IMG/VR virus record: IMGVR_UViG_3300042691_013813
Coordinates: 1-34,194 of that record
DNA length: 34,194 nt
Direction: 5' to 3' (one strand)
DNA from: a virus
Positions within the stretch are counted from its first letter, which is position 1, and the number at the start of each line of letters is the position of its first letter. Below, piece after piece: positions 1 to 34,194 of this stretch. The position numbers were made by a program, and so were the translations under genes. The notes beneath the pieces were generated by a model. The model saw nothing but the letters and a program-made list of their open reading frames with translations. It did not search any database and had not been told where the DNA came from.

Positions 1-413
1 CCCAGCAACTCCTCGCCAAGGTCATTCGGCAGGAGGTCACGACCAGCGTCGCCGGGAAGAAACTCCTGACGCTCGGCCTCGGAGACTTCGTGGAGCAGGC
101 GACGCTTGAGACGGGGACCGACCTGACCTCGGCGCGGCTGGAGACGATCTACCGCACGAACCTGAACCGGGCGCAGACGCAGGGGCAACTCGACATCTGC
201 CGGGATGAGACGGTCAAGGCGTTCGTCCCTCTCATGCGATTCAGCGCCACGAAGGACAAGCGCACCCGTGACACGCACAAGGCGATGGACGGGTACATCG
301 CGACCGTCGATCAGATCGACGCGATGGGGATCCCGGCTCCGCTGGGGTTCAACTGCCGCTGCGCGTGGATCCCGATCTCCGTGAACAAGGCGGTCAACGA
401 GGGCCTGTGCGAC
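1..413. repeat. Left copy of a 413-bp near-identical terminal overlap
   Basis: Positions 1-413 align without gaps to 33782-34194. I count 15 mismatches (26, 60, 71, 77, 80, 83, 93, 146, 206, 212, 224, 239, 259, 269, 353). Twelve fall in third codon positions and are silent; three give K/Q, E/Q and K/R changes. The two copies are in the same reading frame of the Mu F-like head gene. This is what is expected when a circular or concatemeric phage genome closes onto a related strain's copy. An exact terminal repeat would have no mismatches. Confidence 0.9.
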
Positions 414-518
414 GAGGACGGCAATCCCGACTACGAGGAGATCAAGCGCCGCAACGGATCGCGCCAGCGCCTGATTGACACAGGGCAGATTCCAGATCCG
501 GGTTTCATCAGCGGCTGA
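1..518 (+). CDS. Mu gpF-like minor head protein, C-terminal part (5' end cut by the window)
   Basis: This is the C-terminal half of a Mu F-like head morphogenesis protein, a minor capsid protein that normally works beside the portal. The frame is open from position 3. Family marks are visible: YRTNLNRAQTQGQ, then RDTHKAMDG, a spacer, and PPLGFNC-type ending read here as PAPLGFNCRCAW. The same gene begins at 33187, directly after the portal. If the two window ends are joined at the 413-bp overlap the full protein is about 370 residues, normal for the family. The first in-frame ATG after the window edge is internal and should not be read as the gene start. Confidence 0.85.
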   Translation, partial: QQLLAKVIRQEVTTSVAGKKLLTLGLGDFVEQATLETGTDLTSARLETIYRTNLNRAQTQGQLDICRDETVKAFVPLMRFSATKDKRTRDTHKAMDGYIATVDQIDAMGIPAPLGFNCRCAWIPISVNKAVNEGLCDEDGNPDYEEIKRRNGSRQRLIDTGQIPDPGFISG

Positions 519-524
519 TAGGAT
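516..524 (+). promoter_or_regulatory. Extended -10 box (TGATAGGAT) 6 nt before the start at 531
   Basis: TGATAGGAT overlaps the stop codon of the Mu F-like gene. TAGGAT (519-524) ends 6 nt before the ATG at 531, so transcription would begin at or near the start codon. No convincing -35 box is visible. The AGGA inside the box could instead act as a Shine-Dalgarno sequence, so the reading is uncertain here. Confidence 0.3.
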
Positions 525-530
525 CAACGC

Positions 531-1073
531 ATGGCCGACGCAACGATCACCACTCCGCAGCGCAACTACAGCCTGCTCGCATCCGCCAGCACGCCGACCT
601 CGTTCGCGGCGCTGTCGATCACCTCGCGCCCGAGCACGGGCGTCGTGTGGGACTACCAGACCACGGGCGCGAACGCATCGCCGTCGCTGATCCGTCTCAT
701 GCCGTGGTGCGGAACCGCAGCGGCTGGCGCAAGCGGTTCGATGCGCGTCGTCGGCTGGTCGCGCATCTCCGCAAGCGAAGGCGACCGCTGGCTCCCGTCG
801 ATCCTCGGTGAGTTCACGCTCACCTTCAGCACGACGCTCGGGAACATCCCGTCGTGGACGCTCGACACGAACACCGTGCGGCCCTATCAACTCGTCTCGC
901 AGGCGGCGAACGCTCCTGCAGCGTACCTCTACAGCCCGGGCAGCACGAACACCGCTGCGTCCGAGCCGTGCGAGATCTTGCTCGACTGCAAGGGCGCACA
1001 GGTCGTGACCGTGCAGTTCGCGATCACCGCATCGCCCTCTGCGACGATGGGCGTCCTGTACACCACCCTCTGA
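531..1073 (+). CDS. Hypothetical virion-region protein, 180 aa
   Basis: I do not recognise this family. The 180-residue protein is rich in Thr, Ser, Ala and Gly with alternating hydrophobic stretches (for example GEFTLTFSTTLGNIPSWTL), which suggests an all-beta fold. It has no signal peptide or membrane segment. It lies between the Mu F-like head gene and the SGNH-like gene, inside the head block, so a structural or decoration role is the likeliest inference. The ATG at 531 is 12 nt after the upstream stop. Confidence 0.7.
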   Translation: MADATITTPQRNYSLLASASTPTSFAALSITSRPSTGVVWDYQTTGANASPSLIRLMPWCGTAAAGASGSMRVVGWSRISASEGDRWLPSILGEFTLTFSTTLGNIPSWTLDTNTVRPYQLVSQAANAPAAYLYSPGSTNTAASEPCEILLDCKGAQVVTVQFAITASPSATMGVLYTTL

Positions 1074-1082
1074 GGCACACCG

Positions 1083-2549
1083 ATGCGAGCGATCCGCAGC
1101 CGACAGATGTTCAACGAGAGCGACACGCTGGTGCAGCCTGCCAGCATCGCGTTCGGCTCGCTGCGTCCGTCGCAGTTCATCTCGGATCTCGCGGCTGGTC
1201 GCGACAGCCTCGACATCGTCGTTGTAGGTGACAGCAACACAGGCTCGGCGCTTGCAGACATGTGGGGGTATCACCACGGGCTGCAGCAGGCGCTGTTCAA
1301 CCGCGGCTACACCTGCTACGCGACTCCCGTCTGTCCGGTCGTCACGGGATTCACGGCGAACCCAGCGGTAGCATCACCGAACATCTGGCGCGGGGCCGTC
1401 AACATGGAGTCCGGCGGGAATGCCGGGAATTCTCCGTTGCTCGACGGCAACACCAGCGGAGGGTCCACCCCGTATGCGGCGTGGAATCCCGGAACGACTT
1501 GGACGCGCTACGGCAGCAGCACATCGGTTCCGCCCTACATGGAGAGTTGGGCATACCTCGCGAACAGCACCCAGTACTTTTCCACGAACGGGGTTGGCCT
1601 CGACATCGGCCATCCGCTGAACACGAATGGAAATGTGCTGCGATATCGGGTGCGCTACGGGCGATTCGTCGGCTCAGGTGGATACATCTGCCCAATCGTG
1701 CTGAATATCGTTTCACCTTCCCCCACAATTGCTACCTCCAAAGCCGCGTTTAGTGCGCTGAGTGTCTCTGGCGGGGTCGATCCCATCGCAGCGGAGGTTT
1801 CGTGGACCGCGAACGGCACGAACGCATACCGAGGCGGATGGGGGTACACCGGGCCTGATGGAAGTGGAATCGTCACCAAAGGCCCAGTTGCCGTCCACTC
1901 TCACAGCATGTACCGCGCCACAAAGGGCTGGGCGGTCACATCGCACGGCTATCAAGGCGGCGAAACCTCGACGCAGATCGCGACCAAGATGGACACCGTC
2001 AAGGGCGCACCGCTTCGGGAGCACCTCACGGAACTCCGCGCACGGCAGATCGCAGCCGGAGGCACGGGCCGCGTGCTCGTCATGGTGCAGAGCGGCACGA
2101 ACGGAACGGATACCGCGGCGACATGGGTCGCCGCTCACAAGACGATCTGGGCGTCGTACCGGACGGCGTGGGCGACCCTCGGGTATCCGCCCAACGACCT
2201 CGCCATCGTGTCGTGGGTTTCTCATCCGCTTGACGCCAACGACAGCAGCAGCACGGGCGCATCTATCGGAAACCTGCAGGCGTGCCGCGTCGCATCGCAG
2301 CAGATGGCGCTCGACAACCCGGACATGTGCGTTGTCAATGTCAAGGCGCTGGCGTCCTACGAGCAGTTGCTTTGGGCTGGCGGCAACGGCACGACCTACT
2401 ACCAGCGGTACAACAACATCCCCGCCGCAGGCGCGAACATCGTGGCGCACCTGTCCGGCGGGTACTACAGCGGAACGACCTTCGGGCCGAGCGACGGCTA
2501 CACGATGCTGTCGAACGCGATCCTCGGCGTGCTGCTCGCCTCGGCATGA
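1083..2549 (+). CDS. SGNH/GDSL-like hydrolase in the head gene block
   Basis: This 488-residue protein carries DIVVVGDSNTGS near its N-terminus (G49, D50, S51, N52), which fits block I of SGNH/GDSL hydrolases with S51 as nucleophile. GTN at 338-340 could be the block III Gly/Asn, and H456 in AHLSGG is a candidate catalytic His. The usual Asp three residues before that His is not seen, so catalytic competence is unproven. SGNH enzymes typically remove acetyl or acyl groups from glycans, so a virion-borne polysaccharide deacetylase or tail/head-decorating enzyme is possible. The gene follows the 531 gene by 9 nt, with GAGG before the ATG. Its placement among head genes, not tail genes, is unusual. 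Confidence 0.55.
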   Translation: MRAIRSRQMFNESDTLVQPASIAFGSLRPSQFISDLAAGRDSLDIVVVGDSNTGSALADMWGYHHGLQQALFNRGYTCYATPVCPVVTGFTANPAVASPNIWRGAVNMESGGNAGNSPLLDGNTSGGSTPYAAWNPGTTWTRYGSSTSVPPYMESWAYLANSTQYFSTNGVGLDIGHPLNTNGNVLRYRVRYGRFVGSGGYICPIVLNIVSPSPTIATSKAAFSALSVSGGVDPIAAEVSWTANGTNAYRGGWGYTGPDGSGIVTKGPVAVHSHSMYRATKGWAVTSHGYQGGETSTQIATKMDTVKGAPLREHLTELRARQIAAGGTGRVLVMVQSGTNGTDTAATWVAAHKTIWASYRTAWATLGYPPNDLAIVSWVSHPLDANDSSSTGASIGNLQACRVASQQMALDNPDMCVVNVKALASYEQLLWAGGNGTTYYQRYNNIPAAGANIVAHLSGGYYSGTTFGPSDGYTMLSNAILGVLLASA

Positions 2550-2570
2550 TCTCTTGACAAAGCAAGAGAT
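2549..2570 (+). promoter_or_regulatory. 8-bp stem-loop containing TTGACA, upstream of the protease/scaffold gene
   Basis: ATCTCTTG (2549-2556) and CAAGAGAT (2563-2570) form a perfect 8-bp inverted repeat around a 6-nt loop, starting in the stop codon of the SGNH-like gene. A perfect -35 hexamer TTGACA (2554-2559) sits inside it. The best -10 at ordinary spacing is only AAAAAT (2579-2584, 19-bp spacer). There is no T-run after the stem, so a classical terminator is unlikely. An operator or mRNA-processing hairpin is equally possible. Confidence 0.4.
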
Positions 2571-2596
2571 TCCGACGCAAAAATCTTGAGAAACCG

Positions 2597-2602
2597 TAGA
2601 GT
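2597..2602 (+). promoter_or_regulatory. -10-like TAGAGT 7 nt before the GTG at 2610
   Basis: TAGAGT is followed by 7 nt and then the GTG start at 2610. This is the spacing expected for a leaderless transcript. No Shine-Dalgarno sequence precedes the GTG, which supports the reading. The nearest good -35 (TTGACA at 2554) is too far away for a standard promoter. Confidence 0.35.
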
Positions 2603-2609
2603 CCCTGTC

Positions 2610-3863
2610 GTGAACACTCCATCTCACCGCGTCTCGGATCTGGGCGACAAGGTCGTGATCCACGACCTTGAGGTGTTCTGCGCCTACGACCGGGAGATCG
2701 ACGGAGATCACGACCCCGAACTCGCGAAGTTCGACAACGAGCGCGTCGCGGACATCGTGGACAGCACGCAGCAGTACATGAACCGAGGCTCGTTTCCGCG
2801 GCTCGTCGTGATGCATGAGCGCGACGGCAAGGAACCGAAGTCGAGCGTCGGGCGCTTCACCAAGATCCAGTATCAGGAGCGCGACGGCGTCGGATACATC
2901 GTGGGCGACTGCGAGGTCGAGCGCAGCGTGTTCGACAAGTTGCTCGCGACCAACGCGTTCCCGCGACGCAGCGCCGAGATCTGGCAGGAGCAGAACCATC
3001 TTTCCGAGGTCGCGCTGCTCGGTCGCGAGACCCCGAGGCGTCCGCTTCCCGATACGCACTTCGGTCGTCGTGGACAGCGCGTTTGCTTCTCGCGTCCGCT
3101 GCGGCCCGTCGAGTTCGACATGGGAACTGTCGGCGGCGGAATGAGCACCTATGTTCCCGGTACGAAGGACATCAACATGCACGAAGACCTGCGCGAGGAA
3201 ATCAACGCGCTGAAGGCCGCTATGGAGGAGATGCAGACCTCCTACAAGAAGCGCTTCGGTGACGATGCGGACAAGGACGAGATGGCCGAGCCGGACGCGG
3301 ACGAGATGTCCATGCGCGAGGGCGAGGCCGAGACGATGGAAGCCGACGACATGCTCGTCCAGCAGTTCGCTGAGGAAGAGGGCGACGGCGACGGCATCCA
3401 CATCGACATTGATTCGCACGGCGACGAGGACGAAGAGGACGAGGACGAGGACGAGGCCGCGGCCTTCCCGGCGTCCCGTCGCTTCTCGTCGCGTCGCGAC
3501 ATGTTCGCGATGCGTCGCGAGAACAAGCGCATGGCGCGTGAACTCGCGACCATGCGAGCGGAACTGCACGCCGAGAAGTTCGGTCGCGAGATCGACGCGA
3601 TGGAGCAGGAGGGCTACCGCATCCCGGCGGAACGCCGTCCGCAACTCATCGCGGAACTCATTGCAAGCCGAGACCCGGCGGAACTGCTCGACACTTGGCG
3701 CGACCTGTTCGCCCGAGACCCCATCGGCCAGCGAATCGACATGAGCCGTGCGTCGCTCCCCAAGGGCGACATCGACGCTCGTCAGATCTCCGAGATGGTC
3801 CGCGAGTACGCGGGTCGTCCGGCGGATTTCCAGAAGGCACTCAACAGCCGCATCAAGCGGTGA
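2610..3863 (+). CDS. Capsid maturation protease fused to scaffold (Mu gpI-like)
   Basis: Residues 1-160 look like a Mu I-type capsid protease: H69 in VVMHE and S121 in RRSAEI are the candidate catalytic pair, followed by LSEVALLGRE. Residues 190-417 look like scaffold: an acidic run (DEDEEDEDEDE near 272-282) flanked by charged, coiled-coil-like helices. The protein would guide capsid assembly and then be degraded. I chose the GTG at 2610 (417 aa). A TTG at 2586 in the same frame would add 8 residues. Residues 173-188 (TVGGGMSTYVPGTKDI) closely resemble the N-terminus of the major capsid protein. In-frame ATGs at 3120 and 3141 could start a separate scaffold, as lambda Nu3 starts within C. 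FSRPLRP (160-166) and RFSSRR (291-296) recall the linkers of the 1158-residue protein at 28201. Confidence 0.75.
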   Translation: MNTPSHRVSDLGDKVVIHDLEVFCAYDREIDGDHDPELAKFDNERVADIVDSTQQYMNRGSFPRLVVMHERDGKEPKSSVGRFTKIQYQERDGVGYIVGDCEVERSVFDKLLATNAFPRRSAEIWQEQNHLSEVALLGRETPRRPLPDTHFGRRGQRVCFSRPLRPVEFDMGTVGGGMSTYVPGTKDINMHEDLREEINALKAAMEEMQTSYKKRFGDDADKDEMAEPDADEMSMREGEAETMEADDMLVQQFAEEEGDGDGIHIDIDSHGDEDEEDEDEDEAAAFPASRRFSSRRDMFAMRRENKRMARELATMRAELHAEKFGREIDAMEQEGYRIPAERRPQLIAELIASRDPAELLDTWRDLFARDPIGQRIDMSRASLPKGDIDARQISEMVREYAGRPADFQKALNSRIKR

Positions 3864-3881
3864 TTCAGGAAGGACCACGAC

Positions 3882-4289
3882 ATGTCTGACATGGGCTTCA
3901 CCCCGGAACTTATCGCAGCCACAGGCGCGAGCATCAACCCCTACCGTTTCGTCAAGTTGTCCGGCGCGTTTCAGGGCGCGGCGGCGACGGCGATCACGGA
4001 CCTCGTCGTCGGCGTGACCGATGGCTCGGTCTACCAGTTCGACAAGACCGAGCACGCGATTGGCGGACGCCCGATCACGCTGCAGCCGACGAACACCGTG
4101 CAGGTCGAGGTTGGCACGGGCGGCGTCGCGGCTGGCGACTTCCTGATGCCGCAGGGTAGTGGTACTGGTCAGGCCGTCGTGGCCTCCGGTGCGACCGCTC
4201 GCTCCTCGTACATCGCGCTTGAGGCCGGATCCGCAGGCGAGATCATTCGCGCATGGCGCTTCGGCTTCCGCGGCCCGGTGTTCACCTGA
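3882..4289 (+). CDS. Capsid decoration-like protein (DUF2190-like)
   Basis: The protein is 135 residues, rich in Gly, Ala and Val, with the pattern of small head decoration proteins: a segment reporting VGVTDGS, then VQVEVGTGGVAAGDFLMPQGSG, then a C-terminal strand. DUF2190-type proteins bind the capsid surface and stabilise it. Its position between protease/scaffold and major capsid protein is the classical one. AGGAAGGA lies about 8 nt before the ATG, so translation should be strong. Confidence 0.65.
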   Translation: MSDMGFTPELIAATGASINPYRFVKLSGAFQGAAATAITDLVVGVTDGSVYQFDKTEHAIGGRPITLQPTNTVQVEVGTGGVAAGDFLMPQGSGTGQAVVASGATARSSYIALEAGSAGEIIRAWRFGFRGPVFT

Positions 4290-4326
4290 TCCTCTGACCC
4301 CATCCTCCAACACAGGAGTCTGACAC

Positions 4327-5373
4327 ATGGCATACACAGCAGTTGGAGGCGGACTTTCGACTTATGTCCCCTCCACCAACGACCTCGCTACTGGCGCTCT
4401 GCAGGTGGAGTTCACCCGCGCCCCGAACACCTTCGCGCTGACTCGCTACGCGCAGTTGGTTCCCGTGACCAAGGCCACGGGCTACTACCTGCGGCAGGAT
4501 GTCACGGACAATGTCCGTGTCACCGATGTCAACGAGTTCGCTTGGCCGCTCGGCAACGACAGGCCGACCGGAAAGCAGAACGCGTTTGAGTTCAAGCAGT
4601 ACACCGCGCTGCGCTACGCGTACCCGTTCTACATTCCGCAGGAGACCACGCAGCAGGCCGCGTGGGATGTCGTCGCGCAGCACGCCCGTTCCAAGGCGCA
4701 GTTGGCGATGACCTCGCGCACGATGCGGACGGCGACGGTACTCTCGACCTCGGGCAACTGGGACGGCAACTACACCGCTGCGGCTGGTACGAGCACGGGT
4801 CCGTACACCGCGACGGGTTCGTGGGTTGGTTCCAGCGTCGCGAACAAGTACATCCAGAAGTCCATTCAGCAGGTCATGCGAATCGTCTCGCAGACCTCCG
4901 GCGGCGCGGTCAACCCGAACCAGTTGATCATGGTGATCTCGCCAACGGTCGCGCAGCACATCTCGCAGGCTCCCGAAGTGCAGGAGTTCGTGAAGTACAT
5001 GCCGCTCGCGACCCAGTTCCTGACGGGCAGCGAGACCTTCGCGAAGTGGGGCATCCCGCCGACCCTCTTCGGCCTCGGTGATGTCGTCGTGGACGACAGC
5101 GTCAAGGTCACCAGCAAGCGCGGCGCGGCATCGACCACCTACTCGTATGTGCTCGGCAACGGCGCGTACTTCCTGAGCCGTCCGGGTGGTCTGGTGGGCG
5201 TCGAGGGCGCGAACTCGTTCTCGACGCTGCAGATCTTCGCATACGAGGACATGACGGTCGAGCAGTTCAACGACCCGCTCAACCGCCGCATCGAAGGCCG
5301 CGTCATCGACAACAGCGTGGCGGAACTCGCCGCTCCGGTGTCGGGCTTCGGCATTGGCGATGTGACCGCCTGA
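4327..5373 (+). CDS. Major capsid protein
   Basis: The gene is identified mainly by position and size: 348 residues, directly after decoration and protease/scaffold genes, before connector genes, with a strong AGGAG ribosome-binding site. The sequence has features of HK97-fold capsid proteins: QYTALRYAYPFYIPQETTQQ resembles an N-terminal strand region, residues around NQLIMVISPTVAQHI resemble the P-domain core, and FLSRPGGLVGVEGANSFST resembles the later beta layer. It forms the icosahedral shell. Its N-terminus (AVGGGLSTYVPSTNDL, residues 5-20) is closely mirrored in the protease/scaffold at 2610. It contains only one Cys-free stretch after another; I see no Cys. Confidence 0.8.
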   Translation: MAYTAVGGGLSTYVPSTNDLATGALQVEFTRAPNTFALTRYAQLVPVTKATGYYLRQDVTDNVRVTDVNEFAWPLGNDRPTGKQNAFEFKQYTALRYAYPFYIPQETTQQAAWDVVAQHARSKAQLAMTSRTMRTATVLSTSGNWDGNYTAAAGTSTGPYTATGSWVGSSVANKYIQKSIQQVMRIVSQTSGGAVNPNQLIMVISPTVAQHISQAPEVQEFVKYMPLATQFLTGSETFAKWGIPPTLFGLGDVVVDDSVKVTSKRGAASTTYSYVLGNGAYFLSRPGGLVGVEGANSFSTLQIFAYEDMTVEQFNDPLNRRIEGRVIDNSVAELAAPVSGFGIGDVTA

Positions 5374-5395
5374 TCCAAACCCCTCTTCTCTACCG

Positions 5396-5424
5396 CAGGG
5401 GCGGGGCCGAGTGCTCCGCCCCTG
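5396..5424 (+). terminator. Stem-loop after the major capsid gene (attenuator-like)
   Basis: CAGGGGCGG (5396-5404) pairs with CCGCCCCTG (5416-5424), a perfect 9-bp GC-rich stem with an 11-nt loop, in the 67-bp gap after the capsid gene. No T-run follows on the plus strand. It is therefore more likely to protect the 3' end of the capsid message or cause partial termination than to stop transcription fully. An AGGAGG ribosome-binding site for the next gene follows. Confidence 0.5.
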
Positions 5425-5440
5425 TGTCTAGGAGGACAGC

Positions 5441-5929
5441 ATGACCGCCTACGCGACCTACACGGATCTGGAGCACGCGCTCGACACCACGATCCTCGCG
5501 CAACTGTGCGGGGACGGCGGTCAGTCGATGCCGGGGCCGAATCCGATGACCGACGCCGCGCTGGAGTTCGCGACGGCTGCGGTGCGAGCGTATATCCGCG
5601 TCGGGGAGATCTACACCGAGGACGAGATCACGGCGCTAAACACGGCGCACGATCCGCTGCTGGTGCATCTCGTCGTGGACCTCGCGACCGAGTGGCTGTT
5701 CCAGAGGCGCGGCGCGAAGATGTCCCCCGCGATTGAGCAGCGCGTCAAGCAATCGTACTCGTTTCTGGAGGGCCTGCGGGACGGCAAGATGCTGTTCGGC
5801 TCGGTCGCCAGCAACGCGGTCGCCGGGACGCCGCAGGTCGCTGCGGTCGGCCTGAGCAACCTCGCGTTTTACAACGGCGCGAGCAACAGCGCATTCTTCC
5901 CGCGACGGCGGGGGACGACCTACCCGTGA
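5441..5929 (+). CDS. Head-tail connector, Mu gp36-like (DUF1320-like)
   Basis: The 162-residue protein begins AYATYTDLEHALDTTILAQL and contains a helix AALEFATAAVRAYIRVGEIYT followed by LVHLVVDLATEWLFQRRGAK. This is the pattern of Mu gp36/DUF1320-type adaptor proteins, in which a helical bundle joins the portal ring to the tail. Its place directly after the major capsid gene agrees. GGAGG precedes the ATG. The gene ends in the GTGA overlap with the next start. Confidence 0.65.
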   Translation: MTAYATYTDLEHALDTTILAQLCGDGGQSMPGPNPMTDAALEFATAAVRAYIRVGEIYTEDEITALNTAHDPLLVHLVVDLATEWLFQRRGAKMSPAIEQRVKQSYSFLEGLRDGKMLFGSVASNAVAGTPQVAAVGLSNLAFYNGASNSAFFPRRRGTTYP

Positions 5930-6624
5930 ACTGGAACCTACTTGTTCGACAAGCGCTCAAGCGACCAGAGGTCCTGCAAGGCATCGCGCAGGTTTCAGGC
6001 GCTTGGCCGCAGGAACACATCATGGACAACCGGGGACGCGCCAGCGATGGCGGGTGGGAATCTCATTTGCCGCTAAGGAATGTTCGCAGCGAGTATTGGA
6101 CGACCAAGCCGCCAAAGGGAGCATCAATTATCGGTGTTCGCTGGAAGGATTCGGTCAAGCGACTCATCGCTGGACAGCAGGTCAGCAAGCGGGATCTGGA
6201 AATGATCTCCAAAGGAGGCCTAACTCGTCTAGGTCAGGAGTTCCTCGTCCGATCGCAATCCTACCGCAATGGAGGTCAGCCGCTGCGAAACACAGGACAC
6301 ATGATGCGGTCTATGGGCGCAACCGCCAAGTTTCGCAGCGGGAAGATCGTCATCGGGATGAAGGGGCCACAATACGCGATGTTTCAAGACCAAGGGTTCA
6401 CGACCAAGGGTCCGAACTATATCCCCTTGACCCGCAAGGGCGTGCGTGGACATGGAACAGGGAACAACCCCAACAAAGAGGGGCTCACTCGTGGTCTAGA
6501 TTTTATGATGGCATGGAAAGGCGTTTCCGTTCCGGCTCGTCCGTTTATACTTCCGACATCCGATGATGTGATTGACCTTGGCAAGAGCATTTTCCGAGGA
6601 CTCAAGCGAGTCCTAGAGAGGTGA
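5926..6624 (+). CDS. Virion morphogenesis / tail-completion protein (Mu gpG-like or HK97 gp10-like)
   Basis: The 232-residue protein starts at a GTG that overlaps the previous stop (GTGA). Family-like marks are GQPLRNTGHMMRSM, then an IVIGMKGPQYAMFQDQG segment, and near the C-terminus VPARPFILPTSDD. These match the pattern L-x-x-T-G-x-L ... YA-x-x-hxxG ... aRpF seen in gpG-like and HK97 gp10-like proteins, which complete the head-tail joint or tail end. Compared with its neighbours the base composition is slightly less GC-rich from here to about 8.5 kb, which may mark a module of different origin. Confidence 0.65.
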   Translation: MNWNLLVRQALKRPEVLQGIAQVSGAWPQEHIMDNRGRASDGGWESHLPLRNVRSEYWTTKPPKGASIIGVRWKDSVKRLIAGQQVSKRDLEMISKGGLTRLGQEFLVRSQSYRNGGQPLRNTGHMMRSMGATAKFRSGKIVIGMKGPQYAMFQDQGFTTKGPNYIPLTRKGVRGHGTGNNPNKEGLTRGLDFMMAWKGVSVPARPFILPTSDDVIDLGKSIFRGLKRVLER

Positions 6625-6627
6625 GAC

Positions 6628-7125
6628 ATGGCAGCAACCCTTTACATCGCAGGACCGACGGTCGTTGAATGGCAGTCTGCTCAGGGTCAGGCTTGGGCCG
6701 TTCTGGGATACAGCGACAACGACAATCTGCCAGCCGTTCAGTTTACGGACAACCACCACGAGGTGAAGACCGTCCTCAGCGGTGCTGTGCCGGAGGAAGT
6801 CGTGCTGCTTGGCATGACGGCAAGAATCTCCGTGGCGCTTGTCAAGTGGGACGGAAGCGAACTGGAGGCTCTGACCGATTGGCAGCGTTCTGCAACGGGA
6901 TCTGCTGTCGTCGGTCGCCGTATCGTTGCTGACAACGCATGGGTCGCAATCCGCATCGCCAGCATCGGGAACTCACAGACTTATTCGTTCATGCGGTGCT
7001 ACCTGCAGACCGACAGCATCGGTGACTCCCAATGGGGAAACCGCGAGCGCGTTCTGACCTTGGCGTTCACCGCGATACCGGATGCAGATGGCGCGGTGTA
7101 CAGCCAGACGGGAGTTACTCCATGA
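6628..7125 (+). CDS. Probable tail tube protein
   Basis: The 165-residue protein shows the layout of tail tube proteins: an early VVEWQSAQG strand, HHEVKTVLSGAVPEEVVLLGMTARISVALVKWD, and a late ERVLTLAFTAIPDADG strand with a short tail. Tube proteins stack in hexameric rings to form the DNA channel. The position fits: after the tail-completion gene and directly before the frameshifting chaperone pair, as in lambda-type tails. GAGAGGTGA lies before the ATG. The assignment rests on pattern and order, not on a diagnostic motif. Confidence 0.6.
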   Translation: MAATLYIAGPTVVEWQSAQGQAWAVLGYSDNDNLPAVQFTDNHHEVKTVLSGAVPEEVVLLGMTARISVALVKWDGSELEALTDWQRSATGSAVVGRRIVADNAWVAIRIASIGNSQTYSFMRCYLQTDSIGDSQWGNRERVLTLAFTAIPDADGAVYSQTGVTP

Positions 7126-7385
7126 TCGAAATGAACGAAAACGACGACCCCATGCTGTTCTCGGTTGGCATCCCGACCGGGCGGCTCATCGTGCAGTACA
7201 TGGAGGTCGCGGCAACGATGCAGGCGCTCGTCTCGCAGGGCGAGACACCGAACAATCAGCACATCGTCCGAGCGATTCGCGAGGCATCGCGCACCCCGGA
7301 GGTCGCAAAGATTGCGACCGACGCGATGCTCATCGCAGCGTGGCAGCGCATTCACACGCGAGTTGCCACAGCGGGAAACGCATGA
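7122..7385 (+). CDS. Tail assembly chaperone, lambda G-like
   Basis: The 87-residue protein starts at ATG 7122, overlapping the tail tube stop (ATGA). Longer in-frame reading frames upstream would lie inside the tube gene, so this start is preferred. It is mostly helical (IVQYMEVAATMQALVSQGE, IVRAIREASRTPEVAKIATDAML). Between tail tube and tape measure, small helical genes are usually the G/GT chaperones that hold the tape measure during tail assembly. The gene ends with the codons GCG GGA AAC GCA TGA, which contain a -1 slippery heptamer (see 7373-7379). Confidence 0.65.
   Translation: MIEMNENDDPMLFSVGIPTGRLIVQYMEVAATMQALVSQGETPNNQHIVRAIREASRTPEVAKIATDAMLIAAWQRIHTRVATAGNA
7373..7379 (+). 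other. -1 ribosomal frameshift site G GGA AAC (G to GT)
   Basis: In the frame of the 7122 gene the sequence reads gcG GGA AAC gca TGA, an X XXY YYZ slippery heptamer two codons before the stop. A -1 slip leads to CGC ATG AGG and straight into the frame of the 7382 gene, which is open at that point. The fused product would be about 175 residues. Lambda G/GT uses GGGAAAG at the same functional place. Confidence 0.7.
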
Positions 7386-7648
7386 GGGCAATCGCCCGTT
7401 TTGTGGCGACCTACGGGCGATTGCCAAGCGAGTTTGACCCCGACACGGCCCTAGGGCTGGCTGCAAACATCGCCAATGTGGAGGCATCGCACGCAGTATC
7501 AACCGCGCAAGGGATTGACGCGGCGCTCGGCAATGAGAACATGGCCGCGAGCCTGCTGTGGCAGGTGACGGGAAACGACCGACTCGCACAGCAGATGGCA
7601 GTACGGGCCAAGATGCAGCGAAACCTGAAGGGACGCCCGAATGGCTAG
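7382..7648 (+). CDS. Tail assembly chaperone T-domain (GT extension)
   Basis: The frame yields an 88-residue protein if translation begins at ATG 7382 (ATGA overlap with the previous stop). It more likely serves mainly as the C-terminal extension of the 7122 product after a -1 frameshift at 7373-7379. The sequence is helical and polar (FVATYGRLPSEFDPDTALGLAANIANVEASH). The T domain of such fusions binds tail tube subunits. Separate reinitiation at the ATG cannot be excluded. Confidence 0.6.
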   Translation: MRAIARFVATYGRLPSEFDPDTALGLAANIANVEASHAVSTAQGIDAALGNENMAASLLWQVTGNDRLAQQMAVRAKMQRNLKGRPNG

Positions 7649-8096
7649 CACCAGCGAGATTCTCTACGCGATGCGCGACGACCTTGCTGCATGGATGCAG
7701 CAGCGAGGCTACGGAAACACCGTGTACATCGTAGAGGCCCGGATCGATGAGATCGTCGGGCCGTATGCGATTCAGATCATCCCCGGTCAGGACAACGCCG
7801 TGCATCCAAACAGCGGGGTTGGGCTGATTCGGTCGCAGGTCGAACTTGTAGTCTGGTGGAGGGGATTCCTTGACGCGATGAGCCGAGGAACCGAGCGAAT
7901 CGCCGGAAGCGATGGCGTACAGGCGTTTGCAGATCAGTTGCGCGAGTATCTGGTGCAGCGCGCCTATGACGGGATGTCTATACCTCTGGTGTTTCGGCAG
8001 GGTGGTACGGTTGAGGCTGTGCCAGAACTTGAGGGCTGGCTGACGCTGCGCGACACCTACGATTATGCGTATGAGATGGCTTGGGAGGTGAAGTAA
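7641..8096 (+). CDS. Tail terminator-like protein
   Basis: The 151-residue protein overlaps the previous stop by 8 nt. It has a helix near the start (EILYAMRDDLAAWMQQRGY), then strands carrying AIQIIPGQDNAV and RSQVELVVWWRG, then a helix (DGVQAFADQLREYLVQ) and a closing strand TYDYAYEMAWEV. This order is that of lambda gpU-like and similar tail terminators, which cap the tube and join it to the head. The product name is inferred from fold pattern and position. The gene ends in GGAGGTGA, which serves as the ribosome-binding site of the next gene. Confidence 0.45.
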   Translation: MASTSEILYAMRDDLAAWMQQRGYGNTVYIVEARIDEIVGPYAIQIIPGQDNAVHPNSGVGLIRSQVELVVWWRGFLDAMSRGTERIAGSDGVQAFADQLREYLVQRAYDGMSIPLVFRQGGTVEAVPELEGWLTLRDTYDYAYEMAWEVK

Positions 8097-9127
8097 TGCA
8101 GGATCTTGGCAACATCAACATCACCATCCGAGGCGCTGTAGGCGGCGGAGGCATGGGCGTCACTCCGGGAACTCCGGGCGGTGGACCTCGCCTACTTCCT
8201 AGCGATGACGACGAGGCTGGCGTGATTCCAACGCTTGTGCGGGGACAGCAGGAGGAGAAGAAAAAGCCTACGGTCATGCAGTCCATTGCCGAGATGCTTG
8301 GCAAGGTTGCGAAGGGCGAGGAGAGCAAGGAGGAAATCTCTGCATTTCTCGGACAGCCCACGCTCGTAGGGCTGGCAAATCTCGCAAGCGAGACTTCCGC
8401 AACGGGCGCTGCTCTCAATTCTCTCTCGGGATCTCTGGCGATGCTTGGTCCGGCGTTGATCGGAGTCCTGCTTGCGGCTGGCGGGATGATCATCGCGTTC
8501 AAGGCAATGGCTTTCACAGCGCAGTACACGGCGGATAGGATTGAGAAGGTTGGCAAGTACAGCGGGGTCGCAATGAACGCGATTGCGATGGAGCGGGTCA
8601 GTTCGATTCTCCGCGATTTGCAGGATGCTTCTTTCAACGGTGCGATCTATGCCAAGTCGCAGGTTGCAGCCACGGCATCGTCCGACGCACAGGCGAGGAC
8701 AATGCTGTATGCCAACCAGTTGATGGCCGAGGCCGCGATTGCGTTGAGCAATGTGACGGAGACTCTGTGGACCATCGCTGGGAATGTCTTGAAACCTCTT
8801 GTCGATTTCAAGGACATGCTCGGCGTGTCCGTGGGCGACATCTTCGCACAGATCGGCAAGACGATCTTCGGATATCTGCTGTTCGGTCAGATCGGCTCGT
8901 TCTTTGGTCCGCAGATTTGGAACGCGCTGCAGGCGATTCTAAACTACATGGGAATCGTCGTGCAGAACACGAAGCCCGCGATGTTCGGTGGACGAGGTGC
9001 GAACGGTTGGATGATGTCGGATCTGGAATCCCTTGGTTTCCCGCACATGGGTTGGAACGACACGGGCCTGTTCGCGACCTATCAGAAGCCTGCTCCGGGC
9101 GGACTACGCTACTGGCCGAATCCATGA
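8096..9127 (+). CDS. Short tape measure-like protein with hydrophobic centre
   Basis: I start the gene at ATG 8096 because a strong GGAGGTGA lies 5 nt upstream (343 aa); an in-frame TTG at 8081 is less likely. The N-terminus is Gly/Pro-rich and disordered, followed by charged helix (RGQQEEKKKPTVMQSIAEMLGKVAK), a long hydrophobic segment at about 114-140 (LAMLGPALIGVLLAAGGMII) and a second at about 240-262. Tape measure proteins show such helix plus membrane-like segments and follow the chaperones. At roughly 0.15 nm per residue this length would mean a tail of only about 50 nm. Confidence 0.55.
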   Translation: MQDLGNINITIRGAVGGGGMGVTPGTPGGGPRLLPSDDDEAGVIPTLVRGQQEEKKKPTVMQSIAEMLGKVAKGEESKEEISAFLGQPTLVGLANLASETSATGAALNSLSGSLAMLGPALIGVLLAAGGMIIAFKAMAFTAQYTADRIEKVGKYSGVAMNAIAMERVSSILRDLQDASFNGAIYAKSQVAATASSDAQARTMLYANQLMAEAAIALSNVTETLWTIAGNVLKPLVDFKDMLGVSVGDIFAQIGKTIFGYLLFGQIGSFFGPQIWNALQAILNYMGIVVQNTKPAMFGGRGANGWMMSDLESLGFPHMGWNDTGLFATYQKPAPGGLRYWPNP

Positions 9128-9134
9128 GAATGGC

Positions 9135-11039
9135 ATGAGCACCAACATCGACATCATCTACCTGTCCTCGCCACAGGCTGTCACGCTTCAGAATGTGAAT
9201 CTGGAGTCGTATGCGTGCGAGCCTGTGCTCGCGACGGATGGGATGAACCCCATGTTCTCCAAGGTCGCGATCTCCGGCACGGCGATTGTCACGGACGAGG
9301 ATTGGGATGCGATCCGAATCGTGATGACGCATTCGTCGCAGCGAGCCGTGGAAGTGCGACTCAACTATCCGAGTCCGAGCGTTCCGCAGCCCGACCTGAT
9401 TCGGCTGGAGAGCATCAACTCTGCGACGGGAGGCCCGTTCGTCAAACTCACGGGAACGCAGGTCGCGGGAGGGCAACTCGTTCTCGTCAGGTTTGAGATC
9501 GAAGACCAGTTTGCGTTCTGCGACATTCCGCTGGTCAGCCATGTGTTCCGGCAGTCGTTCGCAATTGATGCAAAGGGCTACAGCACGCGTACGCTCACGG
9601 GATCCGCGACAGCCTACCGAGGAGCCACGGGAACGAATTCGGCGGTTGCGACGAATGCGACATGGCAGACCACTCGCCCGTATGCGGATCTGTTCCGGCG
9701 ACTGTTGATCCCCGGATTGCCCGGGCCAATCGGATGGCGGCGCGAGTCGCAGCAGTTCGACTACGACGACAAGAACCTGACGCTGTCCTACACCATCGTG
9801 GACCGACAGACGGTTTCCAGCCTGCCGGACAATGTCCGCGTGGGCGACATGGAGTTCAGTTACGAGCGCAGCCTCGACAACCCGGGTGTCGCGATGCTTT
9901 CGTTGTCCTGCGATCTTGAGGCAGGCCCGGAACTGCAACAGATGACGGTGGATCCGCAGGGCGGAGCGCCGATCACGCCGATCCGGTATCTGGTCAAGGT
10001 TGCGGTCGCGCTAGCGAACACTCGCATCAACGCGGCGTTCAGCACGATCATTATCCAGCGCATGAAGATCACCGAATCCGAGATGCTGAGTGGCATCAAG
10101 ATCCGGTTTGAACTGGAGGCGATGAAGTTCCCGGCAGGCGACCCCACCAAGATCCTGCCGCTTGCGAACATGATCGGCACGCGGTTCTTCATCGTTCGCA
10201 ACATTCCGGCGCAGCCGGATGTGTACGGTGCGCCGACCTACCTCTATGACCCCGTCTCGGGGGGAAATCCTGTGCCGTTCGGCCCGTATGCAATGGTCCC
10301 GCATTGGGTTGGGATGATGCTGAACGGCTTTGACTGCGAGGACCCCGATGTTCCGCAGGCTACGCTGCTCACCGCGTCGTTCACGAACAATTTCGGTCCG
10401 GTCTCCATCGCGGTAGCGGTGGGGGACGACGGCGTTGACACGATGAACTCGCAGTTCGCTGGCCGTTACGAAACGGCGCAGAATCAGCCGTCCGACGCCG
10501 AACACGATGACAAGTTCTACGCGCAGATCATCCCGCATAGCCGCAGCAACACGACGGCGGACTACGACTCCGGGATCGTCCGGCTGTCCACCATGTACAC
10601 CGATCAGCCCGATCTGGTTCTGCAGGTACGCAAGCCGCAGGTGCTGGTGAGCGAGCATGTCGAGATCGTGCAGGCGAACAAGGCCCCGGAGAAGTCTTTC
10701 CGGCCTATGCCAGCGCAGAGCAATCTGACGCAGGAGCGGTGGTCCGTTGCCTATGGGCGGTTTGATGCACAGGGCAACCGAATGTTCACGGGCATCTACG
10801 ACAGGCAGTACAGCCTGTTTGATGCGGGAGCCTCGACCGACAACGGGTTTATCACGCAGAACAACGCCTATACAGGCAATGTCCGAGCGTGGAACTCTCC
10901 GACCCAGACCTTCAATCCGTCGCTTACTCCGACTGCAACTCTGGCGTCGCAGACGACTACGGCGTCCGTTATCAATACAGCGGGAACCGCTGCCGAAGAA
11001 CGATACTCCGTACCGACGACGACATTCGTGATCGCATGA
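9135..11039 (+). CDS. Large tail protein (tail tip/baseplate candidate), 634 aa
   Basis: I do not recognise a named family. The 634-residue protein begins MSTNIDIIYLSSPQAVTLQNV and is strand-rich, with repeated Asp- and Pro-containing loops and no membrane segment. It follows the tape measure and overlaps the next large gene by ATGA, the place of distal tail and hub proteins in siphoviruses. The C-terminal 60 residues are rich in Thr, Ala and Asn (TQTFNPSLTPTATLASQTTT), which suggests a flexible or fibrous end. An upstream in-frame extension exists but would run into the tape measure gene. Confidence 0.6.
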   Translation: MSTNIDIIYLSSPQAVTLQNVNLESYACEPVLATDGMNPMFSKVAISGTAIVTDEDWDAIRIVMTHSSQRAVEVRLNYPSPSVPQPDLIRLESINSATGGPFVKLTGTQVAGGQLVLVRFEIEDQFAFCDIPLVSHVFRQSFAIDAKGYSTRTLTGSATAYRGATGTNSAVATNATWQTTRPYADLFRRLLIPGLPGPIGWRRESQQFDYDDKNLTLSYTIVDRQTVSSLPDNVRVGDMEFSYERSLDNPGVAMLSLSCDLEAGPELQQMTVDPQGGAPITPIRYLVKVAVALANTRINAAFSTIIIQRMKITESEMLSGIKIRFELEAMKFPAGDPTKILPLANMIGTRFFIVRNIPAQPDVYGAPTYLYDPVSGGNPVPFGPYAMVPHWVGMMLNGFDCEDPDVPQATLLTASFTNNFGPVSIAVAVGDDGVDTMNSQFAGRYETAQNQPSDAEHDDKFYAQIIPHSRSNTTADYDSGIVRLSTMYTDQPDLVLQVRKPQVLVSEHVEIVQANKAPEKSFRPMPAQSNLTQERWSVAYGRFDAQGNRMFTGIYDRQYSLFDAGASTDNGFITQNNAYTGNVRAWNSPTQTFNPSLTPTATLASQTTTASVINTAGTAAEERYSVPTTTFVIA

Positions 11040-12997
11040 TCGAAGCGTGGTTTACAACCTCCGTCGAGGATCAGGTCATCCCGGCACTCATGCCGAACCC
11101 GGAACTGCTGGATCTGGCGCAATGCGCGGATCTGGACATCAGGGAGATGTTCTCCATCGACATCCCGGGCGGTGCGAGCCGCCACAGCCGCATCAAGGTG
11201 CTCGTCAAGCGCGGCGATGCCGACCTGCTGTACGAGTCGCAGATCGAATGGCCTGTCCCGGCATCGCTTGCCCCCGTCGCAATTCAAGCGACCGCTGTGT
11301 TCAACTGGCGCGAATCCAGCGGAGCCGCGATCAAGCGGATCCCTGTATTCCTCCTGCCGCAGCGTCCGCTGTTCATGATTCCCGGGCATACAGGCGTCGT
11401 GCAGGTCGAGGCGGTGGATGTGCGGTACATGTGGCAGCGATGCGGCGGCGGCACGACCGAGACGCGCAACAAGACCTTCTTCGACGGCAGGTGGACTGCG
11501 AGCCTCAGCAACAGCACGCTGTCCTCGACGCTGCAGAGCGCGATCAACAACCTCTACCCTGCGCCGTCATGGATTGACAAGACGGCCTACACGCCCGATG
11601 CGTCGCTGGTAGACCGCATCCGGGACATGGGCGGGGACGGAAACTGGCCGTTTCAGATTGACCAACAACTGAGCGCGACGGGCTATGTGTTGCTGTGGGA
11701 GCCGGAGGATCCTGAGAATCCCGACCCGGCGTACCCGTACGGACGATACCGCGTCCGTCCGGTGCAGAGCGACCTGCTGCTGCTGACGGAATGGATGGGC
11801 GGAACCGAGGAAACGCCTGCGAACAAGCGAGCGTACTTTGGCGGCATTCAGCCGATGTCGGGCGACATGACCGTCGCGAGCGAGCCGCTGATCGACCTCT
11901 GGAAGGGTACGGTCAAGGAGCAGAATCACCGAGCGCCCCTGAATGTCGAGGTGCAGTTCCCGTACCGCGCAGTCGAAGGACGCACCTACTACGACAACAT
12001 CCAGAAGACATGGTTGATCCGAACCGGGGGGGAGAACTGGTTCGCAGAGCAGCGGGACATCGCGGACACGGTTCCGATTCCGACCGTGCGAGCAAGGCCC
12101 GATCTGAATACGCTCGCGATCAACGAGCCGCGCATCATTCCCGCAGGCGAGTCTCCGACCGCACAGTCGTTCGCATGGCCCTACATTCAGTTGCCGCCTC
12201 CGCTTCCGCCGCCGTCTCTTGGCGCGACCTACCCGTCGTGGGACTACGAGACCTACCGAGACGAAGTCGCGGATCTGCTCGCGAAGCGGTGCGAGGTGCT
12301 GTTTGGGAAGACGGTGTGGGCTGGCTGGCCGACGATGCCAACCGGGTGCTATCGGGCGACGATGCTGCGGTACTACCTCTGCCGTCGCGAGGGCAACCTG
12401 ATGCCGCTAACGATGACAGAGGCTGCGGAGGACGAATGGCTGCTCGGCCCGGACGGCCTGCGCCCCAATCATCCGAGCCGGGTGTTTGTCGGGCAGGGCA
12501 TGGCGCAGGTCCGCTACCACACCAGCGGGGTTCACACCATCGGCGTCGCTCCTCCGAACTGCCGGGTGTTCCCTGCTCGGATCACGGCGGCGACACGCAT
12601 CGGAGTCGCTGGCAACGACTACTGGCAATGGGAATACGAGTTTGAGGAGGTCGAGCCGAATCCCATTGACCCCAGCCCACTTACGCAGGACATCACGGAA
12701 TACGCACGCTCCTCCACGCTGACGGCCTCCGTGACGGCTCCGGCACGCAACCTTGCGGAGACGGGCAATGTGTATGTCTCGGCAGGCAACAGCGGAAACC
12801 AGATCGCACCCGGCGTGCTACAGAGCGCGTTTACGAGTGCCACAATCGAACCGCTGCCGATCAGCGTCGGAACGACCGTAATGATGTGCGAGCACTTCGT
12901 GACGGTGTATTTTGAGAGCGTCACGCCCTTCGCACCGTATCAGCGGCAATACTGGTTCGTGATGCCGAACGCCGTGAATGTGGTCTGCAACCCGTAG
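11036..12997 (+). CDS. Large tail tip/hub candidate, 653 aa
   Basis: The ATG at 11036 overlaps the previous stop. The 653-residue protein contains mixed alpha/beta segments, a proline-rich linker near residues 380-395 (QLPPPLPPPSLG), and a Trp/Tyr-rich second half (WDYETYRDEVADLLAKRCEV, DYWQWEYEFEEVEP). These traits fit a tail hub or receptor-binding platform, but no diagnostic motif is seen. It is translationally coupled to the 9135 gene, so the two probably form one tail-tip complex. Enzymatic activity cannot be judged from the sequence. Confidence 0.6.
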   Translation: MIEAWFTTSVEDQVIPALMPNPELLDLAQCADLDIREMFSIDIPGGASRHSRIKVLVKRGDADLLYESQIEWPVPASLAPVAIQATAVFNWRESSGAAIKRIPVFLLPQRPLFMIPGHTGVVQVEAVDVRYMWQRCGGGTTETRNKTFFDGRWTASLSNSTLSSTLQSAINNLYPAPSWIDKTAYTPDASLVDRIRDMGGDGNWPFQIDQQLSATGYVLLWEPEDPENPDPAYPYGRYRVRPVQSDLLLLTEWMGGTEETPANKRAYFGGIQPMSGDMTVASEPLIDLWKGTVKEQNHRAPLNVEVQFPYRAVEGRTYYDNIQKTWLIRTGGENWFAEQRDIADTVPIPTVRARPDLNTLAINEPRIIPAGESPTAQSFAWPYIQLPPPLPPPSLGATYPSWDYETYRDEVADLLAKRCEVLFGKTVWAGWPTMPTGCYRATMLRYYLCRREGNLMPLTMTEAAEDEWLLGPDGLRPNHPSRVFVGQGMAQVRYHTSGVHTIGVAPPNCRVFPARITAATRIGVAGNDYWQWEYEFEEVEPNPIDPSPLTQDITEYARSSTLTASVTAPARNLAETGNVYVSAGNSGNQIAPGVLQSAFTSATIEPLPISVGTTVMMCEHFVTVYFESVTPFAPYQRQYWFVMPNAVNVVCNP

Positions 12998-13006
12998 GAG
13001 CCGAGC

Positions 13007-13348
13007 ATGGCAAGCGTTGACAAGTGGAACATCGTGTTCGCCAAGGGTGCGAACTACACGCAGACGATCACCGTTTCGGGCGTGGCGAACATCGCGACGG
13101 CGACCGAATGGCGCGTTCGGTGTGCATTCCCCGACGAGTCCGCATTTCTGGTTGCGACCAGCAACAACGGCATGCTGATCGCCGGGACCTCGTCCTCGCA
13201 GAAGATCCTTACGGTCACCGCCGCCACGACCTCCGGTTTCGCGCTCGGCAACGCTCGGTTCGACTTTGAGGTCGAGTTCCCGGACGGAACCGTCAGCCGA
13301 TACATCAGCAACGGCCTGTGCCAGATCAACCCGGAGGTTGGCGTATGA
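13007..13348 (+). CDS. Small beta-rich tail protein, 113 aa
   Basis: The 113-residue protein (MASVDKWNIVFAKGANYTQTI...) has a strand pattern common in small baseplate or fibre-base proteins: FAKGANYTQTITVSG, then WRVRCAFPD, and a closing FDFEVEFPDGTVSRYISNG. It resembles the small adaptor proteins that precede phage fibres. AGGAG lies 8 nt before the ATG. Its stop overlaps the fibre gene start (ATGA), so the two are coupled. Confidence 0.5.
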   Translation: MASVDKWNIVFAKGANYTQTITVSGVANIATATEWRVRCAFPDESAFLVATSNNGMLIAGTSSSQKILTVTAATTSGFALGNARFDFEVEFPDGTVSRYISNGLCQINPEVGV

Positions 13349-13893
13349 GCACCACGATCACCGTGACGGATAGCGGGGTCACATTGACCGTCAGCCCGTC
13401 CGGCGGCGGCGTCGTTGGCGTTGGGATCCCATCCGGCGGTTCGACGGGCGAGGTCCTGACCAAGACAAGCAACAACAACTACGCGGTCGCGTGGCAGGCC
13501 CCGAGCGCAGGGGCGCTCGCGAGTGATTGGGCAACGCTTGGGGCCAACATCACCCTGAGCGCAGGAAACTGGGCAGATGCCCTGTCGCTGACCCTGTCGG
13601 CGGGAACTTGGCTACTGCTGGGGAATGCGACTGCGGCCCCCGGCACAAACCAGCAGGACATCTCGGTGCGCCTGTTCAATTCGACCGCCTCAACGACCCT
13701 GAGCAGCACCAGCATGCACGCGGAGCACAGCAACGAGCCTCACGCGCTCGCGGCGACGGCGATTGTCACGCTTGCCCTGTCCTCGGTTGTCAAGTTGCAA
13801 CTGCGCTGCGAGTCATCCCCGGGGACGGTGTATGCGAATTCCGAGGGCCTAGGGAACACCAGCACGACGCTCGCAGCGGTGCAGATCGGCTGA
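13345..13893 (+). CDS. Tail fibre tip / receptor-binding protein candidate
   Basis: The 182-residue protein has an N-terminal strand region, then the linker GGSTGEVLTKTSNNNYAVAW (31-50), a form of the G-x-x-G-x-V-L-x-K-x-x-x-x-x-Y-x-x-x-W element that recurs before trimeric fibre tips. The remainder (LTLSAGTWLLLGNATAAPG, ISVRLFNSTA, a final STTLAAVQIG strand) looks like a C1q/TNF-type jelly-roll tip. It is probably the host-recognition tip. The start at 13345 overlaps the previous stop. A longer frame from 13318 would begin inside the previous gene. Confidence 0.6.
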   Translation: MSTTITVTDSGVTLTVSPSGGGVVGVGIPSGGSTGEVLTKTSNNNYAVAWQAPSAGALASDWATLGANITLSAGNWADALSLTLSAGTWLLLGNATAAPGTNQQDISVRLFNSTASTTLSSTSMHAEHSNEPHALAATAIVTLALSSVVKLQLRCESSPGTVYANSEGLGNTSTTLAAVQIG

Positions 13894-13899
13894 TACGAT
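13891..13899 (+). promoter_or_regulatory. Extended -10 (TGATACGAT) ahead of the lysis genes
   Basis: TGATACGAT overlaps the fibre gene stop codon. The identical 9-mer overlaps the large terminase stop at 28186. Both have GCTCGCA about 21-22 nt upstream. Transcription would start near 13906, giving a short leader that still includes GGTGGAG before the ATG at 13916. It may give the lysis genes their own promoter. Confidence 0.4.
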
Positions 13900-13915
13900 C
13901 TAGGTGGAGACCCCT

Positions 13916-14107
13916 ATGGACTTCGACCAGTTCGGCGGCATCATCGCACCTATCGCAACCATCATCGCGGCCAGCAGTTGGCTGCACAATTCGCTCAACA
14001 AGATCGCGATCAAGGTCGAGGTCATGAACGCGAAACTGGACGACTACGGCCAGCGCATCAGCCGCATTGAGCAGGAACTCGACCAAATTCGGAGGAGGCA
14101 GCCATGA
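13916..14107 (+). CDS. Small membrane protein with coiled coil (lysis module, holin-associated)
   Basis: The 63-residue protein has one hydrophobic N-terminal segment (GGIIAPIATIIAASSWLH) followed by a coiled-coil-like tail (VMNAKLDDYGQRISRIEQELDQIRRR). Topologically it resembles small phage holin-associated proteins of the XhlA kind with the order of membrane segment and coil reversed. I start at ATG 13916, with GGTGGAG 7 nt upstream; a GTG at 13904 would add four residues but removes that site. It overlaps the next start (ATGA). Confidence 0.6.
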   Translation: MDFDQFGGIIAPIATIIAASSWLHNSLNKIAIKVEVMNAKLDDYGQRISRIEQELDQIRRRQP

Positions 14108-14283
14108 AGGACCGCAACACGACCGTCGCAGGCATTGGAGCCATTCTCGTAGCCATCGGCGGCATCCTGACAACGATGTTCGACGGCGACGCAAGCACCC
14201 TGCCGGACTACGCGTCGGCAGCGGCGGCAGTCATCGCGGGGATCGGACTGATCTTCGCGAAGGACGCGAAGAAGGATGCTTGA
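14104..14283 (+). CDS. Holin candidate, 59 aa, two membrane segments
   Basis: The gene encodes 59 residues with two hydrophobic segments, VAGIGAILVAIGGILTTMF and YASAAAAVIAGIGLIFA, joined by a short acidic loop (DGDASTLPD) and ending in a charged tail KDAKKDA. This is the layout of a small class II holin, which would form the timed inner-membrane hole. It overlaps the genes on both sides. No endolysin is recognisable nearby, which is unusual for a holin locus. Confidence 0.65.
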   Translation: MKDRNTTVAGIGAILVAIGGILTTMFDGDASTLPDYASAAAAVIAGIGLIFAKDAKKDA

Positions 14284-14452
14284 GAGGCTGCTCCTTGCCC
14301 TCGCGGTTGCCATCATCGGCTGGCTGGAGAAACGCGCAGAGCGTGGATCGACTGCGGTCGATGCGGCTCGCGATGACGGTCGCCTTGCTCGCGCTGGCGA
14401 GCGGATTCGTCGCTGGATGCGGAAGCCGGACGATCCTCGTCCCGGAGAGTAG
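14276..14452 (+). CDS. i-spanin (Rz)-like small membrane protein
   Basis: ATG 14276 opens a 58-residue frame: an N-terminal membrane segment (LLLALAVAIIGWL) followed by a strongly charged helix with many Arg and Glu (EKRAERGSTAVDAARDDGRL) and the tail WMRKPDDPRPGE. An inner-membrane anchor plus charged periplasmic helix is the Rz plan, although Rz is usually about twice this length. The lipoprotein gene at 14361 begins inside it in another frame, the classical nested Rz/Rz1 arrangement. The assignment rests on that architecture. Confidence 0.5.
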   Translation: MLERLLLALAVAIIGWLEKRAERGSTAVDAARDDGRLARAGERIRRWMRKPDDPRPGE

Positions 14453-14594
14453 TCCCGTCCGCGTCGGCCCGAGTCTGCGAGGCCGCGTGTACGCGCTGGT
14501 GGACAACGAATGGCGGCTGTCGGCCAACGCCGTTGAGATCCCCGAGGGCTGGTATCTCGTACCGCCTTCGTTTGTCGAGGGTCCGCACGAATGA
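14361..14594 (+). CDS. Lipoprotein, o-spanin (Rz1)-like candidate
   Basis: The 77-residue product starts with a lipoprotein signal peptide, MRLAMTVALLALASGFVAGC, with lipobox V-A-G-C and the acylated Cys at residue 20. The mature part is about 57 residues and ends VEIPEGWYLVPPSFVEG. It should be anchored in the outer membrane. Together with the 14276 product it would form a spanin that disrupts the outer membrane after holin action. A GTG at 14343 is an alternative start. The gene overlaps 14276 in a different frame and overlaps 14591 by ATGA. The mature domain is less Pro-rich than typical Rz1. Confidence 0.6.
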   Translation: MRLAMTVALLALASGFVAGCGSRTILVPESSPVRVGPSLRGRVYALVDNEWRLSANAVEIPEGWYLVPPSFVEGPHE

Positions 14595-14788
14595 GGATCC
14601 TGCGGCCCCTTGAGATCGCACGCCGGATCGGCTGCACGCCAAAATATGTCGGCTACCTGATCGACAGCGGAAAACTCCGCGGATACAGGCTCCCGGGGTC
14701 GCTGCATCGGCGCGTCCGCGAGGATGTCCTAGATGCATTCATTCGCGATCGAATAGAGCAGAAGGGAACGCGCAAACATGGGATCTGA
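14591..14788 (+). CDS. MerR/excisionase-type helix-turn-helix protein, 65 aa
   Basis: The 65-residue basic protein reads as a winged-helix DNA-binding domain of the HTH_17 type: LEIARRIGCTPKYVGYLIDSGKLRGYRLPG, then HRRVREDVLDAFI. Such proteins act as excisionases or small regulators. No integrase is present, so an excisionase role lacks a partner. It overlaps the lipoprotein gene stop and the Cys-rich gene start, so it is expressed with late genes and could be a late regulator. Confidence 0.65.
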   Translation: MRILRPLEIARRIGCTPKYVGYLIDSGKLRGYRLPGSLHRRVREDVLDAFIRDRIEQKGTRKHGI

Positions 14789-16736
14789 GGTTCTCTCAGC
14801 GTGCTGCTGCGGCCAGACCGGACAATGCACTCTGCGTCCGACCGTGTTCGGGGAAACCATTGACACCGGGTGCTGTCACCTAGAGGACTCGCTCATCCTG
14901 TTCTGCCAGCGGCCCGGGTACAGCAACGAGCAATGGGGGACCTGCGGGACAGGAATCGACACCGAGTATCACTACAGGGTCACAGGCGCGTCGTGCGACC
15001 CCATCGTCGCGCTCTACAAGTTTTACGACTGCTGGTATCGCGTCGCGTATGCGTTCGGAGGCGGCGCGGAACTGCTGTGCAACCTGCCGCGGCAATGCTC
15101 GTTTACGGGCTGCTCGGGACCGCCGCCGAGCGGCACGACCTTCTGCGAGCCGCTCAATCAGGATTGGAACTTTCTGAGTGACCCTTGCTGCACGCAAGTG
15201 CTGCCGCAATGCCAATGCCAGACCCTCTGGTATTCGCTGCGTCAGCAGGCGGTCATCCGAGATCAGGATCCGCGCTACCCGTCCCCCTGCCGTTGGCTGG
15301 ACGAGGTGGTGTGTCATGCTGGCGGCAACCCGATCTGCAACGGCCTGAGCCTGTACAACCAGTTCCTCGGCGTCGTGTTCTTTGAGCGCGTGTGGAAGGT
15401 TCCCGATGGGAATTTTGGCGGCGATTACTGCGACCCCGGCGTGCGCGTGTACATCCCGCCTTGCGACAACTGCACGGACGACTACAACCCGAACCCGAGC
15501 ACGACCGTCCCGTACTACATCGCGTATGCGGGTTCCGGCGTGCCGATCTTCCTCTGCGACATTGACGATGCATACAAGCGCGGTCTGATCTCTGCGCTGG
15601 AGCGCACGGACCTCATCAATGACCTGCTTGCACAGGTGCAGCCGCAGCAGTCCACGCTCCGCGCCATGCAGGAATATTTCACCCCGGGCGATTGGAGGGA
15701 CGAGCAGGTAGCCGCGTGGCAGGAACTCTGCACGCGGTTCCCCGGCAGCGGGTACTGCTCCTGCCCGACAACGGCCTGCACGATGCCGATGCTCGGGCCG
15801 TTCCGAAAGCGTTGCACGCCGGATGCCTGCACGACGGGCGCACAGTCCTGCATTCGGTATTCCGACATGACCGACAGCGCCAAGGCGCTCAATTCGTCCT
15901 GCCAGTATGCGTATCCGGGTTCGTGTTCGTCGCAGGCCGACTACGACTACTGGGCCGAGCGCCAATGGACCTACTGGCGCGGAGTTCCGGGTGGTTGGGC
16001 ATGGGGGAACTGGAGCGTGACGCCGGACGAGTTCAAGGCGGGTCTGGGCCGCAACGGTCTGGAGTGCATGAATGGGCTGCGGAACATGGAGCGGTGCGAT
16101 CCGAGTTGCCTGAGTCTCGCGTGTCGTCCGACCGCGACAACCTGCTGCGGCTGCACTTTGACAGTCCCGCCGCAATGCACGCAATGTCAGGTTGCTGCGT
16201 GCGCCGACAGCGTGGACAACTTCGCGTGCTTCAAACTCCAGAACTTCACCTGCAGCGGCCTCGCGGCACAGCCCGAGTGCTACGGCGTGCAGTTCATCGG
16301 CTGGCAGTACTACGCTGAGACGAACCTGCAGCGACCGCCGGGTCAGGAGACGATTTTGAAGTGCCTGTACAACGCTCGCTCGTTCCTCGTCGGAGCGCAG
16401 CGCAGCGTGCAATGGGACGGCGTCTGTCCGATGTCGTGCGTCGCATCAAACCCGCCGCTGGGCGTATTCAAGAACTGGCCGTCGTTCACGCCGGGGGCGC
16501 TAGGCGAAGGCGTCATCTGCGGCGCGATCAGCAACGGCCTCCCCGGCTACACCCTGAACAACCTCTGCTGCGGTCACCATTGCCCGTCGTTCGACAATGA
16601 CAACTGCGGCTGGTGGGAGGAACTGGAGGGGACCACCTCCACGATCCGTCGCCCATGTTCGGCGGTGACGGCCTGTCCACCGCTGACACCCGAGCAGGAA
16701 GCCTGCATCGGATTTGTCCCGGACTGCACCCCATGA
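14778..16736 (+). CDS. Cysteine-rich protein of unknown function, 652 aa
   Basis: I count about 59 Cys in 652 residues (roughly 9%), spread over the whole length, with many CC, CxC and CxxC pairs (CCC near the N-terminus, CCGC, CGHHC near the C-terminus). Trp and Tyr are also frequent. There is no signal peptide and no obvious tandem repeat unit. The central part (DAYKRGLISALERTDLINDLL, around 265-290) is Cys-poor and helical. The frame is intact and GC-rich like its neighbours, with AAGGGA before the ATG at 14778. It lies at the end of the late operon, so it may be a virion surface or adhesion protein stabilised by disulphides, or a metal-binding protein. I do not recognise a family. Confidence 0.8.
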   Translation: MGSEVLSACCCGQTGQCTLRPTVFGETIDTGCCHLEDSLILFCQRPGYSNEQWGTCGTGIDTEYHYRVTGASCDPIVALYKFYDCWYRVAYAFGGGAELLCNLPRQCSFTGCSGPPPSGTTFCEPLNQDWNFLSDPCCTQVLPQCQCQTLWYSLRQQAVIRDQDPRYPSPCRWLDEVVCHAGGNPICNGLSLYNQFLGVVFFERVWKVPDGNFGGDYCDPGVRVYIPPCDNCTDDYNPNPSTTVPYYIAYAGSGVPIFLCDIDDAYKRGLISALERTDLINDLLAQVQPQQSTLRAMQEYFTPGDWRDEQVAAWQELCTRFPGSGYCSCPTTACTMPMLGPFRKRCTPDACTTGAQSCIRYSDMTDSAKALNSSCQYAYPGSCSSQADYDYWAERQWTYWRGVPGGWAWGNWSVTPDEFKAGLGRNGLECMNGLRNMERCDPSCLSLACRPTATTCCGCTLTVPPQCTQCQVAACADSVDNFACFKLQNFTCSGLAAQPECYGVQFIGWQYYAETNLQRPPGQETILKCLYNARSFLVGAQRSVQWDGVCPMSCVASNPPLGVFKNWPSFTPGALGEGVICGAISNGLPGYTLNNLCCGHHCPSFDNDNCGWWEELEGTTSTIRRPCSAVTACPPLTPEQEACIGFVPDCTP

Positions 16737-17041
16737 GCACTCGACTCGGCTACATCCCCGACAACGCTGCGACGCGCATTACCGCGCAGCCGCCCGTCTC
16801 CACCACGGACACCCCCGCATCCGAGCCTGAGCCGACCCGGATGCGGGGGCTGGGGGACCTCGTCCACCGGGTGCTCGACGCCGTGGGCGTGGTCAAGTTC
16901 GTCAAGGCGCGGGAGCAGCAGACCGGGAAGGAATGCGGGTGCAAGCGCCGACGCGAGGCCCTGAACCGCGCTGTGCCGTTTGGCGGCGCAGGAGCAGCGC
17001 CAGAGCCTTCCGCGTCACGGACCCACTCGGAGCAGCCCTAG
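16733..17041 (+). CDS. Small protein with ECGC-KRRREALN motif, 102 aa
   Basis: The 102-residue protein starts at an ATGA overlap with the Cys-rich gene. Its centre carries GLGDLVHRVLDAVGVVKFVK followed by GKECGCKRRREALNRAVPFG. A similar small module (helix, V-K-F/V, CGC-x-x-R-x-x-x-LN) is common in tailed phages, function unknown. The N-terminal 35 residues are Pro/Thr-rich and look disordered, as does the C-terminal tail. It is the last gene of the rightward arm. Coupling to the Cys-rich gene suggests that the two work together. Confidence 0.6.
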   Translation: MSTRLGYIPDNAATRITAQPPVSTTDTPASEPEPTRMRGLGDLVHRVLDAVGVVKFVKAREQQTGKECGCKRRREALNRAVPFGGAGAAPEPSASRTHSEQP

Positions 17042-17062
17042 GCCACAGGGCGCTCCAGACGG

Positions 17063-17094
17063 GCGCGTGGAGGGCAGGGACGCCCTCCGCGTGC
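17063..17094 (+). terminator. Strong hairpin just after the rightward arm
   Basis: Positions 17063-17075 pair with 17082-17094 around a 6-nt loop; the core GGAGGGC/GCCCTCC is perfect and the outer part includes two G-T wobbles. It begins 21 nt after the last rightward stop codon. No T-run follows, so it would act as a 3'-end protector or a Rho-assisted stop. Confidence 0.5.
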
Positions 17095-17106
17095 ATGAAC
17101 GAAACA

Positions 17107-17139
17107 ACGACCCCCGGAGGAGCAATCGCCGGGGGTCGT
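17107..17139. terminator. Bidirectional terminator between convergent arms
   Basis: ACGACCCCCGG (17107-17117) pairs perfectly with CCGGGGGTCGT (17129-17139), an 11-bp stem with an 11-nt loop. On the minus strand the stem is followed by TTGTTTC, a U-rich tail suited to stopping leftward transcripts. On the plus strand there is no T-run. It lies between the last rightward and the last leftward genes. Confidence 0.65.
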
Positions 17140-17173
17140 CGCTAGGGAGAAGATGGACCGGGAGGATAGCAGA

Positions 17174-17202
17174 GGGAGAGCCGGAACCGTTCCGGCCCTC
17201 CC
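17174..17202 (-). terminator. Hairpin directly after the leftward arm
   Basis: GCCGGAA (17180-17186) pairs with TTCCGGC (17190-17196), and GGGAG/CTCCC extends the stem outward across one mismatch. It lies 14 nt beyond the stop of the leftward gene ending at 17216. There is no clear U-tract. With the two hairpins to its left it makes a cluster that insulates the colliding arms. Confidence 0.5.
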
Positions 17203-17215
17203 CTGCATCCGGTGG

Positions 17216-17575
17216 TCAGCAGGAGTGCGCGGCCTTGTGGCCGAACGCGGCCTCAATCTCGCGGTACAGGTCTTCCCTGATGGCCGACACGGCAAAGGCC
17301 GTGGCGAGCCGTTCGGACTTGTTGAAGTCGCCGCGCCTTCCCGACAGGATGCCGTAGAGGTCGCTGCCGTCCGCCGTATCCGCGATGACATCAATGGAGA
17401 GACGCAGCAGCCCGTCAATCGTCAGGACGATCTGAATGCCGTACGCGTAGTGGTCCTCCGGGCCGTTCGTGGCGATGACCTGCATGTTGAGCGCGTCAAG
17501 GCGGTTGCGCCACTCGTCGGTGTTGAGGGCGATGCGGAGGTCCTGTGCGGCGCGGCGAACGGTTCGGATGTTCAT
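17216..17575 (-). CDS. Hypothetical early protein, 119 aa
   Basis: I do not recognise the family. The 119-residue protein MNIRTVRRAAQDLRIALNTDEW... has a helical start, a strand-rich middle (GIQIVLTIDGLLRLSIDVIAD) and a charged helical end (LATAFAVSAIREDLYREIEAAFGHK). I start at 17575 because GAAGGAG sits 6 nt upstream; longer in-frame readings pass through the promoter cassette and are unlikely. It is a single-gene unit driven by its own copy of the early cassette (17582-17649) and ended by the hairpins at 17107-17202. Confidence 0.65.
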   Translation of the reverse strand: MNIRTVRRAAQDLRIALNTDEWRNRLDALNMQVIATNGPEDHYAYGIQIVLTIDGLLRLSIDVIADTADGSDLYGILSGRRGDFNKSERLATAFAVSAIREDLYREIEAAFGHKAAHSC

Positions 17576-17581
17576 GGCTGA

Positions 17582-17649
17582 CTCCTTCAGGGTTAGGCCG
17601 AGCGACATGCTCGACGGGTTGACTATACCTACTTCGGCGCAGGGTGCAA
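17582..17649 (-). promoter_or_regulatory. Early promoter-operator-hairpin cassette 1
   Basis: Reading leftward: -35 TTGCAC (17649-17644), 16-bp spacer CCTGCGCCGAAGTAGG, -10 TATAGT (17627-17622), 8 nt, hairpin CGAGC-ATGTC-GCTCG (17613-17599), then GAAGGAG (17588-17582) before the ATG at 17575. The predicted transcript starts within a few bases of the hairpin. Four other cassettes share the same boxes, spacing and leader. Confidence 0.8.
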
Positions 17650-17683
17650 GAGGTCTGCAGCATTTCCTGCGATTTTTCACAAT

Positions 17684-18043
17684 TCACGCCGAGCGCACGA
17701 TGCGCCCGGTGAATCGACGATCCTCGCGACGGCTGCGAAACACCGAAGCGGTGCTCTTGAGCGAACGCCATTGGCGCTTGTCGAGCACAACGCGATCACC
17801 CTTGCGGAACGGCGGGATCGGCTTGCCGTCGAAATTGTGGAATTGTCCCCACACCGTCACCCCTGCCGTCGTTGCGATGCAGACTTGCATGTAGGTCATC
17901 GGACGATGCGCCTGTCGGGTGCTTTGCCAACAGGACACTACCACGCCCTCAAACTCGCAATTTGCGTATGGCCCTCCGATGTCGTGCTGAAGAGACGCTT
18001 CAAACTTGGCCTTGGCTGCGGGGTCGATTGCGATGGGGTGCAT
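17684..18043 (-). CDS. Hypothetical early protein, 119 aa (possible OB-like fold)
   Basis: The 119-residue protein starts MHPIAIDPAAKAKFEASLQHD at 18043, with GAAGGAG upstream. The middle is strand-rich (GVTVWGQFHNFDGKPIPPF, RKGDRVVLDKRQW) and the C-terminus is very basic (SRREDRRFTGRIVRSA). Short beta-rich basic early proteins are sometimes single-strand DNA binding, but nothing here proves it. It forms a one-gene unit behind cassette 2 and ends shortly before cassette 1. Confidence 0.6.
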   Translation of the reverse strand: MHPIAIDPAAKAKFEASLQHDIGGPYANCEFEGVVVSCWQSTRQAHRPMTYMQVCIATTAGVTVWGQFHNFDGKPIPPFRKGDRVVLDKRQWRSLKSTASVFRSRREDRRFTGRIVRSA

Positions 18044-18049
18044 GGGTGA

Positions 18050-18116
18050 CTCCTTCGGTGCGTGACGGGCGACATGCCCGATGCAAACACAGTACCTATG
18101 TCGGCGTAGGGGTCAA
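18050..18116 (-). promoter_or_regulatory. Early promoter-operator-hairpin cassette 2
   Basis: Leftward: -35 TTGACC (18116-18111), 16-bp spacer CCTACGCCGACATAGG, -10 TACTGT (18094-18089), 8 nt, hairpin CGGGC-ATGTC-GCCCG (18080-18066), then GAAGGAG (18056-18050). Compared with cassette 1 the third stem pair is G-C instead of A-T: both sides changed, so pairing is kept. CTGCAGACC precedes the -35 box here and in cassette 1. Confidence 0.8.
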
Positions 18117-18126
18117 GGGGTCTGCA

Positions 18127-18189
18127 GAGAAAAAGGAAAAATCCCTCCCGGCGCTGTCGGACGCACCGGAAGGGACGGCAAGCGCCGGG
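18127..18189 (-). terminator. Intrinsic terminator of the ERF-Gp157 unit
   Basis: On the minus strand CCCGGCGCT (18189-18181) pairs with AGCGCCGGG (18155-18147), a perfect 9-bp GC stem closing a 25-nt loop. It is followed by AGGGATTTTTCCTTTTTC, a split U-tract. It lies 22 nt beyond the Gp157 stop and just upstream of cassette 2, so it separates the two units. Confidence 0.75.
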
Positions 18190-18210
18190 TGTCGCGCTCG
18201 CCTGTAGAGG

Positions 18211-18720
18211 TCAGCGGATGGAGAGGCGGACGCCGCGTTCCGCGAGCCGAGCGCCGGGGACGGCCTCGCCGCGCTCCAGCGCCTCCCGGATCGCGTCGCG
18301 GTCGATGGTCTGCGTCACACGGGGGACCACGAACTGCTCCGGCAGGGCCGCGTCGTCGTCCACTACGAGCGGGGCCTTGCCGCCGTTGCGCTGGACCCCA
18401 AGCGCGAAGCGGTCGGTGTGGACCTTCGTGCGACCCGTCGCCTGCATCGCCTGCAGCATGGTCTGCCGCAGGCGCTCCGCGAGCGCAGAGTCGGAGTCCG
18501 CCAGTTTCTGCATCCGCTTGGCCTCGTCGGCGCGAGCCTGCGCCCGGACCTCGCAGGTGCGGATGAGCGCCGCGTAGTCGTCGGCCTTGGCGTCAAACGC
18601 CTCGGCCAGCGCAGCCGCGTGCTCCGCAAGCGCCGCGTCCAGTTCCGCGCATTCTCCCCCGGTCGTGTCCGCGGCAGCAAGCACCGACTGCAGTTCCGCA
18701 GAGATGTGGTAGAGGCTCAC
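18211..18720 (-). CDS. Siphovirus Gp157-like protein
   Basis: The 169-residue protein MSLYHISAEL... matches the Gp157 plan: a short N-terminal segment, a long charged helix region (EAFDAKADDYAALIRTCEV, ADEAKRMQKLADSDSALAERL, a helix ending TGRTKVHTDRFALGVQRN) and a C-terminal beta part (VVPRVTQTIDRDAIREALERGEAVPGARL). Gp157 is an early siphovirus protein near recombination genes; a role in phage resistance was proposed in streptococcal phages. The GTG start at 18720 overlaps the previous stop (GTGA). A much longer in-frame extension upstream is only a shadow of the neighbouring gene. Confidence 0.8.
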   Translation of the reverse strand: MSLYHISAELQSVLAAADTTGGECAELDAALAEHAAALAEAFDAKADDYAALIRTCEVRAQARADEAKRMQKLADSDSALAERLRQTMLQAMQATGRTKVHTDRFALGVQRNGGKAPLVVDDDAALPEQFVVPRVTQTIDRDAIREALERGEAVPGARLAERGVRLSIR

Positions 18721-19223
18721 GACGCACCCCCGGTCAGGTGGTCGATCTGGTCCTTCATCGTCGCGATGCGGTTCGCCATCTCCGCGACGCTCATCCCGAG
18801 CATCTCGTTCTCCCGGGCGAGCCGTGCGACCTGTGCGCGGCTGCTGTCGCGGTCGCGGATCGCCTCGGTGCTGCGAATGACCTCCTGCCTCCACAGCGCC
18901 TGTATTTCCTCGCGTGCCTTGATCTCGTTGGCCTCGTTGAGCCGCGCCTCGGTGACGAGCGGCAGTTCCTCGCGCTCGTCCAGCCAGCGTTGCCCGATCA
19001 CATCCTTCGCGTACTCCGCGCTGTACGGCTCGCAGTATTCCGCGTTGGCGATGTGCTGCAGGGCGACGAGGTAGACGCGCTGGTCGCGCTCCGCGGCCTC
19101 CAGAGCCGCGACGCCCTCGCGCCACACGGTCACGATCCGCTCCATGTACTGGTGTCCGGGTTCGGCGGCGACCGCCTCGCACCGTGCCAGTTCCGCTCGC
19201 ATGTCATCCAATGCCGTGCTCAT
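18717..19223 (-). CDS. Coiled-coil early protein, 168 aa
   Basis: The 168-residue protein starts at ATG 19223, overlapping the previous stop. It is highly charged and almost wholly helical. The last 60 residues look like a coiled coil (RDRDSSRAQVARLARENEML, SVAEMANRIATMKDQIDHL). The N-terminal half also carries helical stretches (DDMRAELARCEAVAAE). No catalytic motif is seen. It is encoded between the 69-aa protein and Gp157 with coupled starts, so a structural or adaptor role in the recombination unit is plausible. Confidence 0.6.
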   Translation of the reverse strand: MSTALDDMRAELARCEAVAAEPGHQYMERIVTVWREGVAALEAAERDQRVYLVALQHIANAEYCEPYSAEYAKDVIGQRWLDEREELPLVTEARLNEANEIKAREEIQALWRQEVIRSTEAIRDRDSSRAQVARLARENEMLGMSVAEMANRIATMKDQIDHLTGGAS

Positions 19224-19429
19224 TGCTTGGTCTCCTTGAAGCAATCCCACCCCAGTTGCCTAGCCACGCCTCGCGGATCGTCATACGACTGAGCGCACAC
19301 AAGACGCCGCGCCTCGTCGCGCTCGGCGCGTAGGCGTTCGATCTCGTCGGCGGCTTCGCACTTCACGCAGTTGCACCCATACTTGTCCGCCGCCGCTCCG
19401 CGCAGCCGCGTCACGATGTCATCCGTCAT
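19220..19429 (-). CDS. Small early protein with CxxC, 69 aa
   Basis: The 69-residue protein MTDDIVTRLRGAAADKYG... continues CNCVKCEAADEIERLRAERDEARRL. It has the widespread phage pattern of a D-I-V-x-R-L-R start and an A-A-D-E-I-E-R-L-R-A-E-R-D helix. C-N-C-x-x-C could bind a metal. GGAGGCGAA precedes the ATG at 19429. Function is unknown. Confidence 0.6.
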   Translation of the reverse strand: MTDDIVTRLRGAAADKYGCNCVKCEAADEIERLRAERDEARRLVCAQSYDDPRGVARQLGWDCFKETKQ

Positions 19430-19574
19430 TTCGCCTCCGGTCGCTGCGAGCCGCCCTGAGTTCCGCTTCGATGCGCTCAAGGCATCTCGCGATGCGGTTG
19501 CACTTCCAATCGATCAGGATGAACCCGGCAAACGAGACGAGGAACCACGGGCCGACGATGCACGCGTCAAACAT
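19419..19574 (-). CDS. Small membrane protein, 51 aa
   Basis: A 51-residue frame beginning at ATG 19574 encodes MFDACIVGPWFLVSFAGFIL, a membrane segment, followed by IDWKCNRIARCLERIEAELR and a basic tail. Its start overlaps the stop of the 19567 gene and its end overlaps the start of the 19429 gene by 11 nt, so it fits exactly in an otherwise empty stretch of a tightly packed unit. One-span proteins of this size are common among early phage genes. No function can be given. Confidence 0.5.
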   Translation of the reverse strand: MFDACIVGPWFLVSFAGFILIDWKCNRIARCLERIEAELRAARSDRRRNDG

Positions 19575-19812
19575 CCGTCCCCCGAATCTCCGCGGCCTCT
19601 CCCCGCAGGTTGGTGTTGACCGTTGGCGGGAACTCGACGCCGCGCTGTTCGATCCATGCGCGGTCGAGGTCCTCGGCCCCGCCGCTCCCGAGGTGCTCCA
19701 GCATCATCTCCCGCATCTGCTCCTCAAGGCAGGTCGCGAGCGCAATCGTTCGGTTGTAGCGCGTCGCAAGGCGCTTCCATCGTTCCTGCGGGGTGGGTGT
19801 CTTCGTCGTCAT
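19567..19812 (-). CDS. Hypothetical early protein, 81 aa
   Basis: The 81-residue protein MTTKTPTPQERWKRLATRYN... is helical in its first half (RTIALATCLEEQMREMMLEHL) and ends in an extended acidic segment. GAGGAG lies 6 nt before the ATG at 19812, only 11 nt after the ERF stop, so it is read in the ERF unit. Longer in-frame readings enter the ERF gene and are rejected. I do not recognise the family. Confidence 0.6.
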   Translation of the reverse strand: MTTKTPTPQERWKRLATRYNRTIALATCLEEQMREMMLEHLGSGGAEDLDRAWIEQRGVEFPPTVNTNLRGEAAEIRGTDV

Positions 19813-19822
19813 GGTGTGCTCC

Positions 19823-20623
19823 TCAGTAGGGAATCTCGGGGTCCGAGCCGACATAGGAAACCGCCTTGCAGCCTGTCGCCTTGTAGAACCCGGCGGGGTC
19901 CCACTTCCACGCGATCTCCGCGAGCCGACCGACCTCGACGCCGTCAATCTGCAGGTACTCGCCGGGGAACGAAACCCACACGCTCCCGTGAACCGGGTGA
20001 GAGCAGAACACGGCAATCACGCCAGCGTCGCGCTCGACCGCCCGGATGAGCATGACCGAGTCCGAGCCTGCGTCAGGCCAGCGGCGCGTCGCATCGGGCT
20101 TCGCCGCAGGCGCGGCCTTGGGAGCCTCCGCGGCCTTTGCTGGCGCGGCGCGGCGCGTCGGCGTGGGGTCGAGCAGGTCGCGGGTAGACGGCGCAGGGGC
20201 AGGCGTGGGGCGCTGCGGCTGACGGGCCTCGCGGTCCTCGTCCGCGTCGGTGTCGTCGTCGCCCGTCAGCATCAGGGCCGCGGCCATCGCGTAGCGGCGC
20301 AGGTAGGTCACGACAGCGCCAAGGTTCTGCGCGGTCGCCTTGTCCGGGAGCACCATGCCCACGGTCGAGCGCATCCACTCTCCGCTGATGTGCGCGACCT
20401 GCGTGGAGACGCTGACCTCGTTGCCGTGGCTGTTGACTCCTTGCGTCAGGATCAGACCGTTCCGCGAAAGCGGCTCGCGGATCGCGTCGATGTGCGAACC
20501 GAGCGTCGCGTACCGGAAGCCCTTGAAGTGGGGGTGCGCCTTGTCAAGCGCGGGATTTCGGATCTCGCCCTGCGCCTTCGCGAGTGCCGCAACCAGCGCG
20601 GCGATGCTTTCACTCTGCTGCAT
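19823..20623 (-). CDS. erf: ERF family single-strand DNA annealing protein
   Basis: The 266-residue protein carries the ERF domain at about residues 1-135: HPHFKGFRYATLGSHIDAIR, then GEWMRSTVGMVLP, and AQNLGAVVTYLRRYAMAAAL followed by the acidic DDDTDADED. ERF proteins anneal single strands for recombination and genome circularisation. A Pro/Ala-rich linker (about 140-180) leads to a C-terminal beta domain of roughly 85 residues (VMLIRAVERDAGVIAVF, VWVSFPGEYLQIDGVEVG) that I do not recognise. RusA is encoded just upstream in the same direction and Gp157 downstream. The gene has its own promoter (20650-20706). Confidence 0.9.
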   Translation of the reverse strand: MQQSESIAALVAALAKAQGEIRNPALDKAHPHFKGFRYATLGSHIDAIREPLSRNGLILTQGVNSHGNEVSVSTQVAHISGEWMRSTVGMVLPDKATAQNLGAVVTYLRRYAMAAALMLTGDDDTDADEDREARQPQRPTPAPAPSTRDLLDPTPTRRAAPAKAAEAPKAAPAAKPDATRRWPDAGSDSVMLIRAVERDAGVIAVFCSHPVHGSVWVSFPGEYLQIDGVEVGRLAEIAWKWDPAGFYKATGCKAVSYVGSDPEIPY

Positions 20624-20649
20624 GTTCTCTACTCCATGCGGTGCGTGAT

Positions 20650-20706
20650 GCGCGGCGACGGTCGCCGCGCCTGTGGAAATGTAGGGTATGTCAATCCGCG
20701 TGTCAA
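20650..20706 (-). promoter_or_regulatory. Variant early promoter with hairpin (ERF unit)
   Basis: Leftward: -35 TTGACA (20706-20701), 17-bp spacer, -10 TACATT (20683-20678), then a hairpin of 8 bp (20670-20663 with 20657-20650) with 5-nt loop ACCGT, 7 nt after the -10. The hairpin at the 5' end is kept, but the palindromic spacer of the other cassettes is missing. Its sequence downstream (TCACGCACCG) is shared with cassette 2. The -35 box overlaps the RusA stop. Confidence 0.65.
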
Positions 20707-21122
20707 GCGCGGCAGATGCGGATCATCGCGCCGGGGATCTCGCCGTCCTTGCACCAGACGCGCTCGACGCGCAGCGTGCAGACCTGTCGGTCGTTGCGAT
20801 ACGCGATCCCCGCCAGCGCGTCGAGCACGGCGCGTGCGATCTTGTCGCAGTCTCCGTAGCCCGGGCGCTCCGGCGCGGACGGGCGCAGCGTGCCGCGCCG
20901 TCCGAAGTGCGACGCTGGTCGCGCATAGCGTGCGAGGATCTCGACGGACACGCCAGCGTCGATGATGCGGACGCCAGCGTCGAGGGCGCAACCCGCGACG
21001 GTCGAGCGCCACGGGCGCAGGTTCTTGCTCGACTCCAGCATGAGCGGACGGCCCGAGCGCGAGCGGACGAGGCGCTTGCTGCCTTGCGTCACCGGGATCC
21101 CGGGTACGAGGAACTCACGCAC
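20703..21122 (-). CDS. rusA: RusA-type Holliday junction resolvase
   Basis: The 139-residue protein has the RusA layout: N-terminal FLVPGIPVTQGSKRLVR, then GYGDCDKIARAVLDALAGIAYRNDRQV. D91, D93 and D101 are the candidate metal-binding acids, with N110-D111 after them. RusA dimers cleave Holliday junctions and other branched DNA, which suits partnership with ERF. I start at GTG 21122, which overlaps the preceding stop; an in-frame reading back to 21440 is a shadow of other genes. Length is normal for the family. Confidence 0.85.
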   Translation of the reverse strand: MREFLVPGIPVTQGSKRLVRSRSGRPLMLESSKNLRPWRSTVAGCALDAGVRIIDAGVSVEILARYARPASHFGRRGTLRPSAPERPGYGDCDKIARAVLDALAGIAYRNDRQVCTLRVERVWCKDGEIPGAMIRICRA

Positions 21123-21288
21123 GGGGCGCGTGCCGCTTGTTGTTGACGACGAGCGAGACCGCTGCGGGGCTGATCCCGAACAGCAGCGCGATGTTCTTCT
21201 GCGGGAGTCCGCTGGCGGCGTGCGAGCGTATGGCGGCGACTTCGTGCGGCTGGAGTTTGCGACGGCGTCGTTTGCGTGGGGTCTGCAT
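21115..21288 (-). CDS. Small helix-turn-helix protein, 57 aa
   Basis: The 57-residue very basic protein (start MQTPRKRRRRKLQPHEV) contains AAIRSHAASGLPQKNIALLF followed by GISPAAVSLVVNNKR, a clear helix-turn-helix of the kind found in resolvase-like and phage regulatory proteins. It probably binds DNA. Its stop overlaps the RusA start. It may regulate the unit or target RusA, but that is inference. Confidence 0.65.
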   Translation of the reverse strand: MQTPRKRRRRKLQPHEVAAIRSHAASGLPQKNIALLFGISPAAVSLVVNNKRHAPRA

Positions 21289-21316
21289 GGATCGGGATCG
21301 TACCCTGCGCGGACGG

Positions 21317-21619
21317 TCATGCGAGCCTCCAGACACGAATGATGCGCCCGTGCGTCGAGGGACGGAGCGACTGCCGGACCTCGCCTGTCCACTCCATGCC
21401 GCGGAACACGCTCCCCGCGGCGTTCCCGAGCGCCTCCCACGACGAGCCGCGGAGGTGCATCTCCATCGCCACATCGTCGGCATGGACGCAGCCGTGGCGC
21501 TGCGCCAGTTCCTGCGCGATGCCCTGCGCGACGGCCAGCAGTTCGCGTCGGGCGCTCGCGGCCCGGGCCATGCCCTCCTCCTTGCGGCGCTCGGCTTCGG
21601 CAAGATCAAACAGCGTCAT
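21317..21619 (-). CDS. Hypothetical early protein of a common phage type, 100 aa
   Basis: The 100-residue protein starts MTLFDLAEAERRKEEGMARA, continues with a long helix, and ends with HADDVAMEMHLRGSSWEALG, AAGSVFRGMEWTGEVR and HGRIIRVWRLA. This sequence plan (helix, D-D-V, L-G-N-A-A-G-S-x-F-R, H-x-R-x-I-R-V-W) recurs in many phage early regions. Function is unknown; the C-terminal half looks like a small winged-helix fold. The start overlaps the end of the 21606 gene. Confidence 0.65.
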   Translation of the reverse strand: MTLFDLAEAERRKEEGMARAASARRELLAVAQGIAQELAQRHGCVHADDVAMEMHLRGSSWEALGNAAGSVFRGMEWTGEVRQSLRPSTHGRIIRVWRLA

Positions 21620-21806
21620 GCGGGACCTCCTGCGCGATTCGCTCGCGCTCGACTCGGACAGACAGCGGGGCGTGGATCACGGCCTTGCAGCGGGTGGGCT
21701 TCTCGGGGGTGAGGTCCACGCGGATCTCGGTCCCGCCGATCAGGAACAGCAGCCGCTCCCGGGTGCAGCGCACCGTGGTCACGACGCAGGCGACGCGGTC
21801 ATTCAT
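21606..21806 (-). CDS. Hypothetical early protein, 66 aa
   Basis: The 66-residue protein MNDRVACVVTTVRCTRERLL continues FLIGGTEIRVDLTPEKPTRC and ends in a basic/acidic helix. It is probably a small beta-rich fold. The start at 21806 overlaps the stop of the 21799 gene, and its end overlaps the next start, so it is a real link in the coupled chain. No family recognised. Confidence 0.55.
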   Translation of the reverse strand: MNDRVACVVTTVRCTRERLLFLIGGTEIRVDLTPEKPTRCKAVIHAPLSVRVERERIAQEVPHDAV

Positions 21807-22176
21807 CGTCGGCCTCCTCGGTGCGCTGGAGGTCGGACATCTCGGTGCGGACGATGTCCTCGACGCATTGCGCGAATTGCGCGGCGAGGATCTCCGGGCT
21901 GTCCCCGGATCGGATGTCGCTCGTCGCCTCAATGAGCAAGAACCGCGGGTCCCCGCGTTCGCGGACGATCATCGTCCACACATCCCACCGCTCCTCGACG
22001 GTCCCCGCGTCCTCGTCCCGCAGGCGGTGCAGGTGCGGCGTCCCGTTCACGAACAGGAACCGGACCGCGTTGCTGCGGCACTCTGCCGGGAACGGCGGGA
22101 TGCGCTCCAACACATCGGGCGGCACGGACGACTCCCGCACCATGCGGAACTGCATGTTGTCAAATCGGCCCTTCAT
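21799..22176 (-). CDS. Hypothetical acidic early protein, 125 aa
   Basis: The 125-residue protein starts MKGRFDNMQFRMVRESSVPP and has an alpha/beta pattern (NAVRFLFVNGTPHLHRLRD, WDVWTMIVRERGDPRFLLIE) and a very acidic C-terminal helix (CVEDIVRTEMSDLQRTEEAD). The ATG at 22176 overlaps the stop of the small membrane protein gene. I see no catalytic signature. Confidence 0.55.
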   Translation of the reverse strand: MKGRFDNMQFRMVRESSVPPDVLERIPPFPAECRSNAVRFLFVNGTPHLHRLRDEDAGTVEERWDVWTMIVRERGDPRFLLIEATSDIRSGDSPEILAAQFAQCVEDIVRTEMSDLQRTEEADDE

Positions 22177-22292
22177 CGGCGGCTCCTCCGGCCCTTGCGG
22201 ACGCTGTTGAGGTTTGCGGCAAGGCTGCAGGCGGCGAGCACCGCCGCGACGGTCAAAAAGAACACGAAACCCGGCTCAAGTTCGGTCTGCAT
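22173..22292 (-). CDS. Small membrane protein, 39 aa
   Basis: A 39-residue frame starts at ATG 22292 behind a strong GAGGAGA site. It encodes MQTELEPGFVFFLTVAAVLA, then ACSLAANLNSVRKGRRSRR: one membrane span with a basic cytoplasmic tail. Its stop overlaps the start of the 22176 gene (ATGA). It fills the gap between two real genes. Function unknown. Confidence 0.55.
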   Translation of the reverse strand: MQTELEPGFVFFLTVAAVLAACSLAANLNSVRKGRRSRR

Positions 22293-22302
22293 GGGAATCT
22301 CC

Positions 22303-22764
22303 TCAGCCGCAGAATGCGGCGTTCTTGGTGCGGCAGGCGTCGCAGCAGTAGATGCTGTGCTCGGAGTCCCCGAGCACGGTCAGGTTGTCGATGGGGTGGG
22401 TGGACTCGCACCACTCGCAGGTCGCGCAGTCCTGCGCCCCCGACAGCAGGTGCTCGTCCTCCGCGCACCAGACGATGTCGGAGACCATCGCGTCGATTTC
22501 CCGAGCGAGGACCCGGATCTTCGCGAGCGCCGCGTGCGGACAGATACGAGCGAACTCGTGCGACCACCGCGGACCGTCGTTGCGGTTGATGTACTCGCTC
22601 ACCAGCAACTGCAGCACGACGATCTTCGCGTGCAGCGCGGTGCGCTCGGGCTGGGAGATAACAACGGCTCGTCCAGAGGATCGCAGCGGCAGGGTCGTGC
22701 CGAGCAGCGCGGCTCCGTTGCTGATGGCGGCACGGGCGAGGACGATGGACTTCGGTTCACGCAT
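22303..22764 (-). CDS. Early protein with C-terminal zinc-ribbon-like cysteines, 153 aa
   Basis: The 153-residue protein begins MREPKSIVLARAAISNGAAL. The N-terminal two thirds are helical and basic; the last 45 residues hold DCATCEWC and, 21 residues later, YCCDAC, a spacing that fits a zinc ribbon. It may bind nucleic acid or a host protein. The ATG at 22764 follows GAAGGAG of cassette 4. It is the first gene of a seven-gene chain ending with RusA, so it is the first expressed from that promoter. Confidence 0.6.
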   Translation of the reverse strand: MREPKSIVLARAAISNGAALLGTTLPLRSSGRAVVISQPERTALHAKIVVLQLLVSEYINRNDGPRWSHEFARICPHAALAKIRVLAREIDAMVSDIVWCAEDEHLLSGAQDCATCEWCESTHPIDNLTVLGDSEHSIYCCDACRTKNAAFCG

Positions 22765-22770
22765 GGCTGA

Positions 22771-22838
22771 CTCCTTCAAGTTGGGCGCGAGCGGCGTGCT
22801 CGGCGGGTTGACTATACCTACTTCGGCGCAGGGCGCAA
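22771..22838 (-). promoter_or_regulatory. Early promoter-operator-hairpin cassette 4
   Basis: Leftward: -35 TTGCGC (22838-22833), 16-bp spacer CCTGCGCCGAAGTAGG, -10 TATAGT (22816-22811), 8 nt, hairpin CGAGC-ACGCC-GCTCG (22802-22788), GAAGGAG (22777-22771). The loop differs from the ATGTC of the others while the stem is unchanged. Just upstream are two adjacent perfect palindromes, CCCTGCAGGG (22841-22850) and AATCTCGCGAGATT (22851-22864). Confidence 0.8.
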
Positions 22839-22865
22839 GGCCCTGCAGGGAATCTCGCGAGATTT

Positions 22866-22890
22866 CCGGGGGCGGTCGCATCGCCCCCGG
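22866..22890 (-). terminator. Stem-loop after the leftmost-starting early gene
   Basis: CCGGGGGCG (22866-22874) and CGCCCCCGG (22882-22890) form a perfect 9-bp stem with a 7-nt loop, 7 nt beyond the stop of the 22898 gene. No U-tract follows on the minus strand. It lies directly upstream of cassette 4 and probably reduces read-through into that promoter. Confidence 0.5.
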
Positions 22891-22897
22891 CGCGAGG

Positions 22898-23446
22898 TCA
22901 GGCGGCGAACATCGCCTTGACCTCGGCCTCGGGCGTGAACTTGCCGTTCACATACAGACGGGCGGGGAACTGCGGGAACCATCCTGCGCGGCGCGTGTAC
23001 TTCCACACGATGCGCTGACGCAGGTCAAGCACCGCGTCGCCCTTGCGGACCTGCATGTCGATGTTCGCGCCGTTCATCCAACACAGGGTGCAGGAATCGA
23101 CCGTGCCGAACTTCCCGAGCAACTTCTTGTGCCACGCGAGGAGAGCGTGGATCGCGTCCTCGCGAGCGACGCGCTCGACCTTGGCGTTGTCGATCTGTGC
23201 GCTGTAGACGAGGCGTCCGCGGAGGTCACCCGTTCCGTAGCGGTAGGAGGCGCTGAAGCGCATCGACCGCTCCGCGAGCGCGTCGTAGCGGTTCTGCAGG
23301 GTGAACCCCATGCCGTCCTCCAGCGCGTACTCCGCGAGGTGACGGGCGAAGTCGGCGCGGATGCGCTCGGCAAACTGCGCGGTGAGCGCGTCGAGCGAGG
23401 AATTGACGAGGAGAGCGTTCGCGATGGGGTCGGTCGGCAGGGGCAT
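22898..23446 (-). CDS. Hypothetical early protein, 182 aa
   Basis: The 182-residue protein starts MPLPTDPIANALLVNSSLDA. Its first half is helical (LTAQFAERIRADFARHLAEYA), and the second has strand-rich parts with a CTLCW pair (about residues 118-121) and ends FPARLYVNGKFTPEAEVKAMF. It is the first leftward gene next to the divergent control region and sits alone behind cassette 5, so it is probably the earliest leftward product. GAAGGAG precedes the ATG at 23446. No family recognised; a host-takeover role is only a guess from position. Confidence 0.6.
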   Translation of the reverse strand: MPLPTDPIANALLVNSSLDALTAQFAERIRADFARHLAEYALEDGMGFTLQNRYDALAERSMRFSASYRYGTGDLRGRLVYSAQIDNAKVERVAREDAIHALLAWHKKLLGKFGTVDSCTLCWMNGANIDMQVRKGDAVLDLRQRIVWKYTRRAGWFPQFPARLYVNGKFTPEAEVKAMFAA

Positions 23447-23452
23447 GTCTGA

Positions 23453-23520
23453 CTCCTTCAGGGTTAGGCCGAGCGACATGCTCGACACGGGTACAATACC
23501 TTCGTCGGCGTAGGGGTCAA
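23453..23520 (-). promoter_or_regulatory. Early promoter-operator-hairpin cassette 5
   Basis: Leftward: -35 TTGACC (23520-23515), 16-bp spacer CCTACGCCGACGAAGG, -10 TATTGT (23498-23493), 8 nt, hairpin CGAGC-ATGTC-GCTCG (23484-23470), GAAGGAG (23459-23453). The spacer is a near-palindrome, CCTACG against CCTTCG after inversion. The leader after the hairpin is nearly identical to that of cassette 1. Confidence 0.8.
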
Positions 23521-23523
23521 CCC

Positions 23524-24120
23524 CTCTGAAGCGATTTTTGGAAGTTTGTCGAAAAAAGTTTCCGGCTCGGAAACACAGCGACCCGCACTTGCATCGGCAG
23601 CGCGGGTCGCTATTGTGTGCCTCGGCTGCGCTCACCGTCTCGCAAAGACGAGCGCCGCCGACATCGAACTGGCGGTCGCATTCTACCGCCTCATGCCGCC
23701 AGCGGCAAGATTGCAGCGTCAGCGTGCGCTCCGTCCACGCAGTTAGAGGGCGCGGCCACAGGCCGCTCCGACGCCGGGTCTGACCCTACCCGGCGCATCC
23801 TCCCCGGAGGATCGCTCCTGCATCGTGGTAGCGGCTGGCCCAGCGAAATGGTGAAAACGATGCCTTGGGAAACCTCGCGGCGGCTCCGAGCGGCTGCGCC
23901 TCCCCATGACCTCGCACACACGGGGTCATGGTGTTCCTGCGGTCTCACCAAGCAACTGCGGAAACGCGCCGCAGGCGCGCCGAGCGCCCGAGCGCAGCGA
24001 GGGCAACCTCCGGTCTGGTGGGAGTCGGTGGGCGTCCCCCGCCCCTCGCTGGGCCTCCAAAGTAGCCCGAGCGAGGCGGCGGAAGAAAATTGCAGAAATG
24101 TTGCGCCGAATCCTCAAGTG
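23524..24120. other. Divergent intergenic control region, about 600 bp, rich in hairpins
   Basis: No convincing gene is seen between the leftward cassette 5 and the rightward cassette 6. Successive inverted repeats include 23577-23586/23602-23611, 23752-23757/23761-23766, 23772-23779/23788-23795, 23797-23802/23807-23812, 23904-23914/23921-23931 (11 bp, one G-T, loop CACACA), 23965-23970/23974-23979, and the longer-range 23995-24003/24043-24051. Such a structured divergent region could hold an origin, a packaging or recombination site, or a structured RNA. The sequence alone does not decide. Confidence 0.55.
23577..23611. terminator. Hairpin upstream of cassette 5
   Basis: AGCGACCCGC (23577-23586) pairs perfectly with GCGGGTCGCT (23602-23611), a 10-bp stem with a 15-nt loop. 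On the minus strand it is followed by GTGTTTCCG, weakly U-rich. It could shield cassette 5 from leftward read-through or be part of the control region structure. Confidence 0.4.
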
Positions 24121-24123
24121 GGG

Positions 24124-24191
24124 TTGCACCCTGCGCCGAAGTAGGTATAGTCCACGCATCGGGCATGTCGCCCGGTCCAACCCTGAAGGAG
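24124..24191 (+). promoter_or_regulatory. Early promoter-operator-hairpin cassette 6 (rightward)
   Basis: Rightward: -35 TTGCAC (24124-24129), 16-bp spacer CCTGCGCCGAAGTAGG, -10 TATAGT (24146-24151), 8 nt, hairpin CGGGC-ATGTC-GCCCG (24160-24174), GAAGGAG (24185-24191), ATG at 24197. The spacer and both boxes are identical to cassette 1 although the orientation is opposite. It starts the rightward early transcript. Confidence 0.8.
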
Positions 24192-24196
24192 TCAGC

Positions 24197-24682
24197 ATGT
24201 TTCAGATCCACAGCAGCGACGAGAACTACCAGCCGCAAGGCGAGCCGCTCGCGACCGCGAGCACCTACGCGCAGGCAAAGGAACTGGCGGCGGAGCACGC
24301 CGCTGGCAGGATGTACGGAACGGTCATCGTCACCCCGAACGATGCGGTCATCTGCGGCGACGAGACCGCGGAGGAACTGTCCGCCATTCTTGCGGAGTGC
24401 AACGATGACGCGCAGGCTAAACTTGTGGACCGCCTGCGCGACGCGGTCGTGAGCCGCCTGCAGGTACTTGCAAGCCTCGGGACCTCGGGTCGGCAGTTCG
24501 ACACCCGTGAGGATGCTTTCTATCGCCTCGGTCGCGTCCACGGCGCGATTGATGCGCTGGAAATCGTCGTCAACTCCCGCGAGACTCCGGCGTGGATTGC
24601 GGAACTGTCGATGCAGGCAACCGACGCCTACAGGCAGGCGCTCGCGAACATCGCGCTGAACGCGAAGGGGGGTGCAGCGTGA
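24197..24682 (+). CDS. Hypothetical rightward early protein, 161 aa
   Basis: The 161-residue protein starts MFQIHSSDENYQPQGEPLAT. An N-terminal beta/alpha segment (STYAQAKELAAEHAAGRMYG, TVIVTPNDAVICGDETAEEL) is followed by a wholly helical C-terminal half (VDRLRDAVVSRLQVLASLG, VHGAIDALEIVVNSRE). I start at 24197, 5 nt after GAAGGAG; a frame open back to 23906 runs through the promoter cassette and is not used. The family is not recognised. It is the first gene of the rightward early transcript and overlaps the next gene by GTGA. Confidence 0.6.
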   Translation: MFQIHSSDENYQPQGEPLATASTYAQAKELAAEHAAGRMYGTVIVTPNDAVICGDETAEELSAILAECNDDAQAKLVDRLRDAVVSRLQVLASLGTSGRQFDTREDAFYRLGRVHGAIDALEIVVNSRETPAWIAELSMQATDAYRQALANIALNAKGGAA

Positions 24683-24909
24683 GCCGCCCCGGAACCGTCG
24701 CCGCTGCCGACGCCGCGATGCGCTATGTGCGCGAGATGCGTGCCGCCTGCCGGACCTGCCGCACGCACGCTCGGCACGGCGCGAAGGGGTTCACGCGCAT
24801 GTGGGAGCAGTCCGAGGCCGACGCGTGGCGCGAACTCGCGACCGCAGCCGCGGCGCTCTCCGCAGCAGCAGCCGAGGTTGCCGAGCGCATGGAGCAAAAA
24901 CAAGGTTGA
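24679..24909 (+). CDS. Small helical protein with CxxC, 76 aa
   Basis: The GTG at 24679 overlaps the previous stop. The 76-residue protein MSRPGTVAAADAAMRYVREM continues RAACRTCRTHARHGAKGFTR and ends in an alanine-rich helix (WRELATAAAALSAAAAEVAE). C-R-T-C-R-T-H-A-R-H has two Cys and two His and might bind a metal. Function unknown. Confidence 0.5.
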   Translation: MSRPGTVAAADAAMRYVREMRAACRTCRTHARHGAKGFTRMWEQSEADAWRELATAAAALSAAAAEVAERMEQKQG

Positions 24910-24934
24910 CGCGCACCCTCCGCGTAGGTAGGCT
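24906..24934 (+). promoter_or_regulatory. Promoter of the helix-turn-helix gene, predicted leaderless
   Basis: TTGACG (24906-24911), 17-bp spacer, TAGGCT (24929-24934), then 6 nt (TCCCCC) and the ATG at 24941. No Shine-Dalgarno sequence is present, so the mRNA should begin at or next to the start codon. The spacer reads GCACCCTCCGCGTAGGTA, close to GCACCCTGCGCCGAAGTAGGTA in cassettes 1 and 6 with four central bases missing. Confidence 0.6.
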
Positions 24935-24940
24935 TCCCCC

Positions 24941-25213
24941 ATGTCCAAGGCAACGAAGTTCAGGCTTGATACCCCGATGGATTGGAAACTGGCGATGCAG
25001 CGCCGGATCGCGTCGCAGGGCCAGTCCCGCTACCAGTTCATCTGCGAGGCCGTCGCCAAGGGCCTCTGCGCCCGTCACAGCGCCGAGTGCCTGCTGGCGG
25101 ACCCGGACACGGTCACGGGCCAGCGGGTTCCGAGCCTGCAGACCGCCATTGAACTCGCACGCGCCGCGGGGATGGACCTCGTCCTCGTCACCCGCGGGGA
25201 CGCGGTGGGGTGA
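24941..25213 (+). CDS. Helix-turn-helix regulator, candidate early repressor, 90 aa
   Basis: The 90-residue basic protein has DWKLAMQRRIASQGQSRYQF, ICEAVAKGLCARHSAECLLA and QRVPSLQTAIELARAAGMDL, the helix pattern of XRE-like helix-turn-helix domains (about residues 20-80), ending in a short strand VLVTRG. It has no effector or cleavage domain. It sits in the control region beside the divergent promoters, and its own promoter carries a variant of the spacer palindrome found in the early cassettes. It is therefore the best candidate to bind those operators and its own promoter. Repressor or activator role is inference. Confidence 0.65.
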   Translation: MSKATKFRLDTPMDWKLAMQRRIASQGQSRYQFICEAVAKGLCARHSAECLLADPDTVTGQRVPSLQTAIELARAAGMDLVLVTRGDAVG

Positions 25214-25263
25214 ACCGGGTACGATTCGTCTGACCAGTTCAACCTAAACCACAAGGCGAACAA

Positions 25264-25584
25264 ATGAAACCAACCACACCAATCGCATGGAAGCGCACCG
25301 CTCGCAGGGCATCCGCAACGCAGGACCCGGTCGCGGAATACGACGCAATCATCGGTGGAGCGCACTTCGGCGCGATTGAGGCCCAGTTCGATTCCATCGA
25401 CAGGGGCTACACGAAGATGGCGTCCTACACCTATGCGCTGAACGGATACACCGCATGGACGCGAAATCACTTTGACGAGGTGCAGTTCCCCGTCAGCCGA
25501 TACGGGTCGTCGCAGTCGGCGCTCGCAGCCGCAAAGGGCTGGGTCGCAGAGCAGTCGAAGCGCCCGTGGACTCCGGTTGGGTGA
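25264..25584 (+). CDS. Hypothetical protein, 106 aa
   Basis: The 106-residue protein starts MKPTTPIAWKRTARRASATQ, with an AAGGCGAAC site before the ATG. The middle is Tyr-rich (GYTKMASYTYALNGYTAWTR) and the end is a basic helix followed by WTPVG. No known motif. A TACGAT box at 25220-25225 about 38 nt upstream may be its -10. Its stop overlaps the ATG of the GP88-like gene (TGATG), so the two are coupled. Confidence 0.55.
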   Translation: MKPTTPIAWKRTARRASATQDPVAEYDAIIGGAHFGAIEAQFDSIDRGYTKMASYTYALNGYTAWTRNHFDEVQFPVSRYGSSQSALAAAKGWVAEQSKRPWTPVG

Positions 25585-26291
25585 TGCGTCCGGCGTTCAC
25601 CAAGGCCAACCGCTACATCTTCGACCCGAAGGCGCTGTCATGGTCGATTCCGAGCGGACACACCTGCCCCGGCGCGGATGCCTGTCTCGCGTCAGCCGAC
25701 CGGGACACGGGCCGGATCACCAATGGGCCGCGCCAGCAGTTCAAGTGCTACAGCGCGGAACTGGAGCGGTTCCCGAGCGTCCGCAGCCGATACTGGGCGA
25801 ACCTCGACGCCGTTCGCGGCAAGTCGCCCGAGGAAGTTTTTGCGGTGCTGGAGTGCCTGCCCCGCAAGGCGCACCTCGTCCGCATCCACACCGCAGGCGA
25901 CTTTTTCTCGCAGGCGTACCTCGACGGCTGGCTGCAGTTCGTTCGCTCGCGACCCGGCACGCACTTCTACGCGTTCACGAAGTCGCTGCCGCTGTGGGTG
26001 CGGCGGCTCGGGGAGGTCCCTCCGAACCTCGTCCTGCAGGCGTCCTACGGGGGAAAGTGGGACGGCCTGATTGCGGAGCACGGCCTGAAGTACGCTCGCG
26101 TCGTGTTCAGCACCGAGGAGGCGCAGGCGCTTGGCCTACCCATCGACACCGACGACAGGCTCGCGGCCTACGGCACGCAGTCGTTCGCGCTGCTTGAGAA
26201 CCGCGCCGCGATGCGCGAGCGCATGGCGCTGGTGCAGCCGACGCTGTTCGGGCTTCCCTTGCCGTCTCCGCAGGGTACGATGCACGCATGA
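25584..26291 (+). CDS. GP88-like phage protein
   Basis: The 235-residue protein has the plan of the phage GP88 family: SIPSGHTCPGADACLASADR, then FKCYSAELERFPSVRSRYWAN, VRIHTAGDFFSQAYLDGWLQ, FYAFTKSLPLW, and LVLQASYGGKWDG. Three conserved-looking Cys (HTC, DAC, FKC) and the IHTAGDF segment suggest a metal- or cofactor-binding fold. The function of the family is not established. I use ATG 25584 (TGATG overlap); a GTG at 25566 would add six residues. It lies directly before the terminase genes. Confidence 0.65.
   Translation: MRPAFTKANRYIFDPKALSWSIPSGHTCPGADACLASADRDTGRITNGPRQQFKCYSAELERFPSVRSRYWANLDAVRGKSPEEVFAVLECLPRKAHLVRIHTAGDFFSQAYLDGWLQFVRSRPGTHFYAFTKSLPLWVRRLGEVPPNLVLQASYGGKWDGLIAEHGLKYARVVFSTEEAQALGLPIDTDDRLAAYGTQSFALLENRAAMRERMALVQPTLFGLPLPSPQGTMHA
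26276..26281 (+). promoter_or_regulatory. -10-like TACGAT 6 nt before the small terminase start
   Basis: TACGAT is followed by GCACGC and the ATG at 26288. There is no Shine-Dalgarno sequence in between. It is one of six starts in the window with TANNNT at 6-7 nt. No good -35 box is seen. Translation by coupling from the overlapping upstream gene (ATGA) is an alternative. Confidence 0.35.
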
Positions 26292-26755
26292 GCAATCCCA
26301 GCGACCAAACCCCAAGCGACCGCGGGGGGCCTGCGGGGGGGTCTGAGCGACGCACCCGGTGGGAGCGCCGGATGCACCTGCGGTGTCTGGAGGCAATCGT
26401 CTACGACGGCTGGCAGGTCCCGGCATCGGCGTTTGCCGACCTGCCGCGCAACCTGCACGACATCCTGCAGGACCCGGCACAGAGCACCCGAGACCGCATC
26501 CGCGCAGGCGAGGCGCTCGCGCACCTCGTCGCGCACCGGGCCGACGCTGCCGTGCAGTACGACAGGATCATGCGCCTTGACGCAGGCGAGGCGACCGACC
26601 GCATCGCGGTCTACGACTCGCTCTCCGACGCGCAACTCGCAGCCGTCGCGGCAACCCTGCGACGCTCCGCACCGACATGTCCACCAGATTCTCCCGCGCC
26701 CGGAAAGCCGCAGCCCGAGCCGCAGAAGCCTCGCCAGAGCCGCAGGCGGTCCTGA
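26288..26755 (+). CDS. Terminase small subunit candidate
   Basis: The 155-residue protein lies directly before and overlaps the large terminase by 79 nt in another frame. It is helical (RMHLRCLEAIVYDGWQVPA, NLHDILQDPAQSTRDRIRAG, EALAHLVAHRADAAVQYDRI) with a disordered Pro/Arg-rich C-terminus. Small terminases bind the packaging site and stimulate the large subunit. The assignment rests on size, helical content and position. A clear helix-turn-helix is not seen. Confidence 0.6.
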   Translation: MSNPSDQTPSDRGGPAGGSERRTRWERRMHLRCLEAIVYDGWQVPASAFADLPRNLHDILQDPAQSTRDRIRAGEALAHLVAHRADAAVQYDRIMRLDAGEATDRIAVYDSLSDAQLAAVAATLRRSAPTCPPDSPAPGKPQPEPQKPRQSRRRS

Positions 26756-28188
26756 CCGCCCCAGACGCCGTGCAGGCCGCTCGGGACAGCCCCGAGGCGT
26801 TCCTCGCGCTGGCGCTCGGGCGCACCGTCAGCGAACTGCAGCGCACCCTGCTGGCGCACGCTCTGAGCAACCTGTCGTGGTACGCGGAACTGCCCCGCGG
26901 ACACGCCAAGACCTCCACGCTGTCCTACCTTTGCGCGTGGTGGTTGGGCGTCCGGCCCCAGAGCCGCATCAAGATCGTCAGCCAGAACGACGAGGCGGCT
27001 ACCGCGACGACTCGGTTCGTGCGCGAGATTGTCCGCGGAGCCGCGTTCCGAGCCGCGTTCCCGGAGGTCAACCTGAAGCCCGGGGAGGACAGCGTCACGG
27101 CGTGGACCGTGGTCGCTCCGGGCGTCGAGCGTGGGCGCGACCCCTCGGTGCAGGGGTCCGGCGTGTTCGGGCGCACAGGCGGTCGCGCCGATGTCATCTG
27201 GTTTGACGATATCTGCGACCTGCGGAACGCCGTCCTGCAGCCCCGCCTGCGGGAGCAGGTCAAGGAGGCGGTCCGCAACATCTGGATGCCGATGCTCGAC
27301 CCCTCGGCGCAGGTCGTGCCGAGGTCGTGGCGCTCCGCGACGCCGTTCCACACGGACGACATCACGGCAGAGTGGAGGCGGGAGCACGGCGCGTCCGGCT
27401 CGCTGCTCCGCACGCCGTGCGACGGGGACCGCAGCCCGTGGCCCGAGGTGTTCACCCCCGCAGTCCTCCACCAGAAACGCGCCGAGATGGGAGCGATGGC
27501 CTACGCCCGGGCGTACGAACTCGTCCCCGTCAGCAGCGACCTGCTGGTGTTCCAGCCCGAGTGGCTGCGCTACTACCGCGCCGACCAGAAGCCCAAGGTC
27601 ACGCGGACCGTCGCCGCGGTGGATTGGGGATACGGGCGGCGCTCGCAGGAACGCGACGATCCCGACTACAGCGTCTGCATCGTGGGGGAGATTGACGCCG
27701 AGCGACGGCTGTACCTGACCGACATCCTGCGCGTGCGCGAGCCGTTCCCGACATTCGCACGCATGGCGGCTGCGCTGCTTGACAGACGCGGCGCATCGGT
27801 CGTGCTGGCCGAGGCGAACGGGCCGCAGCGCGGAATCTTCGACCAGTTCGCGGAGATCACGCGACAGCCGATGCTGGCGGTCGAGCGCACGATTGACAAG
27901 CACCTCCGCGCCGCTGGGGCGCAGCCCTTCGTGCAGGGCGGGAAACTGCTGCTGCCTGCCGACGACGCCGGATCGGTGCGACCGGAGTTTACATGCGTGG
28001 TGGACGAGATGCTCGCCTTCCCGGCTGGGGCGCACGATGACACGGTCGATGTAGTCGTGGACCTGTGCGGTGAGGCTGTGCGCGGGTCGCTGTCAAGCGC
28101 CGACCTTAGTGTCAAGCGAATCGAACGGCCCGACGCGATATCTCGCATGTTCGGCGCGAGTCGCGCTCGCAAGCCGTTTTTCGGGTGA
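26677..28188 (+). CDS. terL: Terminase large subunit
   Basis: The 503-residue protein has the terminase ATPase and nuclease. A degenerate Walker A, PRGHAKTS (73-80), follows a Q-motif-like helix; Walker B is VIWFDD (173-178). The nuclease domain shows VAAVDWGYG (D316) and a late AHDDTVDVVVD acidic cluster. It cuts concatemers and pumps DNA into the prohead. The ATG at 26677 lies inside the small subunit gene; a GTG at 26770 is an alternative. Neither has an obvious Shine-Dalgarno sequence, so translation is probably coupled. Confidence 0.92.
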   Translation: MSTRFSRARKAAARAAEASPEPQAVLTAPDAVQAARDSPEAFLALALGRTVSELQRTLLAHALSNLSWYAELPRGHAKTSTLSYLCAWWLGVRPQSRIKIVSQNDEAATATTRFVREIVRGAAFRAAFPEVNLKPGEDSVTAWTVVAPGVERGRDPSVQGSGVFGRTGGRADVIWFDDICDLRNAVLQPRLREQVKEAVRNIWMPMLDPSAQVVPRSWRSATPFHTDDITAEWRREHGASGSLLRTPCDGDRSPWPEVFTPAVLHQKRAEMGAMAYARAYELVPVSSDLLVFQPEWLRYYRADQKPKVTRTVAAVDWGYGRRSQERDDPDYSVCIVGEIDAERRLYLTDILRVREPFPTFARMAAALLDRRGASVVLAEANGPQRGIFDQFAEITRQPMLAVERTIDKHLRAAGAQPFVQGGKLLLPADDAGSVRPEFTCVVDEMLAFPAGAHDDTVDVVVDLCGEAVRGSLSSADLSVKRIERPDAISRMFGASRARKPFFG

Positions 28189-28194
28189 TACGAT
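28186..28194 (+). promoter_or_regulatory. Extended -10 (TGATACGAT) 6 nt before the 28201 start
   Basis: TGATACGAT overlaps the large terminase stop and ends 6 nt before the ATG at 28201. The same 9-mer overlaps the fibre stop at 13891, and GCTCGCA lies about 21 nt upstream in both. GGGAG between box and ATG could instead serve as a ribosome-binding site if transcription starts farther upstream. Confidence 0.45.
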
Positions 28195-28200
28195 GGGAGC

Positions 28201-31200
28201 ATGTGCGGCAGCAACCATGTCCGATTCTCACGCGCCGAGACGAAGTATTTCGTCGGCGCGACCGAGATTCCGCTCAATCAGATCCGCGAGGTCTCGCAGG
28301 TCGAGTACGCGAGGCTGTTCCCGCATCGCAAGGACGGGTACACGCTGAAGTCCGGCGCGAGGCGAGAGAAGTTGGACGACCGCGCCTTCTGGACGGATGC
28401 CAAACTGCGCGACCACTACACGAAGAGCGCAGAGGAGTATCTAGATTCTCCGGCGAGAATCTGGGACAAGATGCGTCGGGAAATCGCCGCAGCAGGCGGG
28501 ACAAACGCGTGGGTGCAGCAGCAGGTCGAAAATTGGCCGCGTTGGGTGGGCGGACAAAAGTTTTTGGTGACCGCCTCGTCCCCGGCGCAGGCGATTGACC
28601 GCGTCGTCAAGTGGGAGCGGAAGGAGAAGCAGACGATGTGCGGCGCGAAGTGCCGCGGCGCTCGCGGCCCAGCCTGCGACTGCATCTGCGAGGGCCAGTT
28701 CCACGGCGTCAGCGTCGGCATGTCCCGCGCCCGGTTCGCAGCCGACCATCGGCTGCAGGAACTTCTTTCGGGCCTCCCAGAGCACGAAAGGCGAGATGTT
28801 CTGGAGCACGGCTACGGCGTGTACGAGGTGGAGTTGCACATGCCGGATATCGGCATGAACCACTACCAGACTGTGGCCGCTCGGGACAAGCAGGACGCCA
28901 TTCGGTACGGCAAGACGATTGCCAAGGTTCGCGGGTTCAAGGTCGCAAAGGTGTCCGCAAAGAAACTGCACTCGCGGTCGCGGTTTGCAGCCGAGGACCT
29001 CGACCTGCGTCCGACCGCGGAGATGGCGGCGAACGCCGAGCGCGGACTCGCGCTCCGCGAGGAGCACGGCAAGGGCGGCACGGCTGTCGGGGTCGCTCGC
29101 GCTCGCGACATCAAGAACAGGGCGAACCTCTCGCCCGACACGGTCAAGCGCATGCACTCGTTCTTCAGCCGTCACGAAGGCAACCAGAAGGGCGGCGAGG
29201 ACGACGCAGGCTACATCGCGTGGCTGCTGTGGGGAGGCGACGCTGGCAAGGCGTGGGCCGCTCGCAAGGCCGCTCAGATGGACAAGGACACCAACATGAA
29301 GACTAAAGTCGATGCCAAGTCTCGGTTTGCGATCAACATCGCGAAGATCGAACGGCTCTGGGCTGATTACTTCAGGCCGCTTGACGAGCACCAGCGCGAG
29401 GCACTCCGGGAGGTCGCTGCGAAGATCAATCACATCGAAGGTGTCGTGTTGCACGACATGGAACTTCGACGCCGCAAGATCCAGCACCACTTGGACATCG
29501 CGACTAGCATGATCTCGCAAGGCAGTACGCCATCGGATGTCCTGCGCGATCTCATTCGCTTTGAGCACAACTTGAGATCGTTCTCGCGTCCCGGAACCAA
29601 ATCAGCATTTGAGAAGTCGGATGACTACGCTCGTGAACTGATGAAGAACGCACGCAAGGCAGGGTTTGCGTTGGACGACATCGGTAGCCGCGAGCGACTC
29701 AAGGAGTCCATTCAGCGACACCAGTTCTACACCGACAGGATCCGGCGAGCGCAGGCCGAGTTCCGCGTGGCCTTCCGAGAGGACTTTGGGATAAACGCCG
29801 ACCCAGAGGTGATCCGCGACCTGAACGCAGTCGTGGACCGGGCGATTGCAGATAGCCAGCGAAACCCCAAGAAGGCCGCTGCGGATCTCCGAGCGTGGGC
29901 GGACGGCATCACCAGCATGTGGATGCACCACGACCACGGGAAGCGCACCGCGCTGGCGGCGCGGCAGATCGCGATGCAGATGGCAAACCTCGCGTCGTCT
30001 GGGTTTGCACGCAAGGCTACACCGAACAAGGACCTATTCTCAATGGACATGCAAAGCAAACTGATGGACCTGACGCGGCGGTTTGGCTTCAAGCCTTCGC
30101 GAGTCATCGTGCGTGGAACGCACGGCACGATCCTGTTTGAGGACCAGCCGGGAGAGGCCACGCGATACAAGCAGAAACTTGCGCCTGTGATGAAGGCAAT
30201 GGGAATCCCCGACTCGGCAATCAAGGCGCGGGAGGTCTCGTACCCAGAGGAGGACGGCGAGCCAGCGACGCACACGGGCGTGGTGGAGATTGACTACGCC
30301 GTGCTGGCAAATGTCAAGGCTTCCCGCACGGGCGAGAAGTCCACGCACGCCGCCGAGGTCATTCAGAAGTTGTCGGGCGGGTGGGTCATTGAGCGCGATG
30401 GCGGCGTGCTCTATCTCGCCAAGGGAGCCGAGGCGATTCCCGTGCCTAGCGTGGAGAAGGCAATCGAACTGCACAAGGCTTCGTCCGAGGGTCGTCTTGT
30501 GCGTCGCACGGGCGGGTTCATGTCCCGCCCCGGCGCGAAGGCGGCGTTTGATCGGCGCATCGAACTTGACCATTGGACAAGCCCGAAAGGAACGCGGTAC
30601 ATCGCGGGGATTTCGGTAAGCGGGGACGGCCTTGGATTTCAGCCGTTCGTCACCGCGACCTACGCGGACGGCGGCGACCAACTGATGAGCATGAACACGC
30701 CAACCCTGAAGTCTGAGAAGGGCGCACGAAAGTGGCTCGCGAACTACCTCGCAAAGAACTATTCGCGCACGGGATCGTTTTCCCGCCCCGGCGCGAAGGC
30801 GGCGTTCAGCGTTGATTCTCGCATCGAAGTCCTGCGGCAGAAGGTGCAGACCTACATCGCCAAGGGCGGATCGTGGCAGGGACTCGACAAGCCCGAGGGT
30901 CTTGCGAAACTCGTTGGCGACATCATCAACGGGTCATTCCGTCCAACCGACACGGGCATGGACAATGTCGAATCGCGGCTTCGCAAGTACCACGGCATGA
31001 ACTTCTCCCGCCCCGGCGCGAAGTCGGCGTTCGCCGCCAACAATGTTGATCTCTGGAATTACTTCGCTCGGAGTGACTTCATCATGGTCAAGCAGAATCC
31101 GACCGAACTTGCCAACTACGAGCGGTTTGCCAAGAAGGCGTTGAGCATGGCCGATTTCACGCCTCCGGCGCGGCAGGGTGATGGCCCGAGCCTGCATCAG

Positions 31201-31677
31201 ATGGCGAAGGAGGCGCTGGCGGACATCGCGAAGTACAAGGAAACCGTCTACCGCCACAAGAACCGCGCCCCGTGGGACACCTACGGTCGCCCCGGCGCGT
31301 CCGAGGCTTTCGCGCTCGGTCGCGTGTCAACCGCCGCCACGCCGCAGGCCGACGAGGCTCTGACCGCTCTCGCCGCAAAGGTGGGCCGCGAGCACACCGT
31401 GAGCCTGTTCAAGCGATGGGCCGAGGGCAAGGCCGCGATGTCGCGAGGTGACGGGAAGGCAAGTTTTAGCGGCGGCAACTACTACACCGTCGCCGCACAC
31501 ATCGCAAGCGACCCTGCAGGGGAGCGAAACTTTCAGGATCTTGCGGAGGCAAAGGCCTACGCAAAGGTCATGCTGGACGCGGCAAAGTCTCGGGCAAAGG
31601 GCAAGCCCGTGGTTGTCGATGTCTACCCCGTGGTGAACTATTCTCCGCAGGCTGCGGTTATGACCTTGAAGGCGTGA
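28201..31677 (+). CDS. Large multidomain protein with repeated FSRPG linkers, 1158 aa
   Basis: Small domains are separated by a recurring linker: FSRAETKYF (9-17), MSRARFAAD (174), SRSRFAAE (about 258), AKSRFAIN (about 372), FSRPGTKSAF (461-470), MSRPGAKAAF (774-783), FSRPGAKAAF (860-869), FSRPGAKSAF (935-944), YGRPGASEAF (1028-1037), MSRGDGKASF (1080-1089). Around residues 140-170 is a Cys cluster, CGAKCRGARGPACDCICEG. Around 275-365 is a phage-associated domain with GGTAVGVARARD, HSFFSRHEG and GYIAWLLWGGDAGKAW. It lies between terminase and portal, so it may be a virion or injected polyvalent protein, possibly processed at the linkers by the capsid protease. No catalytic motif is evident. 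Near-identical DNA in three linkers suggests cassette exchange. Confidence 0.8.
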   Translation: MCGSNHVRFSRAETKYFVGATEIPLNQIREVSQVEYARLFPHRKDGYTLKSGARREKLDDRAFWTDAKLRDHYTKSAEEYLDSPARIWDKMRREIAAAGGTNAWVQQQVENWPRWVGGQKFLVTASSPAQAIDRVVKWERKEKQTMCGAKCRGARGPACDCICEGQFHGVSVGMSRARFAADHRLQELLSGLPEHERRDVLEHGYGVYEVELHMPDIGMNHYQTVAARDKQDAIRYGKTIAKVRGFKVAKVSAKKLHSRSRFAAEDLDLRPTAEMAANAERGLALREEHGKGGTAVGVARARDIKNRANLSPDTVKRMHSFFSRHEGNQKGGEDDAGYIAWLLWGGDAGKAWAARKAAQMDKDTNMKTKVDAKSRFAINIAKIERLWADYFRPLDEHQREALREVAAKINHIEGVVLHDMELRRRKIQHHLDIATSMISQGSTPSDVLRDLIRFEHNLRSFSRPGTKSAFEKSDDYARELMKNARKAGFALDDIGSRERLKESIQRHQFYTDRIRRAQAEFRVAFREDFGINADPEVIRDLNAVVDRAIADSQRNPKKAAADLRAWADGITSMWMHHDHGKRTALAARQIAMQMANLASSGFARKATPNKDLFSMDMQSKLMDLTRRFGFKPSRVIVRGTHGTILFEDQPGEATRYKQKLAPVMKAMGIPDSAIKAREVSYPEEDGEPATHTGVVEIDYAVLANVKASRTGEKSTHAAEVIQKLSGGWVIERDGGVLYLAKGAEAIPVPSVEKAIELHKASSEGRLVRRTGGFMSRPGAKAAFDRRIELDHWTSPKGTRYIAGISVSGDGLGFQPFVTATYADGGDQLMSMNTPTLKSEKGARKWLANYLAKNYSRTGSFSRPGAKAAFSVDSRIEVLRQKVQTYIAKGGSWQGLDKPEGLAKLVGDIINGSFRPTDTGMDNVESRLRKYHGMNFSRPGAKSAFAANNVDLWNYFARSDFIMVKQNPTELANYERFAKKALSMADFTPPARQGDGPSLHQMAKEALADIAKYKETVYRHKNRAPWDTYGRPGASEAFALGRVSTAATPQADEALTALAAKVGREHTVSLFKRWAEGKAAMSRGDGKASFSGGNYYTVAAHIASDPAGERNFQDLAEAKAYAKVMLDAAKSRAKGKPVVVDVYPVVNYSPQAAVMTLKA
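30523..30540 (+). repeat. 18-bp linker repeat, copy 1
   Basis: TCCCGCCCCGGCGCGAAG encodes SRPGAK of the linker at residue 774. It is identical at 30781-30798 and 31006-31023. The DNA identity goes beyond what the protein motif demands, which suggests recent duplication or gene conversion. Confidence 0.85.
30781..30798 (+). repeat. 18-bp linker repeat, copy 2
   Basis: This copy is identical to copies 1 and 3 and encodes SRPGAK in the linker at residue 860. The distance to copy 1 is 258 bp (86 codons) and to copy 3 is 225 bp (75 codons), so recombination between copies keeps the frame. Confidence 0.85.
31006..31023 (+). repeat. 18-bp linker repeat, copy 3
   Basis: This copy is identical to copies 1 and 2 and encodes SRPGAK of the linker at residue 935. 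A fourth, diverged relative at 31282-31311 (YGRPGASEAF) keeps CGCCCCGGCGCG. Confidence 0.85.
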
Positions 31678-31688
31678 AATACGACATC

Positions 31689-31697
31689 TGCTACCGT
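31689..31697 (+). promoter_or_regulatory. Extended -10 (TGCTACCGT) 7 nt before the portal start
   Basis: TG-C-TACCGT ends 7 nt before the portal ATG at 31705. The 27-nt gap has no Shine-Dalgarno sequence (GTAAACC directly precedes the ATG), so a leaderless portal message is plausible. No -35 box is evident. Confidence 0.4.
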
Positions 31698-31704
31698 GTA
31701 AACC

Positions 31705-33183
31705 ATGCCTGACACGCCGAACGACCCTAATCCGCTCGCGAACGGGCTGACTCCGGCGCAGCGTCCTCGCAAGCCGCTCAAGGCTCCGGTCGAGCGCGGC
31801 TTGACGCAGCCTCTCGCGACCGCTGTCGAGGTACAGCGGTCGTTCTTCACCACCGCCGACAAACTGCTGCGGAACGCGAGCATCGCGTACCGACTCAATC
31901 CGCAGTACCAGCAGATGATGCGTGCGGACGCCGACATCGAAGGCGTCCTTCGCTCGCTTCAGGTCACGCTCGCGTCGCTGGAATGGGCGATCTCGTCCAC
32001 CGACGACACGAACGAGAAGGCGGTCGAACTCGCGCAGCGCATCAGCGACATCTTTGAGGCGATGCCAAGGCGCTCGGACTTCGTGCGTGCGATGCATGAG
32101 GCCGTCTGGTACGGAAGCGCGGCGACCAACATCGTCTACCGACGAGACCCCCGCCTCGGCATCGCGATCAAGGAGTGGTATCCGTTCCACGCGGACACGC
32201 TCGCGTTCGACCAGCGGGGCAACCTCGCGATGCGCGTCGGAGCCGAGTATTCGATGCACGGGCCGTCCGAGCAGAACATCGGGTTCGACTCCCGCGTTCA
32301 CATCTTCACGGACGAGGAGCGCAAGGCAATCGTCCACCACCGCGTGTTCGTGAGTGCGCCCGACTTCAACGACCCGAACGGCACGGAGTCGATCTACCGA
32401 GGCATCGGCGCACGCGACATCTGCTGGTTCATGTGGCTTGCGAAGCAGGAGATCCTGCAGGACGCGATCACCTACGCGGAGCGGTACGCGATGGGAATCC
32501 GCGTCGGCTACTACCCGCTCGGGCAGGACGCAGGCCGCTCCATGATGGAGACCGTGCTCGCGAACCTGACGAACGACAACTCGGTGCTGCTCCCGCAGAG
32601 CGGCACGGAGAAGATCTACGACATCGACATCAAGGAGCCGAACGCGGGTCGCGCTCAGGTGTTCATGGAACTGGTCAACTGGTTCAGCGGCAAGATCAAG
32701 GAAGCCATTCTCGGTCAGTCGCTGAGTAGCGAAACCGGATCCACGGGCCTCGGCTCGGGCGTCGCGTCGCTGCACGCCGACACGCTCTCGCGCATCATCC
32801 GCTACCACGCGGACGCGCTCGCGGACTCGCTGACCTGCGACTTCGTTCGCGTCGTCGCACGGATGCTCGGCGCGTCGGAGGACGAAGCGTCCTGCCTGCG
32901 GTTTGAGTTCGCGCCCGAGCGCCCCGATCCCAAGGAGCGGCTGGAGGCCATCAAGACCTTCATCGAACTCGGAGGCACCGTCTCCGAGCGCGAGGTCCGC
33001 GACCTCCTCGGCCTCGCGCAGCCGTCGCAGGACGAACCCGTCCTCCGGGGTGCGAGCGCCACGGCCCCGGGATCCGGCGACGCGGTTGCCGCGCTCCTGT
33101 CGGGCGGGTCCGAACCCACCGAGGGCGTTCCCCCGTCGCCCGACGCTCCGCGCCAGTTCTCGCGCCGCACTTGGTGGGGCTGA
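31705..33183 (+). CDS. Portal protein (Mu gp29-like, DUF935 family)
   Basis: The 492-residue protein has the DUF935 signature region WFSGKIKEAILGQSLSSETG followed by STGLGSGVASLHADT, and an N-terminal stretch with VLRSLQVTLASLEWAI. A central AVWYGSAATNIVYRRDPRLG and WYPFHADTLAFDQRG also fit. It forms the dodecameric ring through which DNA enters and leaves. The last 100 residues are Pro/Ala/Ser-rich and end QFSRRTWWG, echoing the FSR linkers of the neighbouring 1158-residue protein. The Mu F-like gene starts 3 nt after its stop, the normal order. Confidence 0.92.
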   Translation: MPDTPNDPNPLANGLTPAQRPRKPLKAPVERGLTQPLATAVEVQRSFFTTADKLLRNASIAYRLNPQYQQMMRADADIEGVLRSLQVTLASLEWAISSTDDTNEKAVELAQRISDIFEAMPRRSDFVRAMHEAVWYGSAATNIVYRRDPRLGIAIKEWYPFHADTLAFDQRGNLAMRVGAEYSMHGPSEQNIGFDSRVHIFTDEERKAIVHHRVFVSAPDFNDPNGTESIYRGIGARDICWFMWLAKQEILQDAITYAERYAMGIRVGYYPLGQDAGRSMMETVLANLTNDNSVLLPQSGTEKIYDIDIKEPNAGRAQVFMELVNWFSGKIKEAILGQSLSSETGSTGLGSGVASLHADTLSRIIRYHADALADSLTCDFVRVVARMLGASEDEASCLRFEFAPERPDPKERLEAIKTFIELGGTVSEREVRDLLGLAQPSQDEPVLRGASATAPGSGDAVAALLSGGSEPTEGVPPSPDAPRQFSRRTWWG

Positions 33184-33186
33184 CCC

Positions 33187-34194
33187 ATGCAGCAGGACCC
33201 TTCGCTCGCCGCGCTCCTCAAGGACGCCGCGCAGGCGTACCGCGAGGCCATCGCCGCACAGGTCGAGGGCGTGGACCCGTCCGAGCATTGGGAGCGTTGG
33301 AAGGCCGACACGGCGGCTCTGCTGCTTGCGTCGTGGGCGGCTGGGGCGCTCACGACCGTCCGGCAGGCCGGAGTCAATCCCGCGCTGACATCCGCCGCAG
33401 CGCAGCCCACGGCGTTCGCCCGGGGCATTCCCGAGACCGTCTACAGGTTCGAATCCGGGCCAGCGGCATCGGTCGTGTCCCGGTTCATCAATCTGCTTCC
33501 GATGACCCGCCAGCGATGGGAGGCCCTCATTGACTACGCGTACCAAGCGGCGGGGGAGATGCAAGGCGACGAGGCCGCGAACGCCCTTGCGAAGATCCTC
33601 GACCGTTCCCCGAGGCTCCGTGATCTCGTTCAGGGTGCTGCGGGTCGTCCGCCTGTGCCGAATGTCAAGACCCCGCGGCGAGCGCCCGAGGCCGTCAAGC
33701 GTGCTCGGACGCCCGAGGTGCAGGCCGCTGTGCAGGGGTCGTTCTTCGCGACGGGCATGACGCAGCAGCAGGTCGAGCAGACCCAGCAACTCCTCGCCAA
33801 GGTCATACGGCAGGAGGTCACGACCAGCGTCGCCGGGAAGCAACTCCTGACCCTCGGTCTTGGGGACTTCGTGCAGCAGGCGACGCTTGAGACGGGGACC
33901 GACCTGACCTCGGCGCGGCTGGAGACCATCTACCGCACGAACCTGAACCGGGCGCAGACGCAGGGGCAACTCGACATCTGCCGGGACGAGACTGTCAAGG
34001 CGTTTGTCCCTCTCATGCGGTTCAGCGCCACGAAGGACAGGCGCACCCGCGACACGCACAAGGCGATGGACGGGTACATCGCGACCGTCGATCAGATCGA
34101 CGCGATGGGGATCCCGGCTCCGCTGGGGTTCAATTGCCGCTGCGCGTGGATCCCGATCTCCGTGAACAAGGCGGTCAACGAGGGCCTGTGCGAC
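33187..34194 (+). CDS. Mu gpF-like minor head protein, N-terminal part (3' end cut by the window)
   Basis: An ATG at 33187, just after the portal stop, opens a frame that runs off the end of the window (336 codons). It begins MQQDPSLAALLKDAAQAYRE, contains helical stretches and VYRFESGPAASVVSRFINLL, and by its end shows the Mu F marks YRTNLNRAQTQGQ, RDTHKAMDG and GFNCRCAW. It continues in the same frame into positions 414-518 of the window start, giving about 370 residues. It is a minor head protein that normally helps connect portal and capsid and may be injected. Only the joining point is uncertain. Confidence 0.88.
   Translation, partial: MQQDPSLAALLKDAAQAYREAIAAQVEGVDPSEHWERWKADTAALLLASWAAGALTTVRQAGVNPALTSAAAQPTAFARGIPETVYRFESGPAASVVSRFINLLPMTRQRWEALIDYAYQAAGEMQGDEAANALAKILDRSPRLRDLVQGAAGRPPVPNVKTPRRAPEAVKRARTPEVQAAVQGSFFATGMTQQQVEQTQQLLAKVIRQEVTTSVAGKQLLTLGLGDFVQQATLETGTDLTSARLETIYRTNLNRAQTQGQLDICRDETVKAFVPLMRFSATKDRRTRDTHKAMDGYIATVDQIDAMGIPAPLGFNCRCAWIPISVNKAVNEGLCD
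33782..34194. repeat. Right copy of the 413-bp near-identical terminal overlap
   Basis: This copy pairs with 1-413 (398 of 413 positions equal, no gaps). The right copy reads K259 in the left as R and has Q in place of K and E at two other sites. The match runs to the last base of the window, so its true extent is unknown. Confidence 0.9.

Follow-up and report, generated by a model that had tools for sequence, protein, structure and literature searches.

Receptor-binding proteins of phages, such as the E. coli O-antigen tailspikes, combine a conserved N-terminal anchor with a receptor-binding domain that is exchanged horizontally (PMC10408124). Cysteine chemistry in a phage tail has been described for Agrobacterium phage Milano: inter-chain disulphides link its tail parts, Cys38 bonds the short tail fibres to the baseplate, and the structural proteins contain 2.1% Cys on average (PMC10811340).

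The Cys-rich protein (CRP) analyzed here shares with modular tailspikes and fibres (PMC10408124) a constant N-terminus, exchange of the whole body and a position near the end of the structural operon. In contrast to them, its anchor comprises only about 10–17 residues and is made of Cys (CCC...C), the Cys-rich bodies contain 4–10% Cys, the model of the body family concerned (family 0) is globular and matches no solved fold, and no homology to a known fibre or spike was found. The likeness to Milano lies in tail parts linked by inter-chain disulphides, which for the CRP are predicted. Milano differs in that proteins with ordinary sheath, baseplate and fibre roles carry 2.1% Cys, whereas the CRP is one dedicated protein with 9% Cys; the two are set apart on the basis of the published description of Milano, and no cultured phage in the collection matched the CRP.

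The window, that is, the whole stretch of DNA analyzed, corresponds to one virus record with a length of 34,194 bases. A direct repeat of 300 nt, 95% identical between positions 1–300 and 33782–34081, was found in the gene for a head-morphogenesis (Mu gpF-like) protein; the ends of the window thus overlap, and the genome is close to complete (about 33.8 kb). The mismatches between the two copies suggest either two strains or an assembly overlap. The features of the CRP region are as follows.

11036–12997, plus strand: tail-region protein with a C-terminal domain ending in ...YWFVMPNAVNVVCNP.
12965–12994, plus strand: C-terminal Cys motif PNAVNVVCNP, whose Asn and Cys are conserved even between unrelated tail proteins in CRP phages.
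13007–13348, plus strand: small tail-region protein (phrog_1084) with a weak LtfC-like beta-sandwich match; its cluster lies upstream of the CRP in 20 loci.
13345–13893, plus strand: tail-fibre-like protein with a phrog_22680 match; putative fibre role.
13916–14107, plus strand: 63-aa membrane and coiled-coil protein, with which a weak XhlA match in the whole-window scan would fit.
14104–14283, plus strand: 59-aa holin-like protein, so predicted from hydrophobicity and context.
14276–14452, plus strand: possible inner-membrane spanin with one transmembrane segment, a charged tail and, in a different frame, an overlap with the following gene.
14361–14594, plus strand: o-spanin-like lipoprotein with lipobox VAGC and end PEGWYLVPPSFVEGPHE; the C-terminal motif occurs in 14 loci.
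14591–14788, plus strand: HTH_17/excisionase-like protein of 65 aa, overlapping the CRP start.
14778–14831, plus strand: N-terminal CCC module of the CRP, MGSEVLSACCCGQTGQCT, similar in kind in unrelated Cys-rich bodies and the site of the recombination joint in other phages.
14778–16736, plus strand: CRP, 652 aa long, 59 of them Cys; its exchangeable body belongs to family 0 (translation; AlphaFold2 model).
16733–17041, plus strand: CGC partner of 102 aa with the motif TGKECGCKRRREALN, overlapping the CRP stop by 4 nt.

Two further observations concern other parts of the window. At 1083–2549, a 488-aa protein of the head/tail operon carries an early GDSN motif and appears SGNH-hydrolase-like by eye, with nothing significant in Pfam. 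Diverged direct repeats of 65–117 nt were found between minus-strand early genes (17560–17676, 22749–22865 and 23431–23547; also 17599–17663, 18066–18130 and 23470–23534); they contain a TACCT box together with a palindrome resembling CGAGCGACATGCTCG, have more copies in locus L006, and are possibly shared promoter or operator elements.

The genes upstream of the CRP recur across loci, where gene calls were made with a home-made codon scorer: a small beta-sandwich-like tail protein, fibre-like proteins, a coiled-coil membrane protein, holin-like proteins and a spanin-like lipoprotein terminating in PEGWYxVPPSFVE. The lipoprotein suggests a Gram-negative host; among other host clues, no tRNA was found, nor any match among prokaryote genomes. 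In siphovirus-like loci the CRP represents the last gene or genes of the tail and lysis operon. In loci L013, L015 and L025 it is flanked by fibre-like genes on one side and by genes for proteins longer than 2,000 aa on the other, a gene order that appears podovirus-like. A calcineurin-like phosphoesterase of 290–306 aa was observed near the CRP gene in ten loci, among tail and lysis genes (for example L014 6911–7783, L016 7677–8549, L024 7719–8591 and L053 8323–9243), and none was seen in the window.

Translation of the ORF at 14778–16736 from its ATG confirmed the 652 residues and 59 Cys (9.0%) reported in the initial annotation, as well as the abundance of Trp (19) and Tyr (30); only 5 His are present. 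The recognizable structural genes of the window contain 0–2% Cys, and the neighbours of CRP genes across the family average 1.0%. The absence of a signal peptide also held, since the N-terminus MGSEVLSACCCGQTGQC, read by eye, has no hydrophobic signal segment, and the small CGC-motif partner was found directly downstream as described. The CC and CxC clusters claimed at the same time did not withstand comparison with shuffled sequences of the same composition: CC, CxC and CxxC occurred 6, 4 and 3 times, against 5.2, 5.2 and 5.3 expected. There is thus no clustering beyond the high Cys content itself, and clustering was dropped as a signal.

Protein-guided scans of IMG/VR yielded 35 distinct contigs carrying members of family 0, with identities to the window CRP from 91% (L006) down to approximately 29%. 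The reading frame is kept over this whole range, and the ORF is a real gene. Full-length members comprise about 633–904 aa with about 6–9% Cys, and the family is fairly uniform, at approximately 30% identity along its whole length. Between the window and L006, dN/dS was 0.17, and all 59 Cys were untouched by the 61 amino-acid differences. Of these Cys, 36 were kept in at least 80% of members of the 24-member alignment, and in relatives below 40% identity Cys was the best-conserved residue (mean identity 0.64, followed by Trp with 0.62). Cys pairs co-changing at p<0.01 amounted to 0.48%, compared to 0.31% for other residues, on a tree of 25 sequences; as this excess is only slight, it was not used as evidence for pairing.

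The sensitive homology search proposed in the initial annotation matched no known family: Pfam, PHROGs, NCBIfam and PDB sequences, searched with single proteins and with alignments, gave no match to the CRP, and a BamD match with E of 0.04 was rejected as chance-level. No match was obtained in cultured phages and plasmids by tblastn, nor in 84,980 bacterial and archaeal species genomes. Close homologues with an ordinary known function, which would have spoken against the annotation, were not encountered, all homologues being of unknown function. When other Cys-rich bodies were compared with family models, one member matched DUF2706 at 1.6e-4 and the remainder were weak. In the open-access literature, no account of such a Cys-rich module was found.

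The AlphaFold2 model of the CRP, built from a 33-member alignment, reached a mean pLDDT of 80.6 and a pTM of 0.83. Residues 1–16, the CCC region, were the only stretch of at least three residues with pLDDT below 50. Foldseek gave no match with E below 0.001, either for this model against PDB or for an earlier, weaker model against BFVD. The best VIA re-alignment (Z 3.5, an OprF barrel, 95 residues at rmsd 4.9 Å) was considered chance-level. Since neither method gave a solved-fold match, the fold looks new, with the reservation that a lack of match does not exclude membership in a family.

Upstream of the Cys-rich genes, a tail protein was found that ends in a conserved C-terminal Cys motif. 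The end YWFVMPNAVNVVCNP in the window corresponds to YWFSVPNAVKVTCE in L021, LWLILNTQAVDGSCPP in L002 (4585–5013), AYFCLANAIDGACS in L014 (to 2403), YVFESDNTIDGACP in L064 (5144–6004) and IFSMPNAYKVRCE in L063 (2692–4095), while in L016 and L024 further residues follow the Cys motif. The common ending centres on N-[AT]-...-[DKN]-[GV]-x-C, or more simply a C-terminal N-x-C motif, and the proteins sharing it fall in separate sequence clusters. Those tested against Pfam and PHROG gave no significant match. In L063 and L065 (4556–5989), the tail protein directly upstream of the Cys-rich protein was observed to carry a CC(C)DC cluster and collagen-like GPQGPPGP repeats, followed by the C-terminal Cys motif.

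For the association itself, IMG/VR was searched with the c25-type tail protein alone, yielding 80 loci, and with the C-terminal region of the window's c19-type tail protein, yielding 12. As the contigs are fragments, the assessment of co-occurrence was confined to loci with sequence beyond the tail gene, and only those with at least 4.8 kb downstream of it were scored for a downstream ORF. An ORF was accepted if it had a start codon, CC within 25 codons, no fewer than 190 aa and a Cys content of 4.5% or more. Such an ORF was found downstream of the tail gene in 28 of 28 c25-type and 9 of 9 c19-type loci (37 of 37 in total). In control spans upstream it was found in 0 of 59 and 0 of 9, respectively, and on the reverse strand in 1 of 28 and 0 of 9. 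A first, looser version of the test had shown high false-positive rates on control strands and was superseded by this one.

The Cys-rich proteins detected in this way lay mostly outside family 0, and they start alike. Their N-termini, among them MSLQRACCCG, MSTHRLCCCG, MITPLCCCA, MSGETAASCCC and MGSEVLSACCCG, follow the pattern (M)S...xCCC or CC. Past this region, the bodies separate into roughly a dozen families without detectable homology to each other, and they are called unrelated here in the sense of no detectable sequence similarity. Family 1 (15 loci) comprises about 320 aa and family 2 (11 loci) 520–720 aa where complete, with several small families besides and further new ones behind the c19-type tail protein. 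In hhalign, family 0 reached a probability of at most 0.5% against any other body family, compared to 99–100% for control members. The one similarity between families is a 72-residue N-terminal stretch common to those of L157 and L161 (94.5% in the profile comparison).

Exchange of bodies was evident among related phages. Loci L128, L123, L138, L142 and L143 show 80–93% DNA identity, with 85% over 8.4 kb between L128 and L138 and 91% across the 1.5 kb leading up to the joint between L142 and L143. When L128 was compared with L138 and L142, identity ended 42 nt into the Cys-rich gene, just past the CCC codons, and returned approximately 100 nt past the stop codon. Between L142 and L143 it was lost 28 nt into the gene and returned 96 nt after the stop, at 93.9%. 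Across these near-identical phages, the joints thus lie 9–14 codons into the gene, at CCC. A recombinant was also found for family 0: L020 matches L151, whose body belongs to family 1, at 84% identity through codon 13 (MPDPTTGHPWCCC), and L026 at 85% identity from codon 15 onwards. The position of the joints at the CCC codons indicates that the N-terminal codons are part of the phage backbone and that the body is a cassette.

The Cys-rich genes generally have the gene for a small CGC protein behind them, and for the CRP such a CGC-motif gene lay directly downstream in 24 of 25 family-0 loci. CGCxxRREALN-like partners were found in the window and in L002, L006–L009 and L021; a second type is zinc-ribbon-like (CxxC...GFCxxCGCG...CP), with weak DUF6171/phrog_13558 matches. 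In the L123/L128/L142 group, the CGC gene belongs to the backbone. The partners resemble, by weak matches, small phage CxxC...CxxCGC proteins (phrog_13558, DUF6171) and CGCxxRREALN proteins; those of cultured phages differ in occurring in other contexts, with no recognized Cys-rich neighbour. Small CGCxxRREALN-type proteins were observed in the cultured or assembled phages L074, L075 and L076 (MW202828.1, NC_018272.1 and PP395634.1), and in Nonlabens phage P12024L one is encoded shortly before the large terminase gene; the type is a widespread, unexplained phage motif. By annotation, no Cys-rich neighbour of the CGC-type protein is recognized in Nonlabens P12024L, Microcystis Mel-JY01, Synechococcus S-CRES2 and others. 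The CGC motif alone was not accepted as diagnostic of the module.

A late-operon gene that keeps its anchor and exchanges its body follows the pattern of receptor-binding proteins, and on this ground the CRP is proposed to be a virion-displayed, disulphide-rich host-interaction protein docked by its N-terminus, with a probability of roughly 0.6. The anchor with exchanged body was found for family 0 itself (L020 against L151 and L026), and the gene lies in the tail and late region in linkage with tail genes. The virion-surface and host-binding options of the initial annotation accordingly fit both the position of the gene by tail and lysis genes and the exchange behind a conserved N-terminus in strict link with a Cys-ending tail protein. 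Several findings count against a receptor-binding role: the window has another fibre-like candidate (13345–13893), family 0 is more conserved (approximately 30% identity, dN/dS 0.17) than is typical of receptor-binding tips, no known receptor-binding fold matches the model, and the CRP often follows lysis genes rather than tail genes.

Under the host-interaction proposal, the CRP, lacking a signal peptide, would be synthesized in the reducing cytoplasm and would attach to the tail by the short CCC module at its N-terminus, probably on or close to the Cys-ending upstream tail protein. Once exposed by lysis, it would oxidise to a disulphide-rich globular body and serve as an exchangeable virion component of the receptor-binding or tail-tip display type, and phages could switch specificity by swapping the whole body behind the CCC codons. 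Direct docking of CCC to the C-terminal Cys of the tail protein has the appeal that each of the two features is conserved in partners that are otherwise unrelated, and is suggested tentatively. As the CGC protein is retained while bodies change, its proposed role is that of a general assembly factor. A similarly tentative extension is that these phages may represent an undescribed class of host recognition based on Cys chemistry, with a CCC anchor docked, perhaps through a disulphide, to the Cys-ending tail protein, a dozen or more unrelated plug-in disulphide-rich bodies of unseen folds, and the CGC protein as an assembly or redox factor.

Among the alternatives, the one that survives best, at a rather low probability, is a structural Cys-rich protein (a collar, plug or tail-tip decoration) that would stiffen the virion through disulphides without binding a receptor. 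The strict association with tail proteins, the even conservation of family 0 under purifying selection and the disulphide network in the Milano tail (PMC10811340) agree with it, but whole-body exchange in near-identical phages and a dozen unrelated bodies are unexpected for a part that has to fit its neighbours.

Somewhat less probable still is a protein set free by lysis or delivered during infection, acting on competitors, superinfecting phages or the host as an exclusion or toxin-like cassette, and polymorphic for that reason. Polymorphic bodies behind a constant N-terminus would be expected of such an effector, and the CRP is located after the holin and spanin-like genes; however, no immunity-like partner varies with the body, the CGC gene staying in L123, L128, L138, L142 and L143, no toxin family was matched, and the strict link to the tail protein would be left unexplained.

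A protein that binds or stores metal (zinc, iron or Fe-S), metal binding being also named in the initial annotation, appears very improbable. The 59 Cys and the zinc-ribbon-like second partner type with its weak matches would suit it, but His is scarce, CxxC is neither enriched nor conserved, Cys spacing is random, the 229/232 Cys pair varies in spacing among relatives, and the aromatic-rich, well-folded bodies are unlike metallothionein. The least probable alternative is an endolysin or other lysis enzyme, which was raised because no endolysin family match was among those listed for the window genes and because the CRP adjoins the holin and spanin-like genes, but which is opposed by a dozen unrelated bodies, no catalytic-domain match and the place of the CRP among virion-type genes in L013 and L015.

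If the host-interaction proposal is true, a whole group of uncultivated phages relies for host recognition on disulphide-rich proteins that resemble no known spike or fibre, and the CCC start together with the Cys ending of the tail protein would provide a simple signature for finding such phages and for linking bodies to hosts. A solved structure of a family-0 protein would probably reveal a new fold, as the model matches no known structure. The proposal, if true, would also raise the question of how proteins with approximately 16–67 Cys stay reduced in the cytoplasm and then oxidise correctly at or after lysis.

Follow-up and report, generated by a model that had tools for sequence, protein, structure and literature searches.

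The window analysed here, the whole 34,194-nucleotide stretch of viral record IMGVR_UViG_3300042691_013813, carries five promoter–hairpin cassettes, four leftward and one rightward, each ahead of its own gene (Table 1). All five lie at the places, and with the boxes and orientations, given in the original prediction. Their common order is a -35 box, a 16-nt spacer, a -10 box, exactly 8 nt, a 15-nt hairpin (5-bp stem, 5-nt loop), 9–10 nt, a GAAGGAGTCA box and 2–3 nt before the ATG. The gap ahead of GAAGGAGTCA had been given as 8–10 nt, a range wider than the one measured, and the cassettes had been drawn to end inside the GAAGGAGTCA box, which in the first unit reaches 17579. Searching for the predicted spacers, CCTGCGCCGAAGTAGG three times and two variants, returned five matches, against none for the reversed pattern. 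Over 30 nt the hairpin was kept in the predicted fold of all five window leaders; over 60 nt an alternative structure was preferred in two of them (22838 and 23520).

A sixth, diverged unit precedes the ERF recombinase gene (Pfam PF04404, E 3.9e-19). Its loop does not fit the ANGYY consensus described below, and in the related contig G003 no hairpin accompanies the ERF promoter. A terminator-like stem followed by a T run would part cassette 2 from the upstream Gp157 gene, but this call is weak because the nine such sites in 9 kb barely exceed the chance expectation of 5.0 (s.d. 2.2).

Table 1 Coordinates of the cassettes and associated features in the window
Feature	Position	Strand	Parts
Cassette 1	17579..17649	(-)	-35 TTGCAC 17649-17644; operator-like spacer 17643-17628; -10 TATAGT 17627-17622; hairpin 17613-17599 (loop ATGTC); GAAGGAGTCA 17588-17579; gene 17575-17216, 119 aa
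Cassette 2	18047..18116	(-)	TTGACC; spacer CCTACGCCGACATAGG; TACTGT; hairpin 18080-18066 (CGGGC-ATGTC-GCCCG); GAAGGAGTCA 18056-18047; gene 18043-17684
Terminator-like stem and T run	18141..18176	(-)	
ERF unit	20650..20706	(-)	TTGACA; 17-nt unrelated spacer; TACATT; 7 nt; hairpin 20670-20650 (9-bp stem GCGCGGCGA-CCG-TCGCCGCGC); gene ATG at 20623
57-aa protein	21115..21288		
Cassette 3	22768..22838	(-)	TTGCGC; spacer CCTGCGCCGAAGTAGG; TATAGT; hairpin 22802-22788 (CGAGC-ACGCC-GCTCG); GAAGGAGTCA 22777-22768; gene 22764-22303
Cassette 4	23450..23520	(-)	TTGACC; spacer CCTACGCCGACGAAGG; TATTGT; hairpin 23484-23470 (loop ATGTC); GAAGGAGTCA 23459-23450; gene 23446-22898
Cassette 5	24124..24194	(+)	TTGCAC; spacer CCTGCGCCGAAGTAGG; TATAGT; hairpin 24160-24174 (CGGGC-ATGTC-GCCCG); GAAGGAGTCA 24185-24194; gene from 24197
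Predicted leaderless promoter of 24941 gene	24906..24940	(+)	TTGACG; 17 nt; TAGGCT; 6 nt; ATG
24941 protein, candidate regulator	24941..25213	(+)	90 aa; predicted HipB/XRE-like helix-turn-helix fold, conserved in family

The proteins behind the five cassettes are unrelated, as had been proposed: blastp of each against the others gave no meaningful similarity (best E 0.96). The product of the cassette 1 gene found no family match in NCBIfam, Pfam or PHROG searches. That of cassette 4 has tblastn relatives in 6 of the 19 loci searched (five contigs), and a cassette-like unit stands ahead of the relative in three of these contigs (G002, G008 and G015). Duplication of the cassette is a plausible, if unproved, origin of the units, since units 17582 and 23453, which precede unrelated genes, have 38 identical bases in a row in their leaders and the 23453 unit is unlike its counterpart in contig G001.

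Conservation of the cassette among relatives

We compared 83 sequences, comprising 66 loci fetched after an alignment search restricted to the best 80 of 160 relatives (locus L084 was excluded as a repeat) and 17 contigs, the window included. Identical sequences were counted once, related phages still not being independent rows; in alignment A2 one row that the aligner had misplaced was kept. Hairpin-defined promoters were present in 37 of the 83, nearly all of them IMG/VR terminase relatives. The cassette is a trait of the family. Relatives that kept the genes without a conserved spacer and spacing had been named as evidence against the regulon. That test was passed: the cassette, shared in both orientations, is conserved in geometry among the relatives.

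When promoters were sought in the same 83 sequences without requiring a hairpin, one was found at 99 of 133 distinct sites, where shuffled leaders would give 17.6. When the box pairs were permuted, nine gave 6–29% with a hairpin; the tenth pair, GTT/TAT, had one at 23 of 37 sites, in our reading mostly the same sites displaced by one base. In the reverse direction, 52 of 110 GCANGYYGC stems had a -35 and a -10 box in place, 43 of those at exactly 15 nt, whereas the reverse complement gave 0/130 and the other control stems 0/49, 0/36, 0/10, 0/21 and, for CGANGYYCG, 2/18. The window itself holds six full cassettes (the five and the ERF unit); 60 first-order Markov surrogates of it yielded none. 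Together, the permuted-box controls, the hairpin-first controls and the surrogates rule out a chance origin.

Hairpins also occur outside the full cassette. Among those with a Shine–Dalgarno (SD) box and an open reading frame close behind, 14 of 66 lacked a strict -35/-10 pair, some of these showing weaker boxes by eye. Copies that look promoterless by eye sit behind stop codons in L108 (two), L109, L111 and L140, and the element is therefore not always at a 5′ end.

An exact scan for the spacer recovered 14 stretches, four of which hold cassettes, from contigs 3300008267_000720 and 3300008459_000842; the remaining ten, without cassettes, were ruled out as relatives. Against 50,697 phage records there was no match by megablast of 26677–31677, by blastn of 24110–24200 or by tblastn of the 24941 protein, and the terminase was 23–26% identical to its counterparts there (best 15 of 130 records). 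A search of genome contigs gave two MAG contigs at 42–44%, with no promoter–hairpin site listed in them.

The promoter spacer and its candidate regulator

Spacers are alike inside each genome and differ by lineage, as expected of an operator: mean similarity was 0.661 within genomes and 0.427 between them, the maximum of 300 label shuffles being 0.522. The spacer had also been described as an imperfect palindrome. The dyad is the weaker part of that description and is not significant for the window's spacers: two pair at 5/6 arm positions with p 0.100 and 0.105 against same-letter shuffles and the commonest pairs at 4/6 (p 0.88). Across the sample the mean was 4.64/6, compared with 4.11 in shuffles, and 7 of 61 spacers reached p 0.03 or less. 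Thus, as in phage repressor regulons, a repeated operator-like motif lies on the promoters and is shared within a genome, but its dyad is weak.

The best candidate for a regulator is the 24941 protein, which had been named for a gel-shift test with the spacer. It is a sensible choice: relatives occur in all 37 cassette-bearing sequences and in 63 of 83 overall (again from the best 80 of 160 relatives), and tblastn found them in 16 of 19 loci searched. NCBIfam, Pfam and PHROG searches gave no match. Its predicted structure (pLDDT 87.5, with four helices at least four residues long) superposes on HipB with Z 8.5 and rmsd 2.1 over 72 aligned residues, the best Foldseek E being only 0.019. A first reading as ribbon-helix-helix, made from one sequence, was ruled out, since the alignment and the model show helices like those of a helix-turn-helix (HTH) protein. 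Leaderless promoters precede 29 of 57 genes for 24941 relatives, compared with 0 of 116 for six control genes.

Operator and 24941 divergence are correlated (plain Mantel r 0.654). With terminase distance controlled, r fell to 0.109 (115/2000, not significant) and that for the recognition helix was -0.152, while the partial correlation of terminase given 24941 was still 0.382. Phylogeny accounts for the co-divergence, which is thus no closer than expected and was rejected as proof of pairing.

This result leaves a serious, if not favoured, possibility that the spacer is bound by some other protein. It could be a regulator of the host or a second HTH protein of the phage, for example the 57-aa product (Table 1), which matches phrog_517, an HTH DNA binding protein. 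The window's own 24941 promoter, whose 17-nt spacer contains ACCCT and CGTAGG, likewise carries only a partial operator-like match. Against such a binder, the 57-aa protein has tblastn relatives in just 4 of the 19 loci, the 24941 relatives accompany every cassette-bearing sequence, and several sequences with CCCC-n-GGGG spacers (L090, L100, L108–L111 and L114) have arms of this kind in their 24941 promoter too.

Even-loop GCGT hairpins counted as cassettes in the spacer-dyad, within-genome spacer, 37-contig and Mantel tests.

Covariation and position of the hairpin

In the original prediction the hairpin counted as one of several parts; in the comparison it was kept and the spacer replaced. 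In an alignment of 43 distinct hairpins, which already had stems and were taken from 50 distinct 19-mers for their A-N-G or GCGTT loop, 65 cells had changed on both sides of the stem, compared with 16.8 in shuffles (0/500 reached 65), and the covariation score was 0.609 against 0.165 shuffled and 0.022–0.105 slid. A check that did not use pairing at selection found at least five consecutive pairs in 38 of 143 sites, compared with 2.5% with the arms swapped. The outer part of the stem has many U·G pairs (UG in 9/42 at columns 2–18). Judged from these sequences, the hairpin looks like an element that acts as RNA structure.

Its apex has the consensus GC-ANGYY-GC, with A at loop position 1 in 44/49 (G in 4/49), G at position 3 in 45/49 and a pyrimidine at position 5 in 49/49, even-loop hairpins (18/99) being excluded from these counts. 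The loop drifts by lineage, ATGTC being commonest in one, AGGTC in another, and GCGT and ACGTT in a third. The apex centre lies exactly 15 nt past the -10 box in 56 of 81 cases, which puts the predicted transcript start, from the -10 box alone, no more than about two bases from the stem. The gap between hairpin and ATG varies from 1 to 60 nt. One lineage carries a second hairpin just ahead of the SD box, with a CGGAC or CGGAT loop in 25 of 39 second stems among the 59 leaders long enough. An Rfam 15 scan of 17000–25500 to E 1 gave two sub-threshold matches within 17020–17208 and none on a cassette.

Three other roles for the hairpin were weighed. Translational operators such as those for MS2 coat and T4 gp43 offer a precedent for a hairpin that mainly binds a phage or host RNA-binding protein and so acts as an on–off switch for the regulon's translation. 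The constant apex on freely varying stems, the copies ahead of genes without promoter boxes and the second hairpin before the SD box all agree with this, but the fixed distance to the -10 box and the variable one to the ATG are the opposite of what steric SD control predicts, and we think it unlikely. It is distinctly improbable that the hairpin is an antitermination signal (a boxB-like nut or a put-like site) for RNA polymerase and a phage factor, with the units transcribed into downstream genes. Like lambda boxB it is a 15-nt phage-leader hairpin with a 5-bp stem and a 5-nt loop, at the predicted 5′ end and at a fixed distance from the promoter; its loop is however ANGYY rather than the GNRNA pentaloop of boxB, no boxA-like box was noticed by eye in the window leaders, and terminator-like sites barely exceed chance. 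That it is a DNA palindrome for a dimeric protein is highly improbable, because although its predicted place at about +1 to +19 is a common zone for repressor sites, its arms change freely yet stay complementary where a dimer site would conserve its half-sites, U·G pairs are frequent, and the loop is asymmetric and conserved. The cassettes also differ from the N4 virion RNA polymerase hairpin promoter, which has a 3-nt loop and no -35 or -10 box, in having both boxes and a 5-nt loop consensus.

A proposed two-layer model of gene control

From this strong anatomy, whose boxes, spacing, covariation, family-wide conservation, lineage-specific spacers and leaderless regulator gene were computed directly, we infer a repressor-controlled regulon whose mRNAs carry a 5′-terminal protective hairpin with a loop-specific role besides, a reading that we consider evenly poised. 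In this uncultivated tailed-phage family, the near-alike cassettes would unite several non-structural genes in one regulon, its originally proposed early timing being conjectural. Transcription by host RNA polymerase would begin about 7 nt past the -10 box, at the hairpin foot or no more than about two bases from it. The mRNA would then open with a triphosphorylated stem-loop, almost blunt and bearing the GC-ANGYY-GC apex, followed by a free strand with the SD box. The spacer would serve as operator for an HTH protein encoded by the phage. The likeliest is 24941, whose gene has a predicted leaderless promoter and in some lineages the same operator, which would give autorepression. The double-stranded 5′ end may shield the message from 5′-end-dependent decay and leave the ribosome site free. 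A purely protective hairpin needs no fixed loop, leaving its conservation unexplained; the loop probably also has a specific partner.

More tentatively, GC-ANGYY-GC might be a new RNA recognition element, read by a phage or host protein on every emerging regulon mRNA as an RNA switch atop the operator, with the CGGAY-loop hairpin before AGGAG forming a CsrA-like third layer in one lineage. The two layers would then evolve separately, because the operator is replaced between lineages and the apex kept in outline.

Parts of the proposed repressor regulon have parallels. In the phage repressor regulons of L5 (stoperators) and lambda (CI/Cro), many promoters carry operators, and lambda cI is expressed leaderless from PRM; the cassettes resemble them in their repeated lineage-specific operator-like sites, small HTH protein and leaderless gene, but here the sites lie between the -35 and -10 boxes and are coupled to an RNA hairpin. 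Among the proteins scanned, a subset of the open reading frames, none was an integrase. One small protein matches an excisionase domain.

In cluster K phages, SAS is an asymmetric 13-bp box, GGGATAGGAGCCC, that lies immediately before start codons (PMC3203893), and ESAS consists of 17-bp imperfect inverted repeats with a variable spacer, whose departures do not support RNA pairing (PMC12699233). Both systems place repeated short elements ahead of the start codons of many genes in one phage group, and both combine a start-linked box with an upstream inverted repeat of lineage-specific consensus (PMC12699233). Here, in contrast, GAAGGAGTCA takes the place of GGGATAGGAGCCC as the start-linked box. 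The repeat forms a short hairpin, 15 nt long in the window, which covaries strongly as RNA and is locked to a -10 box, and the operator-like motif stands apart from it, in the spacer of the promoter. A review reports that paired 5′ ends hinder RppH and RNase E, and describes ompA/papA-type stabilizing stem-loops, which, as predicted for ours, lie at the 5′ end with the SD outside the stem (PMC3997798). In the cassettes one apex sequence spans both the regulon and the phage family. Known 5′ stabilizing stem-loops, by contrast, concern to our knowledge single genes and have no conserved loop. No published phage cassette of this type was found in the open-access literature, to the extent of its available text.

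An uncultivated phage lineage as a whole thus uses a modular promoter–operator–RNA hairpin cassette, in which a promoter, a likely internal repressor site and an RNA hairpin may provide two-layer gene control. It adds an RNA motif with strong covariation, without an Rfam match on the scanned cassettes, and names one candidate regulator. With a DNA operator that can be replaced joined to a conserved 5′-end RNA hairpin, both the rewiring of phage regulons and the protection or marking of phage mRNAs become testable.

Cassettes in the window and among its relatives

The original prediction had described five cassettes of uniform geometry (-35, 16-nt operator-like spacer, -10, 8 nt, 15-nt hairpin, SD box, ATG), and all five were found at the predicted places, with small corrections to outer coordinates and leader lengths only. 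The ERF gene is preceded by a sixth unit of this geometry, but its 17-nt spacer is unrelated and its hairpin longer. All units listed by the window scan fall within 17.5-24.2 kb, a stretch that also encodes ERF, Gp157 and RusA-like genes, and none is listed elsewhere in the window; compared with these six units, 60 Markov surrogates of the window contained none.

Relatives were collected by terminase searches (20 loci, plus the best 80 of 160 from an alignment-based search) and by an ERF search (5); 16 related contigs were taken whole, and the pooled set comprised 83 sequences. Within the IMG/VR collection, 21 stretches on 20 contigs carry an exact form of the cassette, and 19 of these contigs were already among the terminase- or ERF-found relatives. 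On the remaining contig (L144) lie genes for relatives of ERF, Gp157 and the 24941 protein, a candidate regulator of 90 residues. Among 50,697 records of isolated phages there was no match to cassette 5 (blastn) or to 24941 (tblastn).

The window is an IMG/VR virus record. In it, 20-base words from positions 1, 101 and 301 reappear 33,781 bases on and that from 201 does not; sampled in 100-base steps, the ends (1-413 and 33782-34194) therefore appear, at three of four points, to repeat each other, as would fit a circular genome or one with terminal redundancy.

Features of the window and of related contigs (G) and loci (L)
Feature	Location	Remark
Cassettes 1-4 (-)	window 17579-17649, 18047-18116, 22768-22838, 23450-23520
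Cassette 5 (+)	window 24124-24194
Sixth unit (-)	window 20650-20706
24941 gene (+)	window 24941-25213
Spacer type CCTnCGCCGAnnnAGG	window
Spacer type CCC-n-GGGG	L089, L090, L092, L094, L096, L100, L108-L111, L114
Spacer type CCGATATACC- or CCGTA-like	G009, G010, L117, L119-L121, L123, L124, L134, L135
Spacer types mixed	G013
Second leader hairpin	L089, L090, L092, L094, L096, L100, L108-L111, L113, L114, L116	e.g. L100:3284-3400
Promoterless-looking hairpins, cassette apex	L108:4375, L108:8918, L109:5132, L111:3924, L140:386(-)	no -35/-10 pair in front
Inverted repeats around GGTTGACGCT	L052 (G004) before 7093; L050 (G003) before 14454	right before 24941 homologue; CCCTGTTTC...GAAACAGGG in G004
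Stretch between divergent cassettes 4 and 5	window 23540-24110	~570 bases, several inverted repeats, no obvious gene; could be site of origin or non-coding RNA; no Rfam match
1158-aa ORF	window 28201-31677	several FSRPGAKAAF-like motif copies, perhaps protein processing or scaffold repeats
65-aa excisionase-family DNA-binding protein	window 14591-14788	TIGR01764, 30.0 bits (cut-off 28.8); far from cassettes, flanked by ORFs without clear function

The promoter-linked hairpin

Scanning the 83 sequences promoter-first (TTG-n15..18-TAnnnT, then, within 90 nt, an SD and an ORF that opens with ATG and has at least 45 codons) yielded 133 distinct sites, 99 of them with a hairpin starting no more than 14 nt after the -10, compared with 17.6 expected from shuffled leaders. 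Nine permuted box pairs gave hairpins at 6-29% of sites; a tenth, GTT/TAT, gave them at 23 of 37, which we read as largely these same sites with a shift of one base. Scanning hairpin-first, both boxes were present at 52 of 110 GCANGYYGC stems, compared with 0/246 in five controls and 2/18 in a sixth (CGANGYYCG), the latter perhaps because CGACGTTCG is the apex of genuine ERF hairpins in G014 and G016. Strict boxes were missing before 14 of 66 apex-consensus hairpins preceding genes. Five of these look promoterless and seem to sit between genes; they are GC-rich (four with GGGCGGGCACGTTGCCCGCCC, one with GGGCCGGCACGTCGCCGGCCC) and warn that the hairpin element can act elsewhere too.

Counting 49 of the 50 distinct hairpin 19-mers by position, we found A at loop position 1 in 44, G at position 3 in 45 and C or T at position 5 in 49, with a C-G closing pair in 46 and a G-C pair next to it in 43; the loop drifts by lineage, staying in or near an ANGYY outline. 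Stem pairs covary far above shuffled and slid controls, and selection without a pairing requirement gave at least five consecutive pairs in 38/143, compared with 2.5% when arms were swapped between rows. The frequent U.G pairs argue for a hairpin that acts as RNA.

In 56/81 the apex centre follows the -10 by exactly 15 nt, whereas the distance from hairpin to ATG varies from 1 to 60. That the hairpin keeps its distance from the promoter and not from the SD favours a role at the 5' end or in transcription over a translational operator. Given the usual spacing of 7 nt from -10 to transcription start, the transcript is predicted to begin at or adjoining the foot of the stem; folded from there as 30-mers, the five window leaders all adopt the hairpin, and two of the five prefer another fold as 60-mers.

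One lineage has a second leader hairpin, whose CGGAC or CGGAT loop lies a few nt 5' of AGGAG in 25 of the 39 second stems found. CsrA-type sites pair a GGA loop with a GGA in the SD, an arrangement to which this layout may be likened.

Spacer and candidate regulator

Spacer similarity is 0.661 within genomes versus 0.427 between them; likeness within a genome and difference between lineages is the pattern expected of an operator for a diverging regulator. The dyad in the spacer is modest (mean 4.64 matched arm positions versus 4.11 when shuffled), with at least five of six arm positions matched in 36/61 spacers and p of 0.03 or less in 7/61.

Relatives of 24941 occur in 63/83 sequences, including all 37 with hairpin-defined cassettes. 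The predicted structure (pLDDT 87.5) aligns best with HipB (Z 8.5) and other HTH proteins, the best Foldseek E being only 0.019. At 29 of 57 distinct loci a -10, with the -35 in place, precedes the start codon of the 24941 relative by 5-8 nt, compared with 0/116 for six other genes, so that a leaderless message is predicted; the lambda cI message is leaderless.

Several sequences with CCCC-n-GGGG spacers carry such arms in their own 24941 promoter as well; in the window, promoter and spacer match only in part. Over 24 testable sequences, the 24941 promoter matched spacers of its own genome at 7.46 of 10 positions and those of others at 6.79, a slight difference given without a significance test. 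With terminase distance controlled, operator and regulator distances were not significantly correlated (partial r 0.109, 115/2000), which counts against 24941 as the cassette regulator.

Proposed mechanism

The original interpretation, a phage-wide early regulon with an operator in the spacer, is partly supported: the anatomy of the cassette stands strongly, whereas its mechanism is one that we infer. In the most likely reading, host polymerase would initiate at the cassette, and an HTH protein, 24941 or a different one, would close the spacer. Escaping transcripts would bear the stem at their extreme 5' end, leaving the SD free; the conserved loop would need an additional, putative partner. 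The 5'-terminal stem would shield the message from RppH- and RNase E-type decay, a protection of mRNA by such stems that PMC3997798 describes.
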